Shown here: positions 1-64,000 of the stretch, piece by piece
How the letters are laid out: each line of letters begins with the position of its first letter
Numbering within the stretch: the first letter of the stretch is position 1
Assembly (NCBI RefSeq): GCF_013705725.1
Contig: NZ_CP055482.1
Span: 1 to 64,000, forward strand
Length of the DNA stretch: 64,000 nt
Reading direction: 5' to 3'
From: Klebsiella sp. RHBSTW-00484
GTDB lineage: Bacteria > Pseudomonadota > Gammaproteobacteria > Enterobacterales > Enterobacteriaceae
Program-made: the position numbers and the translations under genes
Notes under the pieces: model-generated
What the model was told of the DNA's origin: nothing
What the model saw: the letters and a program-made list of their open reading frames with translations, nothing else
Database searches by the model: none

Positions 1-876
1 ATGAGTGATAACAATGAGTTAGCACATCCGTTTGATGTGACCAACACGGATACAGGGAGGACTTATCAACTGAGTCCAAACTCTTCGAAATCGGTCCAAC
101 CCATTGCTTTACTGCGCTTAAGTGTTTTTACCCCGGTGGGAACTAAAGAGAAGCGATTCAGAAATTTTGAGGTTGATGCTTCTGATGAGTTGTCGAGCAT
201 GGAACTGGCCCGGTCAGAAGGATACGATGACATCCGGATCACTGGCCTTAAGCTTTCGATGTCCACGGACTTCAAGTGTTGGCTTGGGTGCATTATGGCG
301 TTCAGTAAATATGGATTCGCCTCCGAGAAAATAACATTGTCGTTCAATGAGTTTGCAAAAATGTGTGGTATCAGTTCTACAAATATCAACAAGCGAACCC
401 GTTCACGATTTCAGGAAGCGCTGGCAAACCTCGCGTCCGTTGTTATTTCTTTCCGTGATTCTAAAACTGAACGCTTCACTGTCACACACCTTGTGCAGAA
501 AGCTATGATTGACCCTAAGAAGGACACAGTAGAGCTCGTGGGTGATCCCTCGATGTGGGAGCTTTACCGGTATGATCATAAAACCCTATTAAGCTTACAG
601 GTACTGTCGGTTCTCGCCAAAAAAGAAGCTGCACAGAGCCTGTACATCTATTTTGAGGCAATGCCTGCCGGAACGTTATTCGTTAACATGAAGCGTTTGC
701 GTGAGCGGCTTCTTTTGACGACTCCAGTACGTACTCAAAACCAGATCATCAGAAAGGCTATGCTGGAGTTAAAATCAATAGGATACCTTGAATATCAAGA
801 GGTTAAGAAAGGTAGAGATATTCAGTTCCAGATTTTTAAGAGAAGTCCAAAGCTTGCTCTGGCAAAACAAAGCTGA
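1..876 (+). CDS. repA: RepHI-type plasmid replication initiator
   Basis: This 291-residue protein looks like the iteron-binding initiator of an IncHI replicon (RepHI1A/RepHI2A type). It should bind the repeats just downstream and open the origin. I see the two-winged-helix layout of such initiators: a first DNA-binding half with a helix-turn-helix-like stretch near residues 105-135 (FAKMCGISSTNINKRTRSRF), and a second wing near residues 215-275 rich in Arg and Lys. The window begins exactly at the ATG, so its promoter and ribosome site are not visible and an earlier start cannot be excluded. The coupling of this gene to a 17-copy iteron array at 1385-2095 supports the role. The exact Inc subgroup is not decided by what I can see. 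Confidence 0.8.
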   Translation: MSDNNELAHPFDVTNTDTGRTYQLSPNSSKSVQPIALLRLSVFTPVGTKEKRFRNFEVDASDELSSMELARSEGYDDIRITGLKLSMSTDFKCWLGCIMAFSKYGFASEKITLSFNEFAKMCGISSTNINKRTRSRFQEALANLASVVISFRDSKTERFTVTHLVQKAMIDPKKDTVELVGDPSMWELYRYDHKTLLSLQVLSVLAKKEAAQSLYIYFEAMPAGTLFVNMKRLRERLLLTTPVRTQNQIIRKAMLELKSIGYLEYQEVKKGRDIQFQIFKRSPKLALAKQS

Positions 877-929
877 TCCTCTGGTTCAGTTCGCAGAAAA
901 GTAACTTTGGATGTAATGAGGCGTACGGG

Positions 930-1156
930 CATTCATCCAAATGCTTTTTTGGACGCCTCTGCTGATATGAATACCCTTCCCTGCTTCCCTGCTTCCCTGC
1001 TTCCCTGCTTCCTTTCTTACTTTTGCTTAAGCACCCTGGGAATTTTGAGCATTCGATCGAATGCTTTATTTAACTAATTTTCACTGAGTTAGATAACGAA
1101 TACTAAGCAATTGATTTTGAATGATTTAATCAGAAGTCATTCATCCAGATGCCTTT
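930..1156. repeat. Inverted, degenerate iteron copies between rep and the main array
   Basis: Two sites carry the reverse complement of the iteron core: CATTCATCCAAATGCTTTT at 930-948 and CATTCATCCAGATGCCTTT at 1138-1156. Between them, 1048-1065 is a perfect 18 bp palindrome, AGCATTCGATCGAATGCT, which uses the same GCATTCG/GAATGC words. Opposed iteron copies close to a rep gene commonly serve as operators for Rep autoregulation, but these lie downstream of this rep gene, so their role here is inferred only. Confidence 0.5.
976..1012. repeat. 8 bp tandem repeat (CTTCCCTG x 4.6)
   Basis: Four complete copies and one partial copy of CTTCCCTG follow one another without spacing downstream of the initiator gene. 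Such short tandem repeats vary in copy number by slippage. No function is evident. Confidence 0.85.
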
Positions 1157-1384
1157 AGATAAAACTACCCATCAACGTTTGTGCATAGTGGCTATACGTG
1201 AAAAATCCCTGTCCTTCTCATGTCACACTGAGATTTGCACAGAAAATTAAAGCCTGTAATTGTCTGGGACATGATTAGAACAGAGGCGTTTTGATAAATA
1301 TCCAGTTCAAAACAGAGGTCCCATAAGTAAACATAACCTCATGAAAATAAAAGCAAATCGTTTAAAAATCCCATAGTGGTGGTG

Positions 1385-2095
1385 AAAAGCATTTGCTTCA
1401 ATGGGGGGAGAAAAGTGACCTTTGTGAAAAGCACTTGCTTCAATGGCGACAGAAAAGTGCCTTTTGTATAAAAGCATTTGCTTGAATGAGTTTGTGTAAG
1501 GTGCCTACGTTGGAAACCCCTGGCATGAATGAGGCGGGAAGATGCCTTTAGCTGAAAAGCATTTGCATGAATGGGACAGTAAAAAGGTGCCTTTAGCTGA
1601 AAGCATTTGCATGAATGGGGCCGCAAACGGTGGCATTGGTCGAAAAGCATTTGCATGAATGGTGCAGCAAACGGGGCATTGGTCGAAAAGCATTTGCATG
1701 AATGGGATAGTAAAAGGTGCTTTTGGTTGACAGGCATTTGCATGAATGGCGCCGTAACGGTGTCTTTGACCGGAAAGCATTTGGATGAATCGACCTGAAA
1801 AGGTGCCTTTGGACTGAAAGTACCTCTCTTAATGGGATTCGATAGCTGAATTTCACCAAAAAGCATTTACATGAATGGAATAGTAAAAGTTGCCCTTGGT
1901 CGAAAAGCAACTGCATGAATGAGCCCGGAAAAGGTTCCTTTGGTCGAAAAGCATTTGCATGAATGGGTTTCGGATATGTGTCTTTGCTACAAAGGCATTT
2001 GCATGAATGAGGCTGGAAAAGGCGCATTGTTTGAAAAGCATTTGCATGAATGGGGCGACACACAGGATGTGGCTGAAAAGCACTTGTATCAATGG
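1385..2095 (+). repeat. oriV: Origin iteron array, 17 copies, 43-44 bp period
   Basis: About 17 copies of the core AAAAGCATTTGCATGAATGG start near 1385, 1427, 1470, 1516, 1555, 1599, 1643, 1686, 1730, 1771, 1816, 1858, 1903, 1947, 1990, 2034 and 2076. The spacing is 39-46 bp, mostly 43-44 bp, close to four helical turns, so all cores face the same side of the DNA. The copies at 1516 and 1816 are degenerate. Spacers often hold an imperfect palindrome of the type AAAGGTGCCTTT. The array is the likely binding region of the neighbouring initiator and probably also determines incompatibility. Open frames across it on both strands are products of the repetition and not genes. Confidence 0.85.
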
Positions 2096-2393
2096 GAAAA
2101 GTGACTTTTTTAGAATGACATCCTTACACAGAGCTTTCTCAAATATCGGACTGGATGGTTATCACAAAAATGGTGAAGAGATAGACGATGAACTTCTTCC
2201 CTATAAAGAAAAAATAACCTGCCTCACCTTCTTCAATCCGATATACACACGGTATTCACATGTGACATTCATAGGCTAAAAAAACACCAGGCGCAATTAA
2301 GGGAAAAAAAGGGTGGTTAACAGAAAAATGAAAGAAAAATAAAAAGTATTATGCAAATGCGTTTACGTGAACTCAAATCAACACGGAGTAATT

Positions 2394-2747
2394 ATGGAAC
2401 TGACATTGAATACTAACGTTGAAAGAGAACAAACTAACGCTTTTGCATTTCTGAAGTCTAAACATGCAAAAGTGCCTTTGTTTATTCTCCTGTTTTTAGC
2501 AAGTTGCGGTTTAGCGTACGCGGGTTCCGACGACGGAGCCTTCGGCGATATCTGGGCCTACATGAGCGAAGCATTAACTGGTGCGCCGGGTAAAATCATC
2601 GCTTGCGGCATGTTGTTCTCCGTAGCTTATTTCGGCGTTGTAAAACCTAACCTTGGTTTGGCGCTGGTTTCAGCATTAATGATGCTGATTATGGCAAACG
2701 GTGAAAAAATTATCAGCACGTTCCTGGATGCTGGTATCCCGCTGTGA
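2394..2747 (+). CDS. trhA: TrhA-like conjugative pilin precursor
   Basis: This 117-residue precursor has a long leader (residues 1-43) ending in a hydrophobic segment and an AYA signal-peptidase site. The mature protein begins GSDDGAF. It has two hydrophobic helices joined by the short basic loop VVKPN, the plan of F/H-type pilins. I chose the ATG at 2394 because GGAG lies eight bases upstream; an upstream in-frame GTG at 2367 lacks such a site. In H-type pili the TrhA pilin is reported to be cyclised between Gly1 and Asp69 after loss of a short tail. Here mature residue 69 is Asp, followed by AGIPL, which fits. The roughly 300 bases before the gene are AT-rich, and I see nothing else in them. 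This is the first gene of the transfer operon. Confidence 0.85.
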   Translation: MELTLNTNVEREQTNAFAFLKSKHAKVPLFILLFLASCGLAYAGSDDGAFGDIWAYMSEALTGAPGKIIACGMLFSVAYFGVVKPNLGLALVSALMMLIMANGEKIISTFLDAGIPL

Positions 2748-2798
2748 TTTGTTAGAACAATAACGATGAGGGGGATATTCCCCCTCTCTGGAGTTTTT

Positions 2799-3116
2799 AT
2801 GACAAGTCAGTACGAGGTACCTCCACATACCTATCGTTTCCCTTACAGAATTAATATGCCTTTGTTGATTCTATTCTGGGATGCAAAGCAATTGGGTATA
2901 ACATTCGTGACTATCGCGAGTGGTAATATTTTTGATTTCTTTATAACTTCTGTAGTTGTTGCGGTTGTGTTTTGGTTTGCATATAAAAAAGCAGCTGAAG
3001 AAGGAGTTAGAGGAAAACTCAAACACAAACTGTGGTGGTTCGGCTTGTTTCCAGGGAAATCAGTGTTTAGTAGTCGTTACTTTACCGATCCATTTATCAG
3101 AAACCTCTATTCTTGA
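2799..3116 (+). CDS. trhL: TraL-family pilus assembly protein
   Basis: This 105-residue protein matches TraL of F-type type IV secretion systems in size, position after the pilin gene and layout. A short N-terminal stretch (YRFPYRINMP) precedes two closely spaced hydrophobic segments near residues 25-65 and a basic C-terminal tail. TraL sits in the inner membrane and is needed for pilus assembly. The start at 2799 follows GGAG. A 19 bp perfect hairpin, GAGGGGG-ATATT-CCCCCTC, lies in the pilin-trhL gap at 2768-2786. It may set the ratio of pilin to downstream mRNA by processing or attenuation. Confidence 0.8.
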   Translation: MTSQYEVPPHTYRFPYRINMPLLILFWDAKQLGITFVTIASGNIFDFFITSVVVAVVFWFAYKKAAEEGVRGKLKHKLWWFGLFPGKSVFSSRYFTDPFIRNLYS

Positions 3117-3127
3117 TGGAGCTAAGA

Positions 3128-3913
3128 ATGAAACTTCTCAGCAAGCTTAAAATTCCATTCATTAAAAGTGCCAGTAATGGCGATTTTGATAAAAAGGACG
3201 AGACTTCGCAAAATGGAGGCGAAGACTCAAAAGGACGCTTTCGGGATTCTAAAGCTCGCTTTAGTAAAGAGATTGAAGCTTCTGAAATTGGAATTACTTA
3301 TAGTGCATTGATTAAACGTGACGAAAAACTCTTACGTGTGAATTCAATTGCTATATTAGTCATCGCAGTTTTAGTGGTAAAAAATCAATTTCTTACCGAT
3401 CCTGTGACTATTGTGCTTCCGCCTAATATGACGGAAGAAGTTAAAGTTGTGGGAAATAAAGCCTCAGAGTCATATAAAACTCAATGGGCCTTATTCTTCA
3501 GTACTTTAATTGGGAACATAAACCCAACAAACATAGGCTTTGTAACAACAACCATATTGGATGCGCTTTCTCCGGATTTACAGGCGAAAACCCGTGAGTC
3601 ATTACAGCAGCAGACCAATATTATGCAAGCTCGTGGTGTTGAACAGTCATTTAAACCGATCGATATGTATTATGACACCAAAAATGACATGGTCTATGTC
3701 TGGGGAACGAAATCAACGCGTTTGATTAATGTTCCGGACAAAACAGAATCATCAAAATGGACGTTTGAATGGGTGCTGGGTATGAAAAACGGACGACCAC
3801 GCATAGCCTATGTAAATCAGTATTCTGGTACACCAAATATTAAGAAAATTACAATCAACGGCAAAGAACAACTGGCAACACTCGATAATCCCCCGCCGTC
3901 TACAGGTAACTAA
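3128..3913 (+). CDS. trhE: TraE-family conjugation protein (VirB5/VirB8-like scaffold)
   Basis: This 261-residue protein has a charged cytoplasmic region of about 65 residues, one membrane segment (NSIAILVIAVLVV) and a periplasmic domain with the TraE-like pattern of TraE/VirB8 proteins (TQWALFFSTLIGNINPTN). TraE is an inner-membrane component of the F-type secretion channel. GGAGC precedes the ATG at 3128; an in-frame ATG at 3116 overlaps the trhL stop and is less well placed. The cytoplasmic N-terminus is longer than in F TraE (about 190 residues total). Confidence 0.8.
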   Translation: MKLLSKLKIPFIKSASNGDFDKKDETSQNGGEDSKGRFRDSKARFSKEIEASEIGITYSALIKRDEKLLRVNSIAILVIAVLVVKNQFLTDPVTIVLPPNMTEEVKVVGNKASESYKTQWALFFSTLIGNINPTNIGFVTTTILDALSPDLQAKTRESLQQQTNIMQARGVEQSFKPIDMYYDTKNDMVYVWGTKSTRLINVPDKTESSKWTFEWVLGMKNGRPRIAYVNQYSGTPNIKKITINGKEQLATLDNPPPSTGN

Positions 3914-3915
3914 TT

Positions 3916-5154
3916 ATGACTTCTAAAAAGGGCTTTCGCTGTCACGCGATTACAGCAATGATCTTGCTGGCAACTTCGAATGTAGTCTTTGCTGAAGACT
4001 ATCAGTTACCGGCGACAGTAAATAACCCGGTTGTTATGCCTGTCGGGGCAGATGAATTTCAGAATGGTGTGAAAAATGCGATTATTAAAGAATCTGGCAC
4101 CGGCCCCGCGCCTGAGACGTCACAAGCAACAAAACCGACCACTGAACTACCAAGTCTTTCACCTGCAAGTAGTGCCTCCCCAGCTGTCAATGAGATAACT
4201 GGCGCATTGTCAAAAAACCCTACGCTTGTCGGTTATCAGCAACAGGTTAAATCCGGAAATTTTGATAGTTACGGAAGACCGGCAGGGAAAGAGCCTCAAC
4301 AAAATGCACAAAGCACCGGGGCCCCTTCAAAAGCAGATGAGTTATATGTAGAGGCTCGTAATCGCTACAAAGAAGTGCAGCGAGTAAACGTCCCACCGGG
4401 TGGGAATATTGTACTGCCAGTTTCACGGGGTCTGCAAAACAGAATTTCAACTTCATTTAAAAACGCATCTGTAAGTACTTCAACGCCAGGTGATGAAGCC
4501 AGTATTTTCGTTAACGGCGGCGATGTATTTATTTCAACAAACACGGATAAGCCAATTGGAATAATGCTTTCAGAAGATTCAGTGCCTGAATCGACTTATA
4601 ACCTGACACTGGTTCCACTGGATGTTCCTGGTGCAATGATTTCGGTCACAACTTCTTTGAGCCCGACAATGCAGGCGAAACGTGAGACATCTTTGGATAA
4701 ACATAATTATGATGAGATGCTGGCACGATCCCAGTCAGAAGAGTTGGCACCATCTGACCCTCGTCAGGATGACCATAAACAGCGGATCATTGATTTACTG
4801 ACTCCGGTTGCGCTAGGTGAGGTTCCTTCTGGTTTTAGTTTACAAGAAGACCGCTTGTCACGTATACCGAGCTCAGAGCAGTCCCCGTGTAATTTCAATA
4901 TGTATTCAAAGTTAGGGCAAAGACTTGTGGGATCTAGGGAATTGATAGATGTCATTCTTGTTAAAAATGACAAGCCTTACGGACAAGTTGTCGCTGATCA
5001 GCAATGTATAACTGAAGGAGTAATTGCAAGTGCTTTGTTCGATAAAGCATTTCTTCAGCCTGGAGAGGAAACCGAGCTTTACATTGTGCGGGATAAATTA
5101 TTTAAAGAGCGCCAGACTCGTGTAACCACACGACCAAGCCTGATTAAAAGATAA
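3916..5154 (+). CDS. trhK: TraK-family secretin-like outer-membrane core protein
   Basis: This 412-residue exported protein begins with a signal peptide (residues 1-26, cleavage after VVFA). A low-complexity Pro/Ser/Thr-rich linker follows to about residue 150. The C-terminal two thirds contain beta-rich secretin-like sequence, including ISTNTDKPIGIML. TraK (VirB9 counterpart) joins TraV and TraB in the outer-membrane core complex. It starts two bases after the trhE stop and ends one base before the next ATG, so it is translationally coupled on both sides. Confidence 0.8.
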   Translation: MTSKKGFRCHAITAMILLATSNVVFAEDYQLPATVNNPVVMPVGADEFQNGVKNAIIKESGTGPAPETSQATKPTTELPSLSPASSASPAVNEITGALSKNPTLVGYQQQVKSGNFDSYGRPAGKEPQQNAQSTGAPSKADELYVEARNRYKEVQRVNVPPGGNIVLPVSRGLQNRISTSFKNASVSTSTPGDEASIFVNGGDVFISTNTDKPIGIMLSEDSVPESTYNLTLVPLDVPGAMISVTTSLSPTMQAKRETSLDKHNYDEMLARSQSEELAPSDPRQDDHKQRIIDLLTPVALGEVPSGFSLQEDRLSRIPSSEQSPCNFNMYSKLGQRLVGSRELIDVILVKNDKPYGQVVADQQCITEGVIASALFDKAFLQPGEETELYIVRDKLFKERQTRVTTRPSLIKR

Positions 5155-5155
5155 A

Positions 5156-5596
5156 ATGAGAAAAGCTACTTTTCTTACAGGGGTCTCATTTGGACTAGTC
5201 GTTTTTTTGGGTACCAGTTATTACTACCAAACTGAGTACATTCCAAAAGGAACAGTGAATATAGTTCCCGATGACCACCGACCGGGTGAGACAGTTGACG
5301 ATGCGTTTGAAGAACATACGATAATTATAAGCGACCCTACCCTTGCGCAAAAATTCGTTGGAAGCTCAACCGAGTTTGAAAGTCGGCGCGGAGTTAAGGA
5401 AATTAAAGAAGTTGGTTCGCTTAATAATGGTAAGGATTTTGCCCCTGTTGAATCCGATAATTCAGGATTGAATTTTAAAGATAAATGGCCCAGGGCGGGT
5501 GAACCTTATATCGTGCCTCAGATGACAGAAAACGAACGAAATTTGAAAGTTAAGCGCTTCCAGCAACCAAAGAGTGGAGTTAATAATGGACATTAA
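5156..5596 (+). CDS. Unknown single-pass periplasmic protein within the transfer operon
   Basis: This 146-residue product has an N-terminal membrane anchor (TGVSFGLVVFLGTSYYYQT) and a hydrophilic periplasmic body with no cysteines and no motif I recognise. It lies between trhK and trhB, starts one base after the trhK stop and overlaps trhB by 11 bases, so it is probably made with the channel proteins. By position it could be an accessory protein of the TraP kind, but I cannot show similarity. Codons 2-6 contain AAAAGCTACTTTT, one base away from the dispersed 11 bp motif described elsewhere in this annotation. Confidence 0.7.
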   Translation: MRKATFLTGVSFGLVVFLGTSYYYQTEYIPKGTVNIVPDDHRPGETVDDAFEEHTIIISDPTLAQKFVGSSTEFESRRGVKEIKEVGSLNNGKDFAPVESDNSGLNFKDKWPRAGEPYIVPQMTENERNLKVKRFQQPKSGVNNGH

Positions 5597-6944
5597 AAAT
5601 GCCTGGGAAAATAAAACTGTCAGAATCTCAGTAATTGGTGCTGCGTTGATTGTATTGATTATCGTTATTAGTCAATCAATTTTTTCCACTCCGGTTAAAA
5701 AAGAGAAGAAAACCCAGAAAAAAGATATGCAAACTGGGTTCCTGATTGATGATTCACAAATGACTAAGCTGAGTAACGAGGAAAGCCAGAAGACTTATAA
5801 CGAAATGGTCAGGCAGAACCGCATTGATCAGAATGCGGCAAAGGCAGATCGTGATAAAGCTGAAAAGGCCCAGCAAGAAAGCAAAGTACAGATTGCCAAC
5901 CTTGCTTCACAAGTCCAGCAGCTCTCGACGCAGTTGACTGACATGCAGACCTCACGAAACGGTAATCGTAATCTCGACGCAGGTGGGTCACGCAAAAACG
6001 TCAATGAGCAGGCCCCAGCAACGCCATACCAGCTAAATCCAAATGCTGCGGTGAATGGGGCTAGTTCCGGATACGCTCCGATCACACCGACCCGAAATAG
6101 CCCAATGCGGACTATCACGCAGAGTTCAATTAAGACAAATGGTTCTGATGGTGTCATTCAGGTTATGCCGATATCCGAAAGCCGGATAAGAGAGGGGCGT
6201 GAGGTCGTTGCTGGCGGTGACAAAGCCCCGACACGAACTATTCGCGGCGACGGGACCGCTCCTGTAGACAGTAAAGCTCGGCATGCGGCACGTAAAGACG
6301 AAATGTTTCTCCCAGCGACGTCAATTATCACAGGGGTGCTAATTAATGGTCTGGAAGCCCCAACGAGTCTGTCGTCTAAAGCTGAACCCATGCCAGTCAC
6401 TATGCGTATTAAAAAAGACATCATCATGCCAAACAATTTCACGATGGATTTGCGGGATTGTAATTTGTTGGGTTCAGCTGTGGGTGATCTGGCGTCACAG
6501 CGAGCATACATTCGGGCAACATCAATATCTTGTGTGAACTCGAAAGGAAAAGCTTTCGACGTCAAACTGGAAGCATACGCAGTTAGTGAAAATGACGGGA
6601 AAAATGGTATTCGTGGAAATCTGATAAGTAGAAATGGAAATGCGATCGCAGGTTCTGCTTTTGCAGGAGGCCTGTCAGCACTGGCTGGTAGTCTGAGCCC
6701 ATCTAAGGTGTCTTCGTTAAATATCGATCCTAACTCAACGGCTGAATACCAATCGCCGAACATCGGGGCATTAGGAGCGTTGGCCGGAGCCGGAGCAGCT
6801 CAGGGCGGTCTAAACCGTCTTGTGGACTACTACACATCAATTGCTGAGCAGCAGTGGCCAATAGTCGAAGTTAGCCCAGGGCGCCCAATTACGTTTATCG
6901 TTCAATCAGGCGCAACAATACCTACAAACCTGACGAGTCGCTGA
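5586..6944 (+). CDS. trhB: TraB/VirB10-family channel protein
   Basis: This 452-residue protein spans the envelope. A short cytoplasmic start is followed by a membrane helix (residues about 15-35), a coiled-coil-like stretch rich in Gln and Lys (about 80-120), a flexible region and the C-terminal TrbI/VirB10 domain (about 225-452). That domain includes ATSIITGVLINGLEAPTS and a glycine/alanine-rich segment near residue 390 typical of TraB. It links the inner-membrane complex with TraK and TraV. The ATG at 5586 lies behind GGAG; a GTG at 5574 is a weaker alternative. Confidence 0.85.
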   Translation: MDIKNAWENKTVRISVIGAALIVLIIVISQSIFSTPVKKEKKTQKKDMQTGFLIDDSQMTKLSNEESQKTYNEMVRQNRIDQNAAKADRDKAEKAQQESKVQIANLASQVQQLSTQLTDMQTSRNGNRNLDAGGSRKNVNEQAPATPYQLNPNAAVNGASSGYAPITPTRNSPMRTITQSSIKTNGSDGVIQVMPISESRIREGREVVAGGDKAPTRTIRGDGTAPVDSKARHAARKDEMFLPATSIITGVLINGLEAPTSLSSKAEPMPVTMRIKKDIIMPNNFTMDLRDCNLLGSAVGDLASQRAYIRATSISCVNSKGKAFDVKLEAYAVSENDGKNGIRGNLISRNGNAIAGSAFAGGLSALAGSLSPSKVSSLNIDPNSTAEYQSPNIGALGALAGAGAAQGGLNRLVDYYTSIAEQQWPIVEVSPGRPITFIVQSGATIPTNLTSR

Positions 6945-7100
6945 GGTTAATTATGGAAAATAACATTGAACCAGGAACAAAAAGTGATTCTGCTGAAAAC
7001 GTGAAGCTTGAGGCGGCTAAACCTGTTGGGGGTATACGTACAACCAAAAAAGTAACTTTGGAAATAGATATCGAGAAAACCCTCAAGTATTTGATGCTAG

Positions 7101-8295
<1,195 letters not shown>

Positions 8296-8658
8296 CTAGC
8301 TGGCCTAGCTGTGCTTTTCGTGATCTATGGATACAAGGGGGCGAGTTTTGTTTATGAAAGCGTCAAAGCAATGTCGAATCCGTCCTACCAAATTGCAGTA
8401 CTTGATATGCAAACTTTAAGGAAAGAATTTAATAAGCAGAATCCTGAGCCGGATTTGGTACAGTCTAAAAACAACTTTGAAAATTACTTTAAAGCATTAA
8501 TGAAAGTTTACCGTTCTCGTGGCTATTTGGTTATTGATGCATCATTAGCAGTAACAATTCCAGATAATGTTCAAATAGTCTCTTATATCGACCTTGGTGG
8601 AAGTTTTGGTGAGGTACAATCTCTACAAGGCGAAACAAAAGAAAGTGAGATACGATAA

Positions 8659-9516
8659 TTGAAAAAGTTACTTTTATCTCTGCTGGTCTCTATGATCACA
8701 GTGTGTCCACCCCTTACAAATGCTGCTGAAAATGTATTAAACAACACTGATGCAGCTGCATTAATGGAAAAAGCAAAAGAAGGTGGAGTGTCCACGAAAC
8801 CTTTAGAGGGCGTACTGGCGAAAATGCAAAGCTATAAGCCTAAAGATGTTATTTACATCCCGACTGGAGGTCTTTATCTGTTCCAGGATGAACGTTCGCA
8901 GTTGATGGCTGTGACCACTGATGGACGTTATACAATAACGGGTGGTAGCGTCATGGACATTCTTCAGAGAAAGTCAGTCTTATCCGTAGAAGATGTACGA
9001 AAATCCTACTTTATTAATTTAGACGACGCCCCCTTTCCTCTTGATACTGTGGCATTGATCCCTTTAGGAAACCCAAAACTAAAAAGACAAGCCGCTATTT
9101 TTATCACGCTTGATTGTGATGGTTGCCAAGATTTAATAAAAAAATTCTATGACGAAAGAGAAAAATACCGGGTTGACATCATTTTAATCCCCTCCCCCGG
9201 TGAGCCAAAGCAAGAATTACGTCAACTATGGTGCAGTAAAGAAAAAGGCAAAGTGAATGACCTTGATATCTTGCGTTGGCTTATGGGAAATAAGACCGAT
9301 ATAGAACAAAGGCTCCTGACAAAAAAAGAGGCAGAAACATGTCCGGCTGAGCCATTGGTAGGATCTCTGATGCTGGCAGGTATTTATAAATTACAGGGCG
9401 TACCTTCAGTTGTGAGACAAGACGGACTTGCCGGTAATGGCATACCGAAAGATTTTGATTCATGGTTAAAACAAAGTGTCGAACCCTTACTCAAAAACCC
9501 ATTTGCTACTAATTAA
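8659..9516 (+). CDS. dsbC: DsbC-like periplasmic thiol-disulfide isomerase of the transfer operon
   Basis: This 285-residue exported protein has a signal peptide (residues 1-23, cleavage near TNAA), an N-terminal DsbC-like dimerisation region and a C-terminal thioredoxin fold. The active site CDGC lies near residues 153-156 in FITLDCDGCQDL. F-type transfer systems encode such enzymes to fold cysteine-rich partners, here most plausibly TrhU and TrhN. The start is a TTG overlapping the previous stop region, and no clear Shine-Dalgarno is seen, so its translation may depend on coupling to the upstream gene. IS5 now separates that gene from its start, so expression may be lowered. Codons 2-6 contain a copy of the dispersed AAAGTWACTTT motif. 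Confidence 0.8.
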   Translation: MKKLLLSLLVSMITVCPPLTNAAENVLNNTDAAALMEKAKEGGVSTKPLEGVLAKMQSYKPKDVIYIPTGGLYLFQDERSQLMAVTTDGRYTITGGSVMDILQRKSVLSVEDVRKSYFINLDDAPFPLDTVALIPLGNPKLKRQAAIFITLDCDGCQDLIKKFYDEREKYRVDIILIPSPGEPKQELRQLWCSKEKGKVNDLDILRWLMGNKTDIEQRLLTKKEAETCPAEPLVGSLMLAGIYKLQGVPSVVRQDGLAGNGIPKDFDSWLKQSVEPLLKNPFATN

Positions 9517-9525
9517 GGTAATGAA

Positions 9526-11650
<2,125 letters not shown>

Positions 11651-11684
11651 CTAACGGTATTATCAGACAACTCTGAGGTCGCGA

Positions 11685-14366
11685 ATGAAATCTGCTAACA
11701 TCTATAATAAAGAATTAAGTCGCCACCAGTTTGGTGGGTTTATTCCTGTATACGACCAGATTCCTGGCACGAATTATTTTCTAATAGACGGTAATCGGCT
11801 TGGGTTTATGTTTATTTGTAACCCCTCACCTGGTGTTTTTGATAATCAGCAGGATGTGTTAGCTGAATTATTTAAAATGGATTTTCCTACTGACACTATC
11901 TGTCAGACCTCATTAACAGCACTGCCGGACCTGACCTTGCATTTAAGTGCCTGGTCGGCAGTTCGTGGTGGTCGAATGGAAGGACATGATAAGCTTAAGG
12001 GGGACTTACTCACGGCCTACCAGCTGGATTATTATGATAGAAGTCTAAATGAACCCTTAAAACCGGATCATGATAAATTAATGCTTCGTGACTTTCAGAT
12101 CTGGATGTCATTTTCTATTCCGTTGAAATCTGCGCTTCCTACTGAAATTGAAATTAATCGCATCGATGCACTGTACTCTGACCTAATCAGTAAGTTGAAC
12201 ACACTGGGCCTTTTTCCACATAAAGTTAGCGCCGAAAACTGGCTTTATTGCATGGATAAATTAATGCATCCGGGAAAAACATCACGTTGGGCTGAAGGTC
12301 ATGTTGAAGTCAACACTATGAGGCGTCTTAACGAACAGCTAAATGTTCCGGGGCGAAAATATACAGTAACTGAAAATAATTTTTCATCTACAACGCAGAG
12401 TACTGATGTTTCTGAACATCGTTATTTCAAACAATTATCTGTGGTCAAGTTCCCAGAACATGTAAATTTTGGAAGCATGTATGAACTTGTAGTGAATTGG
12501 ATGAATGGGCGTAAAACTATATTTAGCCCATTTATGATAACTCAAACAGTCCATTTCGCCGATCCCTTAAAATTAGCTAGAGATAACGTCAGATATAAGG
12601 CAATTACTAACAAACAAGCTAGTATCCCAACCGTCTTAACGTTTTGTCCAAGACTGAAGGACATGGATAATGATTACATGGCGGTAACACGTGAACTGGA
12701 AGATGGGGCCCGTCTTTTACACAGTTATCTGACATTTACCGTCATGGGGAATTCAGCATTAGATGTCCAGTCTGCCGCAGACCAGTTAAAATCATTTTAT
12801 CTGGAAAGTCGCGTTAAAGTGGCTGATGATTCATACATCATCTTTCCATCTTTTGTCTCTTGCCTTCCAATGTGTAATGACCCCAAGACGATACTAGATC
12901 TGGACCGTTTTGAGGTAGTCAGTAATACTGGTGCAGCGCATATGACCCCTCTATTCGGCCCATGGAAAGGTAATACTGACAGACCTGTACTTAACCTCGT
13001 CTCACGAGAGGGCCAGCTGTTGGGGCTTGATATCTTCAAGACTTCTGCCAGCTATAATATGGTTGTTGGGGCGACTTCTGGTGCAGGCAAATCGTTCTGG
13101 GTTGCATACATCATTAATAACTATCTTGGTGCAGGGCCGCGTTCTAATAATCTGATCCATTATCGTGATACTTTTGAAGGTTTCAAAAACAATGCTTATG
13201 ATGCATTTGACCCTGATGGAGCCCAGATTTTTGTAGTTGACGTTGGTCGCTCGTATCAGGGTATTTCGGAGCAATATACAAATAGTCAGTTTATAGATTT
13301 TGGTAAAAAGCCTGATTTTACTCTGAATCCGTTCGCATTTTTGACCGATGTCACTGTTGCAGACCGAGTTTTTGATGAAGCGCCTGTTTTCAATGACGAC
13401 TCAAATAATAACGATGAAGAAAAGGATAAAGTTGCACAGACCATTATGGTCCTGAATCAGTTAAAAATAATGGCATCTGAAAAAGGAAATATTGACGACT
13501 TTCAACAATCGGTCATGCTTCAACTGATTGGTGATGAATATAACGAATCACGTAAAGTCGGAAGTACAGGCTCTATTACAGGATTTGCACGCCGCTGTTC
13601 TGCCCATGAAGATAAGCGTATTAAAGATATCGGTGAGCAATTAGGGCAATGGTGTGAAGGAGGCATTTACGGAAATCGATTTACCGAAAAGCTCCCGCCA
13701 ATAAACTTCGGTAGTCGGTTTATAGTTCTTGAGCTTGAAGAGTTGAAGGGTACCCCTCACCTCCAGACAGTCGTGCTCATGTCGATCATTCAAGCTGCTC
13801 AGCATGCAATGTTTATCAAAAAGGACGGTCGCCGCCGGTTGTTCATCCTTGATGAGGCATGGGAGTATATTCGCCCGGATAATGCTTCAGGCTCCAGTAA
13901 TCAGTCAAATCAGTTTTTCTCATCTTTCCTTGAAGCTGCCTGGCGCCGATTCAGGAAAACGAACTGTGCTGGTATTTGTATTACCCAGTCCTTTGAAGAT
14001 TACTTCACCTCCTCGGTAGGTCGAGCCCTGACGGCCAACTCGCCGTGGAAGATCATCATGAAGCAGGAAAAGGAGAGCATAGAAGCCATGAAGGCTAATA
14101 ACTACTTCTCCACGACTGATGCTGAATATGAGCGTATGAAAAACATACGAACGATAAAGCGTGCATTTTCTGAGATGCTCGTCCGATTCGAGAATTTCCA
14201 GGAGATATGTCGCCTCTATGTAGACAGGAAAATGGAGCTTTGTTTTACGACTGACAGTACCGACCGTGGAAAGCTATGGGAAATACAAAGCCGTCTTGAT
14301 TGCTCTTACGGCGAAGCAATTGAGATACTGTATGAACAGGAAGTTGCTAGCAATGCAGCTGCATAA
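11685..14366 (+). CDS. trhC: TraC/VirB4-family pilus assembly ATPase
   Basis: This 893-residue protein is the hexameric cytoplasmic ATPase at the base of the F-type channel. The N-terminal TraC domain occupies about residues 1-430. Walker A (GATSGAGKS) lies near 461-469 and Walker B (RLFILDEAWE) near 717-726. The C-terminal RecA-like lobe contains the ITQSFEDYF segment typical of VirB4 proteins. The length is close to F TraC (875). The start ATG follows a GAGG-like site. It is the last gene of the first transfer cluster and is followed by a strong hairpin. Its promoter distance now includes the IS5 variant just upstream. Confidence 0.92.
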   Translation: MKSANIYNKELSRHQFGGFIPVYDQIPGTNYFLIDGNRLGFMFICNPSPGVFDNQQDVLAELFKMDFPTDTICQTSLTALPDLTLHLSAWSAVRGGRMEGHDKLKGDLLTAYQLDYYDRSLNEPLKPDHDKLMLRDFQIWMSFSIPLKSALPTEIEINRIDALYSDLISKLNTLGLFPHKVSAENWLYCMDKLMHPGKTSRWAEGHVEVNTMRRLNEQLNVPGRKYTVTENNFSSTTQSTDVSEHRYFKQLSVVKFPEHVNFGSMYELVVNWMNGRKTIFSPFMITQTVHFADPLKLARDNVRYKAITNKQASIPTVLTFCPRLKDMDNDYMAVTRELEDGARLLHSYLTFTVMGNSALDVQSAADQLKSFYLESRVKVADDSYIIFPSFVSCLPMCNDPKTILDLDRFEVVSNTGAAHMTPLFGPWKGNTDRPVLNLVSREGQLLGLDIFKTSASYNMVVGATSGAGKSFWVAYIINNYLGAGPRSNNLIHYRDTFEGFKNNAYDAFDPDGAQIFVVDVGRSYQGISEQYTNSQFIDFGKKPDFTLNPFAFLTDVTVADRVFDEAPVFNDDSNNNDEEKDKVAQTIMVLNQLKIMASEKGNIDDFQQSVMLQLIGDEYNESRKVGSTGSITGFARRCSAHEDKRIKDIGEQLGQWCEGGIYGNRFTEKLPPINFGSRFIVLELEELKGTPHLQTVVLMSIIQAAQHAMFIKKDGRRRLFILDEAWEYIRPDNASGSSNQSNQFFSSFLEAAWRRFRKTNCAGICITQSFEDYFTSSVGRALTANSPWKIIMKQEKESIEAMKANNYFSTTDAEYERMKNIRTIKRAFSEMLVRFENFQEICRLYVDRKMELCFTTDSTDRGKLWEIQSRLDCSYGEAIEILYEQEVASNAAA

Positions 14367-14376
14367 CGTTTAAGTA

Positions 14377-14417
14377 GTACTGGATACCTCATCTTTACTG
14401 GATGAGGTATCCGTACT
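14377..14417 (+). terminator. Long hairpin at the end of the trhA-trhC operon
   Basis: AGTACTGGATACCTCATC can pair with GATGAGGTATCCGTACT across a seven-base loop, a near-perfect 17 bp stem. There is no strong U tract after it, so it may act as a 3' stabiliser or a weak terminator. Confidence 0.6.
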
Positions 14418-15144
14418 TTACTCAAAATACAGGTTTTTAACTGTGTTACACTGCCCTCCCCCGCAACAATTGTTCAGGTTCAGAATTTCTGGATCGAATT
14501 AACTCCCCTAAATATCCCTAAATATCCCTAAATTTTATTTGTAGATACTGTTGATTGGCTTCTCTGGGGCTTCTACTTAAGTTGATTGGTGATGTAGCTT
14601 TTATACGGCTGATGTTTAATCATGCTCGGCCTGTGCTGAGCTAAATTTCCTGCCTTGGATACGGATGTTGTGGTTGCAAGTGATAACCAAATTTGTCGCG
14701 CTACTGTATATTAGATATAAACACTATCTTTATGGTTAGCTAAGCAACCCATAATTTCTTATGTATCGATTTAAAGTTTTGTAAGGCATTGAAAAACAAA
14801 CAATAACTCATGTCTTGTTGGTTTGTTTAACAAGTTAGAGATAATATTTGTGAGTTGGTTTCTTTTTGTTTTGTTAGTCAATTTTCGTATTTGTGGTTAT
14901 CTAAACCAACCATAACTATTAAGTTGCAGTTTTGTTTTGAACTAAAATGAAATGCCTTCTATTTAGGTTGGTATAGTCAACCATTTTCAGCTTCAAGTGA
15001 TTACTAGAATATGGTTAATCGAGATGTTGTAACTGGTTGCTATCTGTAAAACAAGCGTAGTGCCATTTACCAAAAAACCTGAAATTCGCATCTTGAAATT
15101 GGGGAAGTTTATTCCTAATAAAACAATTTACTGACGATCCAACC
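14418..15144. other. Noncoding AT-rich region with GGTT/AACC inverted repeats
   Basis: I find no supportable gene here. The segment holds three copies of CCCTAAATAT (14506-14535) and several inverted repeats built on GGTT...AACC words: TGGTTAGCTAAGCAACCC near 14732, TGGTTATCTAAACCAACCA near 14893, and GGTTGGTATAGTCAACC near 14968. A related site, GTTGGCCTAAAGCAACCA, lies upstream of parM near 24610. They could be operators of a shared regulator; this is inference. The region continues on the other side of the IS66 insertion at 17607. Confidence 0.5.
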
Positions 15145-15225
15145 GTAAGCGTCGTCTCAGCACCGTCTGGCAGATCCTGAAATTCCTGAGAGGATAATGG
15201 ACACCAAATATGGTGGACGCTATCC

Positions 15226-15630
15226 ATGAAATCATTAACCGCAGTGCGTAAAAAAAGCCCTAATTATCCCGTTGAGTTCAAAATCAAAATGGTTGAACTC
15301 TCGCATCGACCAGAGATCTCCGTAGCGCAACTCGCTCGTGAGCATGGGATCAACGATAATTTGCTGTTCAAGTGGCGCCAGTACTGGCGCGAAGGAAAAC
15401 TACGTCCTCCTTCAACAACAGAAAACAACGTGCCTGAGCTGCTCCCGATAACACTTGATGCCGAAGATGTTGTCCCTGCAACCTCCCCCCGGTCACAACC
15501 TGTAGCTGCTGCGGCACCTGAATCACTCAATATCAGCTGTGAAGTGACGTTCCGGCACGGATCACTCCGTCTGAATGGTGCCATCAGCGAAAATATCCTG
15601 AACCTGCTGATACGGGAGCTCAAACGTTGA
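15226..15630 (+). CDS. tnpA: IS66-family TnpA accessory protein
   Basis: This 134-residue protein has the IS3/IS66-type N-terminal helix-turn-helix (NYPVEFKIKMVELSHRPE, then VAQLAREHGINDNLLFKWR). It is required with TnpB and TnpC for transposition, probably as a DNA-binding partner. It overlaps tnpB by four bases, which suggests coupled translation. Confidence 0.93.
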   Translation: MKSLTAVRKKSPNYPVEFKIKMVELSHRPEISVAQLAREHGINDNLLFKWRQYWREGKLRPPSTTENNVPELLPITLDAEDVVPATSPRSQPVAAAAPESLNISCEVTFRHGSLRLNGAISENILNLLIRELKR

Positions 15631-15974
15631 TCCCATTACCATCAGGGACAAAGATCTGGCTGGTCGCTGGCATCACCGATATGAGAAACGGCTTCAACGG
15701 CCTGGCGGCAAAGGTGCAGACGACGCTGAAAGACGATCCGATGTCAGGTCACGTTTTTATCTTCCGTGGGCGTAATGGCAGTCAGGTAAAGCTCCTCTGG
15801 TCTACCGGCGATGGACTGTGTCTGCTGACCAAACGGCTGGAGCGCGGCCGCTTCGCCTGGCCGTCAGCCCGGGATGGCAAAGTGTTCCTCACACCGGCAC
15901 AGCTGGCGATGCTCCTTGAAGGTATCGACTGGCGGCAGCCTAAAAGACTGCTTACGTCACTGACTATGTTGTAG
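15627..15974 (+). CDS. tnpB: IS66-family TnpB accessory protein
   Basis: This 115-residue protein shows the family signature from its first residues (IPLPSGTKIWLVAGITDMRN) and the GRNGSQVKLLW and DGLCLLTKRLERG blocks. It starts at a TTG overlapping the tnpA stop. Its role in IS66 transposition is established genetically, but its biochemical function is not known. Confidence 0.95.
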   Translation: MIPLPSGTKIWLVAGITDMRNGFNGLAAKVQTTLKDDPMSGHVFIFRGRNGSQVKLLWSTGDGLCLLTKRLERGRFAWPSARDGKVFLTPAQLAMLLEGIDWRQPKRLLTSLTML

Positions 15975-16022
15975 GCCTCTTTATCCTGGTCGACGCTGAA
16001 TGAGCCTGGTAATATACCCGGT

Positions 16023-17561
16023 ATGAACAGCTTACTTCCTGACGATATCGATGAACTGAAACGTCTCCTTGCCGAACAGGAGGCGCTGAACCGTGCCCTT
16101 CTGGAAAAGCTGAACGAGCGTGAACGCGAAATAGATCACCTGCAGGCGCAACTGGATAAGCTGCGCCGGATGAACTTCGGCAGCCGCTCCGAAAAAGTCT
16201 CCCGCCGTATCGCGAAGATGGAAGCCGACCTTAAGCAGTTGCAGAAAGAAAGCGATACCCTTACCGGCCGGGTGGATGACCCGGCCGTGCAGCGCCCGCT
16301 GCGGCAGACCCGTACCCGCAAACCGTTCCCTGAATCACTTCCCCGTGACGAAAAACGGCTGCTGCCGGCAGCGTCATGCTGCCCGGAATGTGGTGGTGCG
16401 CTGAGTTACCTGGGTGAAGATGCCGCCGAACAGCTGGAGCTGATGCGCAGCGCCTTCCGGGTTATCCGGACAGTACGTGAAAAGCATGCCTGTACTCAGT
16501 GCGATGCCATCGTGCAGGCCCCCGCGCCTTCACGGCCCATCGAGCGGGGTATCGCAGGACCGGGGCTGCTGGCCCGCGTGCTGAGTTCAAAGTATGCAGA
16601 GCACACCCCGCTGTACCGCCAGTCTGAAATATACGGCCGCCAGGGTGTGGAGCTGAGCCGCTCACTGCTGTCGGGCTGGGTGGATGCGTGTTGCCGGCTA
16701 CTGTCACCGCTGGAAGGGGCGCTTCAGGACTATGTGCTGACTGACGGTAAGCTCCATGCTGATGACACGCCTGTCCCGGTGCTGTTGCCAGGTAATAAGA
16801 AAACGAAGACCGGGCGGTTGTGGACGTACGTTCGTGACGACCGTAACGCCGGGTCAGAGCTGGCGCCGGCAGTGTGGTTCGCTTACAGCCCGGACAGAAA
16901 AGGTATCCACCCGCAGAGCCATCTCGCTGGCTTCAGCGGTGTTCTGCAGGCGGATGCGTACGCCGGGTTCAACGAACTGTACCGCAATGGACAGATAACG
17001 GAAGCTGCCTGCTGGGCTCATGCCCGCCGCAAGATCCACGATGTGCACGTTCGCACCCCGTCAGCGCTGACGGAGGAAGCCCTGAAACGGATCGGTGAGT
17101 TATATGCCATCGAGGCGGAAATAAGGGGGATGCCGGCGAAGCGACGCCTTGCAGAACGTCAGCAAAAAGCTAAACCGCGGCTGAAATCCCTGGAAAGCTG
17201 GCTGCGTGAAAAGGTGAAAACGCTGTCGCGACACTCAGAACTGGCGAAAGCGTTCACGTACGTACTGAACCAGTGGCCGGCGCTGGCTTACTATACTGAC
17301 GACGGCTGGGCCGAGGCAGATAACAACATAGCTGAGAATGCGCTACGGATGGTCAGCCTGGGCCGCAAAAACTACCTGTTCTTCGGTTCGGATCATGGAG
17401 GAGAGCGGGGAGCGCTGCTGTACAGCCTGATCGGGACATGCAAACTGAACGGAGTGGAGCCAGAAAGCTACCTTCGCCATGTGCTTGATGTTATAGCTGA
17501 CTGGCCGATAAACCGGGTCAGCGAACTACTCCCCTGGCGCGTAGCACTGCCAACTGAATAA
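16023..17561 (+). CDS. tnpC: IS66-family DDE transposase TnpC
   Basis: This 512-residue transposase has a leucine-zipper-like coiled coil (about 1-75), a zinc-binding region (CCPECGG near 120 and CTQCDAI near 157) and the DDE core: Asp in HADDTPVPVL near residue 248, Asp in LQADAYAGF near 308 and Glu in ADNNIAENALR near 440. It appears intact and full length. Confidence 0.95.
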   Translation: MNSLLPDDIDELKRLLAEQEALNRALLEKLNEREREIDHLQAQLDKLRRMNFGSRSEKVSRRIAKMEADLKQLQKESDTLTGRVDDPAVQRPLRQTRTRKPFPESLPRDEKRLLPAASCCPECGGALSYLGEDAAEQLELMRSAFRVIRTVREKHACTQCDAIVQAPAPSRPIERGIAGPGLLARVLSSKYAEHTPLYRQSEIYGRQGVELSRSLLSGWVDACCRLLSPLEGALQDYVLTDGKLHADDTPVPVLLPGNKKTKTGRLWTYVRDDRNAGSELAPAVWFAYSPDRKGIHPQSHLAGFSGVLQADAYAGFNELYRNGQITEAACWAHARRKIHDVHVRTPSALTEEALKRIGELYAIEAEIRGMPAKRRLAERQQKAKPRLKSLESWLREKVKTLSRHSELAKAFTYVLNQWPALAYYTDDGWAEADNNIAENALRMVSLGRKNYLFFGSDHGGERGALLYSLIGTCKLNGVEPESYLRHVLDVIADWPINRVSELLPWRVALPTE

Positions 17562-17606
17562 CACATCCCCGTCAATACGGTTCTCGCTGCACGCTTACAT
17601 CCAACC

Positions 17607-18330
17607 AATTCGCTCCGCCGGGTATGTGCGCCTTAATCTCCAAAATTGGTATATAAACACCTTAAAGTTTATCCCGGGTGTTGAGTAACATTGCTTTGCA
17701 TAATTTAGCCAAAGGGTTATAGGCTCAGATTCGGCGTGCTTTCTTAGTATTCTGAATGCCATCTTTTGGATCACGAGGTAAGCAGGAAGGATTTAGTTCA
17801 TTCCTGAATGGCGCCTTAGCCGTCGAAAATTTTGCGGGGGCCTGGCATATTCTACTCTTTTGCCCGGTATTAGAGTCCAGGCTTTAAATTCCAACAAAGT
17901 TCTAGCACACCGAAACCTTATTTCGAAAACACTAGAAAAGGTAAAGGAAATTAAATGTTAGTAACATAGAGATAATTAGAACGGCCTACGAGATTTCAGA
18001 AGAAGTAATCTGCACAAGTCTCCACAACTTTTGTGAGAACGCCCTCTTATTTTGCTGCGAAGAATTAACATTATTGTCTGGGTTCACGCCGAACCACACG
18101 GTACTCTTTCAGTCTGTGCGCTTCAGACCGGACGTCGTCTAACCAGCTTCCCATAAATATGTAGATTTATGTTTGCACCATAAGTCATTACCACTAACGT
18201 TAGAGAGGTCCAACCCGCGTTTCATATTTCAACTTTGTACTTTTCAGTTCTTACAACCAAACTTTAATGTTGTTTTGCTTTTATCGTAGGTCATGTATAG
18301 ATCCCTCCCGGGAACTGATTCATATAACCC
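17607..18330. other. Noncoding stretch between IS66 and the partition repeats
   Basis: No convincing gene, strong terminator or repeat is visible in these 720 bases. Before the IS66 insertion it was continuous with 14418-15136. It is AT-rich, like the sequence around the partition locus. Confidence 0.6.
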
Positions 18331-18892
18331 CTTAATCGCCAGCTCTAGGCGGGATACTGTCCGGGTGCCGGAACACATTTAACCCCCTTAATCGCCAGCC
18401 CAGGGCGGGATGCTGTTCGGGTGCCTGTATATTTAACCCCCTTAATCGCCAGCTCAGGGCGGGATACTGTTCGGGTGCCTGAATATTTAACCCCCTTAAT
18501 CGCCAGCTCAAGGCGGATACTGTCCAGGTGCCGGAACATTTAACCCCTTTAATCGCCAGCCCAGCGCGGGATACTGTCGGAGCGGCGGTACATTGAACCC
18601 TCTTAATCGCCAGCTCAAGGCCGAATTCTGTCCGGGTGCCGGAGCATTCAACCTCCTTAATCGCCAGCCCAGGGCGGGATGCTGTTTGGGTGCGGGAACA
18701 TTTAACCCCCTTAATCGCCAGCCAAGGGAGGGACGCTGTCCGGGTGTCGGAACATTTAACCCCCTTAATCGCCAGCCAAGGGAGGGACGCTGTCCGGGTG
18801 TCGGAACATTTAACCCCCTTAATCGCCAGCCCAGGGCGGGATGCTGTTTGAGTGCCGGAACATTTAACCCCGTTAATCGCCAGCCCAAAAAG
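18331..18892. repeat. parS: Eleven 54 bp tandem repeats, candidate centromere of ParAB
   Basis: The core CCCCTTAATCGCCAGCCCAG recurs with TAATCGCC at 18333, 18389, 18443, 18497, 18550, 18604, 18658, 18712, 18766, 18820 and 18874, a period of 54 bp (five helical turns). The whole unit, including a second conserved word GTCCGGGTGCCGGAACATT, is repeated, so there are no unique spacers. The array lies just upstream of parA. Repeats beside par genes usually bind ParB and act as the plasmid centromere and an incompatibility site. Open frames through it on both strands are artefacts of the period, which is divisible by three. Confidence 0.75.
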
Positions 18893-19094
18893 AGATGCTT
18901 TTGAATACAGGGGAATTGACGTTAGTTGCCACATAGCTGACTCTTGTTAAGTCGGTAGTTTGCTATCGCCAATGTTGAAAGTCATTCCTTATAACTCTCT
19001 TTTTACACATAACAAAGTAAACCGATGAGGCTGATATCCCATAATCGACGAAAAAGAAACAGAACGTTAGCGTATAGTTAGAATTACGGTTACA

Positions 19095-19155
19095 ATTAAA
19101 CGCATAAGGCACGAATGTACGCATTATGCGTAAAGTGTACATATATGCGTTTAAT
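19095..19155. promoter_or_regulatory. Nested inverted repeats, likely parAB operator
   Basis: An 11 bp perfect inverted repeat (ATTAAACGCAT at 19095-19105 and ATGCGTTTAAT at 19145-19155) surrounds a 15 bp palindrome, TACGCATTATGCGTA, at 19118-19132. All use the ACGCAT word, directly upstream of parA. Type Ia ParA proteins repress their own promoter through such sites, so this is the probable autoregulatory operator. A specific -10 box was not assigned. Confidence 0.65.
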
Positions 19156-19188
19156 TTCATTATTTAGGTTAAAAGGGATCGGAAGAGA

Positions 19189-20442
19189 ATGAATCTAATT
19201 GATAAGATCGCCCTTGTCGGTCAACGAATGAAGAGCGAGCAGATTTCCCTGAAGGAGTCATTATTGGTCTCTTCAAGGGTTTCGGTCTCGGATGATAGTG
19301 TTGAAGGTGTAGATCGCCTCATCTATAACCATTGTTTGAATAAAAAAAATCTGTCAGATTTTTTTGGCAAGTCACGCGTCACCTTTAATAAAATCCTTGC
19401 CGATCTTGAAGATAGAGGTCTGGTTGGTGCTCCTATCTTTCAGAACAAAAACCATCTCTATACCAGGTGGGACGTCCAAAAAATCATGGATGCTCTGGGC
19501 TGTCCTCGGTACAGCGACTATTACCATAGCCGTGCAATCGTAACGCAGAACCATAAGGGCGGCACGGGTAAGAGTACAACTTCAGGGGCTCTTGCTGTAG
19601 CCGCAGCGCTTGATATGCATCTAAACGCAAGGACACTTTTGATCGAATGGGACCCACAAGGCTCAATTGGTAGCGGGATGATACAAAGTGTAGCGGAAGA
19701 TGATGTTTTCCTCACTGCTATTGACGCCATCTTAGGGGTTTATGAAGAGGACTCAGATTACAAAAAATACCTTGATTTAGGGTATTCGGAAGAAGAAATC
19801 ATTGAGAGTATGCCTTTTTCGACACACCTACCGAATCTTGATGTTATTACAGCATTTCCTACAGATGCGCGATTTAAAGATAAATACTGGCAGTGTTCCA
19901 GAGAAGAACGAACAGAGCTATTACTTCGATTCAAAGAAGTTATTCTGCCTGTTTTGAAGAAAAAATACGGCCTGATTATCATCGATACTCCACCAGAGGA
20001 TTCGCCAATCACTTGGGCAGCTGATGAAGCCGCTGATGGCATTCTTGTTGCCGTATCACCTCGTGAATACGATTATGCTTCCACAACTGATTTCATGTTG
20101 ACCATCAGCGAGCGTTTCAAACAATCGCCGAGCAAGGGCGAAAATCTGAGGTGGTTCAAAGTGCTGGCTGTTAACGTAGACGATAAGAGTCCATATGAAA
20201 AAATTGTTCTGGATAAACTGGTAAGAACAGTGCAGGAACTCTTTATGTCTGCAAATATTAAAAATTCCGAAGCGTTTAAAGCCGCAGCATCAAGGGGCAG
20301 AACCGTATTGGATATTAAAAAGTCTGAAGAGCTTTGCTCACCTAAGCAGCTTGATGTGGCTGAAGAATCTGTAATGGCGGTCTACCAGCAATTTATAAAT
20401 GAGATTAAGAGTTTTTCTGTGAAAGAAAGGAGTAACGCATGA
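19189..20442 (+). CDS. parA: ParA partition ATPase (type Ia)
   Basis: This 417-residue protein has the long N-terminal DNA-binding region of type Ia ParA (HTH-like LSDFFGKSRVTFNKILADLE, residues about 54-73). The deviant Walker A motif KGGTGKST lies near residue 123, and the A'/Walker B region LIIIDTPPED near residue 263. It forms nucleotide-dependent gradients on the nucleoid to move ParB-bound plasmid, and represses its own operon. The ATG follows a GGAAGAG site. parB overlaps its stop by four bases. Confidence 0.95.
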   Translation: MNLIDKIALVGQRMKSEQISLKESLLVSSRVSVSDDSVEGVDRLIYNHCLNKKNLSDFFGKSRVTFNKILADLEDRGLVGAPIFQNKNHLYTRWDVQKIMDALGCPRYSDYYHSRAIVTQNHKGGTGKSTTSGALAVAAALDMHLNARTLLIEWDPQGSIGSGMIQSVAEDDVFLTAIDAILGVYEEDSDYKKYLDLGYSEEEIIESMPFSTHLPNLDVITAFPTDARFKDKYWQCSREERTELLLRFKEVILPVLKKKYGLIIIDTPPEDSPITWAADEAADGILVAVSPREYDYASTTDFMLTISERFKQSPSKGENLRWFKVLAVNVDDKSPYEKIVLDKLVRTVQELFMSANIKNSEAFKAAASRGRTVLDIKKSEELCSPKQLDVAEESVMAVYQQFINEIKSFSVKERSNA

Positions 20443-21443
20443 GTGATGAGCAGCATATCGGGAATGACAAATCCCGTTATATTAATGCACCTAAGCGTAC
20501 TGAAGTCAGCCATCGCTCCGGGCTTCCAGGCCTGAAATCACAGCCTCGACTGAGGAAGCTGTTTGCTTTACATAATGGACGTAAGCTGGAAGCTGAACAC
20601 ATCATTGTACCGGCTGAGAAGGTGGAACTGGAAACCGCAGTACACCCTATGAACCCACGAAACCAGGAAGCTCTCACTGTAAATGCAGTTCGAGATATCC
20701 TGGAACAAATTAAGGTACGTGGTGTTGATACAGAAGGCGTTGCTGTCAAACGAAATGGGGTGTATCTGCTTATAGAGGGCAGTCGTAGGCGTTTCTGTTG
20801 TATTCAATCTGCGAAGGATTTGCCACTATGGGTGTTGCCGGATGAATTATCCCCGGAAGATATTAATTCCATCATTACAGCAGCACAGACATCACGGAGA
20901 TTTTCTTACCGTGAAGTTGGATTCCAGTATTTACAGAAAATGAAAGACCTTGGATTTGCAACTAATGAAGAGCTTGCTAATTATCTCGGAATCAGCCATG
21001 TATCTGTTTCTAAGCGTATCCAGGCGGCGAAGATAGATAATTCTCTTATTGCTCTCTTTCCTGACTATGAAGGTATTCCTAACTCGTATTACAATCGCTT
21101 ATCCCGACTACAGAAGTACGTCGAAAAGAATTTATTCTCTCTTGAGGAAGTTGTAGATAATGTTCGGGAGGAAATAAGGAGCTTGGATGTAACCGATATT
21201 TCCGAAGCACAGAAGACAGTAATAGATAAAATTACTACAGTAGTTGAACAGCTTGACATAAAACCTCCTAGCAAGGGGTGGGAAACTCGTGAATTAGCCG
21301 TGTTTGATAATAAAGATAAATATGCAAGGATTAGCAAAAATGCGTCTGGAAGAAAAATTAGGTTTGAATTTAATAGAATTAATAGCGAATTGATCGCAGA
21401 AATTGAGGAGTTTATAAAATCGAAGTTGAAAGAAAAAGAATAA
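20439..21443 (+). CDS. parB: ParB centromere-binding protein
   Basis: This 334-residue protein has the ParB layout. The N-terminal ParA-contact region is followed by a ParB/sulfiredoxin-like core (VRDILEQIKVRGVDTEGVAV and LIEGSRRRFCCIQS, about 85-130). A helix-turn-helix follows (NEELANYLGISHVSVSKRI, about 176-194), then a C-terminal dimer domain rich in basic residues. It should bind the 54 bp repeats upstream of parA. Whether it also binds the dispersed AAAGTWACTTT sites is an open question. Confidence 0.92.
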   Translation: MSDEQHIGNDKSRYINAPKRTEVSHRSGLPGLKSQPRLRKLFALHNGRKLEAEHIIVPAEKVELETAVHPMNPRNQEALTVNAVRDILEQIKVRGVDTEGVAVKRNGVYLLIEGSRRRFCCIQSAKDLPLWVLPDELSPEDINSIITAAQTSRRFSYREVGFQYLQKMKDLGFATNEELANYLGISHVSVSKRIQAAKIDNSLIALFPDYEGIPNSYYNRLSRLQKYVEKNLFSLEEVVDNVREEIRSLDVTDISEAQKTVIDKITTVVEQLDIKPPSKGWETRELAVFDNKDKYARISKNASGRKIRFEFNRINSELIAEIEEFIKSKLKEKE

Positions 21444-21457
21444 TTAAATTTTGCATT

Positions 21458-21484
21458 AATCCGCATCGCAAGGATGCGGATTTA
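21458..21484 (+). terminator. Terminator-like hairpin after parB
   Basis: AATCCGCATC pairs with GATGCGGATT across a short loop, 15 bases after the parB stop. The T tract after it is short (TTTATTA). Confidence 0.6.
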
Positions 21485-21600
21485 TTACTATGTTGACCTT
21501 AATTTCATTCCCTCCATTATCAATACTGTAAAGCCTTAATCATTCTAGATGCGTGTAACTGCATGATCTTTAGAACAAATATCCTTATAAATGAGATTGC

Positions 21601-21621
21601 AGGTCCCCATGACAGGGACCT
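21601..21621 (-). terminator. Hairpin downstream of the minus-strand exported-protein operon
   Basis: AGGTCCC and GGGACCT form a 7 bp stem with a seven-base loop just past the stop of the 130-residue gene. No T tract follows on the minus strand, so termination is uncertain. Confidence 0.35.
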
Positions 21622-21628
21622 AAATTAA

Positions 21629-22021
21629 CTATTGAATGGGTTGATGTACAGGTTCAGAAAGAAAAGGCCTGAGATCTATGTGAACTGCTGCTGCATTACT
21701 GTCATTAATTACGTTTAAAGGGGCTTTACCTGGTAAAGACATTGTTGCAACGTCGGGACCTGAAACAGTAAAGTTATTTTCCGCGCTTGGCATTACTGTG
21801 AATATTTTTATTGCAACATTCTCATGCCGATACATAGATATCCCGAACGTGGAGCCTGCTTCAGTATTACTGACATCAACTTCAACCGGTGTCCTACCGA
21901 TCACTTCATTGGTCAGTATATTTTTCACAATGGCACCATCAGGTGCTGTGTAGATGCGATAAGGATAAGCAAAAGCCACCTCGCAGCAGCAAATACAGAT
22001 GACGGCCAATATAGATTTCAT
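21629..22021 (-). CDS. Small exported protein, last gene of a four-gene envelope operon
   Basis: This 130-residue product has a signal peptide (residues 1-18, cleavage near VAFA-YP). The mature domain is beta-rich, with a PEGA-like hint (IGRTPVEVDVS). It contains PDVATMSLPG, echoed as PDVATASLPS in the 279-residue protein two genes upstream in the same operon. The start overlaps the stop of the preceding lipoprotein gene (ATGA), so translation is coupled. Function unknown. Confidence 0.7.
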   Translation of the reverse strand: MKSILAVICICCCEVAFAYPYRIYTAPDGAIVKNILTNEVIGRTPVEVDVSNTEAGSTFGISMYRHENVAIKIFTVMPSAENNFTVSGPDVATMSLPGKAPLNVINDSNAAAVHIDLRPFLSEPVHQPIQ

Positions 22022-22539
22022 GATTGCTCCTGTTCCAAAAATGCAAGACTTAATGATTGCGTAACTAGCGTTGTGTTTGTTTCACCCGAGCCGGGAAATT
22101 CATATCTAATACTGAACAACAATGGCAATGTGGGTCCATCACTCGACTTTTGTGAAATTTTGGTAAATGCGTTATTAATAAACGTTAATTGGTCAGTGTT
22201 GTCGTAGCAAAGGCCGAGTAAACCAACAGTCGGAACAGTAAACAATGAAACTGAACCAGGTGTTAATAACAGTTTCCCACGCGATGAATAGGTGCAACGG
22301 CTTCCGGCTAGATTTAGATCCGATAACTCAATAAATTCCTTGGTACCATTCTTGGCGAGCAGCCAGACATCAGTGCCTGAACTCTCAATCAGAAAAGTAA
22401 CTTTTCCGTCGGTATAGGATTCACTTTTGTTGCTCATCACAGGGTCGAAACCTACTGAGGGGAGGTCTGCAATTTTGCTTCCAACCGACTGACAGCCAGT
22501 CAAAAGACAGATAAAAATCACTCCGGCTGCTTTAATCAT
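22018..22539 (-). CDS. Unknown lipoprotein
   Basis: This 173-residue product has a lipobox (CLLTGC, Cys at residue 16) and no charged +2 residue that would retain it in the inner membrane (Gln follows), so outer-membrane sorting is likely. The body is beta-rich with two further cysteines, and I recognise no domain. It overlaps both neighbours by 4-8 bases. Residues GKVTFLIE are encoded across a copy of the dispersed 11 bp motif (22394-22404). Confidence 0.7.
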   Translation of the reverse strand: MIKAAGVIFICLLTGCQSVGSKIADLPSVGFDPVMSNKSESYTDGKVTFLIESSGTDVWLLAKNGTKEFIELSDLNLAGSRCTYSSRGKLLLTPGSVSLFTVPTVGLLGLCYDNTDQLTFINNAFTKISQKSSDGPTLPLLFSIRYEFPGSGETNTTLVTQSLSLAFLEQEQS

Positions 22540-23371
22540 TACTAGCCCTCATAATCGTTTTCTGTATGGTGCTGATATCGAATTCTTCACCTGGGTAAAC
22601 CGTCAAATTTTTGGAGAAATAATTAGAACCAACGAGGAAGCTGTTACGTTTACCAACCCAAACAAACTCTGAAAACATAAAAGACCTGAGTTTATCAGTC
22701 GCTATAATCTCGTAGGTATGTGAGGACGGTAATGATGCAGTCGCGACATCTGGGATTGTGACGGAAGAGTGAATTTTTTTGGGCACATTGAGACGTAGTG
22801 CGACTTCTGGTGAAGGGTCATACTCCTTTGAAAAATCCTGTGATTTTGAAGTTTGGGGGAGGGTGAATTTTTTACCCTGGTCTGGTCCAAAAATCGCAAT
22901 AACGCTTTTATTCAATTTACTTACGGACACTATCGCCTGTAATGGGGTACTGGATAGGTCATTGACGAAAGAGATTGTCAGGCTGGAACCCGGCTCTAAC
23001 CATAGAATTTTTTTACCGGCTGCATCTTCATCCAGGGATACAATATTTGATAACAAAACGCCATTTTTGGCTATAACGTCAAATGCAATTTTGGGTATCA
23101 CAAGGTTCAAAGGCGTAAGTGTTGACTGATTTGCGATCTGGAGATAGTTACGCTTAGTCATGCTTGTTTTAATTACAGGTCTTTGTTGACCATTAACAAG
23201 CCACATACCGTCGACATATTTTGCAGAAATAGAAATAAATTCATAGTTAGCCTCAGATTTAGCAACTGACTGCTGAGAAGTAGGCATTGGTGTTTTAGTC
23301 GATGCGGTTGCATTGATTGATGGCCACACAAATGCCAGCACCGGTAAAATTATCAGTTTTAATTTCTGCAT
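22532..23371 (-). CDS. Unknown exported protein of the phosphatase-like operon
   Basis: This 279-residue product has a signal peptide (residues 1-23, cleavage near INATA). The mature part has no cysteines and looks beta-rich with several short repeated turns. The segment IPDVATASLP near residue 211 resembles one in the 130-residue product of the same operon. It starts at the base where the phosphatase-like gene ends, so the two are coupled. I do not recognise the family. Exported chaperone-like or Ig-like folds are possible. Confidence 0.65.
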   Translation of the reverse strand: MQKLKLIILPVLAFVWPSINATASTKTPMPTSQQSVAKSEANYEFISISAKYVDGMWLVNGQQRPVIKTSMTKRNYLQIANQSTLTPLNLVIPKIAFDVIAKNGVLLSNIVSLDEDAAGKKILWLEPGSSLTISFVNDLSSTPLQAIVSVSKLNKSVIAIFGPDQGKKFTLPQTSKSQDFSKEYDPSPEVALRLNVPKKIHSSVTIPDVATASLPSSHTYEIIATDKLRSFMFSEFVWVGKRNSFLVGSNYFSKNLTVYPGEEFDISTIQKTIMRASND

Positions 23372-24318
23372 TATAAAGCAGCCTCTATGTTGTTATCTTT
23401 TAAATCCAGGTCAAGTGGTGTTGTGTTTTGTGTGTAAATGCCGTTCTTATTAAGGATCATTTGGTGGCAAATTAGGGTTGGTGTTGAGGCCAGTATCAAC
23501 TCGACCAGCGTTATTGCCGGAACTGTAGTACGAGGTATACCTGGGGCTAGTAGTGCTGGATCGCTAATTGCTGACATGAACAGCGAGCCAGTATTGATAT
23601 GGAGACAGTTGCCGACGAGTACAGGTAAGTTAGTCAAAGGTAACCCATGAGCCTTTCTGATGCTATTGACCGGATTCCGACCCAGTACAACGAGGTTGAC
23701 ATCGCTAATATTCATTGGGCTGACTGCGTGATCCATACCAAAAAGAAACTGACTCTGAAAGATATTCACGTTTGCCTGATTAAACGCGAGGAGAGCGTTA
23801 TAGGTATTGTCGAAACCCTGTCGTATGTCCGTGTAGTCGGATGGACAAACACCGATAGTAATATTTCCTTTAAAAAGCACCTTCATCACCGTGGCCAGCT
23901 GGGTGGAGAGCAGTTTGCTGATCTCCTCTTCAAGATAACTGCGGTTAATTTGTTTATGCCAACGTCCGCCTCTTGCACACCACCGTTCGTTAAGAAATGT
24001 GCTTGGGTAATAAGTCCTACGATCATTATTTGTGGGTAAGAGCTTCTTCATCATCTCTTCACCAGCCCCGGCTGCTGAGAACACTCGCACAGAACGTCCA
24101 TCAAAAATACCAGTGTTTATCGCTGTCATTAACTCCATGGGCTCAGGACCATAATCAAAGAGATTCCCGGTAGGGAAAATGATTAGTTCCTCATCTGGGC
24201 TCGATATCGAATGGATAAGATTACAAAGCGTCGAATAATGTCCATGGGGGTCTGCCAGAAAGAAAACCCTTCCGGAATAATTAGTCAGGTCAATTGTCTG
24301 GACGTGCTCAGATGCCAT
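23371..24318 (-). CDS. Degenerate PPP-type metallophosphatase (probable pseudoenzyme)
   Basis: This 315-residue protein follows the order of PrpA/lambda-type Ser/Thr phosphatases, but metal ligands are altered. FLADPHGHYSTL corresponds to the GDIHG block and keeps Asp and His. FPTGNLFDYGPEP corresponds to GDYVDRGP with the first Asp changed to Asn. FSAAGAGEEMM corresponds to GNHE with the His lost. VVLGRNPVN corresponds to GHTP with the His lost, and INTGSLF corresponds to the DTGA block. I infer that it binds rather than hydrolyses, or works with altered chemistry. It is the first gene of a four-gene operon whose other products are exported. It has no signal peptide, so it should be cytoplasmic. 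Confidence 0.65.
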   Translation of the reverse strand: MASEHVQTIDLTNYSGRVFFLADPHGHYSTLCNLIHSISSPDEELIIFPTGNLFDYGPEPMELMTAINTGIFDGRSVRVFSAAGAGEEMMKKLLPTNNDRRTYYPSTFLNERWCARGGRWHKQINRSYLEEEISKLLSTQLATVMKVLFKGNITIGVCPSDYTDIRQGFDNTYNALLAFNQANVNIFQSQFLFGMDHAVSPMNISDVNLVVLGRNPVNSIRKAHGLPLTNLPVLVGNCLHINTGSLFMSAISDPALLAPGIPRTTVPAITLVELILASTPTLICHQMILNKNGIYTQNTTPLDLDLKDNNIEAAL

Positions 24319-24690
24319 AAATGCCTCTTCTAGAAAGTACAGTAATAATACCGGATGAGTGTCGGCAATATTTTCGTTAAGAGGGCTAATTTCTGCGCTT
24401 AGGCAAAATAGAAGTTGAATTCATCTGTAGTATCCGCACAGAGAGACTTTTAAGTGCCGTCTTTGGATAGGATTTTTTAGTGTCGTAAAGCTGAAGAAAA
24501 CGTCATTTATGTGTGTTTTTATCAAGTGTACATAAAGTAGAGCAAGACAATTTTTAAAAACGAAGGATTCTTTTTTAACAATAACTTACGTGTGTTTCTT
24601 GCCTCGTTTTTGTTGGCCTAAAGCAACCATTAGTGTATAAATCCCATATCAAAAGTGGTGGGTTAATTAAACCAATTCGAGGGGTTCTGC
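24319..24690. promoter_or_regulatory. Divergent control region between the phosphatase-like operon and parM
   Basis: This 372-base AT-rich gap must hold both promoters and probably the ParM-type centromere. Visible structure includes GTTGGCCTAAAGCAACCA near 24610 and GGTTAATTAAACC near 24662. No long direct-repeat array of the classical parC kind is obvious, so the exact centromere is not placed. Confidence 0.45.
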
Positions 24691-25725
24691 ATGACTGAAT
24701 TAGTAAAAACAAAACTGGCTGTAGCTGAATCAAACTCTACTGAATTAGAGACACTTAAAGTTGTTATTGATGATGGTAGTAAAGCGGCAAAACTGGTTTG
24801 TGTTAACAATCAAGGTGACCTTGTTCCCTTATTGACTCAAAATAGTTTCGTTGCAGATTTCCGGGTAAGCCATGACGGGCTTATTCCGTTTAATTACCTT
24901 ATTGATGGCCTTCAACGATTCTCTCATCACAGTGAATCTAGTAATGCCCTTGAAACTACCGACGTTGCGCATCAGTACGATGAGATCAGTCGTCTGAATG
25001 TTCACCATGCTCTTCATTCCTCTGGTTTAGAGCCGCAGGATGTTCATCTCTATGTAACATTGCCACTTAGTCAGTTTTATACCGCTTTGGGTGAAACCAA
25101 TGACGAAAACATCCAACGGAAAAAAGACAACCTGATGAAGCCGGTTGAACGTTATATTGATGGTAAGCGTGTTTCATTTAATGTTGTTTCAGTTACCGTG
25201 TTTCCTGAGTCACTTCCGGCGGTAACTCGTGCAGATGAAATTGAGTTAATTGAATCTTTTGAATCAAGCCTGGTTATCGATTTAGGTGGGACAACACTTG
25301 ATGTAGCAAGCATTACTGGTCAGCTGGAACAGATCTCCCGAGTCAAGGGTTTTGACCGTATTGGTTGTTCTATCGTATATGATGAAGTCCGTCGTTATCT
25401 GGATTCTTCAAAGCTGAACGCAAGCTACGCGTATATTCAACACTTGGTCGACAATCGTGATAACAAAGCCTCACTAAAGGTTTCTTCCGATGATCTTGAT
25501 GGTGTCTTCCAAGCCGTAAATAGTGCCGTAGCGCAACTTCAAGAAAAAGTGATCAAAGCAGTCACTCAGGTGGAAGAACGTCCGCACAATGTATTCCTAG
25601 TCGGTGGGGGTTCTTACCTGATTGAACCGGCAGTGCGTGAACATTTTGATAAATCGAAAATCATCATGGTAGATAATCCGCAATTCGCTCTCTCACTGGC
25701 TATTGCAGATACTGTTTTTGCGTGA
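24691..25725 (+). CDS. parM: ParM/StbA-family actin-like partition ATPase
   Basis: This 344-residue protein has the actin-fold signatures of plasmid segregation filaments: the phosphate 1-like VIDDGSKAAKLV near residue 25, the phosphate 2 motif VIDLGGTTLDVASI near 193-206, and the adenosine motif VFLVGGGSYLIEP near 301-313. Filament growth pushes plasmid copies apart. The ATG follows GAGGGG. Together with ParAB it gives the plasmid two partition modules, as reported for IncHI1 R27. Confidence 0.92.
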   Translation: MTELVKTKLAVAESNSTELETLKVVIDDGSKAAKLVCVNNQGDLVPLLTQNSFVADFRVSHDGLIPFNYLIDGLQRFSHHSESSNALETTDVAHQYDEISRLNVHHALHSSGLEPQDVHLYVTLPLSQFYTALGETNDENIQRKKDNLMKPVERYIDGKRVSFNVVSVTVFPESLPAVTRADEIELIESFESSLVIDLGGTTLDVASITGQLEQISRVKGFDRIGCSIVYDEVRRYLDSSKLNASYAYIQHLVDNRDNKASLKVSSDDLDGVFQAVNSAVAQLQEKVIKAVTQVEERPHNVFLVGGGSYLIEPAVREHFDKSKIIMVDNPQFALSLAIADTVFA

Positions 25726-25740
25726 TGATGGTTTTGTAAA

Positions 25741-25750
25741 GGGGGGGGGG
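25741..25750 (+). repeat. G10 homopolymer acting as ribosome-binding region
   Basis: Ten consecutive G residues lie one base before the ATG of the ParM partner gene and are the only possible Shine-Dalgarno sequence. Homopolymers of this length slip during replication, so spacing could vary between cells. Confidence 0.7.
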
Positions 25751-25751
25751 T

Positions 25752-26429
25752 ATGACAAAAAAAACTGAGAAGGAAAACGATCGCATCCAGATTAGCGCGT
25801 TTTGGTTATCGGAAAGGCAATCTCCGTATGCCTATAATTTTCTAAAAAAAAGTGACTTAACACATCGTGGCGAACAGCTTTCCATAATAAGGTCTGCAAT
25901 CACTACGGGGTTAGTGCTAAATAACCTCTTCCCCGAGCTATCAAGTTTTATTAATGGACTGAATGAGAGATTAACGGCTGCTGATCTAAATCGGTTTTTT
26001 AATGATGAATTTAAAAAGAGTGATTTAAGTAATGAACAGTTGAAAGAACAAATAAGTCTTATGCTTGATTCGAAATTCAACGATTTAATTTTAAAGATTA
26101 ATAATTGCAAGAATCCTGCTGCTGTATTTTCAACTAATTGTCAAACTGATGTCAGTGATGCAGTAAAGCCTGAGACAGCAAAGGAACAGCGGTTGGAATT
26201 AATGTCTACAGAACTGGCCAAAAACTCCATGCCTGTGACTGTAGAGACCTTGCCGCCTGTTGCGATCGCAAATCAGAATGATTCAGTTCTAAAAACTAAT
26301 CATGGTTCTCCGGACGTTAACTTAGCTCAAACCGAAACCATGGCGCTCAGTGAACAAGCGCAAGTGCAGGGTGTGACAACAAAGCAGAAGAAAAGGGCAA
26401 ATGCAAACCTCGCAAATCTTGCAAAGTAA
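25752..26429 (+). CDS. parR: Putative ParR/StbB adaptor of the ParM system
   Basis: This 225-residue protein follows parM by 26 bases. The N-terminal 60 residues are basic and could form a ribbon-helix-helix DNA-binding domain (IQISAFWLSERQSPYAYNFL). The rest is acidic and low in complexity, with a basic tail (KQKKRANANLANLAK) that may contact ParM filaments. I assign the adaptor role from position and layout, not from clear sequence similarity. ParR would link the centromere to ParM filaments. Confidence 0.65.
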   Translation: MTKKTEKENDRIQISAFWLSERQSPYAYNFLKKSDLTHRGEQLSIIRSAITTGLVLNNLFPELSSFINGLNERLTAADLNRFFNDEFKKSDLSNEQLKEQISLMLDSKFNDLILKINNCKNPAAVFSTNCQTDVSDAVKPETAKEQRLELMSTELAKNSMPVTVETLPPVAIANQNDSVLKTNHGSPDVNLAQTETMALSEQAQVQGVTTKQKKRANANLANLAK

Positions 26430-26467
26430 ATATAGAAGTATCAATTGATTAAAATTTGTAATCTCTC

Positions 26468-26497
26468 AAAAAAGTCAGCTTACCAGCTGGCTTTTTT
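26468..26497 (+). terminator. Rho-independent terminator after parMR
   Basis: The stem AAAAAAGTCAGCT / AGCTGGCTTTTTT with a four-base loop TACC ends in T6. It is a strong terminator 38 bases after the stop. Confidence 0.85.
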
Positions 26498-26993
26498 GTT
26501 GGTATATTATTAGTAGATGAGGTTGGATGGTGAACCGGTTACATGTAGTTAATGGAACACTCAATGCTGCATAGCAAGTTAAATAATTTCGTAGAATTAT
26601 AGATCCAACTCAAAAACTCATTATGAACCTCTTTGGTTGTTTCAGGTCTAACCAGTTTGTTTTATGAAACCTAATTTTAGTTATGTATACTACTAAAAAA
26701 AAGGTGGTTTAGCTCCTGTTTATGGTTGTTCGTTTGCACGATTTAAGAACAGGTGTTAAAACGGGTACAGATTTGTCCTAAAGTATTGGTTGAAGTAAGA
26801 AATATCTTACTAAAATTGGTACTTATTTATTATTTTATGTAAAAAATCTCTATGCTTTACTGGTCAAGTTAGGTTTTTTTGTTACCCTAGCACCCTATGA
26901 TCCTAAGAGTTTCTGCCGTGCAATCTGGATGAGCGTAAAGAAACTAACGGCATCATGTGTAACTGTTTGATTATTATAATGAAGGCTGACTGA
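26498..26993. other. AT-rich noncoding region upstream of the RSP cluster
   Basis: No gene is supportable in this 500-base stretch. It contains GGTGGTTTAGC and TGGTTGTTC words similar to those in other intergenic regions, and presumably carries the promoter of the 26994 operon. Confidence 0.5.
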
Positions 26994-27446
26994 ATGTTAT
27001 CACGCAACTCACTAATACATGGTTTACGTCGAGATCAGTTAATCGAAGTTCTGTCTATTTCTGAATTCCCAGTTGTCCTGGTCGAGAATCCCTTCATTCA
27101 GCCTGAATCAACGGGCAAAAAACCTGTAATTTTTAATATTGATGAATTTCATGTTTCTATCGCTCCAATTTCCTCCCTTAAGTACGACTGGGAATGGGCT
27201 CCAATTGATACAATACTCATCGAAGTGGTCATTCCACCTGCGGAAGCAGACCTCGTAAGCGCCGAGAATGATTTTCTTCGCGATGCGGGTATTGGCCATA
27301 TTCAATGCGAGCCTGGTGGTGTATCGATACGCCGTACAGTGACATTTGTTGGTGGTATCACCGCCGACAATTTGCTGTATCAGCTTAGGCTTATGTGCGT
27401 GAGTGCTTTACACCTGATTGGAGAGGAACTGGAGGATGAAAGTTAA
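26994..27446 (+). CDS. Unknown cytoplasmic protein (possible secretion-chaperone fold)
   Basis: This 150-residue acidic protein has no signal or membrane segment. Its size, acidity and alternating helix/strand pattern resemble the YbjN/type III chaperone fold, but I see no diagnostic motif. It is the first gene of a cluster leading to a giant exported protein, so a chaperone-like role is a reasonable guess only. The next gene overlaps its end by 11 bases. Confidence 0.6.
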   Translation: MLSRNSLIHGLRRDQLIEVLSISEFPVVLVENPFIQPESTGKKPVIFNIDEFHVSIAPISSLKYDWEWAPIDTILIEVVIPPAEADLVSAENDFLRDAGIGHIQCEPGGVSIRRTVTFVGGITADNLLYQLRLMCVSALHLIGEELEDES

Positions 27447-27870
27447 TTACAAGAAACTATTACCTCTTGTAGTGCTCGGTTTAACAATTGCGGGGGCTTA
27501 CTCGCTTTTCAACGCAAGACCGGCGGAGCCCGACTTGTACGATTTTACTGGCAAAGTTCTTAAAGCCACGTCTGTTTTCCAACCCTGTGATAAAGAATCC
27601 ACACCTTCGTTAAACGTTAAAATTGCAGATAACGGAAACATACATATCAATGGTGTTGCATCAAAAGTTACTTTTGTTGAAAAAGTTTCGCCTGATGAAA
27701 TTTCTGTTAAGTGTGCTGGGTTACCAATCAAAAATGCTCGGCTTGTGCATACGAGCTCTTACACCATGATAATTTCGGAAGGAAAAGGTGGTTTTGTTAT
27801 TTCGGATTTGATACGCATCCAGGATAATGAAGTCATCTCCGGTATATGGTTCTTTAAGAAGAGAGCATAG
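27436..27870 (+). CDS. Unknown membrane-anchored periplasmic protein
   Basis: This 144-residue product has an N-terminal anchor (LLPLVVLGLTIAGAYSLF) and a small periplasmic beta-rich domain containing two cysteines (QPCDKES and VKCAGLP). I chose the ATG at 27436, which lies directly behind GGAGG. The segment SKVTFVEK is encoded across a dispersed 11 bp motif (27664-27674). Two bases separate it from the next gene. Function unknown. Confidence 0.65.
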   Translation: MKVNYKKLLPLVVLGLTIAGAYSLFNARPAEPDLYDFTGKVLKATSVFQPCDKESTPSLNVKIADNGNIHINGVASKVTFVEKVSPDEISVKCAGLPIKNARLVHTSSYTMIISEGKGGFVISDLIRIQDNEVISGIWFFKKRA

Positions 27871-27872
27871 CA

Positions 27873-28430
27873 ATGAAAGAACTGGAAGCTATTGGAACGA
27901 AGGCTCTACGGGCTAGGGTCTTCAGCCAGTCAGTGGCGATGGCATTTGAAGTGAACGTCGACATAAGTCGGTCTGCTGATAATTCAGCCTTCATAAGCGA
28001 GGCTGAAAAATATTACCTTACTCTCCAATTCGCCCCTCCGGCTGACAATAGAGAATATGGGTGGAATTCAGAGGGAAGTATTCTCATGAAACTATCCCAA
28101 AACGAAGCCATGGCGCTGGCTTCTGTCTTCCTGAGAATTAAACCTACACTTAAAATTGAAAAGAGAAAAACCACGCATCGCACACACCAGGCTTACAAAA
28201 ATATCACTATCGGCCCAAATGACCGTGGGGGCTTGTTAGTCACGTCAGGCATTGTTCCGGTCGAAAGGGGTTCATTTAAACCCATAAATTATAATCTTCC
28301 CGTAACGCAAATGGATTGTGTTTCAACAGGACTTTTTTTGCTTGGATTCTTGACGCTTAAGATGCCATGGGTATCCTCAGAATCGATAATAACTGCTCTG
28401 CGCCTTTCGGAGTCGAAAAGCTGTCAGTGA
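27873..28430 (+). CDS. Unknown protein of the RSP cluster
   Basis: This 185-residue protein has no signal peptide or membrane segment and no motif I recognise. A central stretch (ISRSADNSAFISEAEKYYLT) and a Lys/His-rich patch (KIEKRKTTHRTH) are the most distinctive parts. It follows its neighbour by two bases. AT-rich DNA with runs of T lies between it and the giant gene downstream. Confidence 0.6.
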   Translation: MKELEAIGTKALRARVFSQSVAMAFEVNVDISRSADNSAFISEAEKYYLTLQFAPPADNREYGWNSEGSILMKLSQNEAMALASVFLRIKPTLKIEKRKTTHRTHQAYKNITIGPNDRGGLLVTSGIVPVERGSFKPINYNLPVTQMDCVSTGLFLLGFLTLKMPWVSSESIITALRLSESKSCQ

Positions 28431-28551
28431 GTTAAAAATCTTCAATTTTTAGCAAAAAATTAATATTTTTTTTTCCTCTTAACGAACAAGATTTCAGATT
28501 TTTTTATCGTAGAGTAATTTTAATTCTGCGTAAAAAAAACAGGTGTTCGTC

Positions 28552-31500
28552 ATGAGAAAATCAGGTTTATGTTTAACCCTGTTGTTTTCTTTAATTGCCT
28601 CGATTAAGTCGGTACATGCCGAGGCAATTATGATTTCCGGAAAACTCCAGGCTGATATGCCTGCCGTCACGTTTAATCCCGGCCCGGGCGATTTTGTTGC
28701 ATTCGTAAACAATAATATAATTACTGCCTCAGGCTCTGGAACCGCATGTAATGTGACGGTTGATGATCGTGCGACATCAACGGTGGATAATCTTGTCTGC
28801 TTCTTTGAGTGGCTTCCAAATAGCTCTGGATTTACTGCTAACGGGTTCACGTTAACCGGGATTCCAAACAGCTCAGGAGACCTAAAACTCCCTTACAAAA
28901 TTTCCTATTTTTCCGGTACAGAAAGGCAAAAAGTAGAAGTAGTGAAAGGGGAGTATACAGTTAATGCTCTCGTACCGGTTAAACCGACGATCACCGGCCT
29001 AAAGTCGTCTATGAATGGGCTGGTTCAAGAGGGTTACACACTTAAATCTTATATTAAGGATGAAGTGATCAGGAGTTTTGCCGTCTCAGTAGAACCCCGC
29101 AATTTTGTGCAATATATTTCTATCGGATCGGGTTCTGCCTGTGAAGTCCCTATTGGTGGGACCAGTTGCACGATCGATGTAGGAAGTATTAAAGTAAGTG
29201 ATTCGGATTTATTGATAGGTTCACGGGAAATAACTGTCACCGCTAATTCGAAAAATAATTACTTTGCCCCTCCTGAAGCGCAAAAGCTTACGCTGACCTG
29301 GGACTACCGTCCTCCTGTTGTTGACCATACTCTCTGGAATTTCACTGATGAAGCTAAAACTATCAGTATTGGCGGTCAGCAAATCTATACCGGCGCTAAA
29401 ACGGTAGCTGTAGCCGTCAAAGTGCCCCAGGAAGAGACTGAAGGCGAGTGGTGGCTACCAACAGCTATGACGCTGACGATGGTGCCGGACGGGGTTTTCA
29501 AGCCGACAACAAAAGTAACTTTGGATGACGGTACGGTTATCGACTTTAAGCAATCCTGGGTAACACCGATACGGCGTACCCTCCAGCCCGTGAGCGGACC
29601 CCAGAAGGTCGGCGATGAGTATCTGTATATCTTTGACTTAACAGACCTGACGAATGGCTCTTATGCCGCCACGTTCACTATAGAGAATACTAGCAAGAAT
29701 ACGTCTACGTACAATGAGCCCGAAAGCAAACTGATGCTTTCTGATAACCCCACACTCATGGTACTTAAGGATGGGGCAGCGCTGGCAAAACGAGCACCTG
29801 TTTATTTCTTAAATGAAATTATTGTTGCCGCATTCCAGGGGCAGGCCGGGGTTGCGGATATTAAAGCCGTTACTATCGATAACAAAGTTGTTGAACTCAC
29901 CCCAACGAACTACAAAGGCATTTATTATCTGCCGGTGGGGGATGATCTAGATGTGAATGCTGACCACGAAATCACAGTCGTGGCGGAAAACCTGTATGGC
30001 AAGATTGTGACATTCAATACCACTTTCACGTATCAACCGACAGGGTTTGCGCTTAAAAACTTAGAAAAAGACGTCACCTTGTATTCTCGCGTTCGGCAAT
30101 ATACCGATCTGATGAGTCAGACAGCCGGTGATAAATGCACTCTCTTTACTACGGAAGAGAACGCGCAGGCTTATCTTGAGTGGTATGGCGGCAAATCTGA
30201 TATCACTGCCTGTTACCCTCAGTGGAACAATGTACCGGACGGGCTTGAATTTTACTTTAAAGGCAGGACGCCAGGACTTACGGGGTTCTTCAATAAAACT
30301 GGCGAAAACCTGCTCGATTACCAAGTCTATATGATAAACGGTAGAGGCTCTAAAGCTGTGTCGGCCAAATACCGCCGCGTATTGACAACTCAACTGCCAT
30401 ATAACCCAATCCTTACTTACAAGAAAAATAAGTTGGTAACTGGGATCAACCCTAACACTGCACTAGCGTACACGACAGGTGGGGAAGCTGCTCGCCTCTT
30501 GGCAAAAGTGGTACCTGCTGATGTGACAGTCTATGTTTCGCAAAACGGGGGTGAGAACACAAAAACGACGTTTAAAAACCGTTCATCAAACAACGATGCA
30601 ACTACATTCGTTCAGCGTCTGAAAGTAGCCGCAGCCCCACTGTGGACGAAAAATGTATTCGACATTGCTGTAGAGTACTCGAAGGACCCGACAATGCGGA
30701 CCGCCGATACACTTAACGTGTATACGGTCCCCGACTTCAGCATTCGGGCTACGATGGAAGTCGAAGACAAAAAGACGGCTACTACAATGGAATTACCGTT
30801 GAAGGTGTCAGTTGGGCGCTATAACAATTCAACTCGCAAAAGCTCATTTAGCCGGACGACAATGGGTGACTGGGATGTAACCATTTACGCTCAGAAAAGT
30901 ATCTATGGTAAAGATCCAGAAACAGGCCGTTTTAAAACGACGTATGAACGTACCCCATTAACCGAGGCATTGCCGGTGAATGATGCCGGGGTAGTCGAAA
31001 CAAAAATCAAAATCGAGAATATGGACCTTGGGAACATGCGTCTTGTCGGGATAGCTAAAGTCCGTTCGCCTTTCGCTGATTTTGAATTGACCCGGGAAAC
31101 AAGTGCGGTCGGCATACGTGTGTATAAGGGTGAAGAGCTGGAGGGTAATCTCTCAAAGAGCCTGATTATCGGCCGTATCCCGCTCAGTACGCTTGTGAAC
31201 TTCAAATCGGCCAGCACAGCTAACTCTGATGCGCTTGCTCCTACCGAGTGGCAGGAGTCGTCAGACAATGGGCAGACATGGACGATGCTTTCGGACATGA
31301 CTGGGAAGAGAAGTATTTCAATCAGAAAAACTGACGTCGGTAAGTGGCTCTACAGGGCCAAGATGACCAACAAGTTTACGTCAAAAGTGTCTTATAGCGA
31401 CGTGCTGACAGTTGTAACGTACAAACAGCCTAAGCTAAGTATTGATGTTGCGGAAATTCTTGAAGGCGATGATTTACCAGTCTCGTTGCTGGATAATGAT

Positions 31501-32850
31501 GAGCCGATTCCGCAGGGTACGGCTGAAGTAATGTGGTCGGAAGATAAAATTAATTGGGTCGCGGGTGACACTACCTATACCGTGACTGCCGCTGAGAAGC
31601 TTCCGCCAACTATCTACGCCCGGATGCGCTATCTGGATTCAGACGACCTGGCTGAAGAGTCCTCCTGGAAAGAGACGTCTGCGCGGTTAACGGTCGCTAA
31701 ACCCAAGCGCCTTTCCGTTTCAGTGAGCAGCATTTCAAAGGTAGAGGTGGGAAGTAAAGTTACTTTAGATGGTAAATACTCCAACCCGAACAGTCGGTAC
31801 CAGAACGGAAATGACGTCATTGAAGAATGGACTGCCCCTGACGGACAGAAAATCAGAGGGCCTAAGTTGTCGATGACGCTGACAGAGGAGATGCTGGATA
31901 AGCAAGGCTATGCGGCATTTACATACAGTGCATGGCTCGCTGACAGCAAGGAAAGTACCATTTCCACGCGGAAAGTATCGATTAAGTCCTGGGTGTATAA
32001 GTTCCCTGAAATGAAAGTCAGTACGAAGCTAAAATACACTATGGCCCCGTCGACCTTACACGTCGCCCTGACCGGAATAAAAGACGGTGACTATCCGGGA
32101 GTAACTTATTCACGGGAGTGGATCTACGATAAGGAAAATATCTCCATTTCAAAAGATGAAGGAGATACGAAAGAGTTTGCAATTGCGAAGCCGGGTAAAT
32201 ATACGTTGATGATCGTTTTCCGCGATAACCGTAATAACGAACAGCGTATTGAAAATACCTTCGTCGTCGATGAGCAAACTCCGATGACTGTTGAAATGAC
32301 CCCAAAATTCTCTAATAAGTTCATGAGGGCTCCTCTTGATGTCACACTAAGATCTAATATTAAACTGGCGCACTCTGCTGACAGTATTGATACGGTGACG
32401 TATAAAGTAAATGGAGAGGTTGTCCAGGGTAGTAAAAACTATTGGGCTCAGGGAATTCCCGGTCTTACTGAGAAAAAATATGAAATCACGCTGGATGTTG
32501 TCAGTAAAATGGGACAGCGTGGTACAGCATCAGTAGATTTTGATGTTGTAAAAAACGCCGCTCCGCAATGTGTGCTAAGCCATACAGAATCCAATATGAG
32601 CTGGAGTTTCACAAATAAATGTGTCGATACTGATGGCAAACTGGTTCGTTATGAATGGTATATCAATGATGAACTAAGGAATGTTTTTGGCAGCACTGCG
32701 ACACTATCGAAAAATCTTAATCGTGGGAAGCAAGATATCCGTGTAGTCGCATATGATGATAGTGGAGATTCAGCAACACAGCGCACGGTCGTATATGGCC
32801 CAGATGAGGAAAAATCAAAGGCTGTAGAAACAACTGGTACATCGCAGTAA
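28552..32850 (+). CDS. Giant secreted Ig-like repeat protein, RSP-like
   Basis: This 1432-residue protein has a signal peptide (residues 1-24, cleavage SVHA-EA). The rest is a string of beta-sandwich domains with bacterial Ig-like features, such as YEITLDVVSKMGQRGTASVD and VRYEWYINDELRNVFGST with PKD-like ends near the C-terminus. Position and architecture resemble RSP, the R27-encoded large Ig-like protein reported to be exported and to affect conjugation; I infer that it is the counterpart. I see no membrane anchor, LPXTG motif or autotransporter barrel. The export route past the inner membrane is not visible. ATG 28552 is preferred to GTG 28543 because AGGTG is better spaced. Two dispersed 11 bp motifs lie inside (29512 and 31756). 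Confidence 0.75.
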   Translation: MRKSGLCLTLLFSLIASIKSVHAEAIMISGKLQADMPAVTFNPGPGDFVAFVNNNIITASGSGTACNVTVDDRATSTVDNLVCFFEWLPNSSGFTANGFTLTGIPNSSGDLKLPYKISYFSGTERQKVEVVKGEYTVNALVPVKPTITGLKSSMNGLVQEGYTLKSYIKDEVIRSFAVSVEPRNFVQYISIGSGSACEVPIGGTSCTIDVGSIKVSDSDLLIGSREITVTANSKNNYFAPPEAQKLTLTWDYRPPVVDHTLWNFTDEAKTISIGGQQIYTGAKTVAVAVKVPQEETEGEWWLPTAMTLTMVPDGVFKPTTKVTLDDGTVIDFKQSWVTPIRRTLQPVSGPQKVGDEYLYIFDLTDLTNGSYAATFTIENTSKNTSTYNEPESKLMLSDNPTLMVLKDGAALAKRAPVYFLNEIIVAAFQGQAGVADIKAVTIDNKVVELTPTNYKGIYYLPVGDDLDVNADHEITVVAENLYGKIVTFNTTFTYQPTGFALKNLEKDVTLYSRVRQYTDLMSQTAGDKCTLFTTEENAQAYLEWYGGKSDITACYPQWNNVPDGLEFYFKGRTPGLTGFFNKTGENLLDYQVYMINGRGSKAVSAKYRRVLTTQLPYNPILTYKKNKLVTGINPNTALAYTTGGEAARLLAKVVPADVTVYVSQNGGENTKTTFKNRSSNNDATTFVQRLKVAAAPLWTKNVFDIAVEYSKDPTMRTADTLNVYTVPDFSIRATMEVEDKKTATTMELPLKVSVGRYNNSTRKSSFSRTTMGDWDVTIYAQKSIYGKDPETGRFKTTYERTPLTEALPVNDAGVVETKIKIENMDLGNMRLVGIAKVRSPFADFELTRETSAVGIRVYKGEELEGNLSKSLIIGRIPLSTLVNFKSASTANSDALAPTEWQESSDNGQTWTMLSDMTGKRSISIRKTDVGKWLYRAKMTNKFTSKVSYSDVLTVVTYKQPKLSIDVAEILEGDDLPVSLLDNDEPIPQGTAEVMWSEDKINWVAGDTTYTVTAAEKLPPTIYARMRYLDSDDLAEESSWKETSARLTVAKPKRLSVSVSSISKVEVGSKVTLDGKYSNPNSRYQNGNDVIEEWTAPDGQKIRGPKLSMTLTEEMLDKQGYAAFTYSAWLADSKESTISTRKVSIKSWVYKFPEMKVSTKLKYTMAPSTLHVALTGIKDGDYPGVTYSREWIYDKENISISKDEGDTKEFAIAKPGKYTLMIVFRDNRNNEQRIENTFVVDEQTPMTVEMTPKFSNKFMRAPLDVTLRSNIKLAHSADSIDTVTYKVNGEVVQGSKNYWAQGIPGLTEKKYEITLDVVSKMGQRGTASVDFDVVKNAAPQCVLSHTESNMSWSFTNKCVDTDGKLVRYEWYINDELRNVFGSTATLSKNLNRGKQDIRVVAYDDSGDSATQRTVVYGPDEEKSKAVETTGTSQ

Positions 32851-32873
32851 GACAAATTTATGTACTGAAATAG

Positions 32874-32903
32874 AAGCCGGGACAGTAATGTCCCGGCTTT
32901 TTG
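32874..32903 (+). terminator. Rho-independent terminator after the Ig-like protein gene
   Basis: AAGCCGGGACA / TGTCCCGGCTTTTT forms a perfect 11 bp stem with a GTAA loop and a T tract, 23 bases after the stop. It separates the RSP cluster from the second transfer cluster. The 225 bases that follow hold one dispersed motif at 32934. Confidence 0.92.
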
Positions 32904-33128
32904 TCTTTGGTCTTTTGAATTGATTTCGTCGGAAAAGTTACTTTGCATGAACGGTGATACAAGTCTCATGAATCACCAATCAATGGCAATAATGAAAGAA
33001 AAAGAGGGGCGTAAATTATCAGAAATAACTGGCTTTGTAGAAATAATGACGGTCCAAAACATGGATAATAGGTATTAAGGTAATGTAAAAATTAGTCCTT
33101 TGGTTCCGGTATCTGAGAGAAGCAGGTT

Positions 33129-33641
33129 ATGAGCGAATACATACCTAAGAAGCGTGGGTTACTGAGTTTTGATTGGTACGTGCCGATCAATTTGGCAATT
33201 CTGATACTGGTACTGGCCATCTTCTTTACTCGATTTACATTTGGACATGGGCTATTAAATGGTTGTTTACCTGCTGATTTTTACATGATTGACTTGAAGG
33301 ATAAATCTGTCAAGGCAGGAAACATCATTGCATTTCATATGCCAAAATCAGTCCGATTTATACGTGAAAATGAGAAGGTTATTAAAATTGTGGCGGGGGT
33401 AGGCGGAGATCGCCTAAGAGTCACAATGGATGGCGTTTATAACGGGAGCAAGTTTTATAAAGCTAATGCCAGACGTATTTCAATGAAATACAACATACCT
33501 GCTGAGTCTATTGAAAGAGAATTAACTATTCCGAAAGGAGAAGTTTTTTTAATTGGCCAAACGGATCACTCATGGGACTCACGATTTTGGGGGCCGGTTA
33601 AGTTGACTTCAGTTATTGGGAAAACATATGCGATCTATTGA
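33129..33641 (+). CDS. trhP: TrhP/TraF-like S26 pilin-processing peptidase with Cys at the nucleophile position
   Basis: This 170-residue inner-membrane protein has one N-terminal membrane helix (residues about 17-35) and the S26 layout of RP4 TraF, which processes and cyclises pilin. The general-base Lys is K86 in VIKIVAGVGGDRL. The C-terminal box GQTDHSWDSRFWGPV matches the DSRxxGxV motif. At the place of the catalytic Ser, the sequence is NGCLPADFY, so Cys46 replaces Ser. The probable substrate is TrhA. It begins the second transfer cluster and overlaps trhW by 14 bases. Confidence 0.82.
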   Translation: MSEYIPKKRGLLSFDWYVPINLAILILVLAIFFTRFTFGHGLLNGCLPADFYMIDLKDKSVKAGNIIAFHMPKSVRFIRENEKVIKIVAGVGGDRLRVTMDGVYNGSKFYKANARRISMKYNIPAESIERELTIPKGEVFLIGQTDHSWDSRFWGPVKLTSVIGKTYAIY

Positions 33642-35136
33642 ATTAAAAACAACGATTAAGCCTCTGGCCACCTGCCTGGCGTTTTACGCCTTGATGTCCA
33701 CCGCTACGGCTAGCCCCCAGTATCAACAGGTTGCTGACGACATTGCTAGGCAAGCTCAAGTATTGGGCGCTCAGTCAACGCCGCCGGAAACAGCAGAAGG
33801 CCCGCTCTCGTCAGGCTCTCTGGATTCTCCGGATGTCCAGAAGTACGTCCGCCAGGCTGAAGCTTTGAAGCAAAACAGGGACATCAGTCAGCCAACGAAT
33901 CGGGGCTATGTACCGGGTATGAATGCTGACAGTGTGCAGGCGGTTATCGATCATACTCAGGCTATACGCGCTCAGAATAATAATTCTGAAGCAGTTAATG
34001 ACATTATTCGCAGACGTGATGAAATTCAGGGAAATATTCAGCTGAACGACTCAGCACTGAAGTCTGTCGAAAATAAACCAGAAGTAATGCGCAGCCAGTC
34101 GACGAATATCGAAAAAATGTTTGGTACCTCAGGGATCACCGCCGCTGACTTCGAACGAAAAATAGATAGCAGACGGGAAGAGGTGCTTTCGACAGAAAAC
34201 GGTATCACTATCTTTGCGTCATTTAGCCTGCCTGATTACGTCCTAGAAGATCTACTCCGTACCGCGTCACAAAATAAGGCGAGAGTGGTTTTTAATGGTC
34301 TGAAGAAAGGCACGACGCGTCTTCCGGAGACTCAGGCTGCAATCAATCAGTTGGTGGTGAAGGGGAAGTTTGACTCTCCACTGATTACGATTGACCCTGA
34401 TGCGTTTGACCAGTACCAGGTCACGCAGGTCCCGACAATTATCTCCCGTGAGGAATCCCGATTCGCTAAAATGGTCGGTTCGTTTAACGTTGATTTCTTC
34501 CAGCGAGAACTGGCCAGAAATCCCGATCAGGATATTTTACCTAATGCTGGTACGACCTATCCGGTCGAAGAGAAAAGCATTATTAAAGAGCTCGAAGAGC
34601 GAGCACAAAAGTATGACTGGGAGGGCGCCAAGAAGCGAGCTGTTGCAGACACATGGAAGAACCAATTCATGGTTAATCTGCCTCCGGCTCAGGAGCACAA
34701 GGAATGGTTAATTGACCCGACTATCAGGGTCACTCAGGACGTGAAAGATAAGCAGGGCCGCGTCATTGCTTCTGCGGGCGAGCTGATTAACCCGCTGAGC
34801 AGGTTCCCGCAGAACCTCACCATGATAATTTTTGACCCATTGAATCCGGGGCAGCTTGATTGGGCTGAGAAGCAATATCGCCAACTTCTTGGCAGCGGAC
34901 AGGTTATGCCGATGTTTACGCGAATTAAACAGGAAAATGGTTGGGACCATCTGAATGATCTGCGCGAGAAATTTAACGGGAAAGTATTCAAAGTCAATGA
35001 GCAAATTATTTCCCGCTTCCAGATTAAAAACACTCCAGTGTTGATTTCAACTGAAAAAGATAAATTCCGGATAACGCAATTCAGTGAAGCTGAAATACGT
35101 GGTGTTGGAGAAAAAATCTCGGCAGAGGAGAACTGA
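33628..35136 (+). CDS. trhW: TrbC-TraW fusion protein for pilus assembly
   Basis: This 502-residue exported protein joins two F proteins that are separate in F. The signal peptide ends near STATA. A variable region runs to about residue 185, then a TrbC-like domain (GITIFASFSLPDYVLEDLL to VPTIISREESRFAKM, about 190-290). A TraW domain follows from about 335 (DWEGAKKRAVADTWKNQF to TPVLISTEKDKFRITQF). Both act in the periplasm in pilus extension. The ATG at 33628 lies behind GGGA within the end of trhP. Confidence 0.88.
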   Translation: MRSIELKTTIKPLATCLAFYALMSTATASPQYQQVADDIARQAQVLGAQSTPPETAEGPLSSGSLDSPDVQKYVRQAEALKQNRDISQPTNRGYVPGMNADSVQAVIDHTQAIRAQNNNSEAVNDIIRRRDEIQGNIQLNDSALKSVENKPEVMRSQSTNIEKMFGTSGITAADFERKIDSRREEVLSTENGITIFASFSLPDYVLEDLLRTASQNKARVVFNGLKKGTTRLPETQAAINQLVVKGKFDSPLITIDPDAFDQYQVTQVPTIISREESRFAKMVGSFNVDFFQRELARNPDQDILPNAGTTYPVEEKSIIKELEERAQKYDWEGAKKRAVADTWKNQFMVNLPPAQEHKEWLIDPTIRVTQDVKDKQGRVIASAGELINPLSRFPQNLTMIIFDPLNPGQLDWAEKQYRQLLGSGQVMPMFTRIKQENGWDHLNDLREKFNGKVFKVNEQIISRFQIKNTPVLISTEKDKFRITQFSEAEIRGVGEKISAEEN

Positions 35137-35137
35137 T

Positions 35138-35269
35138 ATGAAGATCGGATTTATTTTAGGGGCGCTGCTGGCCACATGGCTGACTCTGAATTACCCGGAC
35201 CTGATGAGAGAGTATTTCAACAAAGTGGTTACGTATATGGAAAGCGTGACAACATTCATTACTAAATAG
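35138..35269 (+). CDS. Small single-pass membrane protein between trhW and trhU
   Basis: This 43-residue protein starts at the ATG one base after the trhW stop and overlaps the trhU start. An N-terminal hydrophobic helix (IGFILGALLATWLTL) is followed by an amphipathic tail (DLMREYFNKVVTYMESV). GAGGAG precedes the start with good spacing, which supports a real gene. Its position resembles that of small accessory proteins such as TrbE in F. Function unknown. Confidence 0.65.
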   Translation: MKIGFILGALLATWLTLNYPDLMREYFNKVVTYMESVTTFITK

Positions 35270-36336
35270 TGAGCGTGCCGGTGAAGAAGCTAAAAAAGTT
35301 ACTTTTGGAAATTTTGGTTGCTGTCATGCTGTCATTTTCCCTGCCTGCAATGACCATGGCCGCAGATACCGGCGTCCCGGGAGCAATGTGCCAGTCAGCT
35401 GGTGTGTGGCAGGGACTAATCAAAAATATCTGCTGGAGTTGCATCTTCCCGATGCGGATCATGGGAATTGGTGCGGCACCTGAAGGTGCCGCACCCTCAC
35501 GCCCCGGCTGCTATTGCACAGACCAAAATGGGATACCAGAAATCGGATGGCAGTTAAGTTTTTTCCAGCCAGTTAAAATCGTAGAAGTAGTGAAAAGCCC
35601 ATGGTGCAGCCCATTTTTGGAGGGAACCATGTTGCAAAAATCACAGTTCGATATTGGCAAGAGCAATACTAACCAGCCTATGACTGCTACAGAAGCCGGA
35701 TTCTACGACGTACATCTCTGGGAATTCCCGATCATGACAATGTTGAAATTGCTGATAATCGGTGAATGTACAGCAGAACCTTATATTGATGCCAGTCTGA
35801 CGTATATCAGCGAAGTTGATCCAATGTGGGAAAGTGATCTGTTGACGCTCGTGCTGAACCCCGAAGCTGTGGTATTTGCAAACCCTATTGCCTCAATGGT
35901 ATGTGCTGCTGACTGCGTGGCAGTGACTGCCGGAAAGGATAATTTGGCTGCCTATTTTTGTGCCGGTTGTGATGGTAACTTGTACCCGCTTACAGGGCAC
36001 GTCTATGCGAATGATGATGCCGTCAGAACCAGTTCCCTTATTACACAACGACTACTAACTAAGTTACATCGGCAAGGAATGCTAATGAGAACAATGGGAG
36101 CAGATGCAATGTGTGAGAAAACATGGGAATACTTCACTCCTCGTTCACAATATAGACTTTCAATGCTTTACCCAACGCCAGAAGCTAAAGGGCCTGATTG
36201 CTGCCATAGGCTTGGTGACTCCGTACATGATTGGTCAACGCTGAAAGGTGGACGAAAGAAAATAGGCATAGATAATTATGTCTATATGCTATGGAGATAT
36301 AATGACTGTTGCGTGCGTTTTAATCCCGGCGCTTAA
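35269..36336 (+). CDS. trhU: TraU-family periplasmic conjugation protein
   Basis: This protein of about 355 residues has a signal peptide ending near TMAA. It carries the TraU signature of many cysteines in CxxC-like contexts (NICWSCIFPMRI, CYCTDQNG, CAADCVAV, CAGCDGN, DCCHR, NDCCVRF) and the SEVDPMW segment. TraU is needed for DNA transfer and for normal pilus number. Its disulfides are probable substrates of the DsbC-like protein at 8659. Starts at GTG 35269, 35275 and 35281 are all possible. The last lies nearest the basic start of the signal peptide. A dispersed motif is at 35295-35305. Confidence 0.88.
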   Translation: MSVPVKKLKKLLLEILVAVMLSFSLPAMTMAADTGVPGAMCQSAGVWQGLIKNICWSCIFPMRIMGIGAAPEGAAPSRPGCYCTDQNGIPEIGWQLSFFQPVKIVEVVKSPWCSPFLEGTMLQKSQFDIGKSNTNQPMTATEAGFYDVHLWEFPIMTMLKLLIIGECTAEPYIDASLTYISEVDPMWESDLLTLVLNPEAVVFANPIASMVCAADCVAVTAGKDNLAAYFCAGCDGNLYPLTGHVYANDDAVRTSSLITQRLLTKLHRQGMLMRTMGADAMCEKTWEYFTPRSQYRLSMLYPTPEAKGPDCCHRLGDSVHDWSTLKGGRKKIGIDNYVYMLWRYNDCCVRFNPGA

Positions 36337-36354
36337 TTGCAGGAGGCTTTTAAT

Positions 36355-39300
36355 ATGAAAACTAGGAAATTAATTGCTTCAACAATTATTGCGTCTATGC
36401 TCGCAAATACTATGAGTTGGGCATTTTACGTTTCGCTCATTAACATGGTTATGACACCAAAAATATACGCAGCTGATGCGATATTTGATCAGTTGGAAAA
36501 CAATTTTGACCTTGCGAACCCCAACGCAAATCGAAATGCAACAACAAGTGCTCAGGATATTGTAGAGAAGTACAAGAATGCTGATTCCGGGGAAAACCTG
36601 AGCGGAAAAATATCAGATAAATATGTAGGTAAAGCAGATTCAATAAACTTAGACGTTGGGAAGTACGGGGCGCTGAACTCAAACGAAAGTGTTATGAGTA
36701 ATGCTGCATCTGACGGCAAGTCGATCGGTAAGACCGTACAGTTACCGAGCATGACGGGCGGTACGATCAACTCTAATTATACGAAAGAGGGGGCAAAGTT
36801 ACTTTCCAGAGACAGTAGCGGTAACATTGGTATAAGTAACAACACGAATACAACGGCAGGAACCAAAACCAGTACAGGAGAGCTATTCAGCTCAGAGCAG
36901 AAGCACAGTGATATTCAGTTTAATTCCGGTGGCCGGTATGGAGATGAGGATGGATTCATCAATGACATCAAAAATCGAAAAAGTCAGCTGTTTGAAGCGC
37001 AGAGTTACGATGGGGTTGCCTACCGTACACTGGTGAATGCAAATAAAGACAACCCAGCATCTAATATTAAACCTAACGACCCTATGTTCAATGCTGGCCG
37101 AAATGAAATTGGTAATGCTGTAGCCGGTACAGGCAACTGGCTACAGAGTTGCAATACGGAAACAAAAAAACAAACTATTACTACACACTATCCAGATTAT
37201 AAAGAGTTTTACTGCAACTCACCCAAGAAAGATAACTTTAATAGTTGCACAATAACTCGTGATTTTTCCGTACCTGTTTATATCTCAGGTGGTAATGGTG
37301 ATATGTCTATGTGCGGGGATAATTGTGTGAGGGTCTGGTTCGGCAGAAGAGACGACAACTATTGGAACGATGGAGTATATGACAACTCATTAACCTTAAA
37401 ATTTCATCCTGATGCAAAGCTTGCAACTGCGAAAATAATTAATGCAGAGTGGGATGATCATATGAGGGTCACGCTTGATGGAACGCAGATTTTTGCTCAC
37501 ATAGATGGAGAATATAGAAGTAGCAATTATCCATCACCACAAGGGCCATGGGAGCTGAAAAAATCATGGAAGCTTGACAAAGTCTACGATATTACCGACC
37601 AGGTAAGAAACTCTGTATATCAGGAGGTGGACCGTGAAGTGACAATGGCGTCACGCGTTTGGGTAGGTGGCGGTGGGGAAGGCTATTTTGAAGTTGAGCT
37701 GACTTTTGAAAATATGAAGCTGGAGGATAAACATATACAGGAACCCGCAGGTTGTTTTGATGCAGTACAAACGCCGAATTCATTCTGTCGGTTTGACCGG
37801 TTTGTGAACATGGATGTCGGTACAAAGCGGCTCCCGGAAACTGTGCTTAAAATGGCCACACCGCTTTATAAAGGCGATACCGGGTTCTTAACCTGGAAAA
37901 CAAACCTTGAAGGTTACTTCTGTGATCCCCTGGCGAAGGAAAAGCTGTGCTCATATGATGCGAAGGGAAACATCATGAAAGACGCCGCAGGAAAAGACCT
38001 CTGCTACAACTACGACGACATTAAAAATATGCCTGACGCTTGCGGCACATATAAAAATGATGCTGCGTGTGTGCTCGATACACAGACTTGTGCAGAAGGT
38101 TGGTTCGATGAAGGCACAAATACATGCTACATGTATGAGCAGAAATATACGTGTGACAGAGGTAAGGACGTCGTCAGAGAGGTAGAGTCACAGACTAACG
38201 CCTGTGTAGGTATGATCCCATGTTCTGGTGGAACATGCGAAACCGGCCCAAAAGAGGAAAACAATGATTTTGGGAAAGTGGCCGCGTACTCAAACATGGT
38301 TCAGTACATGCAGGGTGAGGCAAAATGCGAAGATCCCAACGACCCTAATTCCTGCTCCGTCTTTGAGGGGAAAGCAGAATGGTGCGGCAGGTCCGTTGGT
38401 TTTGTGAACGGGCTGGCCAAAACAGATTGCTGCGAACAGCCACAGGGTACCGCTGGCTCACTAGAGGCGATTATGCTGGCTGGGTCGATGATCCGAAACA
38501 CGAACTGGACACGAGTGAATGCTCAGCTGGTAAGCTGGACCGGTGGGGAGAGTGGAACCTGGGCTTCAATGGCTAACTCGGTTGGTGAATGGACAGCATC
38601 GGCAGGTAAAACTGTTGGTCAGATGTGGAACAATGTCACCAGTTCGCTAACCAGCGTCTACGAAAATGTGGCCGGTAACCTTGGGCGAACAGTAGGTTCA
38701 TCCACTGCTGGTGGAAGTGGTCAACTTGCTAAGGAGACAATGAGCTCTTTCGGGCTTGGTACCCTTAAGAAGATGGCCATGGAAAAAGCATATGACTTGC
38801 TTCCCGATACAGTAAGGGACTTCGTTTTTAAAAATGTAGCGACAACGGGTGGCGAAGTAGTCTTTTCAGCAGCAATTCAAAACTTTATGCTTGCATTAAA
38901 TGTCATTGGCTGGATTTATACCGCATATCAAATAACAAAAATGTTGCTTGAAATGCTTGTGGCCTGTGATCAAAAAGAAATGGAAGCGTCTATTCATAAA
39001 AATCAGAAATCCTGTTTCACACTGGATACTGAACGCTGTGTTAAATATCTCAATATGGGATTTACAAAGAAGTGTGTTAAAAAAGCAACAGACATGTGCT
39101 GCTACAATTCAATGTTATCTCGCGTGATTATGCAGCAGGCGTATCCTCAACTTGGAATAGATCCGGTTGCTTCGAGTTGCGTTGGATTATCAATTAGTCA
39201 AATACAGAGATTAGATTTTGATAAGATCGATTTAACTGAATGGATTAACGATGCCGTCCAGGTCGGAGAAGTTCCTGATCAGTACGCTACATTCTCCGAG

Positions 39301-39531
39301 TCATCGATAACAGAAAATTTGCCATTTAAAAATGAAAATTACCAACTTCCATCCCAAAGAACGAAAGAATCAATGGGTGGTGAGGATAATATGATAAAAG
39401 CTAGACAGGAAAATAATCAGGCAATTAAAGAGGAGAATGTGGACTGTAGCTATCTACCACGGCCCGCGATTTGTGAAGTTGGGTCAACTTATGTAGACCC
39501 AATTACTGGGAAGGAATTACCAAAATACTAA
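36355..39531 (+). CDS. trhN: TraN-family mating-pair stabilisation protein
   Basis: This 1058-residue protein has an N-terminal signal sequence (cleavage near IYAA), a long serine/asparagine-rich region (about 40-260) and a cysteine-rich body (about 270-730) with the TraN-like CSGGTCE segment. The hydrophobic and cysteine-rich C-terminal domain (about 790-960) contains CVKYLNMGF and CCYNSMLSRVI, typical of TraN. It sits in the donor outer membrane and contacts the recipient. GGAGG precedes ATG 36355. It is the last gene of this cluster, ahead of a shared terminator. A dispersed motif occurs at 36795. Confidence 0.9.
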   Translation: MKTRKLIASTIIASMLANTMSWAFYVSLINMVMTPKIYAADAIFDQLENNFDLANPNANRNATTSAQDIVEKYKNADSGENLSGKISDKYVGKADSINLDVGKYGALNSNESVMSNAASDGKSIGKTVQLPSMTGGTINSNYTKEGAKLLSRDSSGNIGISNNTNTTAGTKTSTGELFSSEQKHSDIQFNSGGRYGDEDGFINDIKNRKSQLFEAQSYDGVAYRTLVNANKDNPASNIKPNDPMFNAGRNEIGNAVAGTGNWLQSCNTETKKQTITTHYPDYKEFYCNSPKKDNFNSCTITRDFSVPVYISGGNGDMSMCGDNCVRVWFGRRDDNYWNDGVYDNSLTLKFHPDAKLATAKIINAEWDDHMRVTLDGTQIFAHIDGEYRSSNYPSPQGPWELKKSWKLDKVYDITDQVRNSVYQEVDREVTMASRVWVGGGGEGYFEVELTFENMKLEDKHIQEPAGCFDAVQTPNSFCRFDRFVNMDVGTKRLPETVLKMATPLYKGDTGFLTWKTNLEGYFCDPLAKEKLCSYDAKGNIMKDAAGKDLCYNYDDIKNMPDACGTYKNDAACVLDTQTCAEGWFDEGTNTCYMYEQKYTCDRGKDVVREVESQTNACVGMIPCSGGTCETGPKEENNDFGKVAAYSNMVQYMQGEAKCEDPNDPNSCSVFEGKAEWCGRSVGFVNGLAKTDCCEQPQGTAGSLEAIMLAGSMIRNTNWTRVNAQLVSWTGGESGTWASMANSVGEWTASAGKTVGQMWNNVTSSLTSVYENVAGNLGRTVGSSTAGGSGQLAKETMSSFGLGTLKKMAMEKAYDLLPDTVRDFVFKNVATTGGEVVFSAAIQNFMLALNVIGWIYTAYQITKMLLEMLVACDQKEMEASIHKNQKSCFTLDTERCVKYLNMGFTKKCVKKATDMCCYNSMLSRVIMQQAYPQLGIDPVASSCVGLSISQIQRLDFDKIDLTEWINDAVQVGEVPDQYATFSESSITENLPFKNENYQLPSQRTKESMGGEDNMIKARQENNQAIKEENVDCSYLPRPAICEVGSTYVDPITGKELPKY

Positions 39532-39535
39532 ATGT

Positions 39536-39560
39536 AGGGGCTGTAAAGCCCCTTTATTTT
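39536..39560. terminator. Hairpin between the convergent trhN and lipoprotein genes
   Basis: AGGGGCT / AGCCCCT with a short loop, followed on the plus strand by TTTATTTTTATTTT. It ends trhN transcription and may also serve the minus-strand gene, whose stop overlaps its right edge. Confidence 0.75.
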
Positions 39561-40432
39561 TATTTTGCTTTAAGAGTTTTTTCAGGGAAACCCTTCTGAC
39601 CATATTCTCCTGCGAAAAGATAATAATCTTTACCGTTAATAGATGCAGCAACGCCACCTGGGGTAGTGAATTTTGGACTGTCAGAACGGAAAATAATACC
39701 TGAGAAGTTAGTACTAGATTCATTGCCTTTAAATGGAATGAATACGTAACGAACTACTGAATAATCACCGGCAGGTAGATTAAGTTGAGGGATTTCAGAT
39801 CCAGACGCTGGGCGAATAACCTGGAAGCTGTACATGGACTTAGTCGGCATTACGTCGGCAGCTGGCTTTGAAGGGAGGTCGCAGGTACTCCATTTATTCA
39901 TCACTGCCATATCAATCTTGCATGAAGCCAGAGCCGCACTTTGCTTCGAAGGATTGAACCCGAGTGCCACCTGTGACTCTTTGGTGTGATTATAAACATA
40001 TGCAGCACCGGCACGTACTAAGCTTTCATCGTTATAAGGAAGTTTTTTAGGGTTCGGGACAAAGACGACGTATTGGTTAACCTGGATATATTCAGCGTCA
40101 GAGGAGCTGTACATTGATCCCAAACTCATAATACTTAATCCACTGAGCCCTCCTGTAACATAGCCCATAGAGCCACTAATTAGCAGTTTGGAAAGCAAGT
40201 TATCTGCATCGCCACCCGGCTGGACTGTTTCTTCATTAAAAGTAACGTCAAAACCGGCCAAAGAGTAAGCATTTTTGGCTACCGAGTCTTTAGAATTAGC
40301 ATGCCAGTAGAGCCCATGAGTGTCGCTGTGCTGTGCAGAATTCGGGGTTTTACCAGCATCCCGGGCACAACCAACCAGCGATGCACTGGCAACAAAAGCA
40401 GAAACCAGAGATACAAAACGTTTAGTTTTCAT
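39560..40432 (-). CDS. Unknown lipoprotein on the opposite strand within the transfer region
   Basis: This 290-residue product has a lipobox (ASLVGC, Cys at residue 22) with Ala at +2, which suggests outer-membrane sorting. A small glycine-rich hydrophobic stretch (SGSMGYVTGGLSGLSIMSLGSM, abbreviated here to residues about 92-113) might insert in a membrane. Two later cysteines (SCKIDMAV and STCDLP) could pair. It is the only minus-strand gene between trhP and trhI. It could be an entry-exclusion or surface factor, but I have no family evidence. Confidence 0.7.
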   Translation of the reverse strand: MKTKRFVSLVSAFVASASLVGCARDAGKTPNSAQHSDTHGLYWHANSKDSVAKNAYSLAGFDVTFNEETVQPGGDADNLLSKLLISGSMGYVTGGLSGLSIMSLGSMYSSSDAEYIQVNQYVVFVPNPKKLPYNDESLVRAGAAYVYNHTKESQVALGFNPSKQSAALASCKIDMAVMNKWSTCDLPSKPAADVMPTKSMYSFQVIRPASGSEIPQLNLPAGDYSVVRYVFIPFKGNESSTNFSGIIFRSDSPKFTTPGGVAASINGKDYYLFAGEYGQKGFPEKTLKAK

Positions 40433-40614
40433 TTGAGACCCTTCTTTGAATGATTTTTTTGTCTAGAAGCATTATTTCATACTCGTCAGTTTCTCAAACA
40501 ACCAAAATGCAGAAAAAATGAAAAAATGTGAAGCGAACAAAAACCAGTCTTGTAAAGAAAAATCCCTCTAAATTAAATCGTATAATCAGTGGGACTAAAT
40601 ATTCAGAGGCTTTT

Positions 40615-42423
40615 ATGGGTAAACCAACAGATGAGCAAAGGGTCATCATTGAAAATGCAAACGCAAATAATATGGTTATTGCAGCACCAGGGTCTGGGAA
40701 GTCATTTACGATGATCGAGGCTGTGATCTCAATCCTCAGGCAGTTCCCATATGCCAAGGTTGGAATGGTCACATTTACTCGCGCTGCAACAAATTCATTG
40801 GCTGAAAAGCTGAAAAGTCGGTTAAGTAAAAAAGACCAGGATAGGGTGCTGGTAAATACTTTCCACGGCTTTATCCGGATGCAACTGGACATGGTCAACT
40901 GGAAGGGCAAGATGCTGATTAGCTCGGCACAGCGTTCTGTAATTCATCGTGCGTTAAAGGAGTCAGGCGCGCCTTTCCGTTACCCGGAAGCTGAATTTGC
41001 TATTGATGCGATTGGAAGGGAAATGGATACAGACATCATTTCAGTTCGCCATACGCGTCAACAAATCCACTTGTTCAACACATACCAGGCAATATGTCAG
41101 AAAGACCACGTAGCTGACTTAAATGCACTCTCACGTTTTGTCGTGGGCCAGATGCACTCAGGAAAAATGCAGCCACTAAATTTGACGCATTTAGTTGTAG
41201 ATGAGGTGCAAGACACCGACTCGATTCAGTATGCCTGGATCGCACTACATACAAGGGGTGGTGTTAACACGAGCATCGTAGGGGATGATGATCAGGCAAT
41301 CTATTCTTTCAGGGCCTCCGGCGGGGTAAAAATATTCCAGCAATTTGAAAAACAATTCAGGCCAAACATATTTTATCTAAATACCTGTTTCAGGTGTGAA
41401 CCAGAAATTCTTAAGGTTGCAGGGGCATTGATTGAAAAAAATGTTTACAGATACGTTAAGGATCTGCGTTCAGCTAAAAGTGGTGGTGGAAAAGTTAATT
41501 TCCGCTCATATGTTGATATGGATGAACAGATTCAAGGCATCCTCAATCTAATTAACCAAGACCCAAATGGCTGGGCAATCCTTAGCAGAGGTAATGCACA
41601 TCTTGATCAGCTTGAAAGCCTCATAGAGCAGCCGGTTCTTCGTTATGGAGGCAAGTCCTTTTGGGATGAGAAAGAGACGAGCGACGTACTGCATCTGATG
41701 GCTTTCTTTCGGCAGTCCAACGATGTTCGATTAATGAAGAGGGTGCTGGCGCTTTTCGGTGAAAATGAAGAAGTTTTGGATCAAACAGCATTTAGCATGA
41801 AAGGGAGAAAAGTAACTTTTGGTGAACTGAGCATCCCAGATGCAAGTTCCCTGGAAACAAGAACACTTCACTCAAACTTCACCCGGTTTACACAGGAGAC
41901 TCGGGATAAAGTTGAAATCGAAAAGCGCTTCGCAAATCTGATTAAATGGATGGAATTGTCATCAATAAAAATGAGGACTCAGAAAGGTTCACCTTCACTG
42001 ACACGAATTGCGTTAGATACCTGTAAGCAATGGGCTGAGAAAAATGGCTGGCAAAACATGATAAATCGAGCTGCGGCGATGTGTTTGGGGCCTAAAAAGA
42101 AGGATGAGGAATATACGCCGGATAAAGTAGTTTTATCGACATTGCATGGTTCGAAGGGGCTAGAATGGAAAAAAGTCATTATTATGAGTTGCAATGCTGA
42201 CCAGATCCCAAGCAAGAGATCAGTGGGGCAGGAAGCGATTGAAGAAGAGAGAAGACTTCTATTTGTAGGATTTACACGAGCAGAACAACAGCTGCATGTA
42301 ATGTGGTACGGTGATCCGTCCTTCTTTTTAAGCGAATGCGCCGAAGAAAAATTGAAAGAGGCAGCGAATATGAGAATAGAATCAAATTTAACAGAAGAAT
42401 TTTCCAATCAGTATTTACAATAA
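40615..42423 (+). CDS. trhI: UvrD/Rep-superfamily helicase, TrhI-like
   Basis: This 602-residue SF1A helicase has all standard motifs: Q-motif/motif I (TDEQRVIIENA and AAPGSGKSFT), II (VVDEVQDTDS), III (GDDDQAIYSFRAS), IV around LNTCFRCEPEI, V (LSTLHGSKGLEWKKV) and VI (LLFVGFTRAEQQLHV). It unwinds DNA 3' to 5' by family rule. The end of R27 Tra2 carries such a gene, trhI, of unclear role in transfer. ATG 40615 behind GAGG is preferred; the frame is open upstream to GTG 40528. A dispersed motif encodes GRKVTFGE (41809). Confidence 0.85.
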   Translation: MGKPTDEQRVIIENANANNMVIAAPGSGKSFTMIEAVISILRQFPYAKVGMVTFTRAATNSLAEKLKSRLSKKDQDRVLVNTFHGFIRMQLDMVNWKGKMLISSAQRSVIHRALKESGAPFRYPEAEFAIDAIGREMDTDIISVRHTRQQIHLFNTYQAICQKDHVADLNALSRFVVGQMHSGKMQPLNLTHLVVDEVQDTDSIQYAWIALHTRGGVNTSIVGDDDQAIYSFRASGGVKIFQQFEKQFRPNIFYLNTCFRCEPEILKVAGALIEKNVYRYVKDLRSAKSGGGKVNFRSYVDMDEQIQGILNLINQDPNGWAILSRGNAHLDQLESLIEQPVLRYGGKSFWDEKETSDVLHLMAFFRQSNDVRLMKRVLALFGENEEVLDQTAFSMKGRKVTFGELSIPDASSLETRTLHSNFTRFTQETRDKVEIEKRFANLIKWMELSSIKMRTQKGSPSLTRIALDTCKQWAEKNGWQNMINRAAAMCLGPKKKDEEYTPDKVVLSTLHGSKGLEWKKVIIMSCNADQIPSKRSVGQEAIEEERRLLFVGFTRAEQQLHVMWYGDPSFFLSECAEEKLKEAANMRIESNLTEEFSNQYLQ

Positions 42424-42796
42424 TGACTCTATGTTGTATAAGAATATTGAGCTTTGTATTATCGCTCCCACATTTCAAGTAACTGACAAAAGTTACTTTG
42501 CGCATTAAGCGCGGATTCAGCCGTGAAAAGCGGCCAGCTTACTTAAGCTGCAAGGCACCACCGGCAAAATGTCACCTTTGTCGCTGGTGCCTTTCCTATG
42601 CCCGTAAAAAGGCAAACCGAATTTACCAAATCGTAACTAATTTAGCTCTTGATTGAGCTATTTTCGTTGCGTACTTCTAATGCCAGAAAGTATAAATCAG
42701 GCGGTTCATAGCTTACGGGAGATGAATGACAGGCTTTGCCTTTGTGTTGGAATATTCCATTATTCCTTCCTTCTTACTATATATAGGTGACCCCAA
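42424..42796. other. Noncoding gap with hairpins between trhI and the pseudoknot-gene block
   Basis: This 373-base stretch contains a dispersed motif at 42489-42499 and a small hairpin, CAGCTT-ACTT-AAGCTG, near 42535. A longer imperfect hairpin, AAGGCACCA / TGGTGCCTTT, at 42552-42594 could terminate transcription from trhI. No gene is supportable. The promoter of the following block presumably lies near its end. Confidence 0.55.
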
Positions 42797-43672
42797 ATGT
42801 CTAAAAGCAAAGCACGCAGTAAAGCCCTTCTTCTGGCCTTCGCCGATCTGATTCCGGATATGGACAAGGCAGTTAACAAGAAGTTATTGGAATCTCTGAT
42901 TATTTACTCAGGGCATGATAATGACCTTATTGTTATTTTGAATGAAGACGGACCAACTATAATTGAACTGAACTCTTTAAAATCGGTTTCTATGCTGGCC
43001 CAAAAGCTTTCAGCTTTTTCAACTTATTATCATGTAGAAATGCAGCAAATTCATGTCAATCCAATTGACTTTGAGAAGGCTTATAAGCTACTCAAAGAAG
43101 CACCTGCAATTCCCATGTTTAAAACTTTAGCTGAACTGGATAAGTTTTTAAATGAAGAGTTTGAAAAGTATGGGTTGAACACATTCCTTGATGTGGATGA
43201 CCTAGATTATTCACTCGATAAATCCAGAGAGTTAAAAAATGATCAGTTGATTGCCTGGGTTTCTGAAATTATTGTGAAGCGCGATAAATTAGCATTGCGT
43301 AATCGCTTTAATGAAGTGACAAAGGCACATTATGAAACTGTAGATGCATTGTATGCAGCCGTCCGTCCCTTAATGAAAGAATTAGGTTTTCCTGATGAAC
43401 TCATGCTACATACCTTTAGTGAATTGAGCGTTTTCGATTCCAAAGGCTGGGACCATGCTATCAAATCTAAAATTGAATTTCTCACAAAACGAGAAGCGCA
43501 ATATTTAGATGACAAAATGAAGGCAGAAAAACGGCAGTTAACAATTGATGAACTTTTGACTCAAGTCAATAGCGCTAAAACAGCTAAAGAACCAAGACCT
43601 TTTGGTCAGACGTTTTGTTTTGCTGTTCTTGGCATGATGTCATTGATGTTCATTGTAAATAAATTTATTTAA
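42797..43672 (+). CDS. Unknown protein with C-terminal membrane anchor
   Basis: This 291-residue mostly helical, charged protein ends in a hydrophobic helix (TFCFAVLGMMSLMFIVNKFI), the plan of a tail-anchored inner-membrane protein. It is the first gene of the block and lacks the pseudoknot leader seen before almost all later genes; a GGTGA site stands in front of its ATG. No family recognised. It may share distant features with the unknown 300-residue proteins downstream, but I could not show this. Confidence 0.65.
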   Translation: MSKSKARSKALLLAFADLIPDMDKAVNKKLLESLIIYSGHDNDLIVILNEDGPTIIELNSLKSVSMLAQKLSAFSTYYHVEMQQIHVNPIDFEKAYKLLKEAPAIPMFKTLAELDKFLNEEFEKYGLNTFLDVDDLDYSLDKSRELKNDQLIAWVSEIIVKRDKLALRNRFNEVTKAHYETVDALYAAVRPLMKELGFPDELMLHTFSELSVFDSKGWDHAIKSKIEFLTKREAQYLDDKMKAEKRQLTIDELLTQVNSAKTAKEPRPFGQTFCFAVLGMMSLMFIVNKFI

Positions 43673-43673
43673 T

Positions 43674-43730
43674 CCTGTTAAGGGGGAACCCTGACAGGGC
43701 TTCTCTTTGATTAAAATGAGGAGAGAAGAA
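43674..43730 (+). promoter_or_regulatory. Pseudoknot/SD-switch leader 1
   Basis: Hairpin CCTGT...ACAGG with inner GGG/CCC, loop GGAA. The following CTTCTC (43700-43705) can pair with the loop side (GGGGA, with G-U pairs) or perfectly with GAGAAG (43723-43728) in the ribosome site of the 125-residue gene. Confidence 0.6.
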
Positions 43731-44108
43731 ATGTCACATCTTGAATATGTTAATGAAGTTAAAGTGTCCGGGATAGTTATCAGTGCAATGGAGAAAGAAA
43801 TGACTGACGGTAACGTTGGGTTATTAATAAAGCTCAAAAACAGAATGAAGACTGAAATTAATGGTGAAATCGCTGAGAGAGAATTTTCTATTCAAATCAA
43901 AGTGTCACCAGAAATGTATTCAGGCTGTTTCACTGGTATAAATCAAGGTGATGAGTTAATGGTCTCCGGTTATCTTGTTGTGGATATTGTCACGTTGGAA
44001 GGGAGAGAGCACCCTCTTGACTACATGAGAGTCGTTGCAACAAGTAAGTTAGCTCACATACCTAAACCCCCCAAGGGTTTTGGGCAAAGTAGCTTTAGAC
44101 AGATCTGA
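43731..44108 (+). CDS. Small beta-rich protein, possible OB-fold (SSB-like)
   Basis: This 125-residue protein has the length and strand pattern of an OB-fold domain: NEVKVSGIVISAM, then FSIQIKVSPEM and GDELMVSGYLVVDIVTLEGRE, with a Pro/Gly-rich tail KPPKGFG. Single-stranded-DNA-binding proteins have this pattern, but the aromatic DNA-contact residues of SSB are not evident. I chose ATG 43731 behind GAGGAGAGAAG. Confidence 0.55.
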   Translation: MSHLEYVNEVKVSGIVISAMEKEMTDGNVGLLIKLKNRMKTEINGEIAEREFSIQIKVSPEMYSGCFTGINQGDELMVSGYLVVDIVTLEGREHPLDYMRVVATSKLAHIPKPPKGFGQSSFRQI

Positions 44109-44117
44109 CATTTAAAC

Positions 44118-44168
44118 CACCCTAAAGGGGAGAAATCCCTTCATGGGAGATCTCCCTTTGGAGGCCCC
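44118..44168 (+). promoter_or_regulatory. Pseudoknot/SD-switch leader 2
   Basis: The hairpin CCCTAAAGGGG...TCCCTTCATGGG is followed by AGATCTCCC, which can pair with the loop-side GGGGAGA or with the GGAG of the ribosome site. CATGGG can also pair with the CCCATG that contains the start codon. Confidence 0.5.
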
Positions 44169-45155
44169 ATGAAACAAAAAATTAGCTCGACATCATTTAT
44201 TGGTAAACAAATGGATTTTTTCTCTATATTCGATTTTGAAGAAGAGGAAAATGAAATAATACCCATAGTTGAGTCTCCGCTTGAATATATAAATAATGCA
44301 ATAGCCCAAAAGCAAAGCATGCAATCAGAAGAAAAACATTCTGGCCCGGAACTGGTGCCTCATGTGTCGGATGATGTTGCATTGCTAGGTCATTGTTCCA
44401 AATTACTCAACAATCAAATTCTGCATGGAATTAGTTTTGCTTCTGAAACTGATTATCTCTTCACTTTAGAAGAATACAATGCAGAATTAGGTGGTCTGGT
44501 TATCGACTGGGCTCCTGAAGATGTATATCAGTTATACGTCGTCGCAATGGAAGAGTCGTTGGAAAACGTTAAATATCTTGTCTTTACAAAATCACTCTAT
44601 ACAACTGATGAATTCGGAAATATCAAAGTGAATCCGCTTCTTGAAGCAGAAACACGTTGGTATATGTCGCAGTCATTTGAGCTTACATGTGCCACTCATG
44701 GTATAGATGCTATTGAGTTTAGGTCAGAGCTTAAAAAAAGCTTGTATGAATACACGCACAGTTTTGAAAGTGAAAATGTTAAATTATCTCAATATCATCA
44801 GGATAAAGAGATTATTTTGCATGATTGTAAGGAAGATATGGGATGGGATATCTTTTTCGACCGTGACTATTTATTGGCAGAAAATAAACTGGCAGTAAAA
44901 TGGACTGATCGGGATATAATGGATGTCTATTCTAAAGCATTTAAATCAACAATTAATTTGTTTGAAAAACTTGTCGTAAATAACAAGTTAACATTAAGGG
45001 ATACATCAGGTTGGGTTATCGTAAACCCTACATTTGAGCGCCAGTTCGAATGGATTGAATCTGAAGTATTCGAAATTGTAGGGACTCATCTTGGTTACAA
45101 CGTTGATGCTATCAGAAAACAGATGGTTACAGCGTGTAAGATGACCTTCAACTAA
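44169..45155 (+). CDS. Unknown 328-residue acidic protein
   Basis: This soluble acidic protein has no membrane segment. It contains two related halves: near residues 115-165 (VIDWAPEDVYQLYVVAMEES, then FGNIKVNPLLEAETRWYM) and near 242-300 (AVKWTDRDIMDVYSKAFKST, then SGWVIVNPTFERQFEWIE). The internal duplication is visible by eye. Function unknown. It lies just upstream of the CobS-like ATPase and could be its partner. Confidence 0.65.
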   Translation: MKQKISSTSFIGKQMDFFSIFDFEEEENEIIPIVESPLEYINNAIAQKQSMQSEEKHSGPELVPHVSDDVALLGHCSKLLNNQILHGISFASETDYLFTLEEYNAELGGLVIDWAPEDVYQLYVVAMEESLENVKYLVFTKSLYTTDEFGNIKVNPLLEAETRWYMSQSFELTCATHGIDAIEFRSELKKSLYEYTHSFESENVKLSQYHQDKEIILHDCKEDMGWDIFFDRDYLLAENKLAVKWTDRDIMDVYSKAFKSTINLFEKLVVNNKLTLRDTSGWVIVNPTFERQFEWIESEVFEIVGTHLGYNVDAIRKQMVTACKMTFN

Positions 45156-45156
45156 T

Positions 45157-45214
45157 ATGCCACTGGCAAACATCTGCCAGCGGGCGGTGTTTGCATTTTA
45201 CCGGAGTTTTAAAA
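45157..45214 (+). promoter_or_regulatory. Pseudoknot/SD-switch leader 3
   Basis: The stem is CTGGC/GCCAG (45163-45167 with 45176-45180). Loop-side GCAAACA (45166-45172) pairs perfectly with TGTTTGC (45188-45194) to give the pseudoknot, competing for two bases of the stem. The alternative helix differs from the others: CATTTT can pair with AAAATG, covering the start codon. Confidence 0.6.
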
Positions 45215-46267
45215 ATGACTAACGCCGCAACTATATTAGAAACCGAAAATTCATTACTGGAAGAAAATATTGGTAATCTGTTACCCGCAAATGTTATATC
45301 TACAAAAGCATATGCGAATAAGGAACAATATTACCTGGTTAAGGCCAAAGATTTGTTTGGTATTCCTGAAATGTCCGAGGATATGATAGTTCCAGTATTT
45401 AAACGTTTATCTCCACATCGTGCAAACCTGAATAAGGATTATATACCGAATGCTCGTATACTTGAGCAAGTAGTACAATTGCTCGTAAGTAACGATATAG
45501 ATTTAAGTGTATGCCTGAAAGGGGAGTCTGGTTCTGGTAAGACTGAAATGGCAATGTACATTAGCCATATGCTGAATTGGCCGCTAACCATAAAGCAAAT
45601 CAACAGTAATATTCGTGCTGATGAACTTGAAGGTGAGCGTAGTCTCATTAACGGAAACACCAGTTTTGTGCCCAGCGAGCTTGTAACGGCGTTTCAGGAA
45701 GGCCACCTCATTCTTCTGGATGAAGTGGACAAGATTGACCCTGATACCGCCGCGAAGCTGCATATGCCTATAGAGCGTAAGCCCTGGTCACTAGCCGCCA
45801 ACGGTGGCGAAGTGGTTAATGCCAATAAGTTTACGCGGTTTATGGGTACAGCAAACACAAACATGAGTGGGGGATCTCGTAAGTTCGTTTCATCACAGCG
45901 GCAGGATGCAGCGTTTATTAAACGCTTCCTGATTGTGGAGATGGAAAGGCCTTCAGAGGTTGCATTAACCAACGTTTTGCTTAAACGCTACAATAGCCTG
46001 CCTATGCTGGTAATTGAAAAATTCGTTTCGGTAGCCGTTGCAGTAAACAACATAGGAACTGAAGACAGTGTAATGGATATTCGTCAGCTTGTGGCATGGG
46101 TTGGAACGTCGATGACGTTAAAGACCATGTCCTTACTGGATACGTTTAAAATTGCTTTTGCGTCGGCTCTGCCTGCACATGCCAGTGGTATGGTGCTGGA
46201 AGCCATCGATTTAAAACTCGGTGACGATAAGAACCGTACAATGGAGTATTACACTGCAAAAAAGTAG
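45215..46267 (+). CDS. CobS-like MoxR-type AAA+ ATPase
   Basis: This 350-residue AAA+ protein has Walker A GESGSGKTEM near residues 108-117, Walker B LILLDEVDKI near 167-176, a sensor-1 segment FMGTANTNMSGG and an arginine-finger region FIKRFLIVEME. CobS and MoxR proteins act with a CobT/VWA partner as chelatases or protein-remodelling machines. Such a partner is present at 47852. Cobalamin genes are absent, so a remodelling role on the plasmid is more likely than cobalt insertion. ATG 45215 follows GGAG. Confidence 0.85.
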   Translation: MTNAATILETENSLLEENIGNLLPANVISTKAYANKEQYYLVKAKDLFGIPEMSEDMIVPVFKRLSPHRANLNKDYIPNARILEQVVQLLVSNDIDLSVCLKGESGSGKTEMAMYISHMLNWPLTIKQINSNIRADELEGERSLINGNTSFVPSELVTAFQEGHLILLDEVDKIDPDTAAKLHMPIERKPWSLAANGGEVVNANKFTRFMGTANTNMSGGSRKFVSSQRQDAAFIKRFLIVEMERPSEVALTNVLLKRYNSLPMLVIEKFVSVAVAVNNIGTEDSVMDIRQLVAWVGTSMTLKTMSLLDTFKIAFASALPAHASGMVLEAIDLKLGDDKNRTMEYYTAKK

Positions 46268-46305
46268 TTATAGATGGGACGAGTTATCAGAAGGCTGAAT
46301 GCCTT

Positions 46306-46575
46306 GTGACAGACTTTGCTCATCTTTCGTTTTACGGTTTTTTGAGTGCAGACGGGGATGAAACTTTCGCGATTGCACAGGAAGGAAATCAATATATAGG
46401 TCTTAAGCAGCACAATAATGACTATTCATTTATTTGTTATCAAGATTGTGACAAAGATATGGAAGCCATGATTAAGGGCCTTGAATCAAAAGGATTCATG
46501 TATCAAGGAAGTATTCAATCGACGTCTGTCGAGAGTGAATTTCCTGGAATTCTTTTAACAACACTTGAGAAGTAA
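46306..46575 (+). CDS. Small unknown protein without a pseudoknot leader
   Basis: This 89-residue acidic protein starts at GTG 46306, 38 bases after the CobS-like gene. Only a weak AAGG stands upstream. It has two cysteines (ICYQDCDKD) and no membrane segment. It is the one gene inside the block that lacks the switch-type leader. Confidence 0.55.
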   Translation: MTDFAHLSFYGFLSADGDETFAIAQEGNQYIGLKQHNNDYSFICYQDCDKDMEAMIKGLESKGFMYQGSIQSTSVESEFPGILLTTLEK

Positions 46576-46584
46576 TAATCTTAA

Positions 46585-46646
46585 CCCTATCGGGAAATCT
46601 TTCCCGACAGGGAGGTTTTCCCATTTTTTTAATCTGGAGAAAACCT
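46585..46646 (+). promoter_or_regulatory. Pseudoknot/SD-switch leader 4
   Basis: The hairpin CCCTATCGGG...CCCGACAGGG has loop-side GGGAAA (46592-46597). GGTTTTCCC (46614-46622) can pair with that loop or with GGAGAAAACC (46636-46645) at the ribosome site. Confidence 0.75.
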
Positions 46647-47774
46647 ATGACTTTCAATACTTCTAAACTTAATAAAGTTTCCGCTAAGCAAATCTGTGAT
46701 AACTTTGTAAAAGCACATCCTGATTTGTTGGAAGGTGCTGTTATAACAAAAATCGAAATCAGTGGTTGTCAGGGCTCTCGGCGTACCGATAAAATCGAAC
46801 TGTCCTATGGCGGCGATGATATAACGGACCAGAAGAGCGTGTCTAAAAGTGAAGTTCGCTGGATAGACATAAAGGCACTGAGTTTCAAAAGCACTATCAC
46901 TAGTCGAATTTCAACACTCTGTTCACGGTTGTGTATCCGCTATAGCAATATGTGGATTTTGCCTGTCGAAAGAATGGAGGAGTTTCTGGAAGAGGCACAA
47001 GAAATTGAACGTGAATTTCAAGCCGGTATCCAGAATGTGGTTGATAACTATGACACTCATATTCAGGCTGAGAAAGATCGCAGTCCGTTGATGTCAGATT
47101 TAATCGACCAGTTGAAATTAACGAAAGATGATTTTATTAAATCATTCCGGTTTAATCTGGCGCATTTCATTCCGTTTTCACCGATTAGTGTGGAGGGGGA
47201 TGAAACACAGGACTTTTATCAGGAACAACTGATAATCGATTTGGCCGATGAAGCTATGAAGGTTTATGCAAAAATCAGTAAAAATGATAATTTGCGTTCC
47301 AGCACGATTGACCGATTAAAACAGATGCAAGATAAAATCATTAGCTTTATGTTCATTCATAAAGAGGCGGTTGTTCTTGCAGAAGCTATCAAGCACGTCA
47401 TGAATAATTTACCCAAAGGCGCCATTTCTTCTCCCCGTGATGTTGCGGTGTTAAAGCAATGGTTCTATTTCATGAGTGATGCGTCAATGCTGAAACGTAT
47501 TATTTCTGGTGAGCAGAAAGTAACAGATTGGCTGGATTCCATTACCCGGTCATTCAATATTGATTCACAGGATAATACGGCTAACTCTCAGAATGCTTTT
47601 GAGGATGATGTTTTTTCTTCAGCAAATGTGTTCAGAGAAGATCCGCTTGAAGAAGTTGAGAAAAACGCAGTAACTGCACCTTTGTCTGCTGTTGTCCCTG
47701 AAGAAGATGTTTCCCTTCAGGCCAGTGGTAGTAATAGTGCTTTTAACAGCGAACTCGAACTGAACGGCTGGTGA
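46647..47774 (+). CDS. DUF3150-like protein between the CobS-like and CobT-like genes
   Basis: This 375-residue protein has a helical core. The stretch ISTLCSRLCIRYSNMWILPV followed by a coiled-coil-like ERMEEFLEEAQEIEREFQ resembles DUF3150 proteins, which often lie next to CobS/CobT-like genes in phages and plasmids. The C-terminal 80 residues are acidic and disordered. I infer that it is the third partner of the ATPase/VWA pair. Assignment is by motif memory and context. Confidence 0.65.
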   Translation: MTFNTSKLNKVSAKQICDNFVKAHPDLLEGAVITKIEISGCQGSRRTDKIELSYGGDDITDQKSVSKSEVRWIDIKALSFKSTITSRISTLCSRLCIRYSNMWILPVERMEEFLEEAQEIEREFQAGIQNVVDNYDTHIQAEKDRSPLMSDLIDQLKLTKDDFIKSFRFNLAHFIPFSPISVEGDETQDFYQEQLIIDLADEAMKVYAKISKNDNLRSSTIDRLKQMQDKIISFMFIHKEAVVLAEAIKHVMNNLPKGAISSPRDVAVLKQWFYFMSDASMLKRIISGEQKVTDWLDSITRSFNIDSQDNTANSQNAFEDDVFSSANVFREDPLEEVEKNAVTAPLSAVVPEEDVSLQASGSNSAFNSELELNGW

Positions 47775-47794
47775 TTTAGTCTTGTAAAAATAAC

Positions 47795-47851
47795 CCCAGA
47801 TGGGTACTTCACCATCTGGGTGAGTACCCTTTATTAATTAAAGGTACTCAA
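47795..47851 (+). promoter_or_regulatory. Pseudoknot/SD-switch leader 5 (clearest example)
   Basis: A perfect 9 bp stem, CCCAGATGG (47795-47803) / CCATCTGGG (47812-47820), holds the loop GTACTTCA. The adjacent TGAGTACC (47821-47828) can pair with the loop (one bulged T) or, perfectly over 8 bp, with GGTACTCA (47843-47850), which is the ribosome site. The two pairings exclude each other. Confidence 0.85.
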
Positions 47852-49864
47852 ATGAAATTTGATTTGAAATCTTCACCCCGCCATATTCAACGCCTGACGA
47901 ATATAGCCAGCGTGATAAGCGGTATAAGTGGTCTTAATGTTGTAATAGACAATAAGGTACATACACCTTATTTCAACAGCGAAAAGAACGTTTGTGTATT
48001 ACCTAATGGTGATTATAGCGATGAGAAATTCGTCAAGCTAATTGAAGGGTTTATATGTCATGAAGCTGGACACGGTCGCTATACAGAACATGAAGTATAC
48101 CGTGAAGCTTTTGTTGGGGAACTGATTAATGCAGATGGCTTCATCAGTATAGATGATAAGCTGAACGCTGAATTTCAAACCCTTAAACAAAAGAAAATCG
48201 CATATGCCCGGGCTTACCGTCTACATGGACTTATTAATCTCTTTGATGATGTCCAGATGGAAGAGAAAACGGGTATTGACTATCAGGAGGCAAAAAAGCG
48301 CCTCGCGGTAAGTTATGCCTTGATGGTTGAAGCTGGGCGAATGACGGTTGATGTTTCTTCAAGCCCTCAAAACCCTGTTCAGTTTATTGAAATGTTCCTG
48401 CTTAATACATTGCGGGTTAACGTTCTCCAGCAAGAAGGGCATAAAGAAACGCTTGATCCATTTTTCGATTATGCAAAGAAAATCCTTGAGCCTGTAATTT
48501 TAGAAGTTGATGAGATTATTCATCAGGCTCTAAGTTGCAAAAGTACGCAAAATTGCGATTCTCTGGCGCGTAAAACCTTGGCTCTTTTAGAGCGTTTACG
48601 GGATGAAGCCAAAGAGAAACAGCAAGAAGAGGATCAGAATAAAGACCCGCAAAACGACACAGACAATTCATCTGGCTCTGAGAATGAACCTGATTCCGAA
48701 ACCAATGGTGACAACCAGGGTGAAGGGGATGGAGATTCCGAAGAGCAAGACGATGATGCTGGTAATGGTAAAGCACCTATGGAAGATAATGAGCCGTCAG
48801 AGCAATCTAAAGGGGATGAAGAAAGTGCTGAGAGCGGTAACGGTGAACCTGATGGAGAGCCCGAAACCGATGAATCGGCTAACCCTGACTCGTATGATGC
48901 TGACGGAACTCCTTCCCAAATCGACAGTTCCAATGGAAATCCTTCCGATGGGGAAAGTAACTTTTCTCCTGAGCAGTGGAGTATCCTTGCCAAATTGCTG
49001 GATGATTTTCTTAACAGCGATGAGGAAAGTGAAGATTTTCATGAGGCTCTTGCAAATGAAATCTCCGTAATTGCTGCCAGTGTGTCGGATGAGGTTAAAG
49101 CTGAATTTGGTGCAAATGAGTGGGATCTTCCAGATTTGCTTATTGATCTGAATGTCTACAATGAAGCATTAAATATCAGTCAGACTCTTGGGGCAGACTT
49201 ATCTGTTTTACAGCAGGTAAAAATGCGTGGTCAATTTAAAACCCGTGATAGAGGCTTGTCATTCGACATTAATCGATTGATCCAGTCTCCGATGGGTGTG
49301 AGGGATGTATTCCGGTCGCAAAGCGAATCTAAAAACCGGGGCCACGTCGGCTTGGTTATTGTTCGTGATATTTCAGGTTCTATGATTCTGGATCACCGTT
49401 ATATCCACGCAATTAAGACTGACCTTGCATTAACTTTGGCGATTGAAGCTAATTCAAAAATGCACGTTGCTAATGTGATTTATCCGTTTGTCGACAAAGA
49501 CTTTGAAGTTATCAAAACGTTTGATGAAAACGCGGAAGAGACGCTTTCAAAATTTTCACTCGGCTGTAAAGGGAATAATACCCCAACGGGTTCCGCCTTA
49601 ATGGCTGCTGTAGAATTGTTACTTGAAAGCCAGTTTGACAGGAAAATTGTTTTCCTTATTACTGATGGTTATCCGACAGAGTCTGATTACACCATTAGTG
49701 ATGTTCTTACGGTAGCTGAAAGTAACGGTATTGAAATCGCTGGTGTAGGCATTAAAACTGATGAGTTAATTGGTTTTGATGAGGGCACCTTCGTAAATGT
49801 TGATGATATTTCTTTACTGCCGAATGTGGTCAGTAAATTAGTACATCAAATTCTATCTAATTAA
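47852..49864 (+). CDS. CobT-like protein with HExxH metalloprotease and VWA domains
   Basis: This 670-residue protein has an N-terminal zinc-peptidase-like motif (CHEAGHGRYTEHE, His at about 70 and 74). A helical region is followed by a long acidic Ser/Glu/Asp/Asn-rich linker (about 250-370) and a C-terminal von Willebrand A domain with the MIDAS sequence RDISGSM near 507-513, plus the conserved Thr/Asp positions (GNNTPTGSALMAA, LITDGYPTES). This is the CobT plan. It should work with the AAA+ protein at 45215. The peptidase motif suggests protein cleavage or metal binding. Confidence 0.85.
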   Translation: MKFDLKSSPRHIQRLTNIASVISGISGLNVVIDNKVHTPYFNSEKNVCVLPNGDYSDEKFVKLIEGFICHEAGHGRYTEHEVYREAFVGELINADGFISIDDKLNAEFQTLKQKKIAYARAYRLHGLINLFDDVQMEEKTGIDYQEAKKRLAVSYALMVEAGRMTVDVSSSPQNPVQFIEMFLLNTLRVNVLQQEGHKETLDPFFDYAKKILEPVILEVDEIIHQALSCKSTQNCDSLARKTLALLERLRDEAKEKQQEEDQNKDPQNDTDNSSGSENEPDSETNGDNQGEGDGDSEEQDDDAGNGKAPMEDNEPSEQSKGDEESAESGNGEPDGEPETDESANPDSYDADGTPSQIDSSNGNPSDGESNFSPEQWSILAKLLDDFLNSDEESEDFHEALANEISVIAASVSDEVKAEFGANEWDLPDLLIDLNVYNEALNISQTLGADLSVLQQVKMRGQFKTRDRGLSFDINRLIQSPMGVRDVFRSQSESKNRGHVGLVIVRDISGSMILDHRYIHAIKTDLALTLAIEANSKMHVANVIYPFVDKDFEVIKTFDENAEETLSKFSLGCKGNNTPTGSALMAAVELLLESQFDRKIVFLITDGYPTESDYTISDVLTVAESNGIEIAGVGIKTDELIGFDEGTFVNVDDISLLPNVVSKLVHQILSN

Positions 49865-49869
49865 CTCTA

Positions 49870-49934
49870 CCCAATCGGGGCAAAATGACGCCCGGTTGGG
49901 TCGTTTTGCTCCCTGAAGGATTAAGGAGCAATAT
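49870..49934 (+). promoter_or_regulatory. Pseudoknot/SD-switch leader 6
   Basis: The stem CCCAATCGGG (49870-49879) / CCCGGTTGGG (49891-49900) holds the loop GCAAAATGACG. CGTTTTGCTCC (49902-49912) can pair with loop GCAAAA or, through TTGCTCC, with GGAGCAA (49925-49931) at the ribosome site, 7 bp perfect. Confidence 0.85.
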
Positions 49935-50156
49935 ATGACTCAGATAAAGACTTACCGTGTCGAGTATGAAAAAGTCGGGATGATGCATCGTGTCCGTATT
50001 TTTGGTCGCATGGGTGAAGTTGTCAAAAGTGAATTGCCAAAAGAAGTAATTCTCCGGGATGTATCTATACCGGAGGGTAATGTAAAAATGGCAACATCAA
50101 TGGTTGATGGTTTTATCCAGCGTCTTGAAAATAATGGCTTCAAGTCTGAAGCGTAA
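49935..50156 (+). CDS. Small basic unknown protein
   Basis: This 73-residue protein, translated from its own switch leader, has a short beta-rich N-terminus (YRVEYEKVGMMHRVRIFGRM) and no membrane segment. Its size and charge would allow nucleic-acid binding, but no fold is recognised. It lies between the CobT-like and primase-like genes. Confidence 0.65.
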   Translation: MTQIKTYRVEYEKVGMMHRVRIFGRMGEVVKSELPKEVILRDVSIPEGNVKMATSMVDGFIQRLENNGFKSEA

Positions 50157-50161
50157 TTGTT

Positions 50162-50270
50162 AAGGGCCATTATGGCCCTTATTCTTAGATTCTGCGTTGT
50201 GGGTTTCTCCCTGTTTTCTGCATCGCAGAGGGCATTGAGAAACCCACAATGCCAGATAAGAGAGAACAAA
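50162..50270 (+). promoter_or_regulatory. Hairpin plus long pseudoknot leader 7
   Basis: A 19 bp palindrome, AAGGGCCAT-T-ATGGCCCTT (50162-50180), comes first. Then TCTGCG (50191-50196) pairs with CGCAGA (50224-50229), and the enclosed TTGTGGGTTTCTC (50197-50209) pairs over 13 perfect bases with GAGAAACCCACAA (50237-50249) beyond the first stem. This is strict H-type pseudoknot order. GTTTTCT in the loop can instead pair with AGAGAAC at the ribosome site. Confidence 0.75.
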
Positions 50271-51503
50271 ATGACTTATGCATCACCGGCTGTTAAGCGT
50301 ACACCACATGAAGTATCTGAGCACTTTATTAAAATGGTTCACGCTCGTGTTGCGGAAGCCTCTGGCTGGCGCTATGTATTCGATAGAATACCGGCATTTA
50401 AAGATGCTTGTGATAAAGCACCTAGCCAGGTTCCTTGCCCCTTCACCGGGGACGGGAAATCAAAGTTCCGTTTCCGAAAAAAAGACCTCTATACCGGTTG
50501 TGCTATTCACAATGATTTCCCTGTGAATGCATTTTGTGACGGTATTGATGTGCTGGCAGAGTATTACAAGTTGAGCAAAACCCAGACTTGTAAGAAGATC
50601 TTGACTGATTTCTTTGGTATGGATCTGTACGCTCCGTTAACTGATGCGGATCTCGAAAGTGAACGGCGTTATAAATCAACAGTTCGTGCAACCGAAACGC
50701 TTGATAGCGATGAAGTTGAAAAACGGCTGCGTAAACTTGAAGTGTTATATCACTATACAGGTGAAATCAAGCCAGGGAGTCCTGTGGGCATGTATCTCCG
50801 AAATCGTGGTCTTAAACGAATTCTGAGTAATCTGCCTAAGGATCTTGGTCTGAACAACCGACTTTACTATATGGATAAGTCACTAGAGAAACCGTCAACT
50901 TACCCGGGAATGATCGCAATTTATCGTGATACACGGGGACGTCCTCTGACAATCCATAGAACGTTCGTAGAGAAAAATGGTGATAAGGCTCGGGTAGAGA
51001 ATCCGAAACTGATGATGAAACCGCCTGCCGATATGACCGGCGGCTCAATTCAGCTGTACGACCCACACTACAACTCAGGTACCCGTACCTGGACGTTAGG
51101 TGTGGCTGAAGGCATAGAAAACGCGCTGTCAGTAACTGAAGCGACTTCAACACCGTGTTGGGCTGCGAGCTCTGCCTGGTGTCTTGAAAACGTTGAAGTG
51201 CCGGATAGTCTACTGCCTCCTCCGGATGTGAAAGAAATACAGTTTTACGTCTGGGCGGATAAGGATGTTGTGAATTCAAGAGGCGCTTGCCCGGGTATGG
51301 AGTCAGCAATACGACTTCAGGCCCGAATGGAAGAGTTTTTTGCAAAGCGATATCCCACTTCAGAGCTGACAATTAAAGTCTTTGAACCAGATTTCGATAT
51401 TCCTGAAGGGACGAAAGGAATCGACTGGAACGAAGTATTGAAATTAACAGGACCTGATGGCTTCCCAGTAAAATGGGCTCCTGAATGTCTTGCTCAGCTT
51501 TAA
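50271..51503 (+). CDS. Toprim primase-like protein
   Basis: This 410-residue protein has a Cys/His-containing N-terminal region that may bind zinc (PCPFTGDGKS, TGCAIHNDFPVNAFC, residues about 45-90). The C-terminal Toprim domain has the catalytic Glu in GVAEGIENALSV near residue 281 and the WADKD motif near 325, as in plasmid and phage primases. ATG 50271 behind AGAGAG is chosen. An upstream open frame from 50157 would translate the whole structured leader and is rejected. Probable role: priming of plasmid DNA after transfer or during replication. Confidence 0.8.
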   Translation: MTYASPAVKRTPHEVSEHFIKMVHARVAEASGWRYVFDRIPAFKDACDKAPSQVPCPFTGDGKSKFRFRKKDLYTGCAIHNDFPVNAFCDGIDVLAEYYKLSKTQTCKKILTDFFGMDLYAPLTDADLESERRYKSTVRATETLDSDEVEKRLRKLEVLYHYTGEIKPGSPVGMYLRNRGLKRILSNLPKDLGLNNRLYYMDKSLEKPSTYPGMIAIYRDTRGRPLTIHRTFVEKNGDKARVENPKLMMKPPADMTGGSIQLYDPHYNSGTRTWTLGVAEGIENALSVTEATSTPCWAASSAWCLENVEVPDSLLPPPDVKEIQFYVWADKDVVNSRGACPGMESAIRLQARMEEFFAKRYPTSELTIKVFEPDFDIPEGTKGIDWNEVLKLTGPDGFPVKWAPECLAQL

Positions 51504-51507
51504 ACCC

Positions 51508-51550
51508 GATAACTCCCCCGCCTTTTTAGGTCGGGGGGGGTTATCTCTTT
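51508..51550 (+). terminator. Hairpin with C/G tracts after the primase-like gene
   Basis: GATAACTCCCCCG pairs with CGGGGGGGGTTATC across a T-rich loop, five bases after the stop. The T tract after it is broken (TCTTT). Termination may be partial. The roughly 160 bases that follow are AT-rich without a gene. Confidence 0.6.
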
Positions 51551-51716
51551 AGTGTTTAATTTCATAAATACTAAACAGATAATTAGATTTCCTTCGTGAA
51601 AATCACCTGTTATTCAGGTTTTTTTTACGGCTGAGATGCTTGCTCAGTTAAATAAATGTGCGGTACATCTGGCTACGGTCGGTTGTATGACGTGGTATAT
51701 CCATATAACTCAAAAC

Positions 51717-51776
51717 CCCTGACGGGAGTATTACCGTTAGGGTGATGCTCATCGTTTAATATAAGAGAGCATTGTT
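51717..51776 (+). promoter_or_regulatory. Pseudoknot/SD-switch leader 8
   Basis: A 9 bp stem, CCCTGACGG (51717-51725) / CCGTTAGGG (51734-51742), holds loop GAGTATTA. The directly adjacent TGATGCTC (51743-51750) pairs with all eight loop bases (two G-U) or with GAGCATTG (51767-51774) at the ribosome site. Geometry is the same as leader 5, but the sequence differs. Confidence 0.85.
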
Positions 51777-52301
51777 ATGAAAACTGAAAATCAAGACTTA
51801 TTTAATAAGTTTGCTGCTGTGATTTCATCTCGTATCGTTGAGCAACCATCATCATGCTATTATCTTCATGATAGTGAAGTTGACCTTACGATTTTAAAAC
51901 ACAGCATAATAGATAAGGACAAAAACCTGTTGTATGTAATTCGCCCTTCAGGTACATGTTTGTTACGCTGTGATAAATATTTTTTTCCGAATTACTATCT
52001 TACCTGTCGTGGAGATTATAAAGCATTCATTTATGTGCATTTTAATCTTGCTACAGGAAAAGCGGAAGATATCACGTGGCAACAAGCTTTAGAAGTTTTG
52101 TCCAAACCGGGAAGGCCCCCATTGAGAGGTTCTCTTGGAAGATTTGATTATTTAAAACTTGTGGTTGATGATCTTCGTACCCGTGGTTATGCCGATTTTC
52201 TACCGGCATATAATCTGGATGGACTTCGTCATTTTGCAGTAAAGGATGAGCGACCATCTCTTGTCAGTTATATCGACAATGTCATAGCTCTTTGCGCATA
52301 A
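51777..52301 (+). CDS. Unknown 174-residue protein
   Basis: This soluble protein has no recognised domain and a mixed alpha/beta composition with four cysteines. It opens the second half of the block, after a terminator-like hairpin, and has a complete switch leader. It is shorter than the five paralogues that follow and does not clearly belong to them. Confidence 0.65.
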   Translation: MKTENQDLFNKFAAVISSRIVEQPSSCYYLHDSEVDLTILKHSIIDKDKNLLYVIRPSGTCLLRCDKYFFPNYYLTCRGDYKAFIYVHFNLATGKAEDITWQQALEVLSKPGRPPLRGSLGRFDYLKLVVDDLRTRGYADFLPAYNLDGLRHFAVKDERPSLVSYIDNVIALCA

Positions 52302-52325
52302 ACATATCACATATTTTAACTACAT

Positions 52326-52378
52326 CCCTGATGGCCAATCCCATCGGGGGGGCCCTCAGCATTTAACCTGGAGGCCTT
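52326..52378 (+). promoter_or_regulatory. Pseudoknot/SD-switch leader 9 (weak pseudoknot)
   Basis: The stem CCCTGATGG (52326-52334) / CCATCGGGG (52341-52349) is strong. GGCCCTC (52351-52357) can pair with GGAGGCC (52370-52376) at the ribosome site. The loop side offers only GGCC, so the pseudoknot helix would be short and would compete with the stem. Confidence 0.55.
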
Positions 52379-53257
52379 ATGAAATTAGCTACAGATCTTG
52401 TCAATGCAGTTCTGATAAAGGATGGTGTTGTACCGGTTTCCATTACTGAGATGCCTGTACAGTCTCTTGTAAATCCTTTGACACAAGTGCATCTCAGCCT
52501 GTACCTGAAAACAACGCATTTATCGCGGTTCGTCCCTGACTATGTCGAGACTCTGAAAGATTGTCCGGTATCGTATGATATCGGCCTTGAACTTCAGCAG
52601 TGTATCAGCAGTGCTGAATTGCTCTGCGAAGACATGGAATCGCTTGAATTTATCTCTGTATGGATAGAACTCTATACGTGTAATTCAAAGCAACAACGGT
52701 TTGAGGAAAGTAACTTTTCTCTTCGTTCCGAAGATATCGAGCTGGCTAAGATGCTAGCTTGTTCCCATGATCTCTTGATTAGCCAGGCTGCTTGTTTCTG
52801 GCTTTTATATTTTGATGACTTCATGAGATATGTGCGTAATAGACTCTGTACTTTACTCAGAGAAGTTTTAATACTGATTGCCGGACTGCGGAATGCATTC
52901 TTGCACCGTAATGAAGATCAGTTAATTAAGAGAGTGAAGTACGGGAATGAAATGCTGGAGGTAACTCTTAAAGCTATTGCACTATGTTCAATGGACCGGT
53001 ATCTGAAATCATTTACCTCTTTACGAACAGAAGCGGCAGCTTCGGGTTTTATCAAATGTGTTAAGTCTTATATCAGTACAGGGTGGAGACATGGTTATAT
53101 AGTCTGTCACTATTATCGAAATGGACAGTCTCTTGGTAAGTCATTACCACTTTTTATAAGTGAGACGTCTGAATACAGTATACAGAAACGAGTAAATCGT
53201 CTTATATCTTCCACGATATCAGGGCGAAATAAAGATTTAGGTCTTTCTGATTTCTGA
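52379..53257 (+). CDS. Unknown paralogue 1 of the tandem five-gene family
   Basis: This 292-residue protein starts with a helix of the form KLATDLVNAVLIKDG, then a beta-rich stretch and a conserved-looking helix (DYVETL). The middle contains HDLLISQAACFWLLYFDDFM, which aligns by eye with DGKVLIARYALKQFFHSDF in the fourth member. No catalytic motif or membrane segment. A dispersed 11 bp motif encodes EESNFS (52707). Confidence 0.65.
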   Translation: MKLATDLVNAVLIKDGVVPVSITEMPVQSLVNPLTQVHLSLYLKTTHLSRFVPDYVETLKDCPVSYDIGLELQQCISSAELLCEDMESLEFISVWIELYTCNSKQQRFEESNFSLRSEDIELAKMLACSHDLLISQAACFWLLYFDDFMRYVRNRLCTLLREVLILIAGLRNAFLHRNEDQLIKRVKYGNEMLEVTLKAIALCSMDRYLKSFTSLRTEAAASGFIKCVKSYISTGWRHGYIVCHYYRNGQSLGKSLPLFISETSEYSIQKRVNRLISSTISGRNKDLGLSDF

Positions 53258-53266
53258 TTAACACTA

Positions 53267-53324
53267 CCCATCTGGGGATTACTCCCCTGATGGGCGTAAT
53301 CCCTTTTTATAACGAGAGGATTAC
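53267..53324 (+). promoter_or_regulatory. Pseudoknot/SD-switch leader 10
   Basis: The stem is CCCATC-T-GGGG (53267-53277) / CCCC-T-GATGGG (53284-53294), loop ATTACT. GTAATCC (53296-53302) can pair with loop-side GGATTAC (53276-53282) or perfectly with GGATTAC (53318-53324) immediately before the ATG. The loop and the ribosome site are the same heptamer. Confidence 0.85.
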
Positions 53325-54260
53325 ATGAAAATTATCGAGAAAATCATTAATGCATTTCTGATGTCACGCAATCACGCTGTGAAGGTCAGCAATGTTATCT
53401 GCTTAACTGGTTGTGACGGTAAATTTACTGGTATACGCTGTGACGCCGATGTTTCATTTGATTTTCTTCATTCGTATGCTAACGCATACAGTTCAATATT
53501 TTTAGATATCCCGTTCCCTGGGTTCGAAGACCAGAACATTACGGATTGTGTTAAACGTCAGTTAGATGTAGTGAAAAATAAGCAGAATCGGTCTTTCTTT
53601 ATTGACCATATTAGATTCCCGGTTACTGTCAAGGAAGGATTCACTCTACAGCGCGGTGGTAGTTACGACGTGACTGATAGTGAATATAACAAGCAACGAT
53701 TGCTGCATTTAACTCGACATGGACGTTTTGGTGAAGACTATCTCACGTACAAAGAAGGACTGAGTCCCTTCTTTTCATTTGTGAATGTAGAATTACATGA
53801 AACTATGAAGGAAGGTATTCGTTTAGCACTTGATGTTTTAAATAAGATAACAACTGACCAACCTGACCGTCTTATAAAGGACTTTAAATATCATGACTGT
53901 TACAATAGTTATAATGTTCAAATATTTTGTAAGGGGTTGCCAGTTGATATTCTGGAAACGATGATCGCACCTGACTTTTTGTCATCCGACATGTCTGGTA
54001 GTCGTCAGATCATCAAAAATGCACGCCGCTATCTTAAAGGCTTTGCCCACAGTAATCGTGTTTACATGAAGTACGGTTGGCGCTTAGCGGATATCGACAC
54101 GTCTGATTATGCTAAAGTCATGTCAGATAAAGAAATGCATGCCAGAGATGATCTTAAAATGTTTTGCGGTGTCTTTGTTAAAGAGTGCTTCGCATCCGGA
54201 AAAGATGAATACGAAGCCTACCTTCAAGAAAGACAACACGCTATTCGTTACGGGTATTAA
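53325..54260 (+). CDS. Unknown paralogue 2 of the tandem five-gene family
   Basis: This 311-residue protein has the shared N-terminal plan (KIIEKIINAFLM, then beta strands and DFLHSYANAYSS) and a long helical middle (ELHETMKEGIRLALDVLNKI). It has a Cys-containing beta region (HDCYNSYNVQIFCKG). Function unknown; soluble. Confidence 0.65.
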   Translation: MKIIEKIINAFLMSRNHAVKVSNVICLTGCDGKFTGIRCDADVSFDFLHSYANAYSSIFLDIPFPGFEDQNITDCVKRQLDVVKNKQNRSFFIDHIRFPVTVKEGFTLQRGGSYDVTDSEYNKQRLLHLTRHGRFGEDYLTYKEGLSPFFSFVNVELHETMKEGIRLALDVLNKITTDQPDRLIKDFKYHDCYNSYNVQIFCKGLPVDILETMIAPDFLSSDMSGSRQIIKNARRYLKGFAHSNRVYMKYGWRLADIDTSDYAKVMSDKEMHARDDLKMFCGVFVKECFASGKDEYEAYLQERQHAIRYGY

Positions 54261-54283
54261 AACTTATTTTCAACTTATCTAAT

Positions 54284-54337
54284 CCCTGAGGGAACTCTTC
54301 CCTTGGGGAGAATTCCCTCTTAACCGAGGGCAATAAA
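54284..54337 (+). promoter_or_regulatory. Pseudoknot/SD-switch leader 11
   Basis: The stem CCCTGAGGG / CCCTTGGGG (54284-54292 with 54300-54308) has loop AACTCTT. AGAATT (54309-54314) pairs with five of six loop bases. The next bases, CCCTC, pair with GAGGG (54326-54330) at the ribosome site. Confidence 0.65.
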
Positions 54338-55258
54338 ATGAAAGCTATTTATAAATTAATTGAAGCGATGCTGGTGAAGATGGGTTTTGAAGGTGCTGCG
54401 ATCCAAAGTGTCAATCTGGAAACCGGAGTCATTCAGAGTCTTGTTGTGAAGGTTGATATTCCAGTCCGGACTTTAAAACCGCATTTAATGCGTTATCTGC
54501 GCGACTGGGAGCCTTTATGGGGCCCTGACGTGGATAACCATCCTGTTGCACAATATTGCTCAGGAGCTGCGTTGTTGAAGGCTGGGCCGGTCACTCTTGA
54601 AACCTTGCAGTTTGAGGTTTCAGTGTCAGCAGCTCACCTGCGTCTTGTTGATGTTGAGCCAGACTGGCTGAATGAAGGTGTGAACCGTGAAAAACTGGAC
54701 TATGTCTATTATCGTTCCAGCAATGCAGACAAGGATTTAATCCTTGGTATGGTTGAAAACGGTCACAATTTCATCAGCCATCTTCATGGCCAGTTACGGT
54801 CACGCTTATCTCAGGTTCTTCCGCTTATTTTCGCAGTTACAGAAAAGGTTGCGGAAAGTTCAGTTCCACAAGTGTTAACCAGGTTCTTCAGTGTTGACCA
54901 TCAAATCAATACTCAGATAGTAGTTGAACCGGTACCCGTTTCAGTTGCAGACCAGATAATTTCTGCCAACTGGGATGTGAGTAGTATTTCTGGGGCTGAC
55001 AAGTTCCTGAACCATGTTAATCGTTACCTGTCGGGTAGGGTGATGAAGCGGCGCATTTACGCTGTTATTGAATCTTGCAACGATGGCCCTTTAACTCTCG
55101 ACGCGAATCTAGGTTGCTTTACTTCACCTCTTCTCGTCACTGAGTACAAAATGGTTCAATCGCATTCTTCATCGCTGTACAGAAAGGCTATAAATAACTC
55201 GCTTAAGCAAATCAATTCGTATGCTCCAGAGCATTCGGATGATCTGCTTTACATGTAA
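54338..55258 (+). CDS. Unknown paralogue 3 of the tandem five-gene family
   Basis: This 306-residue protein starts KAIYKLIEAMLVKMG and continues with the family's beta-rich region (LVVKVDIPVRTLKPHLMRYL). The middle helical region (ILGMVENGHNFISHLHGQL) sits where the other members have their most alike segment. GC content is slightly higher than in its neighbours. Function unknown. Confidence 0.65.
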   Translation: MKAIYKLIEAMLVKMGFEGAAIQSVNLETGVIQSLVVKVDIPVRTLKPHLMRYLRDWEPLWGPDVDNHPVAQYCSGAALLKAGPVTLETLQFEVSVSAAHLRLVDVEPDWLNEGVNREKLDYVYYRSSNADKDLILGMVENGHNFISHLHGQLRSRLSQVLPLIFAVTEKVAESSVPQVLTRFFSVDHQINTQIVVEPVPVSVADQIISANWDVSSISGADKFLNHVNRYLSGRVMKRRIYAVIESCNDGPLTLDANLGCFTSPLLVTEYKMVQSHSSSLYRKAINNSLKQINSYAPEHSDDLLYM

Positions 55259-55269
55259 TTAATAAATAA

Positions 55270-55331
55270 CCCTAAGGGAAGCTCAATCCCTTTAGGGGAT
55301 GCTTCCTTTATTCTTTCAAGAGGAAGTAGAT
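55270..55331 (+). promoter_or_regulatory. Pseudoknot/SD-switch leader 12
   Basis: The stem CCCTAAGGG (55270-55278) / CCCTTTAGGG (55288-55297) is followed by GCTTCC (55301-55306). This can pair with loop-side GGAAGC (55277-55282) or through CTTCC with GGAAG (55322-55326) in the ribosome site. Confidence 0.75.
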
Positions 55332-56267
55332 ATGTTTAATGAAAACGATGATATAAATTTTGTTAGCGCCATGCTTAAAAAACAACTTGGTCTGACAGTA
55401 ATTCAACAGGATATTAAACTGTTTGATAAGTCTAATTTCTTTGAACAACTCTCATTCAAAGCAGAAGTGGCGACTGATGATTTGTTATTCTATCTTGATT
55501 CATATATCGAAGAGTTGATAAAACATAAAGCGCCGTATTCTGAAACCGAAGTTCTCCGGAATAAAATCAAATACCTTTTTAAAGTATATGAAAAGTCTGG
55601 GTTTCAGAAAATAACAATTCGTGGTTATCATAATGCGCATAGCACTATGAAATTTTTCGATATAGCAACATCAATATTGGCGGCCTCAGAATCGTTGCCT
55701 GAATATGATGAATTTCAGAAAGGTCTCAGAAAGGAAATTTATCAGAATAGAATGAGTGTTGACGGGAAAGTTCTTATTGCCCGGTATGCACTGAAGCAAT
55801 TTTTCCATTCTGATTTTGGCGACTTTATCTATGAGTTTGAGAAAAAAATAACAGAGTGTCTATTTAATTCTCTTCAGGTTATCAAGTCTGTTAAAAATTC
55901 ATTTCATAGTTTAGGTCAATATCAATATCACCGTCGTGTAAATCATGAACTGATGTTGCATCTTGAGCTGAACACTGATGAATACCCGGCTTGCATGCCT
56001 GATCTTTACATTGGTTTCAATGAGTCTGAAGGCACGACGGGGGCGTATTGCGATGATGAAAAACTCATTCGTCTTTATACCTGCGTAAGTTCCGGACACG
56101 ATGTGCCGGTTATGATGAACGTTCGTTTCACTGGCAGTGATGGGAGTGTTAAGTGTGAATCCTCGCACGGAACCTTCTCTTCTGTGGGACCTTGTGGCCG
56201 AGTACAAATCTGTGACAGAGCAGCGTTGATCCATGAAGCGATTGAAGAGTTTCGGGACGGTGTTTAA
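55332..56267 (+). CDS. Unknown paralogue 4 of the tandem five-gene family
   Basis: This 311-residue protein aligns clearly with the next gene product: NFVSAMLKKQLGLTV against NYVRAVLADIGIDF, DGKVLIARYALKQFF against DGQVLIARFALEQFW, and a common C-terminal GRVQICDRAALIHEA against GRVKIHDRQDLIYEV. This makes a recent tandem duplication likely. ATG 55332 behind GAGGAAG is chosen over an upstream start that would translate the leader. Function unknown. Confidence 0.7.
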   Translation: MFNENDDINFVSAMLKKQLGLTVIQQDIKLFDKSNFFEQLSFKAEVATDDLLFYLDSYIEELIKHKAPYSETEVLRNKIKYLFKVYEKSGFQKITIRGYHNAHSTMKFFDIATSILAASESLPEYDEFQKGLRKEIYQNRMSVDGKVLIARYALKQFFHSDFGDFIYEFEKKITECLFNSLQVIKSVKNSFHSLGQYQYHRRVNHELMLHLELNTDEYPACMPDLYIGFNESEGTTGAYCDDEKLIRLYTCVSSGHDVPVMMNVRFTGSDGSVKCESSHGTFSSVGPCGRVQICDRAALIHEAIEEFRDGV

Positions 56268-56382
56268 CCGGTCCTCATTCTCACCTCATCGTAAAAAGTA
56301 ACTTTGTTCGACTAAATGATTGCGTTCACTTTCCTGTTTAACTGGCAGGATAGAATGATTTAGAAAAACATATTTTTATCCA

Positions 56383-56443
56383 CCCACTGGGGAAGTTGCT
56401 CCCCTATGGGGCACTTCCTTTCAATTTTCCTGAGGAAGTGAAA
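56383..56443 (+). promoter_or_regulatory. Pseudoknot/SD-switch leader 13
   Basis: The stem is CCCA..GGGG (56383-56392) / CCCC..TGGG (56401-56410), loop AAGTTGCT. GCACTT (56411-56416) pairs with loop AAGT-GC (one bulged T). CACTTCC (56412-56418) pairs perfectly with GGAAGTG (56434-56440) at the ribosome site. Confidence 0.85.
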
Positions 56444-57400
56444 ATGACTAATTATACTGATAATCAAAACTACGTTCGTGCAGTACTGGCAGACATTGGC
56501 ATTGATTTTGATGAGACAGAGATTCATATCAATGTCTCTCACTGCCAGGGCGACGAGGTTTCTTTTTCTTGCAGTATATCAGCCAGTGAATTAAGACAGT
56601 CTGTGGACCATTATGCGGAAACGCTTAATGCTACTCAACTGGATGGACTGGATGCTAATACCCTCAAGAAGCGCCTGGTTTACTTCCTTGAGGTCTTCGA
56701 CCAAGTTTCCGGTCAGTATCTGGATATCTCTGGTAAACACTACGCGACTAGCCGCTTTGAATACGATGATGTCTGTTGTGATATCCTAAGTCTTTCTGCG
56801 GATAGCACACAACCTGGTGGCTATGATCGTGAAGAATACAAAAAACTGATGGAAGTTGATGGACAGGTTTTAATCGCCCGTTTTGCACTGGAACAATTCT
56901 GGAATACGCATTTTATTGGGCTTATCAACTATGTATCAGATGAAATAACATCCGGTCTTCATGATGCTTATCGCACTTTCAGTGATATAAGCATGGCCGC
57001 TTATACATTTAGTGAGTATTCATATTCACGTCGAATTACCGACGAACTGAGTCTGCATATTTCACTTCAAGAGGACGATTTCGACGATCAATTAACCGAT
57101 TGTTATATGGATGAAACAACGCTGCCGTCCGGCAAAGTAGTTTTACGTCGTAATAATGAATCGATTATTGATATTTATGAAAGTTATGCTGCAAAATCTT
57201 ACTTTCATATGGTTGCTCATGTTCGAGTCCTTGATCAAGATGGTGAAGTCGTTAATGAACTTTACCAAGGGGTGAATGTATCTGAATTGACTGGTGGCCG
57301 GGTTAAAATCCATGACCGTCAGGATCTAATTTATGAAGTATTCTCCACATTACGTAAACTCATCCCCGCTACAGAGGTTAAAGTCTCCGTTGCGGCATGA
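56444..57400 (+). CDS. Unknown paralogue 5 of the tandem five-gene family
   Basis: This 318-residue protein is the closest relative of the preceding gene product (see that entry for aligned segments). It is soluble and acidic, with no catalytic motif visible. It is the last gene of the block and is followed by two tandem terminators. The roughly 175-base gap before it holds a dispersed motif at 56295-56305 in addition to the switch leader. Confidence 0.7.
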   Translation: MTNYTDNQNYVRAVLADIGIDFDETEIHINVSHCQGDEVSFSCSISASELRQSVDHYAETLNATQLDGLDANTLKKRLVYFLEVFDQVSGQYLDISGKHYATSRFEYDDVCCDILSLSADSTQPGGYDREEYKKLMEVDGQVLIARFALEQFWNTHFIGLINYVSDEITSGLHDAYRTFSDISMAAYTFSEYSYSRRITDELSLHISLQEDDFDDQLTDCYMDETTLPSGKVVLRRNNESIIDIYESYAAKSYFHMVAHVRVLDQDGEVVNELYQGVNVSELTGGRVKIHDRQDLIYEVFSTLRKLIPATEVKVSVAA

Positions 57401-57403
57401 GTG

Positions 57404-57433
57404 CTGAAGATAGTTTTATATCTTCAGTTTTTT
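57404..57433 (+). terminator. Terminator 1 after the pseudoknot-gene block
   Basis: CTGAAGATA / TATCTTCAG with a six-base loop is followed by a run of T, starting four bases after the stop of the last paralogue. Confidence 0.85.
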
Positions 57434-57444
57434 ATACTCCCAAG

Positions 57445-57472
57445 AAGGCACGGTTATCCGTGCCTTTTTTTA
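57445..57472 (+). terminator. Terminator 2 after the pseudoknot-gene block
   Basis: AAGGCACGG / CCGTGCCTTTTTTT with a TTAT loop is a classic strong terminator. Together with the preceding hairpin it closes the block. Confidence 0.92.
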
Positions 57473-57497
57473 TTCCTCAAATCTGTTCTTTAATCCG

Positions 57498-57680
57498 CTA
57501 TATTTCAACGTACTCATTGACCGATATGATTAACTGCATTGCTCTCCGGTCACAGCTCTTCATAAACCATCCGTTACCTTCCGCATCAACTCCAATCCAA
57601 AATGACACTCTTTCTGCTGCTTCCTTTCCTGCTCCGGTTAGTTTCAATTTTTTGACACGTGTTTCCGTTTCCGGCCGCAA
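57498..57680 (-). CDS. Possible small protein gene (doubtful)
   Basis: An open frame of 60 codons (TTG start) lies alone in a 400-base gap between terminators and the next operon. Its product (SFWIGVDAEGNGWFMKSCDR in the middle) looks protein-like, but no good ribosome site is seen. It could equally be chance. The gap otherwise holds the palindrome TTTCGCGAAA at 57733-57742. Confidence 0.25.
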   Translation of the reverse strand: MRPETETRVKKLKLTGAGKEAAERVSFWIGVDAEGNGWFMKSCDRRAMQLIISVNEYVEI

Positions 57681-57808
57681 TCAGTCTACATGCTGGAGAC
57701 TGCATAAATAAAATTTACTTACTTTGTTTTAGTTTCGCGAAAATAGGTCTCTTATCCGAAAAATGGAACGATAGAGATTTGTATACTGTTTAAAACAAAG
57801 GAGTGACT

Positions 57809-58078
57809 ATGCCTGCCACCATAAGTCTGAGCAATATCCCTGTGAACTCGGTCTTTTCCCACGACCAAAGCCAGTTCTCTTATCGGCATGTTGATTTCAG
57901 TATTGAGTTGCTGCTTTCTTCGGGAAGTGACTCACAGCTGGAGTATCTTTTTCTCAAACCGGCAGCTGAAGTAAAGGCCGATCTACAGCGTCGTTTAGGC
58001 CGTGGGGAACTCTTTGTGACAACAGACAGTTGCGACAATTTTAGCGAAGTCTATGGCTGTATGGGACACGATTGCTGA
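57809..58078 (+). CDS. Unknown 89-residue protein, first gene of the 57.8-62.8 kb cluster
   Basis: This small acidic protein starts at ATG 57809 behind AAAGGAG. TATACT at 57782-57787 is a plausible -10 box. No domain is recognised. Three cysteines lie near the end (DSCDNF, YGCMGHDC). It overlaps the next gene by 26 bases, which implies coupled translation. Confidence 0.65.
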   Translation: MPATISLSNIPVNSVFSHDQSQFSYRHVDFSIELLLSSGSDSQLEYLFLKPAAEVKADLQRRLGRGELFVTTDSCDNFSEVYGCMGHDC

Positions 58079-58724
58079 GGGCTTTATAAAGGCAGGCGTC
58101 CGATTTTATAACAATACGAGACACAAGCACCTAATGATGACTGAATCGTTCTATGACTGGGTTGTGTACTGCATCACGGGCGTAATAATGGCGTCGGCGC
58201 TCCTCGAAGGAAAAAGAACCCGTTTCCCGGCTGCATTTTTTTACGGAAGCATTGTGCTTCTGGTTGTTTTGATTGTGGCCGGTGGCCTGAACTGGTGGTT
58301 TTACCGGTCAAAATTCGGCTCAGTCGTCGTTATTTTTGCTGCTACAACACTGTTAATGACCCGATTCAGGATGGTCATTTATGCGCTCAGGTTTCGGTCG
58401 CTGGTTGCAGGTCTGCAATCACACGTTAACAAGGGGTTCAGGATAATCCTCGTTTTACCCGAAAATGAGGACGAGAAGATCGTATTAATGAGCATGTTGT
58501 CTAAAAAAATACCCGCAGGCGCGTTGTTTTATACCCAAACTGCTCTGGGTCCATATTCAGGGGATCTACTGCATGCATTGGGACAAAAGCATCTTATGGG
58601 CGAAGGTTACCTGCTTCTCTGTGAGCAACAACTTCCTGCCCGAACCTGGCTAAGCACTGTGGAAAACGGTGAACCAGAGACGTCTCTTGCAGTCAATTTT
58701 CATTCGATCCCTGATATGGAGTGA
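58053..58724 (+). CDS. Unknown inner-membrane protein
   Basis: This 223-residue protein has about three membrane segments in its first half (VVYCITGVIMASALL, GSIVLLVVLIVAGGLNWWF, VVVIFAATTLLM). A cytoplasmic C-terminal domain follows with a nucleotide-fold-like strand pattern (FRIILVLPENEDEKIVLMSML). No family recognised. Confidence 0.65.
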   Translation: MAVWDTIAEGFIKAGVRFYNNTRHKHLMMTESFYDWVVYCITGVIMASALLEGKRTRFPAAFFYGSIVLLVVLIVAGGLNWWFYRSKFGSVVVIFAATTLLMTRFRMVIYALRFRSLVAGLQSHVNKGFRIILVLPENEDEKIVLMSMLSKKIPAGALFYTQTALGPYSGDLLHALGQKHLMGEGYLLLCEQQLPARTWLSTVENGEPETSLAVNFHSIPDME

Positions 58725-58731
58725 TACCCCT

Positions 58732-58989
58732 ATGTACAATACCGATTCACAGACCGTACCAGCTGACACCCTGTGTGAAAGCAGTTCTCAGGTGAAAATT
58801 CAGTTAAGTCGAAGTGCCTCCCGGGCGCTGACGACGGCGAAAGAAATTCTTGAAACCCGGGGACTGGAATCTGTATCAACTGAAGATCTCGTTCGGGCAT
58901 GCCTCGAAGAAAATCATCCTCTCGATCTGGCCAGCATCTATCTTGAGCATCGACTAAAACAGAAGGGGACCAGCATCTGCGAATTTTAG
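58732..58989 (+). CDS. Unknown 85-residue protein
   Basis: This small, mostly helical protein (LSRSASRALTTAKEILETRG, then STEDLVRACLEEN) resembles the compact helical repeat of Clp N-domains in pattern only. It starts seven bases after the previous stop. Function unknown. Confidence 0.6.
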   Translation: MYNTDSQTVPADTLCESSSQVKIQLSRSASRALTTAKEILETRGLESVSTEDLVRACLEENHPLDLASIYLEHRLKQKGTSICEF

Positions 58990-59062
58990 CGTTTTGCAAC
59001 CTATTGGGGAAAATCCGGAATGTGTTTAAATAGCTGTAAATAAAGCAATCTACAGGTAAATC

Positions 59063-59599
59063 ATGAAAAGCAATCTTCATCCTTTTGGAGCGTCTGGCAC
59101 GAAACGAGTACTCAAAACGGACATTGCGTTGTCGCTGCTCTGTTGGATGTTTACCAGTCCCTTTAGCAACTGGACCGAAAAATATTTTACCGGCACAGAG
59201 GTGCCTGAAGCACCGATGCCCGAGTTGGGTCAGGCACCTGAGGCTATCTTTCGATTTGTGCTTAATGATGATGGTTTTGATGTTGGTTATGACGCTGTGG
59301 GTATGGATCTCTGCTGTTTCTCTATCCCACTATCTGCAATGCCAACAGTAAATCTCGACGAAGAAGAGACGTTATCCAGGCTGACTGGCGAAATGATCCA
59401 CGGCGTACTGCTTTCTCTGCCTGAGTACCTTGAGATGCCAGACAGGCTTGTCTATCAGCTAAATGATGAGGTAATGGCGTTCAATTCACACTGTGGCAAC
59501 GGAATTCTCCATGGATGGACGTCAGCGCAAGAGCTGTGGCGAAACGAGATCTTGCCACGCACACCTATTTTGATGCAGCACACCTCAGTCATTCACTGA
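59063..59599 (+). CDS. Unknown 178-residue acidic protein
   Basis: This soluble acidic protein has no recognised motif. A short hydrophobic stretch near the start (IALSLLCWMF) is too short to be a confident membrane anchor. It belongs to a run of same-strand genes with small gaps. Function unknown. Confidence 0.6.
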   Translation: MKSNLHPFGASGTKRVLKTDIALSLLCWMFTSPFSNWTEKYFTGTEVPEAPMPELGQAPEAIFRFVLNDDGFDVGYDAVGMDLCCFSIPLSAMPTVNLDEEETLSRLTGEMIHGVLLSLPEYLEMPDRLVYQLNDEVMAFNSHCGNGILHGWTSAQELWRNEILPRTPILMQHTSVIH

Positions 59600-59615
59600 G
59601 TTCCGGGGGCTCTGG

Positions 59616-60062
59616 ATGAAAAAGCGACTTTACCTGTTGGAATGGAAACTTTGTGAGACACGAGCCTGGTTAGGATGGATGGTTTTTTGGTTGATCATCA
59701 GTTTTATGCTGTTATCTGCGATGTTGATGACAGGGCATTTGCTAAACAAGTTTGTCCTAGCGCCCGTCTGGCTGTTTATCTGGTGCTCTCCCTGGTTATG
59801 CTTCTTGTTGAAGGTACGCGTGACCGAGATTGATAAAGGGCTGGTGAATACCCTTCAGCTCGGAGGTTTACCGGTTTGTCGGTGGAGCCGTCCTGTAGTT
59901 CCCGGCATTTGGTCTGTTGATCGAATGAACGGCCGCTACAGGCTGAACCGTATTGGCACGGATGGCCTAACGGTACATTATCCGTGGCGCTTGCATTATC
60001 AGCCTTTGTTCCTGACTCCGGATAACCAGATTTCTGATATTAACGGGGGTAAACATGAATGA
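59616..60062 (+). CDS. Unknown small membrane protein
   Basis: This 148-residue protein has two membrane helices (WLGWMVFWLIISFMLLSAML and APVWLFIWCSPWLCFLL) and a basic cytoplasmic tail. It overlaps the following gene by eight bases. Function unknown. Confidence 0.65.
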   Translation: MKKRLYLLEWKLCETRAWLGWMVFWLIISFMLLSAMLMTGHLLNKFVLAPVWLFIWCSPWLCFLLKVRVTEIDKGLVNTLQLGGLPVCRWSRPVVPGIWSVDRMNGRYRLNRIGTDGLTVHYPWRLHYQPLFLTPDNQISDINGGKHE

Positions 60063-60663
60063 AAAATATGACGCTGTAGTGAGTGCAGCTACCTCCTGTC
60101 TGTTGTATGTCCGTGAAAACGGAAGGTCAGGCCTCGGGGAATGCCCGGTGGCGTATTCGAATGAACTCATCAACAGATGGCTTAGTTCGGCTGAACGTCG
60201 TAATTTGCATTCTCGTCAGTGTTTGCGTTCGATCCGAACCATTCTGAAGCAAGCCAGAAAGTGTCGTCAGCCTGATTTTAAGAGCGTGATGCATTTGCTG
60301 GTGGAAGGTAATGGCGTTATCCCGGATGTTACAGTATCGGATTTGGGTAATGTGCAGAGTATACGAAATGAACTTATTGGACTGGGCTGGTGGGTGAAGT
60401 TCGGTGTACCGCTGGACTGGCAGCGTATCAATCTGCAACACAGGCCTGTCAGTTTTGGCCTTTTGTCCGACCTTAATCGTTGTTTCAGGCATGACGGCCA
60501 GCAGGCTGAACCTCTGCCCCTTTATACAACAGGCAATTCCGATGAACTGCGGAAGGTGTTGGAAAAGTACAGCTACCGGCTGCGTATCGCATCTTCAGAA
60601 GTGGTTGAGGATGTAACGGTGTTGCGCTGTTTTATTGAAACCGGAGTGATGAATGTCCAGTGA
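60055..60663 (+). CDS. Unknown 202-residue basic protein
   Basis: This soluble, arginine-rich protein (RRNLHSRQCLRSIRTILKQA) could bind nucleic acid, but no fold is recognised. It overlaps both neighbours, so it belongs to a tight operon. Confidence 0.6.
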   Translation: MNEKYDAVVSAATSCLLYVRENGRSGLGECPVAYSNELINRWLSSAERRNLHSRQCLRSIRTILKQARKCRQPDFKSVMHLLVEGNGVIPDVTVSDLGNVQSIRNELIGLGWWVKFGVPLDWQRINLQHRPVSFGLLSDLNRCFRHDGQQAEPLPLYTTGNSDELRKVLEKYSYRLRIASSEVVEDVTVLRCFIETGVMNVQ

Positions 60664-61612
60664 AAATTTACCTTTCTACCGTGATCGGATTCTGGAGCGA
60701 ATTGAACAGCTCAGAGCCTTTCTGAATAACCATCAGCCGGTGATGGCGGAACTGATGACTGTGGGGGCCGTCACGCGCCACGAAGAGCGGCTGAAAGAGG
60801 TTACCCCAATTGAGGTGAGTACTATTTCTGATGCCTCTGTAGATGACATTATCCGTGTATTTCAGGATTTTTGTATCGATGACATCGATGTACTCAGCAG
60901 GAATTCAACGAAAGTAACGACCAAATATCCGGGGCTGATTATTGTTCCTGAGGGTGCCGAACTGCTGAGCAGAATTATTCGCGATATCAACGACGCCAAA
61001 ACTGACTTTGCCTCAGCTATGAAAAGGGTAAATGATCAGAAACACATCCGCTTTGAGGAAGTTCACCGTAAACTTCCCGGCCTTGTGACAGTGGCGTCTA
61101 CTCGCAAAATTATGTTTGTGGAGGCACGGCTTAAAAAAGTTACTTTTTGCTGGCGACTAAACCGGAACCAGGTAAAAACCAACGCCAGTGAGCTCATCGC
61201 GATGCTGGATAAGCGTCGTACGGCAGCGGTCAAATCGCCAGCGACCACTGACCTGACAGTGGTTGCGAACATCGATAGGGCGAAGGCATTACTTGAAAGA
61301 AAGGTCCTACAAGACGGGGATGCGTTACGTCTTTGTCGGACCAATACCTTCCCGGTTCCGATCGCGCATCTGTTCTCATACCGTCCTGAAGGCACGGAGC
61401 GTGGAAGTAGCAAATACGCCGAGACGGATTACAAGGTGGTGAAAGCCTCACTGCCCATTTTCGCTGTTGGACAAAAGCCAGCATTTAAAGGTCTTCAGAA
61501 CTGGGTGCCTGCGTCGGATGACGCACCGTCAAATGCACGAAGGATCAACCATAGCTACACGGAGCTTGTACCCGGTGCGGATCTTGGCATTTTCATTATG
61601 AGTAAGGTCTGA
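60653..61612 (+). CDS. Unknown 319-residue protein
   Basis: This helical basic protein has no recognised domain. Lys/Arg-rich patches (ARLKKVTFCWRLNRNQVK) include a dispersed 11 bp motif at the DNA level (61136-61146). It starts within the end of the previous gene. Confidence 0.6.
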   Translation: MSSENLPFYRDRILERIEQLRAFLNNHQPVMAELMTVGAVTRHEERLKEVTPIEVSTISDASVDDIIRVFQDFCIDDIDVLSRNSTKVTTKYPGLIIVPEGAELLSRIIRDINDAKTDFASAMKRVNDQKHIRFEEVHRKLPGLVTVASTRKIMFVEARLKKVTFCWRLNRNQVKTNASELIAMLDKRRTAAVKSPATTDLTVVANIDRAKALLERKVLQDGDALRLCRTNTFPVPIAHLFSYRPEGTERGSSKYAETDYKVVKASLPIFAVGQKPAFKGLQNWVPASDDAPSNARRINHSYTELVPGADLGIFIMSKV

Positions 61613-61622
61613 GGAGAAAAGC

Positions 61623-62531
61623 ATGCAATGGATCTCCACTACCAGCCAGAAGCTCGATGAGAGACTTTATCGTGTCTGTGTCTGGGTGAAAAAATACCAC
61701 GAGGACGCTATTAACCGTGTTGTATTGACGGTGGATCTCAGTAAAGCCCGACATGACCCGGGAGAGGATAAGGTACGGTCCGAGTTACTGTGTGGCCATT
61801 ACTTTCTCATGAGGAAGGAAAACAATGCGAAATCGGCGCCAGCGGATCAAAACTTTGAATTTTTACCTGACGGCCGCAACCTGAGCTGGCAGACGTCGAC
61901 CCCGGGGCTTCAGCAGCTTCTGCTGAACAATAATGTACCGGAGTCCCTCAGGACCCTGGCTGATTATATTCACATACGTCTGACCAAACTGACAATGGTC
62001 CCGATGTCGGGAACCATAATGAAAGCTGCACAGGAAGACAGTATCAGCTGGGTGAAAGTGGATCTGCGATATTTCTGGCAGTATGAACTGGTTGATTCCC
62101 ATCTGGGACCTGTCCAGGTGTCTCATAAGGCGCTTGTGCGTTTTGGCCGTCTGGCTAAACACGATGAAAATGCCAGCGCTATTCGTATGCTTCGCCAGCG
62201 GTTGTCATCACCATTTATTCAGGAATATGAGATGCCTGAGGAGGAGCTGAAGCGTAAGCAACAGATCATGAATACCGCCGATGTGAAAATGCTTTTTCAT
62301 GCTCATTATCCGGGGCAGAAATTGCTGTTGGCCCGGTATGCCAATGGCTGGGTGCTGGTGGATTGTTTCCTGTTCCACCATATCAAACCCAAAAAGAAGG
62401 CGAAAAACAAAACCAAAGCAGGCAAATCAGAAACACAAAATATAAAAACGACGGGGAGTGAGGATCATGGAACTGGGCATTATGGTGTGCATCGTGTTGT
62501 TACTCTCACTGGCAGCGGTGTGGATCAGTAA
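61623..62531 (+). CDS. Unknown 302-residue protein with basic tail
   Basis: This soluble protein has a mixed alpha/beta body and a Lys-rich region (KPKKKAKNKTKAGK) near residue 260, suggesting nucleic-acid or membrane-surface contact. GAGGAG precedes the ATG. It overlaps the next gene by 65 bases. Function unknown. Confidence 0.6.
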   Translation: MQWISTTSQKLDERLYRVCVWVKKYHEDAINRVVLTVDLSKARHDPGEDKVRSELLCGHYFLMRKENNAKSAPADQNFEFLPDGRNLSWQTSTPGLQQLLLNNNVPESLRTLADYIHIRLTKLTMVPMSGTIMKAAQEDSISWVKVDLRYFWQYELVDSHLGPVQVSHKALVRFGRLAKHDENASAIRMLRQRLSSPFIQEYEMPEEELKRKQQIMNTADVKMLFHAHYPGQKLLLARYANGWVLVDCFLFHHIKPKKKAKNKTKAGKSETQNIKTTGSEDHGTGHYGVHRVVTLTGSGVDQ

Positions 62532-62811
62532 CAAGGCGGTGGGATTACTGGAAATCCATTATTTTAAGCGACCGCTGAGCATGGAATATGCGGCGTGGCT
62601 GAGGGTGATGTGTGCCGGTTTGTTGTTTATTTTTATCCAGATGGCCCCGGCATTCACGTTTCTGTATACGCTTAAGCTGGTGGCACTGTTAAACTTGGGT
62701 GTGCAAACTATGAAGCTTAACGGCGTTTATAAAATGAAACGCACAGGTATGCTGCCGCCGAAAGACGCCCTTCAGGATCTGAACCGGTTTAATCCTTTCC
62801 GTAAGAAATAA
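62467..62811 (+). CDS. Unknown small membrane protein, last of the cluster
   Basis: This 114-residue protein has an N-terminal membrane helix (GIMVCIVLLLSLAAVWI), a hydrophobic central hairpin (CAGLLFIFIQMAPAFTFLY) and a basic tail. ATG 62467 is preferred over GTG 62458. It converges with the recombinase gene. Confidence 0.6.
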   Translation: MELGIMVCIVLLLSLAAVWISNKAVGLLEIHYFKRPLSMEYAAWLRVMCAGLLFIFIQMAPAFTFLYTLKLVALLNLGVQTMKLNGVYKMKRTGMLPPKDALQDLNRFNPFRKK

Positions 62812-62835
62812 CCCTCAGCAGCGCCCGCATGGGCG

Positions 62836-63963
62836 CTACTCATCCAGCGCTCCGCGCATGAATTGCGTCATCGCTTTTTTACCAGCTTCAATGTTACGGA
62901 TATAGCGTGAAACCATCTCCGCGTTGCTCCAGTTACCCATCTCCATGATCTGCAAGAGCGTATACCCGGCATGAGCAAGTTCGATGGCACCGCCTACGCG
63001 GACGCTGTGACCGGTCCAGCATCGGGTGCCCGTTTCCTGCGGATGAAGCTCTTCCCAAAGCGCTTCAAAGGCCCGGAGTAGCGTGTTCTTACTAAGCATA
63101 CCCTCATCCTCGACGGGAATGGGTTCGCCATTTCCCCCGAGCGGGGTTCGGGTAGGCAGATAGGGCATGTTATGGTTTCTCAGCAGCGCATTGATTTCGT
63201 TACCCTGGCTTCGTAAACCCCATTCAGGTGGCATATATCCGTTATCCTGAAAGTTAACGGCCTGAAAGAGATAGTCCTTCGGATGGCTGTATTGATCCCT
63301 TCCGACCATACCCATCAGCCTTCTCAGTGTGGCTGTGAGGTTAGGGGTCAGATGATAGGTGAGCAGGGTACTGACAGTGGATTTTGTCCGGTATACCGTC
63401 AAGGTAAAGCTGCCGGTCTTTTCATCCAGCACAAGGTCTTCCATCCGAATTCGCCTGATCTCCGCTGAGCGAAGCAGTGTTTCAAACCCTGTCCAAATTA
63501 GGCAAAGGTCGCGGAGTTTGCGCACCGACTGCGTCGTACTGTGTGCTTTAATCAATGCCTTTAGATCCGTCACCATGAATGGCGTAGCCTGGCGGGTAAC
63601 TTTCTGCTTTCGGGCTTCAGCCTGTTCGAGGGCCGCAAGAATATAACCTACTTCAGATGTGATGATCCCAGGCTGATCGAGTGCTTTCCTTTGGATACTG
63701 TTCAGGGCATGCAGGCACCCTTTAATACTGCTTCGTGACAGTGACTTCTGAAGATGGTCTAAATAGGCCAGCAGTGGAGTTTCAGTCACCGGGAGAGAGC
63801 TGGCGGGCCAATCTTCGTTCACCTCCTTTCCTGCATTTGCCTGATACCACTCATTCCAGGAACGCAGCCAATGGAGATACGTCTTAGCCGTATGGTATTT
63901 CAGGTGAGAAAAATAGCGGATGAGGCGCATCAGTTGCTTGTCATTAACTTTAACCGTAGACAA
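62836..63963 (-). CDS. Cre-like tyrosine recombinase
   Basis: This 375-residue recombinase has an N-terminal core-binding domain and a C-terminal catalytic domain that matches phage P1 Cre motif by motif. It has TLLRSAEIRRIRMEDL (catalytic Arg), VYRTKSTVS (Lys), WTGHSVRVGGA (His and Arg), MGNWSN (Trp) and MVSRYIRN (nucleophile Tyr). Cre-type enzymes on large plasmids resolve multimers at a nearby site, which helps partition. A lox-like site would be expected next to the gene start, beyond the right edge of the window, and I do not see one here. Confidence 0.88.
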   Translation of the reverse strand: MSTVKVNDKQLMRLIRYFSHLKYHTAKTYLHWLRSWNEWYQANAGKEVNEDWPASSLPVTETPLLAYLDHLQKSLSRSSIKGCLHALNSIQRKALDQPGIITSEVGYILAALEQAEARKQKVTRQATPFMVTDLKALIKAHSTTQSVRKLRDLCLIWTGFETLLRSAEIRRIRMEDLVLDEKTGSFTLTVYRTKSTVSTLLTYHLTPNLTATLRRLMGMVGRDQYSHPKDYLFQAVNFQDNGYMPPEWGLRSQGNEINALLRNHNMPYLPTRTPLGGNGEPIPVEDEGMLSKNTLLRAFEALWEELHPQETGTRCWTGHSVRVGGAIELAHAGYTLLQIMEMGNWSNAEMVSRYIRNIEAGKKAMTQFMRGALDE

Positions 63964-64000
63964 TTGTTGATGGAGATCGTTGTCTGCAAACCGTCTGGTT

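What the first reader, a model, noticed from the sequence alone, without database searches (positions are those of the whole stretch)
43674..56443. A family of 13 intergenic pseudoknot leaders with mutually exclusive SD sequestration
Almost every gap between genes from 43.7 to 56.4 kb contains the same three-part design in different sequence. First a GC-rich hairpin (often CCC...GGG) lies just after the upstream stop codon. Next a 6-9 base segment, call it X, can pair with the hairpin loop to make an H-type pseudoknot. Finally, X is also complementary to the ribosome site of the next gene. Best cases: X = TGAGTACC (47821), TTGCTCC (49906), TGATGCTC (51743), GTAATCC (53296), CACTTCC (56412) and GGTTTTCC (46614). 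Since X changes from gene to gene while both complementary partners change with it, the pairing is strongly supported by in-window covariation. X can serve only one partner at a time, so pseudoknot formation should free the SD and its loss should close it. IncI/IncB replicons use one pseudoknot to activate repA/repZ translation. A whole multigene block under such switches is not something I know of. A reported tandem-pseudoknot RNA class near plasmid/ICE DNA genes (STAXI) should be compared.
Basis: partly seen in the sequence, partly recalled or inferred. Interest (0 to 1): 0.95.

Follow-up and report, generated by a model that had tools for sequence, protein, structure and literature searches.

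The report
Mobile-element genes locked by decoy-RNA switches
In one stretch of a large plasmid, ten of fourteen genes are each preceded by their own roughly 60-base leader of one shared design, predicted to hide the ribosome's landing site in the RNA and carrying a built-in look-alike of that site that would let it open again; matching leaders precede gene after gene in other plasmids and, likely, in integrated mobile elements of other bacteria.

Summary
Of 14 gene starts at 43.7-56.4 kb, 10 carry a ~60-nt leader: hairpin (arms a/a', uAACCC...GGG), segment B in it, segment X, then D (SD and spacer). X is complementary to both B and D, and all three differ from gene to gene. The design marks 28 of 51 block genes in IncHI and IncC but 2 of 182 control genes. 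A covariance model built only from IncHI-related leaders finds IncC, Vibrio, Aeromonas and ICE-like leaders; none in F, a K-12 stretch or IncC tra at E<=1. It is not STAXI, radC or another Rfam family.

The pseudoknot reading is doubtful: the linker is <=3 nt in 27 of 33 leaders, and B is often already paired in the hairpin. Better supported is strand exchange: closed = hairpin + X:D; open = B:X. Closed is favoured by ~10 kcal/mol; in 34 of 52 leaders B:X dominates before the SD is transcribed. A review reports a strong translational attenuator upstream of bet in SXT, also present in IncA/C plasmids; bet of related plasmids has this leader. What opens the switch in cells is unknown. Main rival: B:X as a transcription terminator (T-run in 28 of 69).

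The parts
43674..43730 (+). Leader 1 (gene start 43731): a 43674-43680, B 43680-43687, a' 43692-43698, X 43701-43708, D 43720-43727
   Evidence: weakest member: CM E 0.45
44110..44168 (+). Leader 2 (44169), compact variant: X TCTCCC, GGAG and the start codon close together in one hairpin; missed by the descriptor
   Evidence: sequence; fold; a CM match begins here (44118-44213, E 0.0022) but runs past the start codon to an internal ATG, so it is weak support
46585..46646 (+). Leader of DUF3150 gene 46647: a 46585-46591, B 46592-46601, a' 46606-46612, X 46613-46622, D 46637-46646
   Evidence: in CM training set
47795..47851 (+). Leader of VWA gene 47852: a 47795-47801, B 47803-47809, a' 47814-47820, X 47822-47828, D 47843-47849
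49870..49934 (+). Leader of 73-aa gene 49935: a 49870-49876, B 49877-49886, a' 49894-49900, X 49903-49912, D 49925-49934
   Evidence: best score in the window
51718..51776 (+). Leader of gene 51777: a 51718-51723, B 51726-51735, a' 51736-51741, X 51741-51750, D 51767-51776
   Evidence: 214 nt from the upstream annotated stop
52325..52378 (+). Leader of gene 52379: a 52325-52328, B 52328-52336, a' 52346-52349, X 52351-52359, D 52368-52376
53267..53324 (+). Leader of gene 53325: a 53267-53272, B 53276-53282, a' 53289-53294, X 53296-53302, D 53318-53324; triple co-change against HI2
54283..54337 (+). Leader of gene 54338: a 54283-54288, B 54288-54294, a' 54304-54309, X 54313-54319, D 54326-54332
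55270..55331 (+). Leader of gene 55332: a 55270-55274, B 55274-55282, a' 55293-55297, X 55301-55309, D 55319-55327
56383..56443 (+). Leader of gene 56444: a 56383-56386, B 56389-56396, a' 56407-56410, X 56413-56420, D 56432-56439
   Evidence: 115 nt from the upstream annotated stop
45156..45214 (+). Leader of AAA ATPase gene 45215: hairpin and loop:X present, X:SD weak; incomplete member
   Evidence: no descriptor hit; fold
45215..46267 (+). AAA_5 ATPase gene
   Evidence: Pfam PF07728, E 7e-32
46647..47774 (+). DUF3150 gene
   Evidence: Pfam PF11348, E 2e-22
47852..49864 (+). VWA-domain gene
   Evidence: Pfam PF00092, E 9e-8
50271..51503 (+). DUF7146/Toprim_3 gene (its leader is of another design)
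   Evidence: Pfam PF23639, PF13362

Best explanation
Each leader is predicted to act as a cis-acting RNA switch that keeps its gene closed by default, because segment X would pair with the Shine-Dalgarno region (D), and that likely opens when X pairs instead with B, a look-alike of that region inside the upstream hairpin. Closed state: hairpin a:a' plus X:D. Open state: B:X, a nested hairpin that breaks a:a' and frees the SD; the two states exclude each other. Shown by calculation: closed is the ground state; in 34 of 52 leaders the RNA cut off just before the SD favours B:X, while the full leader returns to a:a' + X:D. Inferred: freshly made RNA would be translatable for a short window before the lock closes, so that only mRNA loaded during transcription, or mRNA on which a ribosome or protein covers arm a, is translated. 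The element is autonomous (arm a lies 54-65 nt before the start codon in the window), repeats in front of most genes of the block, and belongs to an RNA family shared by IncHI-related, IncC and other mobile elements. The opening trigger is not known.
For: 28 of 51 block genes against 2 of 182 control genes, Fisher 6e-20. X:D and B:X above shuffles and specific to their own leader. The CM contains only the closed hairpins, yet leaders collected with it still show own B:X over cross, p 4e-9 in 70 non-redundant leaders, training leaders included, and again in three lineage sets without training leaders. Triple co-change at 53325 against HI2: B GGATTAC->GGATCAC, X GTAATCC->GTGATCC, D GGATTAC->GGATCAC. 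Energies, in 33 leaders that the descriptor accepts: closed better in 32, median -29.9 against -19.9 kcal/mol; predicted SD-free 0.05, rising to 0.26 when arm a is masked, up in 29. Stepwise folding, 52 accepted leaders: B:X median 0.85 before the SD, X:D 0.96 in full; 33 of 52 show both, chance hits 68 of 612. The bet leaders of IncA, pAsa4b, pAsmA and pVPH1 score 42-50, pVPH1 bet is a CM match (E 0.008), and a review states that bet of SXT is held down by a strong translational attenuator also present in IncA/C plasmids.
Against: No expression or probing data. I wrote the descriptor after reading these leaders, so the window block is not an independent test of it. Stepwise equilibrium is not kinetics, and 19 of 52 leaders do not show the relay; in the window 4 of 10 (43731, 46647, 47852, 53325) stay below 0.5 for B:X before the SD. 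Column covariation is modest: double changes kept 9/12 (B:X) and 9/11 (X:D) against 22/62 and 20/48 in slid controls (p 0.013, 0.018); a:a' shows none (7/19, p 0.75). The bet leader of IncC itself is missed by the descriptor and reaches only E 0.061 with the CM; its fit with a bulge is my reading of the sequence and of the fold. A T-run follows X in 28 of 69 leaders, which would also suit a terminator. Five of nine further loci with relatives of these genes have no CM match at E<=0.05 (L048, L053, L090, L091, L093).
Confidence: 0.6

Rival explanations
1. Transcription attenuator: B:X plus the following U-tract is an intrinsic terminator between genes, the a:a' hairpin is its antiterminator, and X:D is secondary.
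For: T-run of 4 or more within 9 nt after X in 28 of 69 leaders (HI 5/15, ICE-like f9 11/16, other 11/25, IncC-like 1/13), T well above A there in HI, f9 and other. B:X is often the favoured fold just when the U-tract would be made. Terminator-like sites are over-represented in 42.4-57.5 kb, both strands together: 26 against 11.0, sd 3.2.
Against: IncC-like leaders have the same design with a T-run in only 1 of 13, and in a first count of 45 leaders T content after X was about that of the rest of the loop. The T maximum lies around the sixth to eighth base after X in HI and f9. The published bet precedent is called translational.
Confidence: 0.2
2. One reading: an H-type pseudoknot (a:a' and B:X together) opens the SD.
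For: B lies between a and a' and pairs with X.
Against: Linker a'->X <=3 nt in 27 of 33 with a 3-7 bp stem; B at least half paired inside the hairpin in 32 of 52. That such short linkers cannot span the stem is stereochemistry recalled from the pseudoknot literature and was not modelled.
Confidence: 0.08
3. Translational coupling of the erm type: a ribosome ending the upstream gene covers arm a, so B:X forms and the SD opens.
For: Masking arm a raises predicted SD-free in 29 of 33; arm a starts within 12 nt of the upstream stop in 23 of 58.
Against: 18 of 58 leaders lie more than 40 nt from the upstream annotated stop; a search for small ORFs ending near arm a gave candidates, mostly TTG or GTG starts, for 7 of these 18 and none for 11. 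So this cannot be the general trigger.
Confidence: 0.3
4. RNA thermometer, since IncHI transfer is temperature-sensitive (recalled).
For: SD lies in a hairpin.
Against: Predicted unpaired SD moves only from 0.07 at 22-30 C to 0.10 at 42-50 C (medians) and exceeds 0.5 in 0 of 52 at any of five temperatures.
Confidence: 0.02

Closest known systems
[quoted passage not shown] 2013, not held and not read; passages of the review PMC4542580 read)
   Same: Position upstream of bet; bet leaders of IncA, pAsa4b, pAsmA and pVPH1 carry this design (pVPH1 also by CM). [quoted passage not shown]
   Different: Reported there for one gene. Here one design sits before most genes of whole blocks, with a B/X/D strand exchange. 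The SXT sequence itself was not available here, and the IncC bet leader fits only with a bulge.
STAXI RNA (Rfam RF01728; PMC2864571, passages read)
   Same: Near DNA-handling genes; pseudoknot proposed.
   Different: STAXI is a pseudoknot repeated at least two, usually three times, often with UUCG loops. No CM match in this plasmid contig or the IncC record; the host assembly does carry two STAXI places elsewhere, on contig C1.
radC RNA (RF01754)
   Same: Listed as an RNA with probable cis-regulatory role in Proteobacteria (table in PMC2864571, passage read); radC-type genes in mobile elements recalled.
   Different: 149-position model, no match at E<=1 in 7 genomes or records.
IncI/IncB repZ/repA pseudoknot (recalled)
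   Same: Plasmid cis-RNA controlling SD access through alternative pairings.
   Different: Single replication gene, antisense RNA and leader peptide; here many genes, no pseudoknot support.
erm-type translational attenuators (recalled)
   Same: Four-strand logic: 1:2 + 3:4 closed, 2:3 open.
   Different: No general leader peptide; 18 of 58 leaders far from a stop.

Membership tests
STAXI RNA RF01728 | Match to the Rfam covariance model | tested here: not met
   No STAXI in window, L002, L004, L008 at E<=1; in G000 two STAXI hits, both on contig C1, none on C2 that holds the window
STAXI RNA RF01728 | Pseudoknot repeated two or three times in tandem | tested here: not met
   One ~60-nt leader per gene start in the window
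radC RNA RF01754 | Match to the Rfam covariance model | tested here: not met
   0 of 7 genomes or records at E<=1
Any Rfam 15 family | Match at or near gathering score over the leaders | tested here: not met
   Window, L002, L004, L008 at E<=1, L142-L148 at E<=0.5, L006 and L009 at gathering: only hits far below gathering, one of which (Atu_C8, L004 3139-3230, 25 of 50 bits) overlaps a leader
SXT/IncA/C bet translational attenuator | Located directly upstream of bet | tested here: met
   Descriptor hits at IncA, pAsa4b, pAsmA and pVPH1 bet, not at IncC bet; pVPH1 bet is a CM match at E 0.008, IncC bet 0.061
SXT/IncA/C bet translational attenuator | Lowers translation in a reporter assay | not testable with these tools
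   Reported for SXT in the review; original paper not held
erm-type attenuator | Translated ORF ending at arm 1 | tested here: not met
   As a general feature: 23 of 58 within 12 nt, 18 of 58 beyond 40 nt
H-type pseudoknot SD switch (repZ-like) | Hairpin and loop:X helix able to coexist | tested here: inconclusive
   Linker <=3 nt in 27 of 33, B paired in hairpin in 32 of 52; no 3D model made
Intrinsic terminator | U-tract directly after the GC-rich stem | tested here: inconclusive
   28 of 69 leaders, 1 of 13 in IncC-like

The most novel reading that the evidence does not exclude
A new, mobile-element-wide class of RNA lock: each gene of a block carries its own leader in which a built-in decoy of the ribosome site holds the anti-SD strand while the RNA is being made, giving a brief translatable window before the mRNA shuts itself. 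The same fold is kept before dozens of unrelated genes while its pairing sequence is rewritten gene by gene, so a plasmid or ICE can carry a long, heavily transcribed block that stays almost silent as protein until a common trigger opens it.
Probability: 0.4. Interest if true: 0.92.

Novelty: new variant of a known kind. Interest (0 to 1): 0.82.

Why it matters
Large conjugative plasmids and ICEs carry long conserved blocks of genes (ssb, bet, exo, AAA/VWA/DUF3150, methylases, antirestriction) whose control is poorly known. If each gene bears its own lock of one RNA family, then transcript levels mislead about protein levels, one reported attenuator (bet of SXT) becomes the first seen member of a large class, and a search for a common trigger becomes possible. 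It also offers natural sets of sequence-divergent, same-fold switches for studying co-transcriptional strand exchange.

Tried and rejected
Rfam for a known family: no match near gathering; STAXI and radC by direct search: not in the plasmid contig. Column-wise covariation over 25 ortholog groups: weak, probably because registers slip; reported as such. Terminator reading: T content first looked like loop background (45 leaders), later a T-run was found in AT-rich lineages, so kept as main rival. Upstream-stop coupling as the general trigger: rejected by distances. Thermometer: rejected. The descriptor is uninformative in GC-rich loci: L093, L095, L097 have many hits on both strands and in shuffles. 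Loci without a CM match at E<=0.05: L048, L053, L090, L091, L093, five of nine given. Ten literature searches listed no paper that describes such a multi-gene family; three papers were opened, passages only (PMC2864571, PMC4542580, PMC9299015); Garriss 2013 is not held. The DUF3577 RNA motif is recalled only; the stretch with a leader before a DUF3577 gene (L142) gave no Rfam match over that leader.
Full report
WHERE IT IS. The window is part of an IncHI-type plasmid contig (262,877 bp contig C2 of a 6.9 Mb assembly). Its 46.3-52.4 kb is 99.9-100% identical to plasmid records of Klebsiella michiganensis and K. grimontii, about 91% to a pHCM1-type group and 74% to an IncHI2-type group (groups named from typing lines and recall). 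The block from 42.8 to 57.4 kb follows a trhI-type helicase gene (annotated so in the pHCM1 record; UvrD domains here) and holds an AAA_5 ATPase, DUF3150, VWA and Toprim_3 gene among proteins without Pfam match.

WHAT IS THERE. Reading the gaps, I wrote a descriptor with five segments: arm a, B, arm a', X, D, where a:a' is a hairpin, B lies between its arms, X follows, and D is within 20 nt of the start codon; X must pair with both B and D. It accepts 10 of the 14 gene starts of the block. The four others are 44169 (compact variant, SD and start codon in one hairpin), 45215 (hairpin and loop:X, weak X:SD), 46306 (short gap, nothing) and 50271 (a different long hairpin). Because the descriptor was written after reading these leaders, the other elements are the fairer test.

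BEYOND CHANCE. Over all ATG/GTG/TTG of both strands, the six best + strand hits are gene starts of the block; 5 + hits and 1 - hit reach 50 against a mean of 0.4 (maximum 2) in 10 shuffles. At gene starts, scores of 42 or more occur in 10 of 14 (this block) and 18 of 37 (IncC block, one start unannotated), against 0 of 48 (K-12 chromosome stretch), 1 of 48 (F, of 55 features fetched), 1 of 42 (IncC tra and backbone, of 56 features fetched) and 0 of 44 (ORFs I took as genes in the rest of the window); 28 of 51 against 2 of 182, Fisher 6e-20. For 65 gene starts picked from annotation in five elements, X:D is above shuffles (Fisher 6e-14; 22 of 65 singly below 0.05) and B:X, with X chosen from X:D alone, too (6e-20; 29 of 65); X prefers its own hairpin to other leaders' (p 8e-9).

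ONE RNA FAMILY. I aligned 18 descriptor-chosen leaders from the window, L001, L002 and the related L004 and L005 (typed IncU by MOB-suite) and built a covariance model of the closed hairpins, with the structure given by me. In 12 loci not used for training it gave 105 matches at E<=10; of those at E<=1 none lay in F, the K-12 stretch or IncC tra. In the four annotated IncC-like loci (L008, L009, L092, L111), 22 matches have E<=0.05; all 22 are on the coding strand, 18 end on an annotated start codon and 4 on unannotated ORFs of 30, 47, 30 and 48 codons (my count; ORFs). In whole genomes, own assembly included, it rings in 24 of 369 of the same class at E<=0.01 and in 18 of 388 of the same order at E<=0.001; all 8 matches listed for the window's own assembly lie in this block. 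Only 13-14 candidates per genome were scored, so these are lower bounds and other matches may be missed. Matches gather in a family with 1.9-2.6 Mb genomes (f9; Pasteurellaceae is my guess): five short stretches of three such genomes and two stretches from other families gave 37 matches at E<=0.05, 31 of them before ORFs of 50 codons or more and 6 on the reverse strand of another match, including leaders before ArdC-like, DUF3577, DUF3560 and N6-methylase genes. No Rfam family covers them. Of nine further loci with relatives of these genes, five gave no match at E<=0.05.

CO-CHANGE. At gene 53325 the window and HI2 differ by one coordinated triple change: B GGATTAC->GGATCAC, X GTAATCC->GTGATCC, D GGATTAC->GGATCAC; several other diverged orthologs keep both pairings with different letters, one (L001 14043) gives no descriptor hit. 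Column counts over 25 groups are weaker: double changes kept 9/12 for B:X and 9/11 for X:D against 22/62 and 20/48 in slid controls (p 0.013, 0.018), and 7/19 for a:a' (p 0.75). Leaders collected by the model, which does not contain B:X, still pair B with their own X better than with others (70 non-redundant, training leaders included, p 4e-9; own partner in the top 5% in 24 of 70; shuffle p<0.05 in 14 of 70), and this repeats in f9 (n 16, p 3e-5), others (n 34, p 4e-5) and IncC-like (n 17, p 0.002).

NOT A PSEUDOKNOT, RATHER STRAND EXCHANGE. The linker between a' and X is <=3 nt in 27 of 33 leaders and B is at least half paired inside the hairpin in 32 of 52. Closed (a:a' + X:D) beats open (B:X) in 32 of 33, median -29.9 against -19.9 kcal/mol; predicted SD-free is 0.05, and 0.26 when arm a is masked. 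Folding growing RNAs of 52 leaders gives, by median: a:a' 0.96 up to a'; B:X 0.74 up to X and 0.85 just before the SD; then a:a' 0.95 and X:D 0.96 in the full leader. B:X exceeds 0.5 before the SD in 34 of 52; both steps hold in 33 of 52 (26 with a:a' as well) against 68 (8) of 612 chance hits from shuffles. Within the window 6 of 10 show B:X above 0.5 before the SD and 4 do not. These are equilibrium values, not kinetics, and the leaders were chosen by the descriptor.

WHAT IT DOES. The most likely reading is a translational lock with a decoy. [quoted passage not shown] Garriss 2013 itself not held). Bet leaders of IncA, pAsa4b, pAsmA and pVPH1 fit the descriptor (42-50); that of IncC does not, but folds into the closed form with SD and AUG paired and, by eye, pairs B with X across one bulge. 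What opens the lock is open: arm a is within 12 nt of an upstream stop in 23 of 58 leaders but beyond 40 nt in 18, so ribosome coupling can serve only some; temperature has little predicted effect. The main rival is termination at B:X, with a T-run in 28 of 69 leaders (HI 5/15, f9 11/16, other 11/25, IncC-like 1/13).

CONSENSUS. Of 45 leaders, 37 have CCC in the 5' arm and GGG in the 3' arm, 3 the reverse; the 39 aligned on CCC read (u)AACCC-N4-GGG with A at -2 in 35 of 39. Arm a to start codon is 54-65 nt in the window, whatever the distance to the upstream gene.

VERDICT. The kind (a translational attenuator with alternative pairings) is known; the family, the decoy design and its use across whole blocks are new as far as the searched library goes.

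Noticed in passing
window 50182-50264: Leader of the toprim gene has another design: a long hairpin (13+ bp) conserved at 85% DNA identity between this plasmid and IncHI1B-type plasmids, the only piece of 46.3-52.4 kb that blastn matched there.
   Followed up: partly
L008 551, 1595, 6430, 10262, 14676; L092, L106, L107, L009, L108, L111: A second repeated element GTGNGATAGCTGGTCNCC(A/C)AAAACAAACAGCA with covarying stem (GCGA/TCGC, GAGA/TCTC, GAGG/CCTC) and AGCTG/CAGC, pseudoknot-like, in IncC-like blocks, in several cases ahead of leaders with long gaps; absent from window, L002, L004 and L112; no Rfam match in L008.
   Followed up: partly
window 51636-51722: Small ORF of 28 codons (MLAQLNKCAVHLATVGCMTWY...) ending in arm a of the 51777 leader; its start is alike in pHCM1 and HI2 but its stop moves (read).
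   Followed up: partly
L008:1088, L009:12447, L092:2001, L111:7795: Covariance-model matches end on ATG of ORFs of 30, 47, 30 and 48 codons that are not annotated, so the leaders may reveal small genes.
   Followed up: partly
window, 16 places, e.g. 42489 and 56295: Palindrome AAAGT(T/A)ACTTT occurs 16 times in the window and not in the fetched IncC stretch L008; possible operator.
   Followed up: no
G000:C1:919495-919672 and 883344-883488: Two STAXI RNAs above the family cut-off lie elsewhere in the host assembly, not on the plasmid contig.
   Followed up: no
window 55332-56267 and 56444-57400: The last two genes of the block are paralogs (27% identity over 311 aa); 53325 and 54338 are weakly related, so some leaders may be duplicated with their genes.
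   Followed up: no
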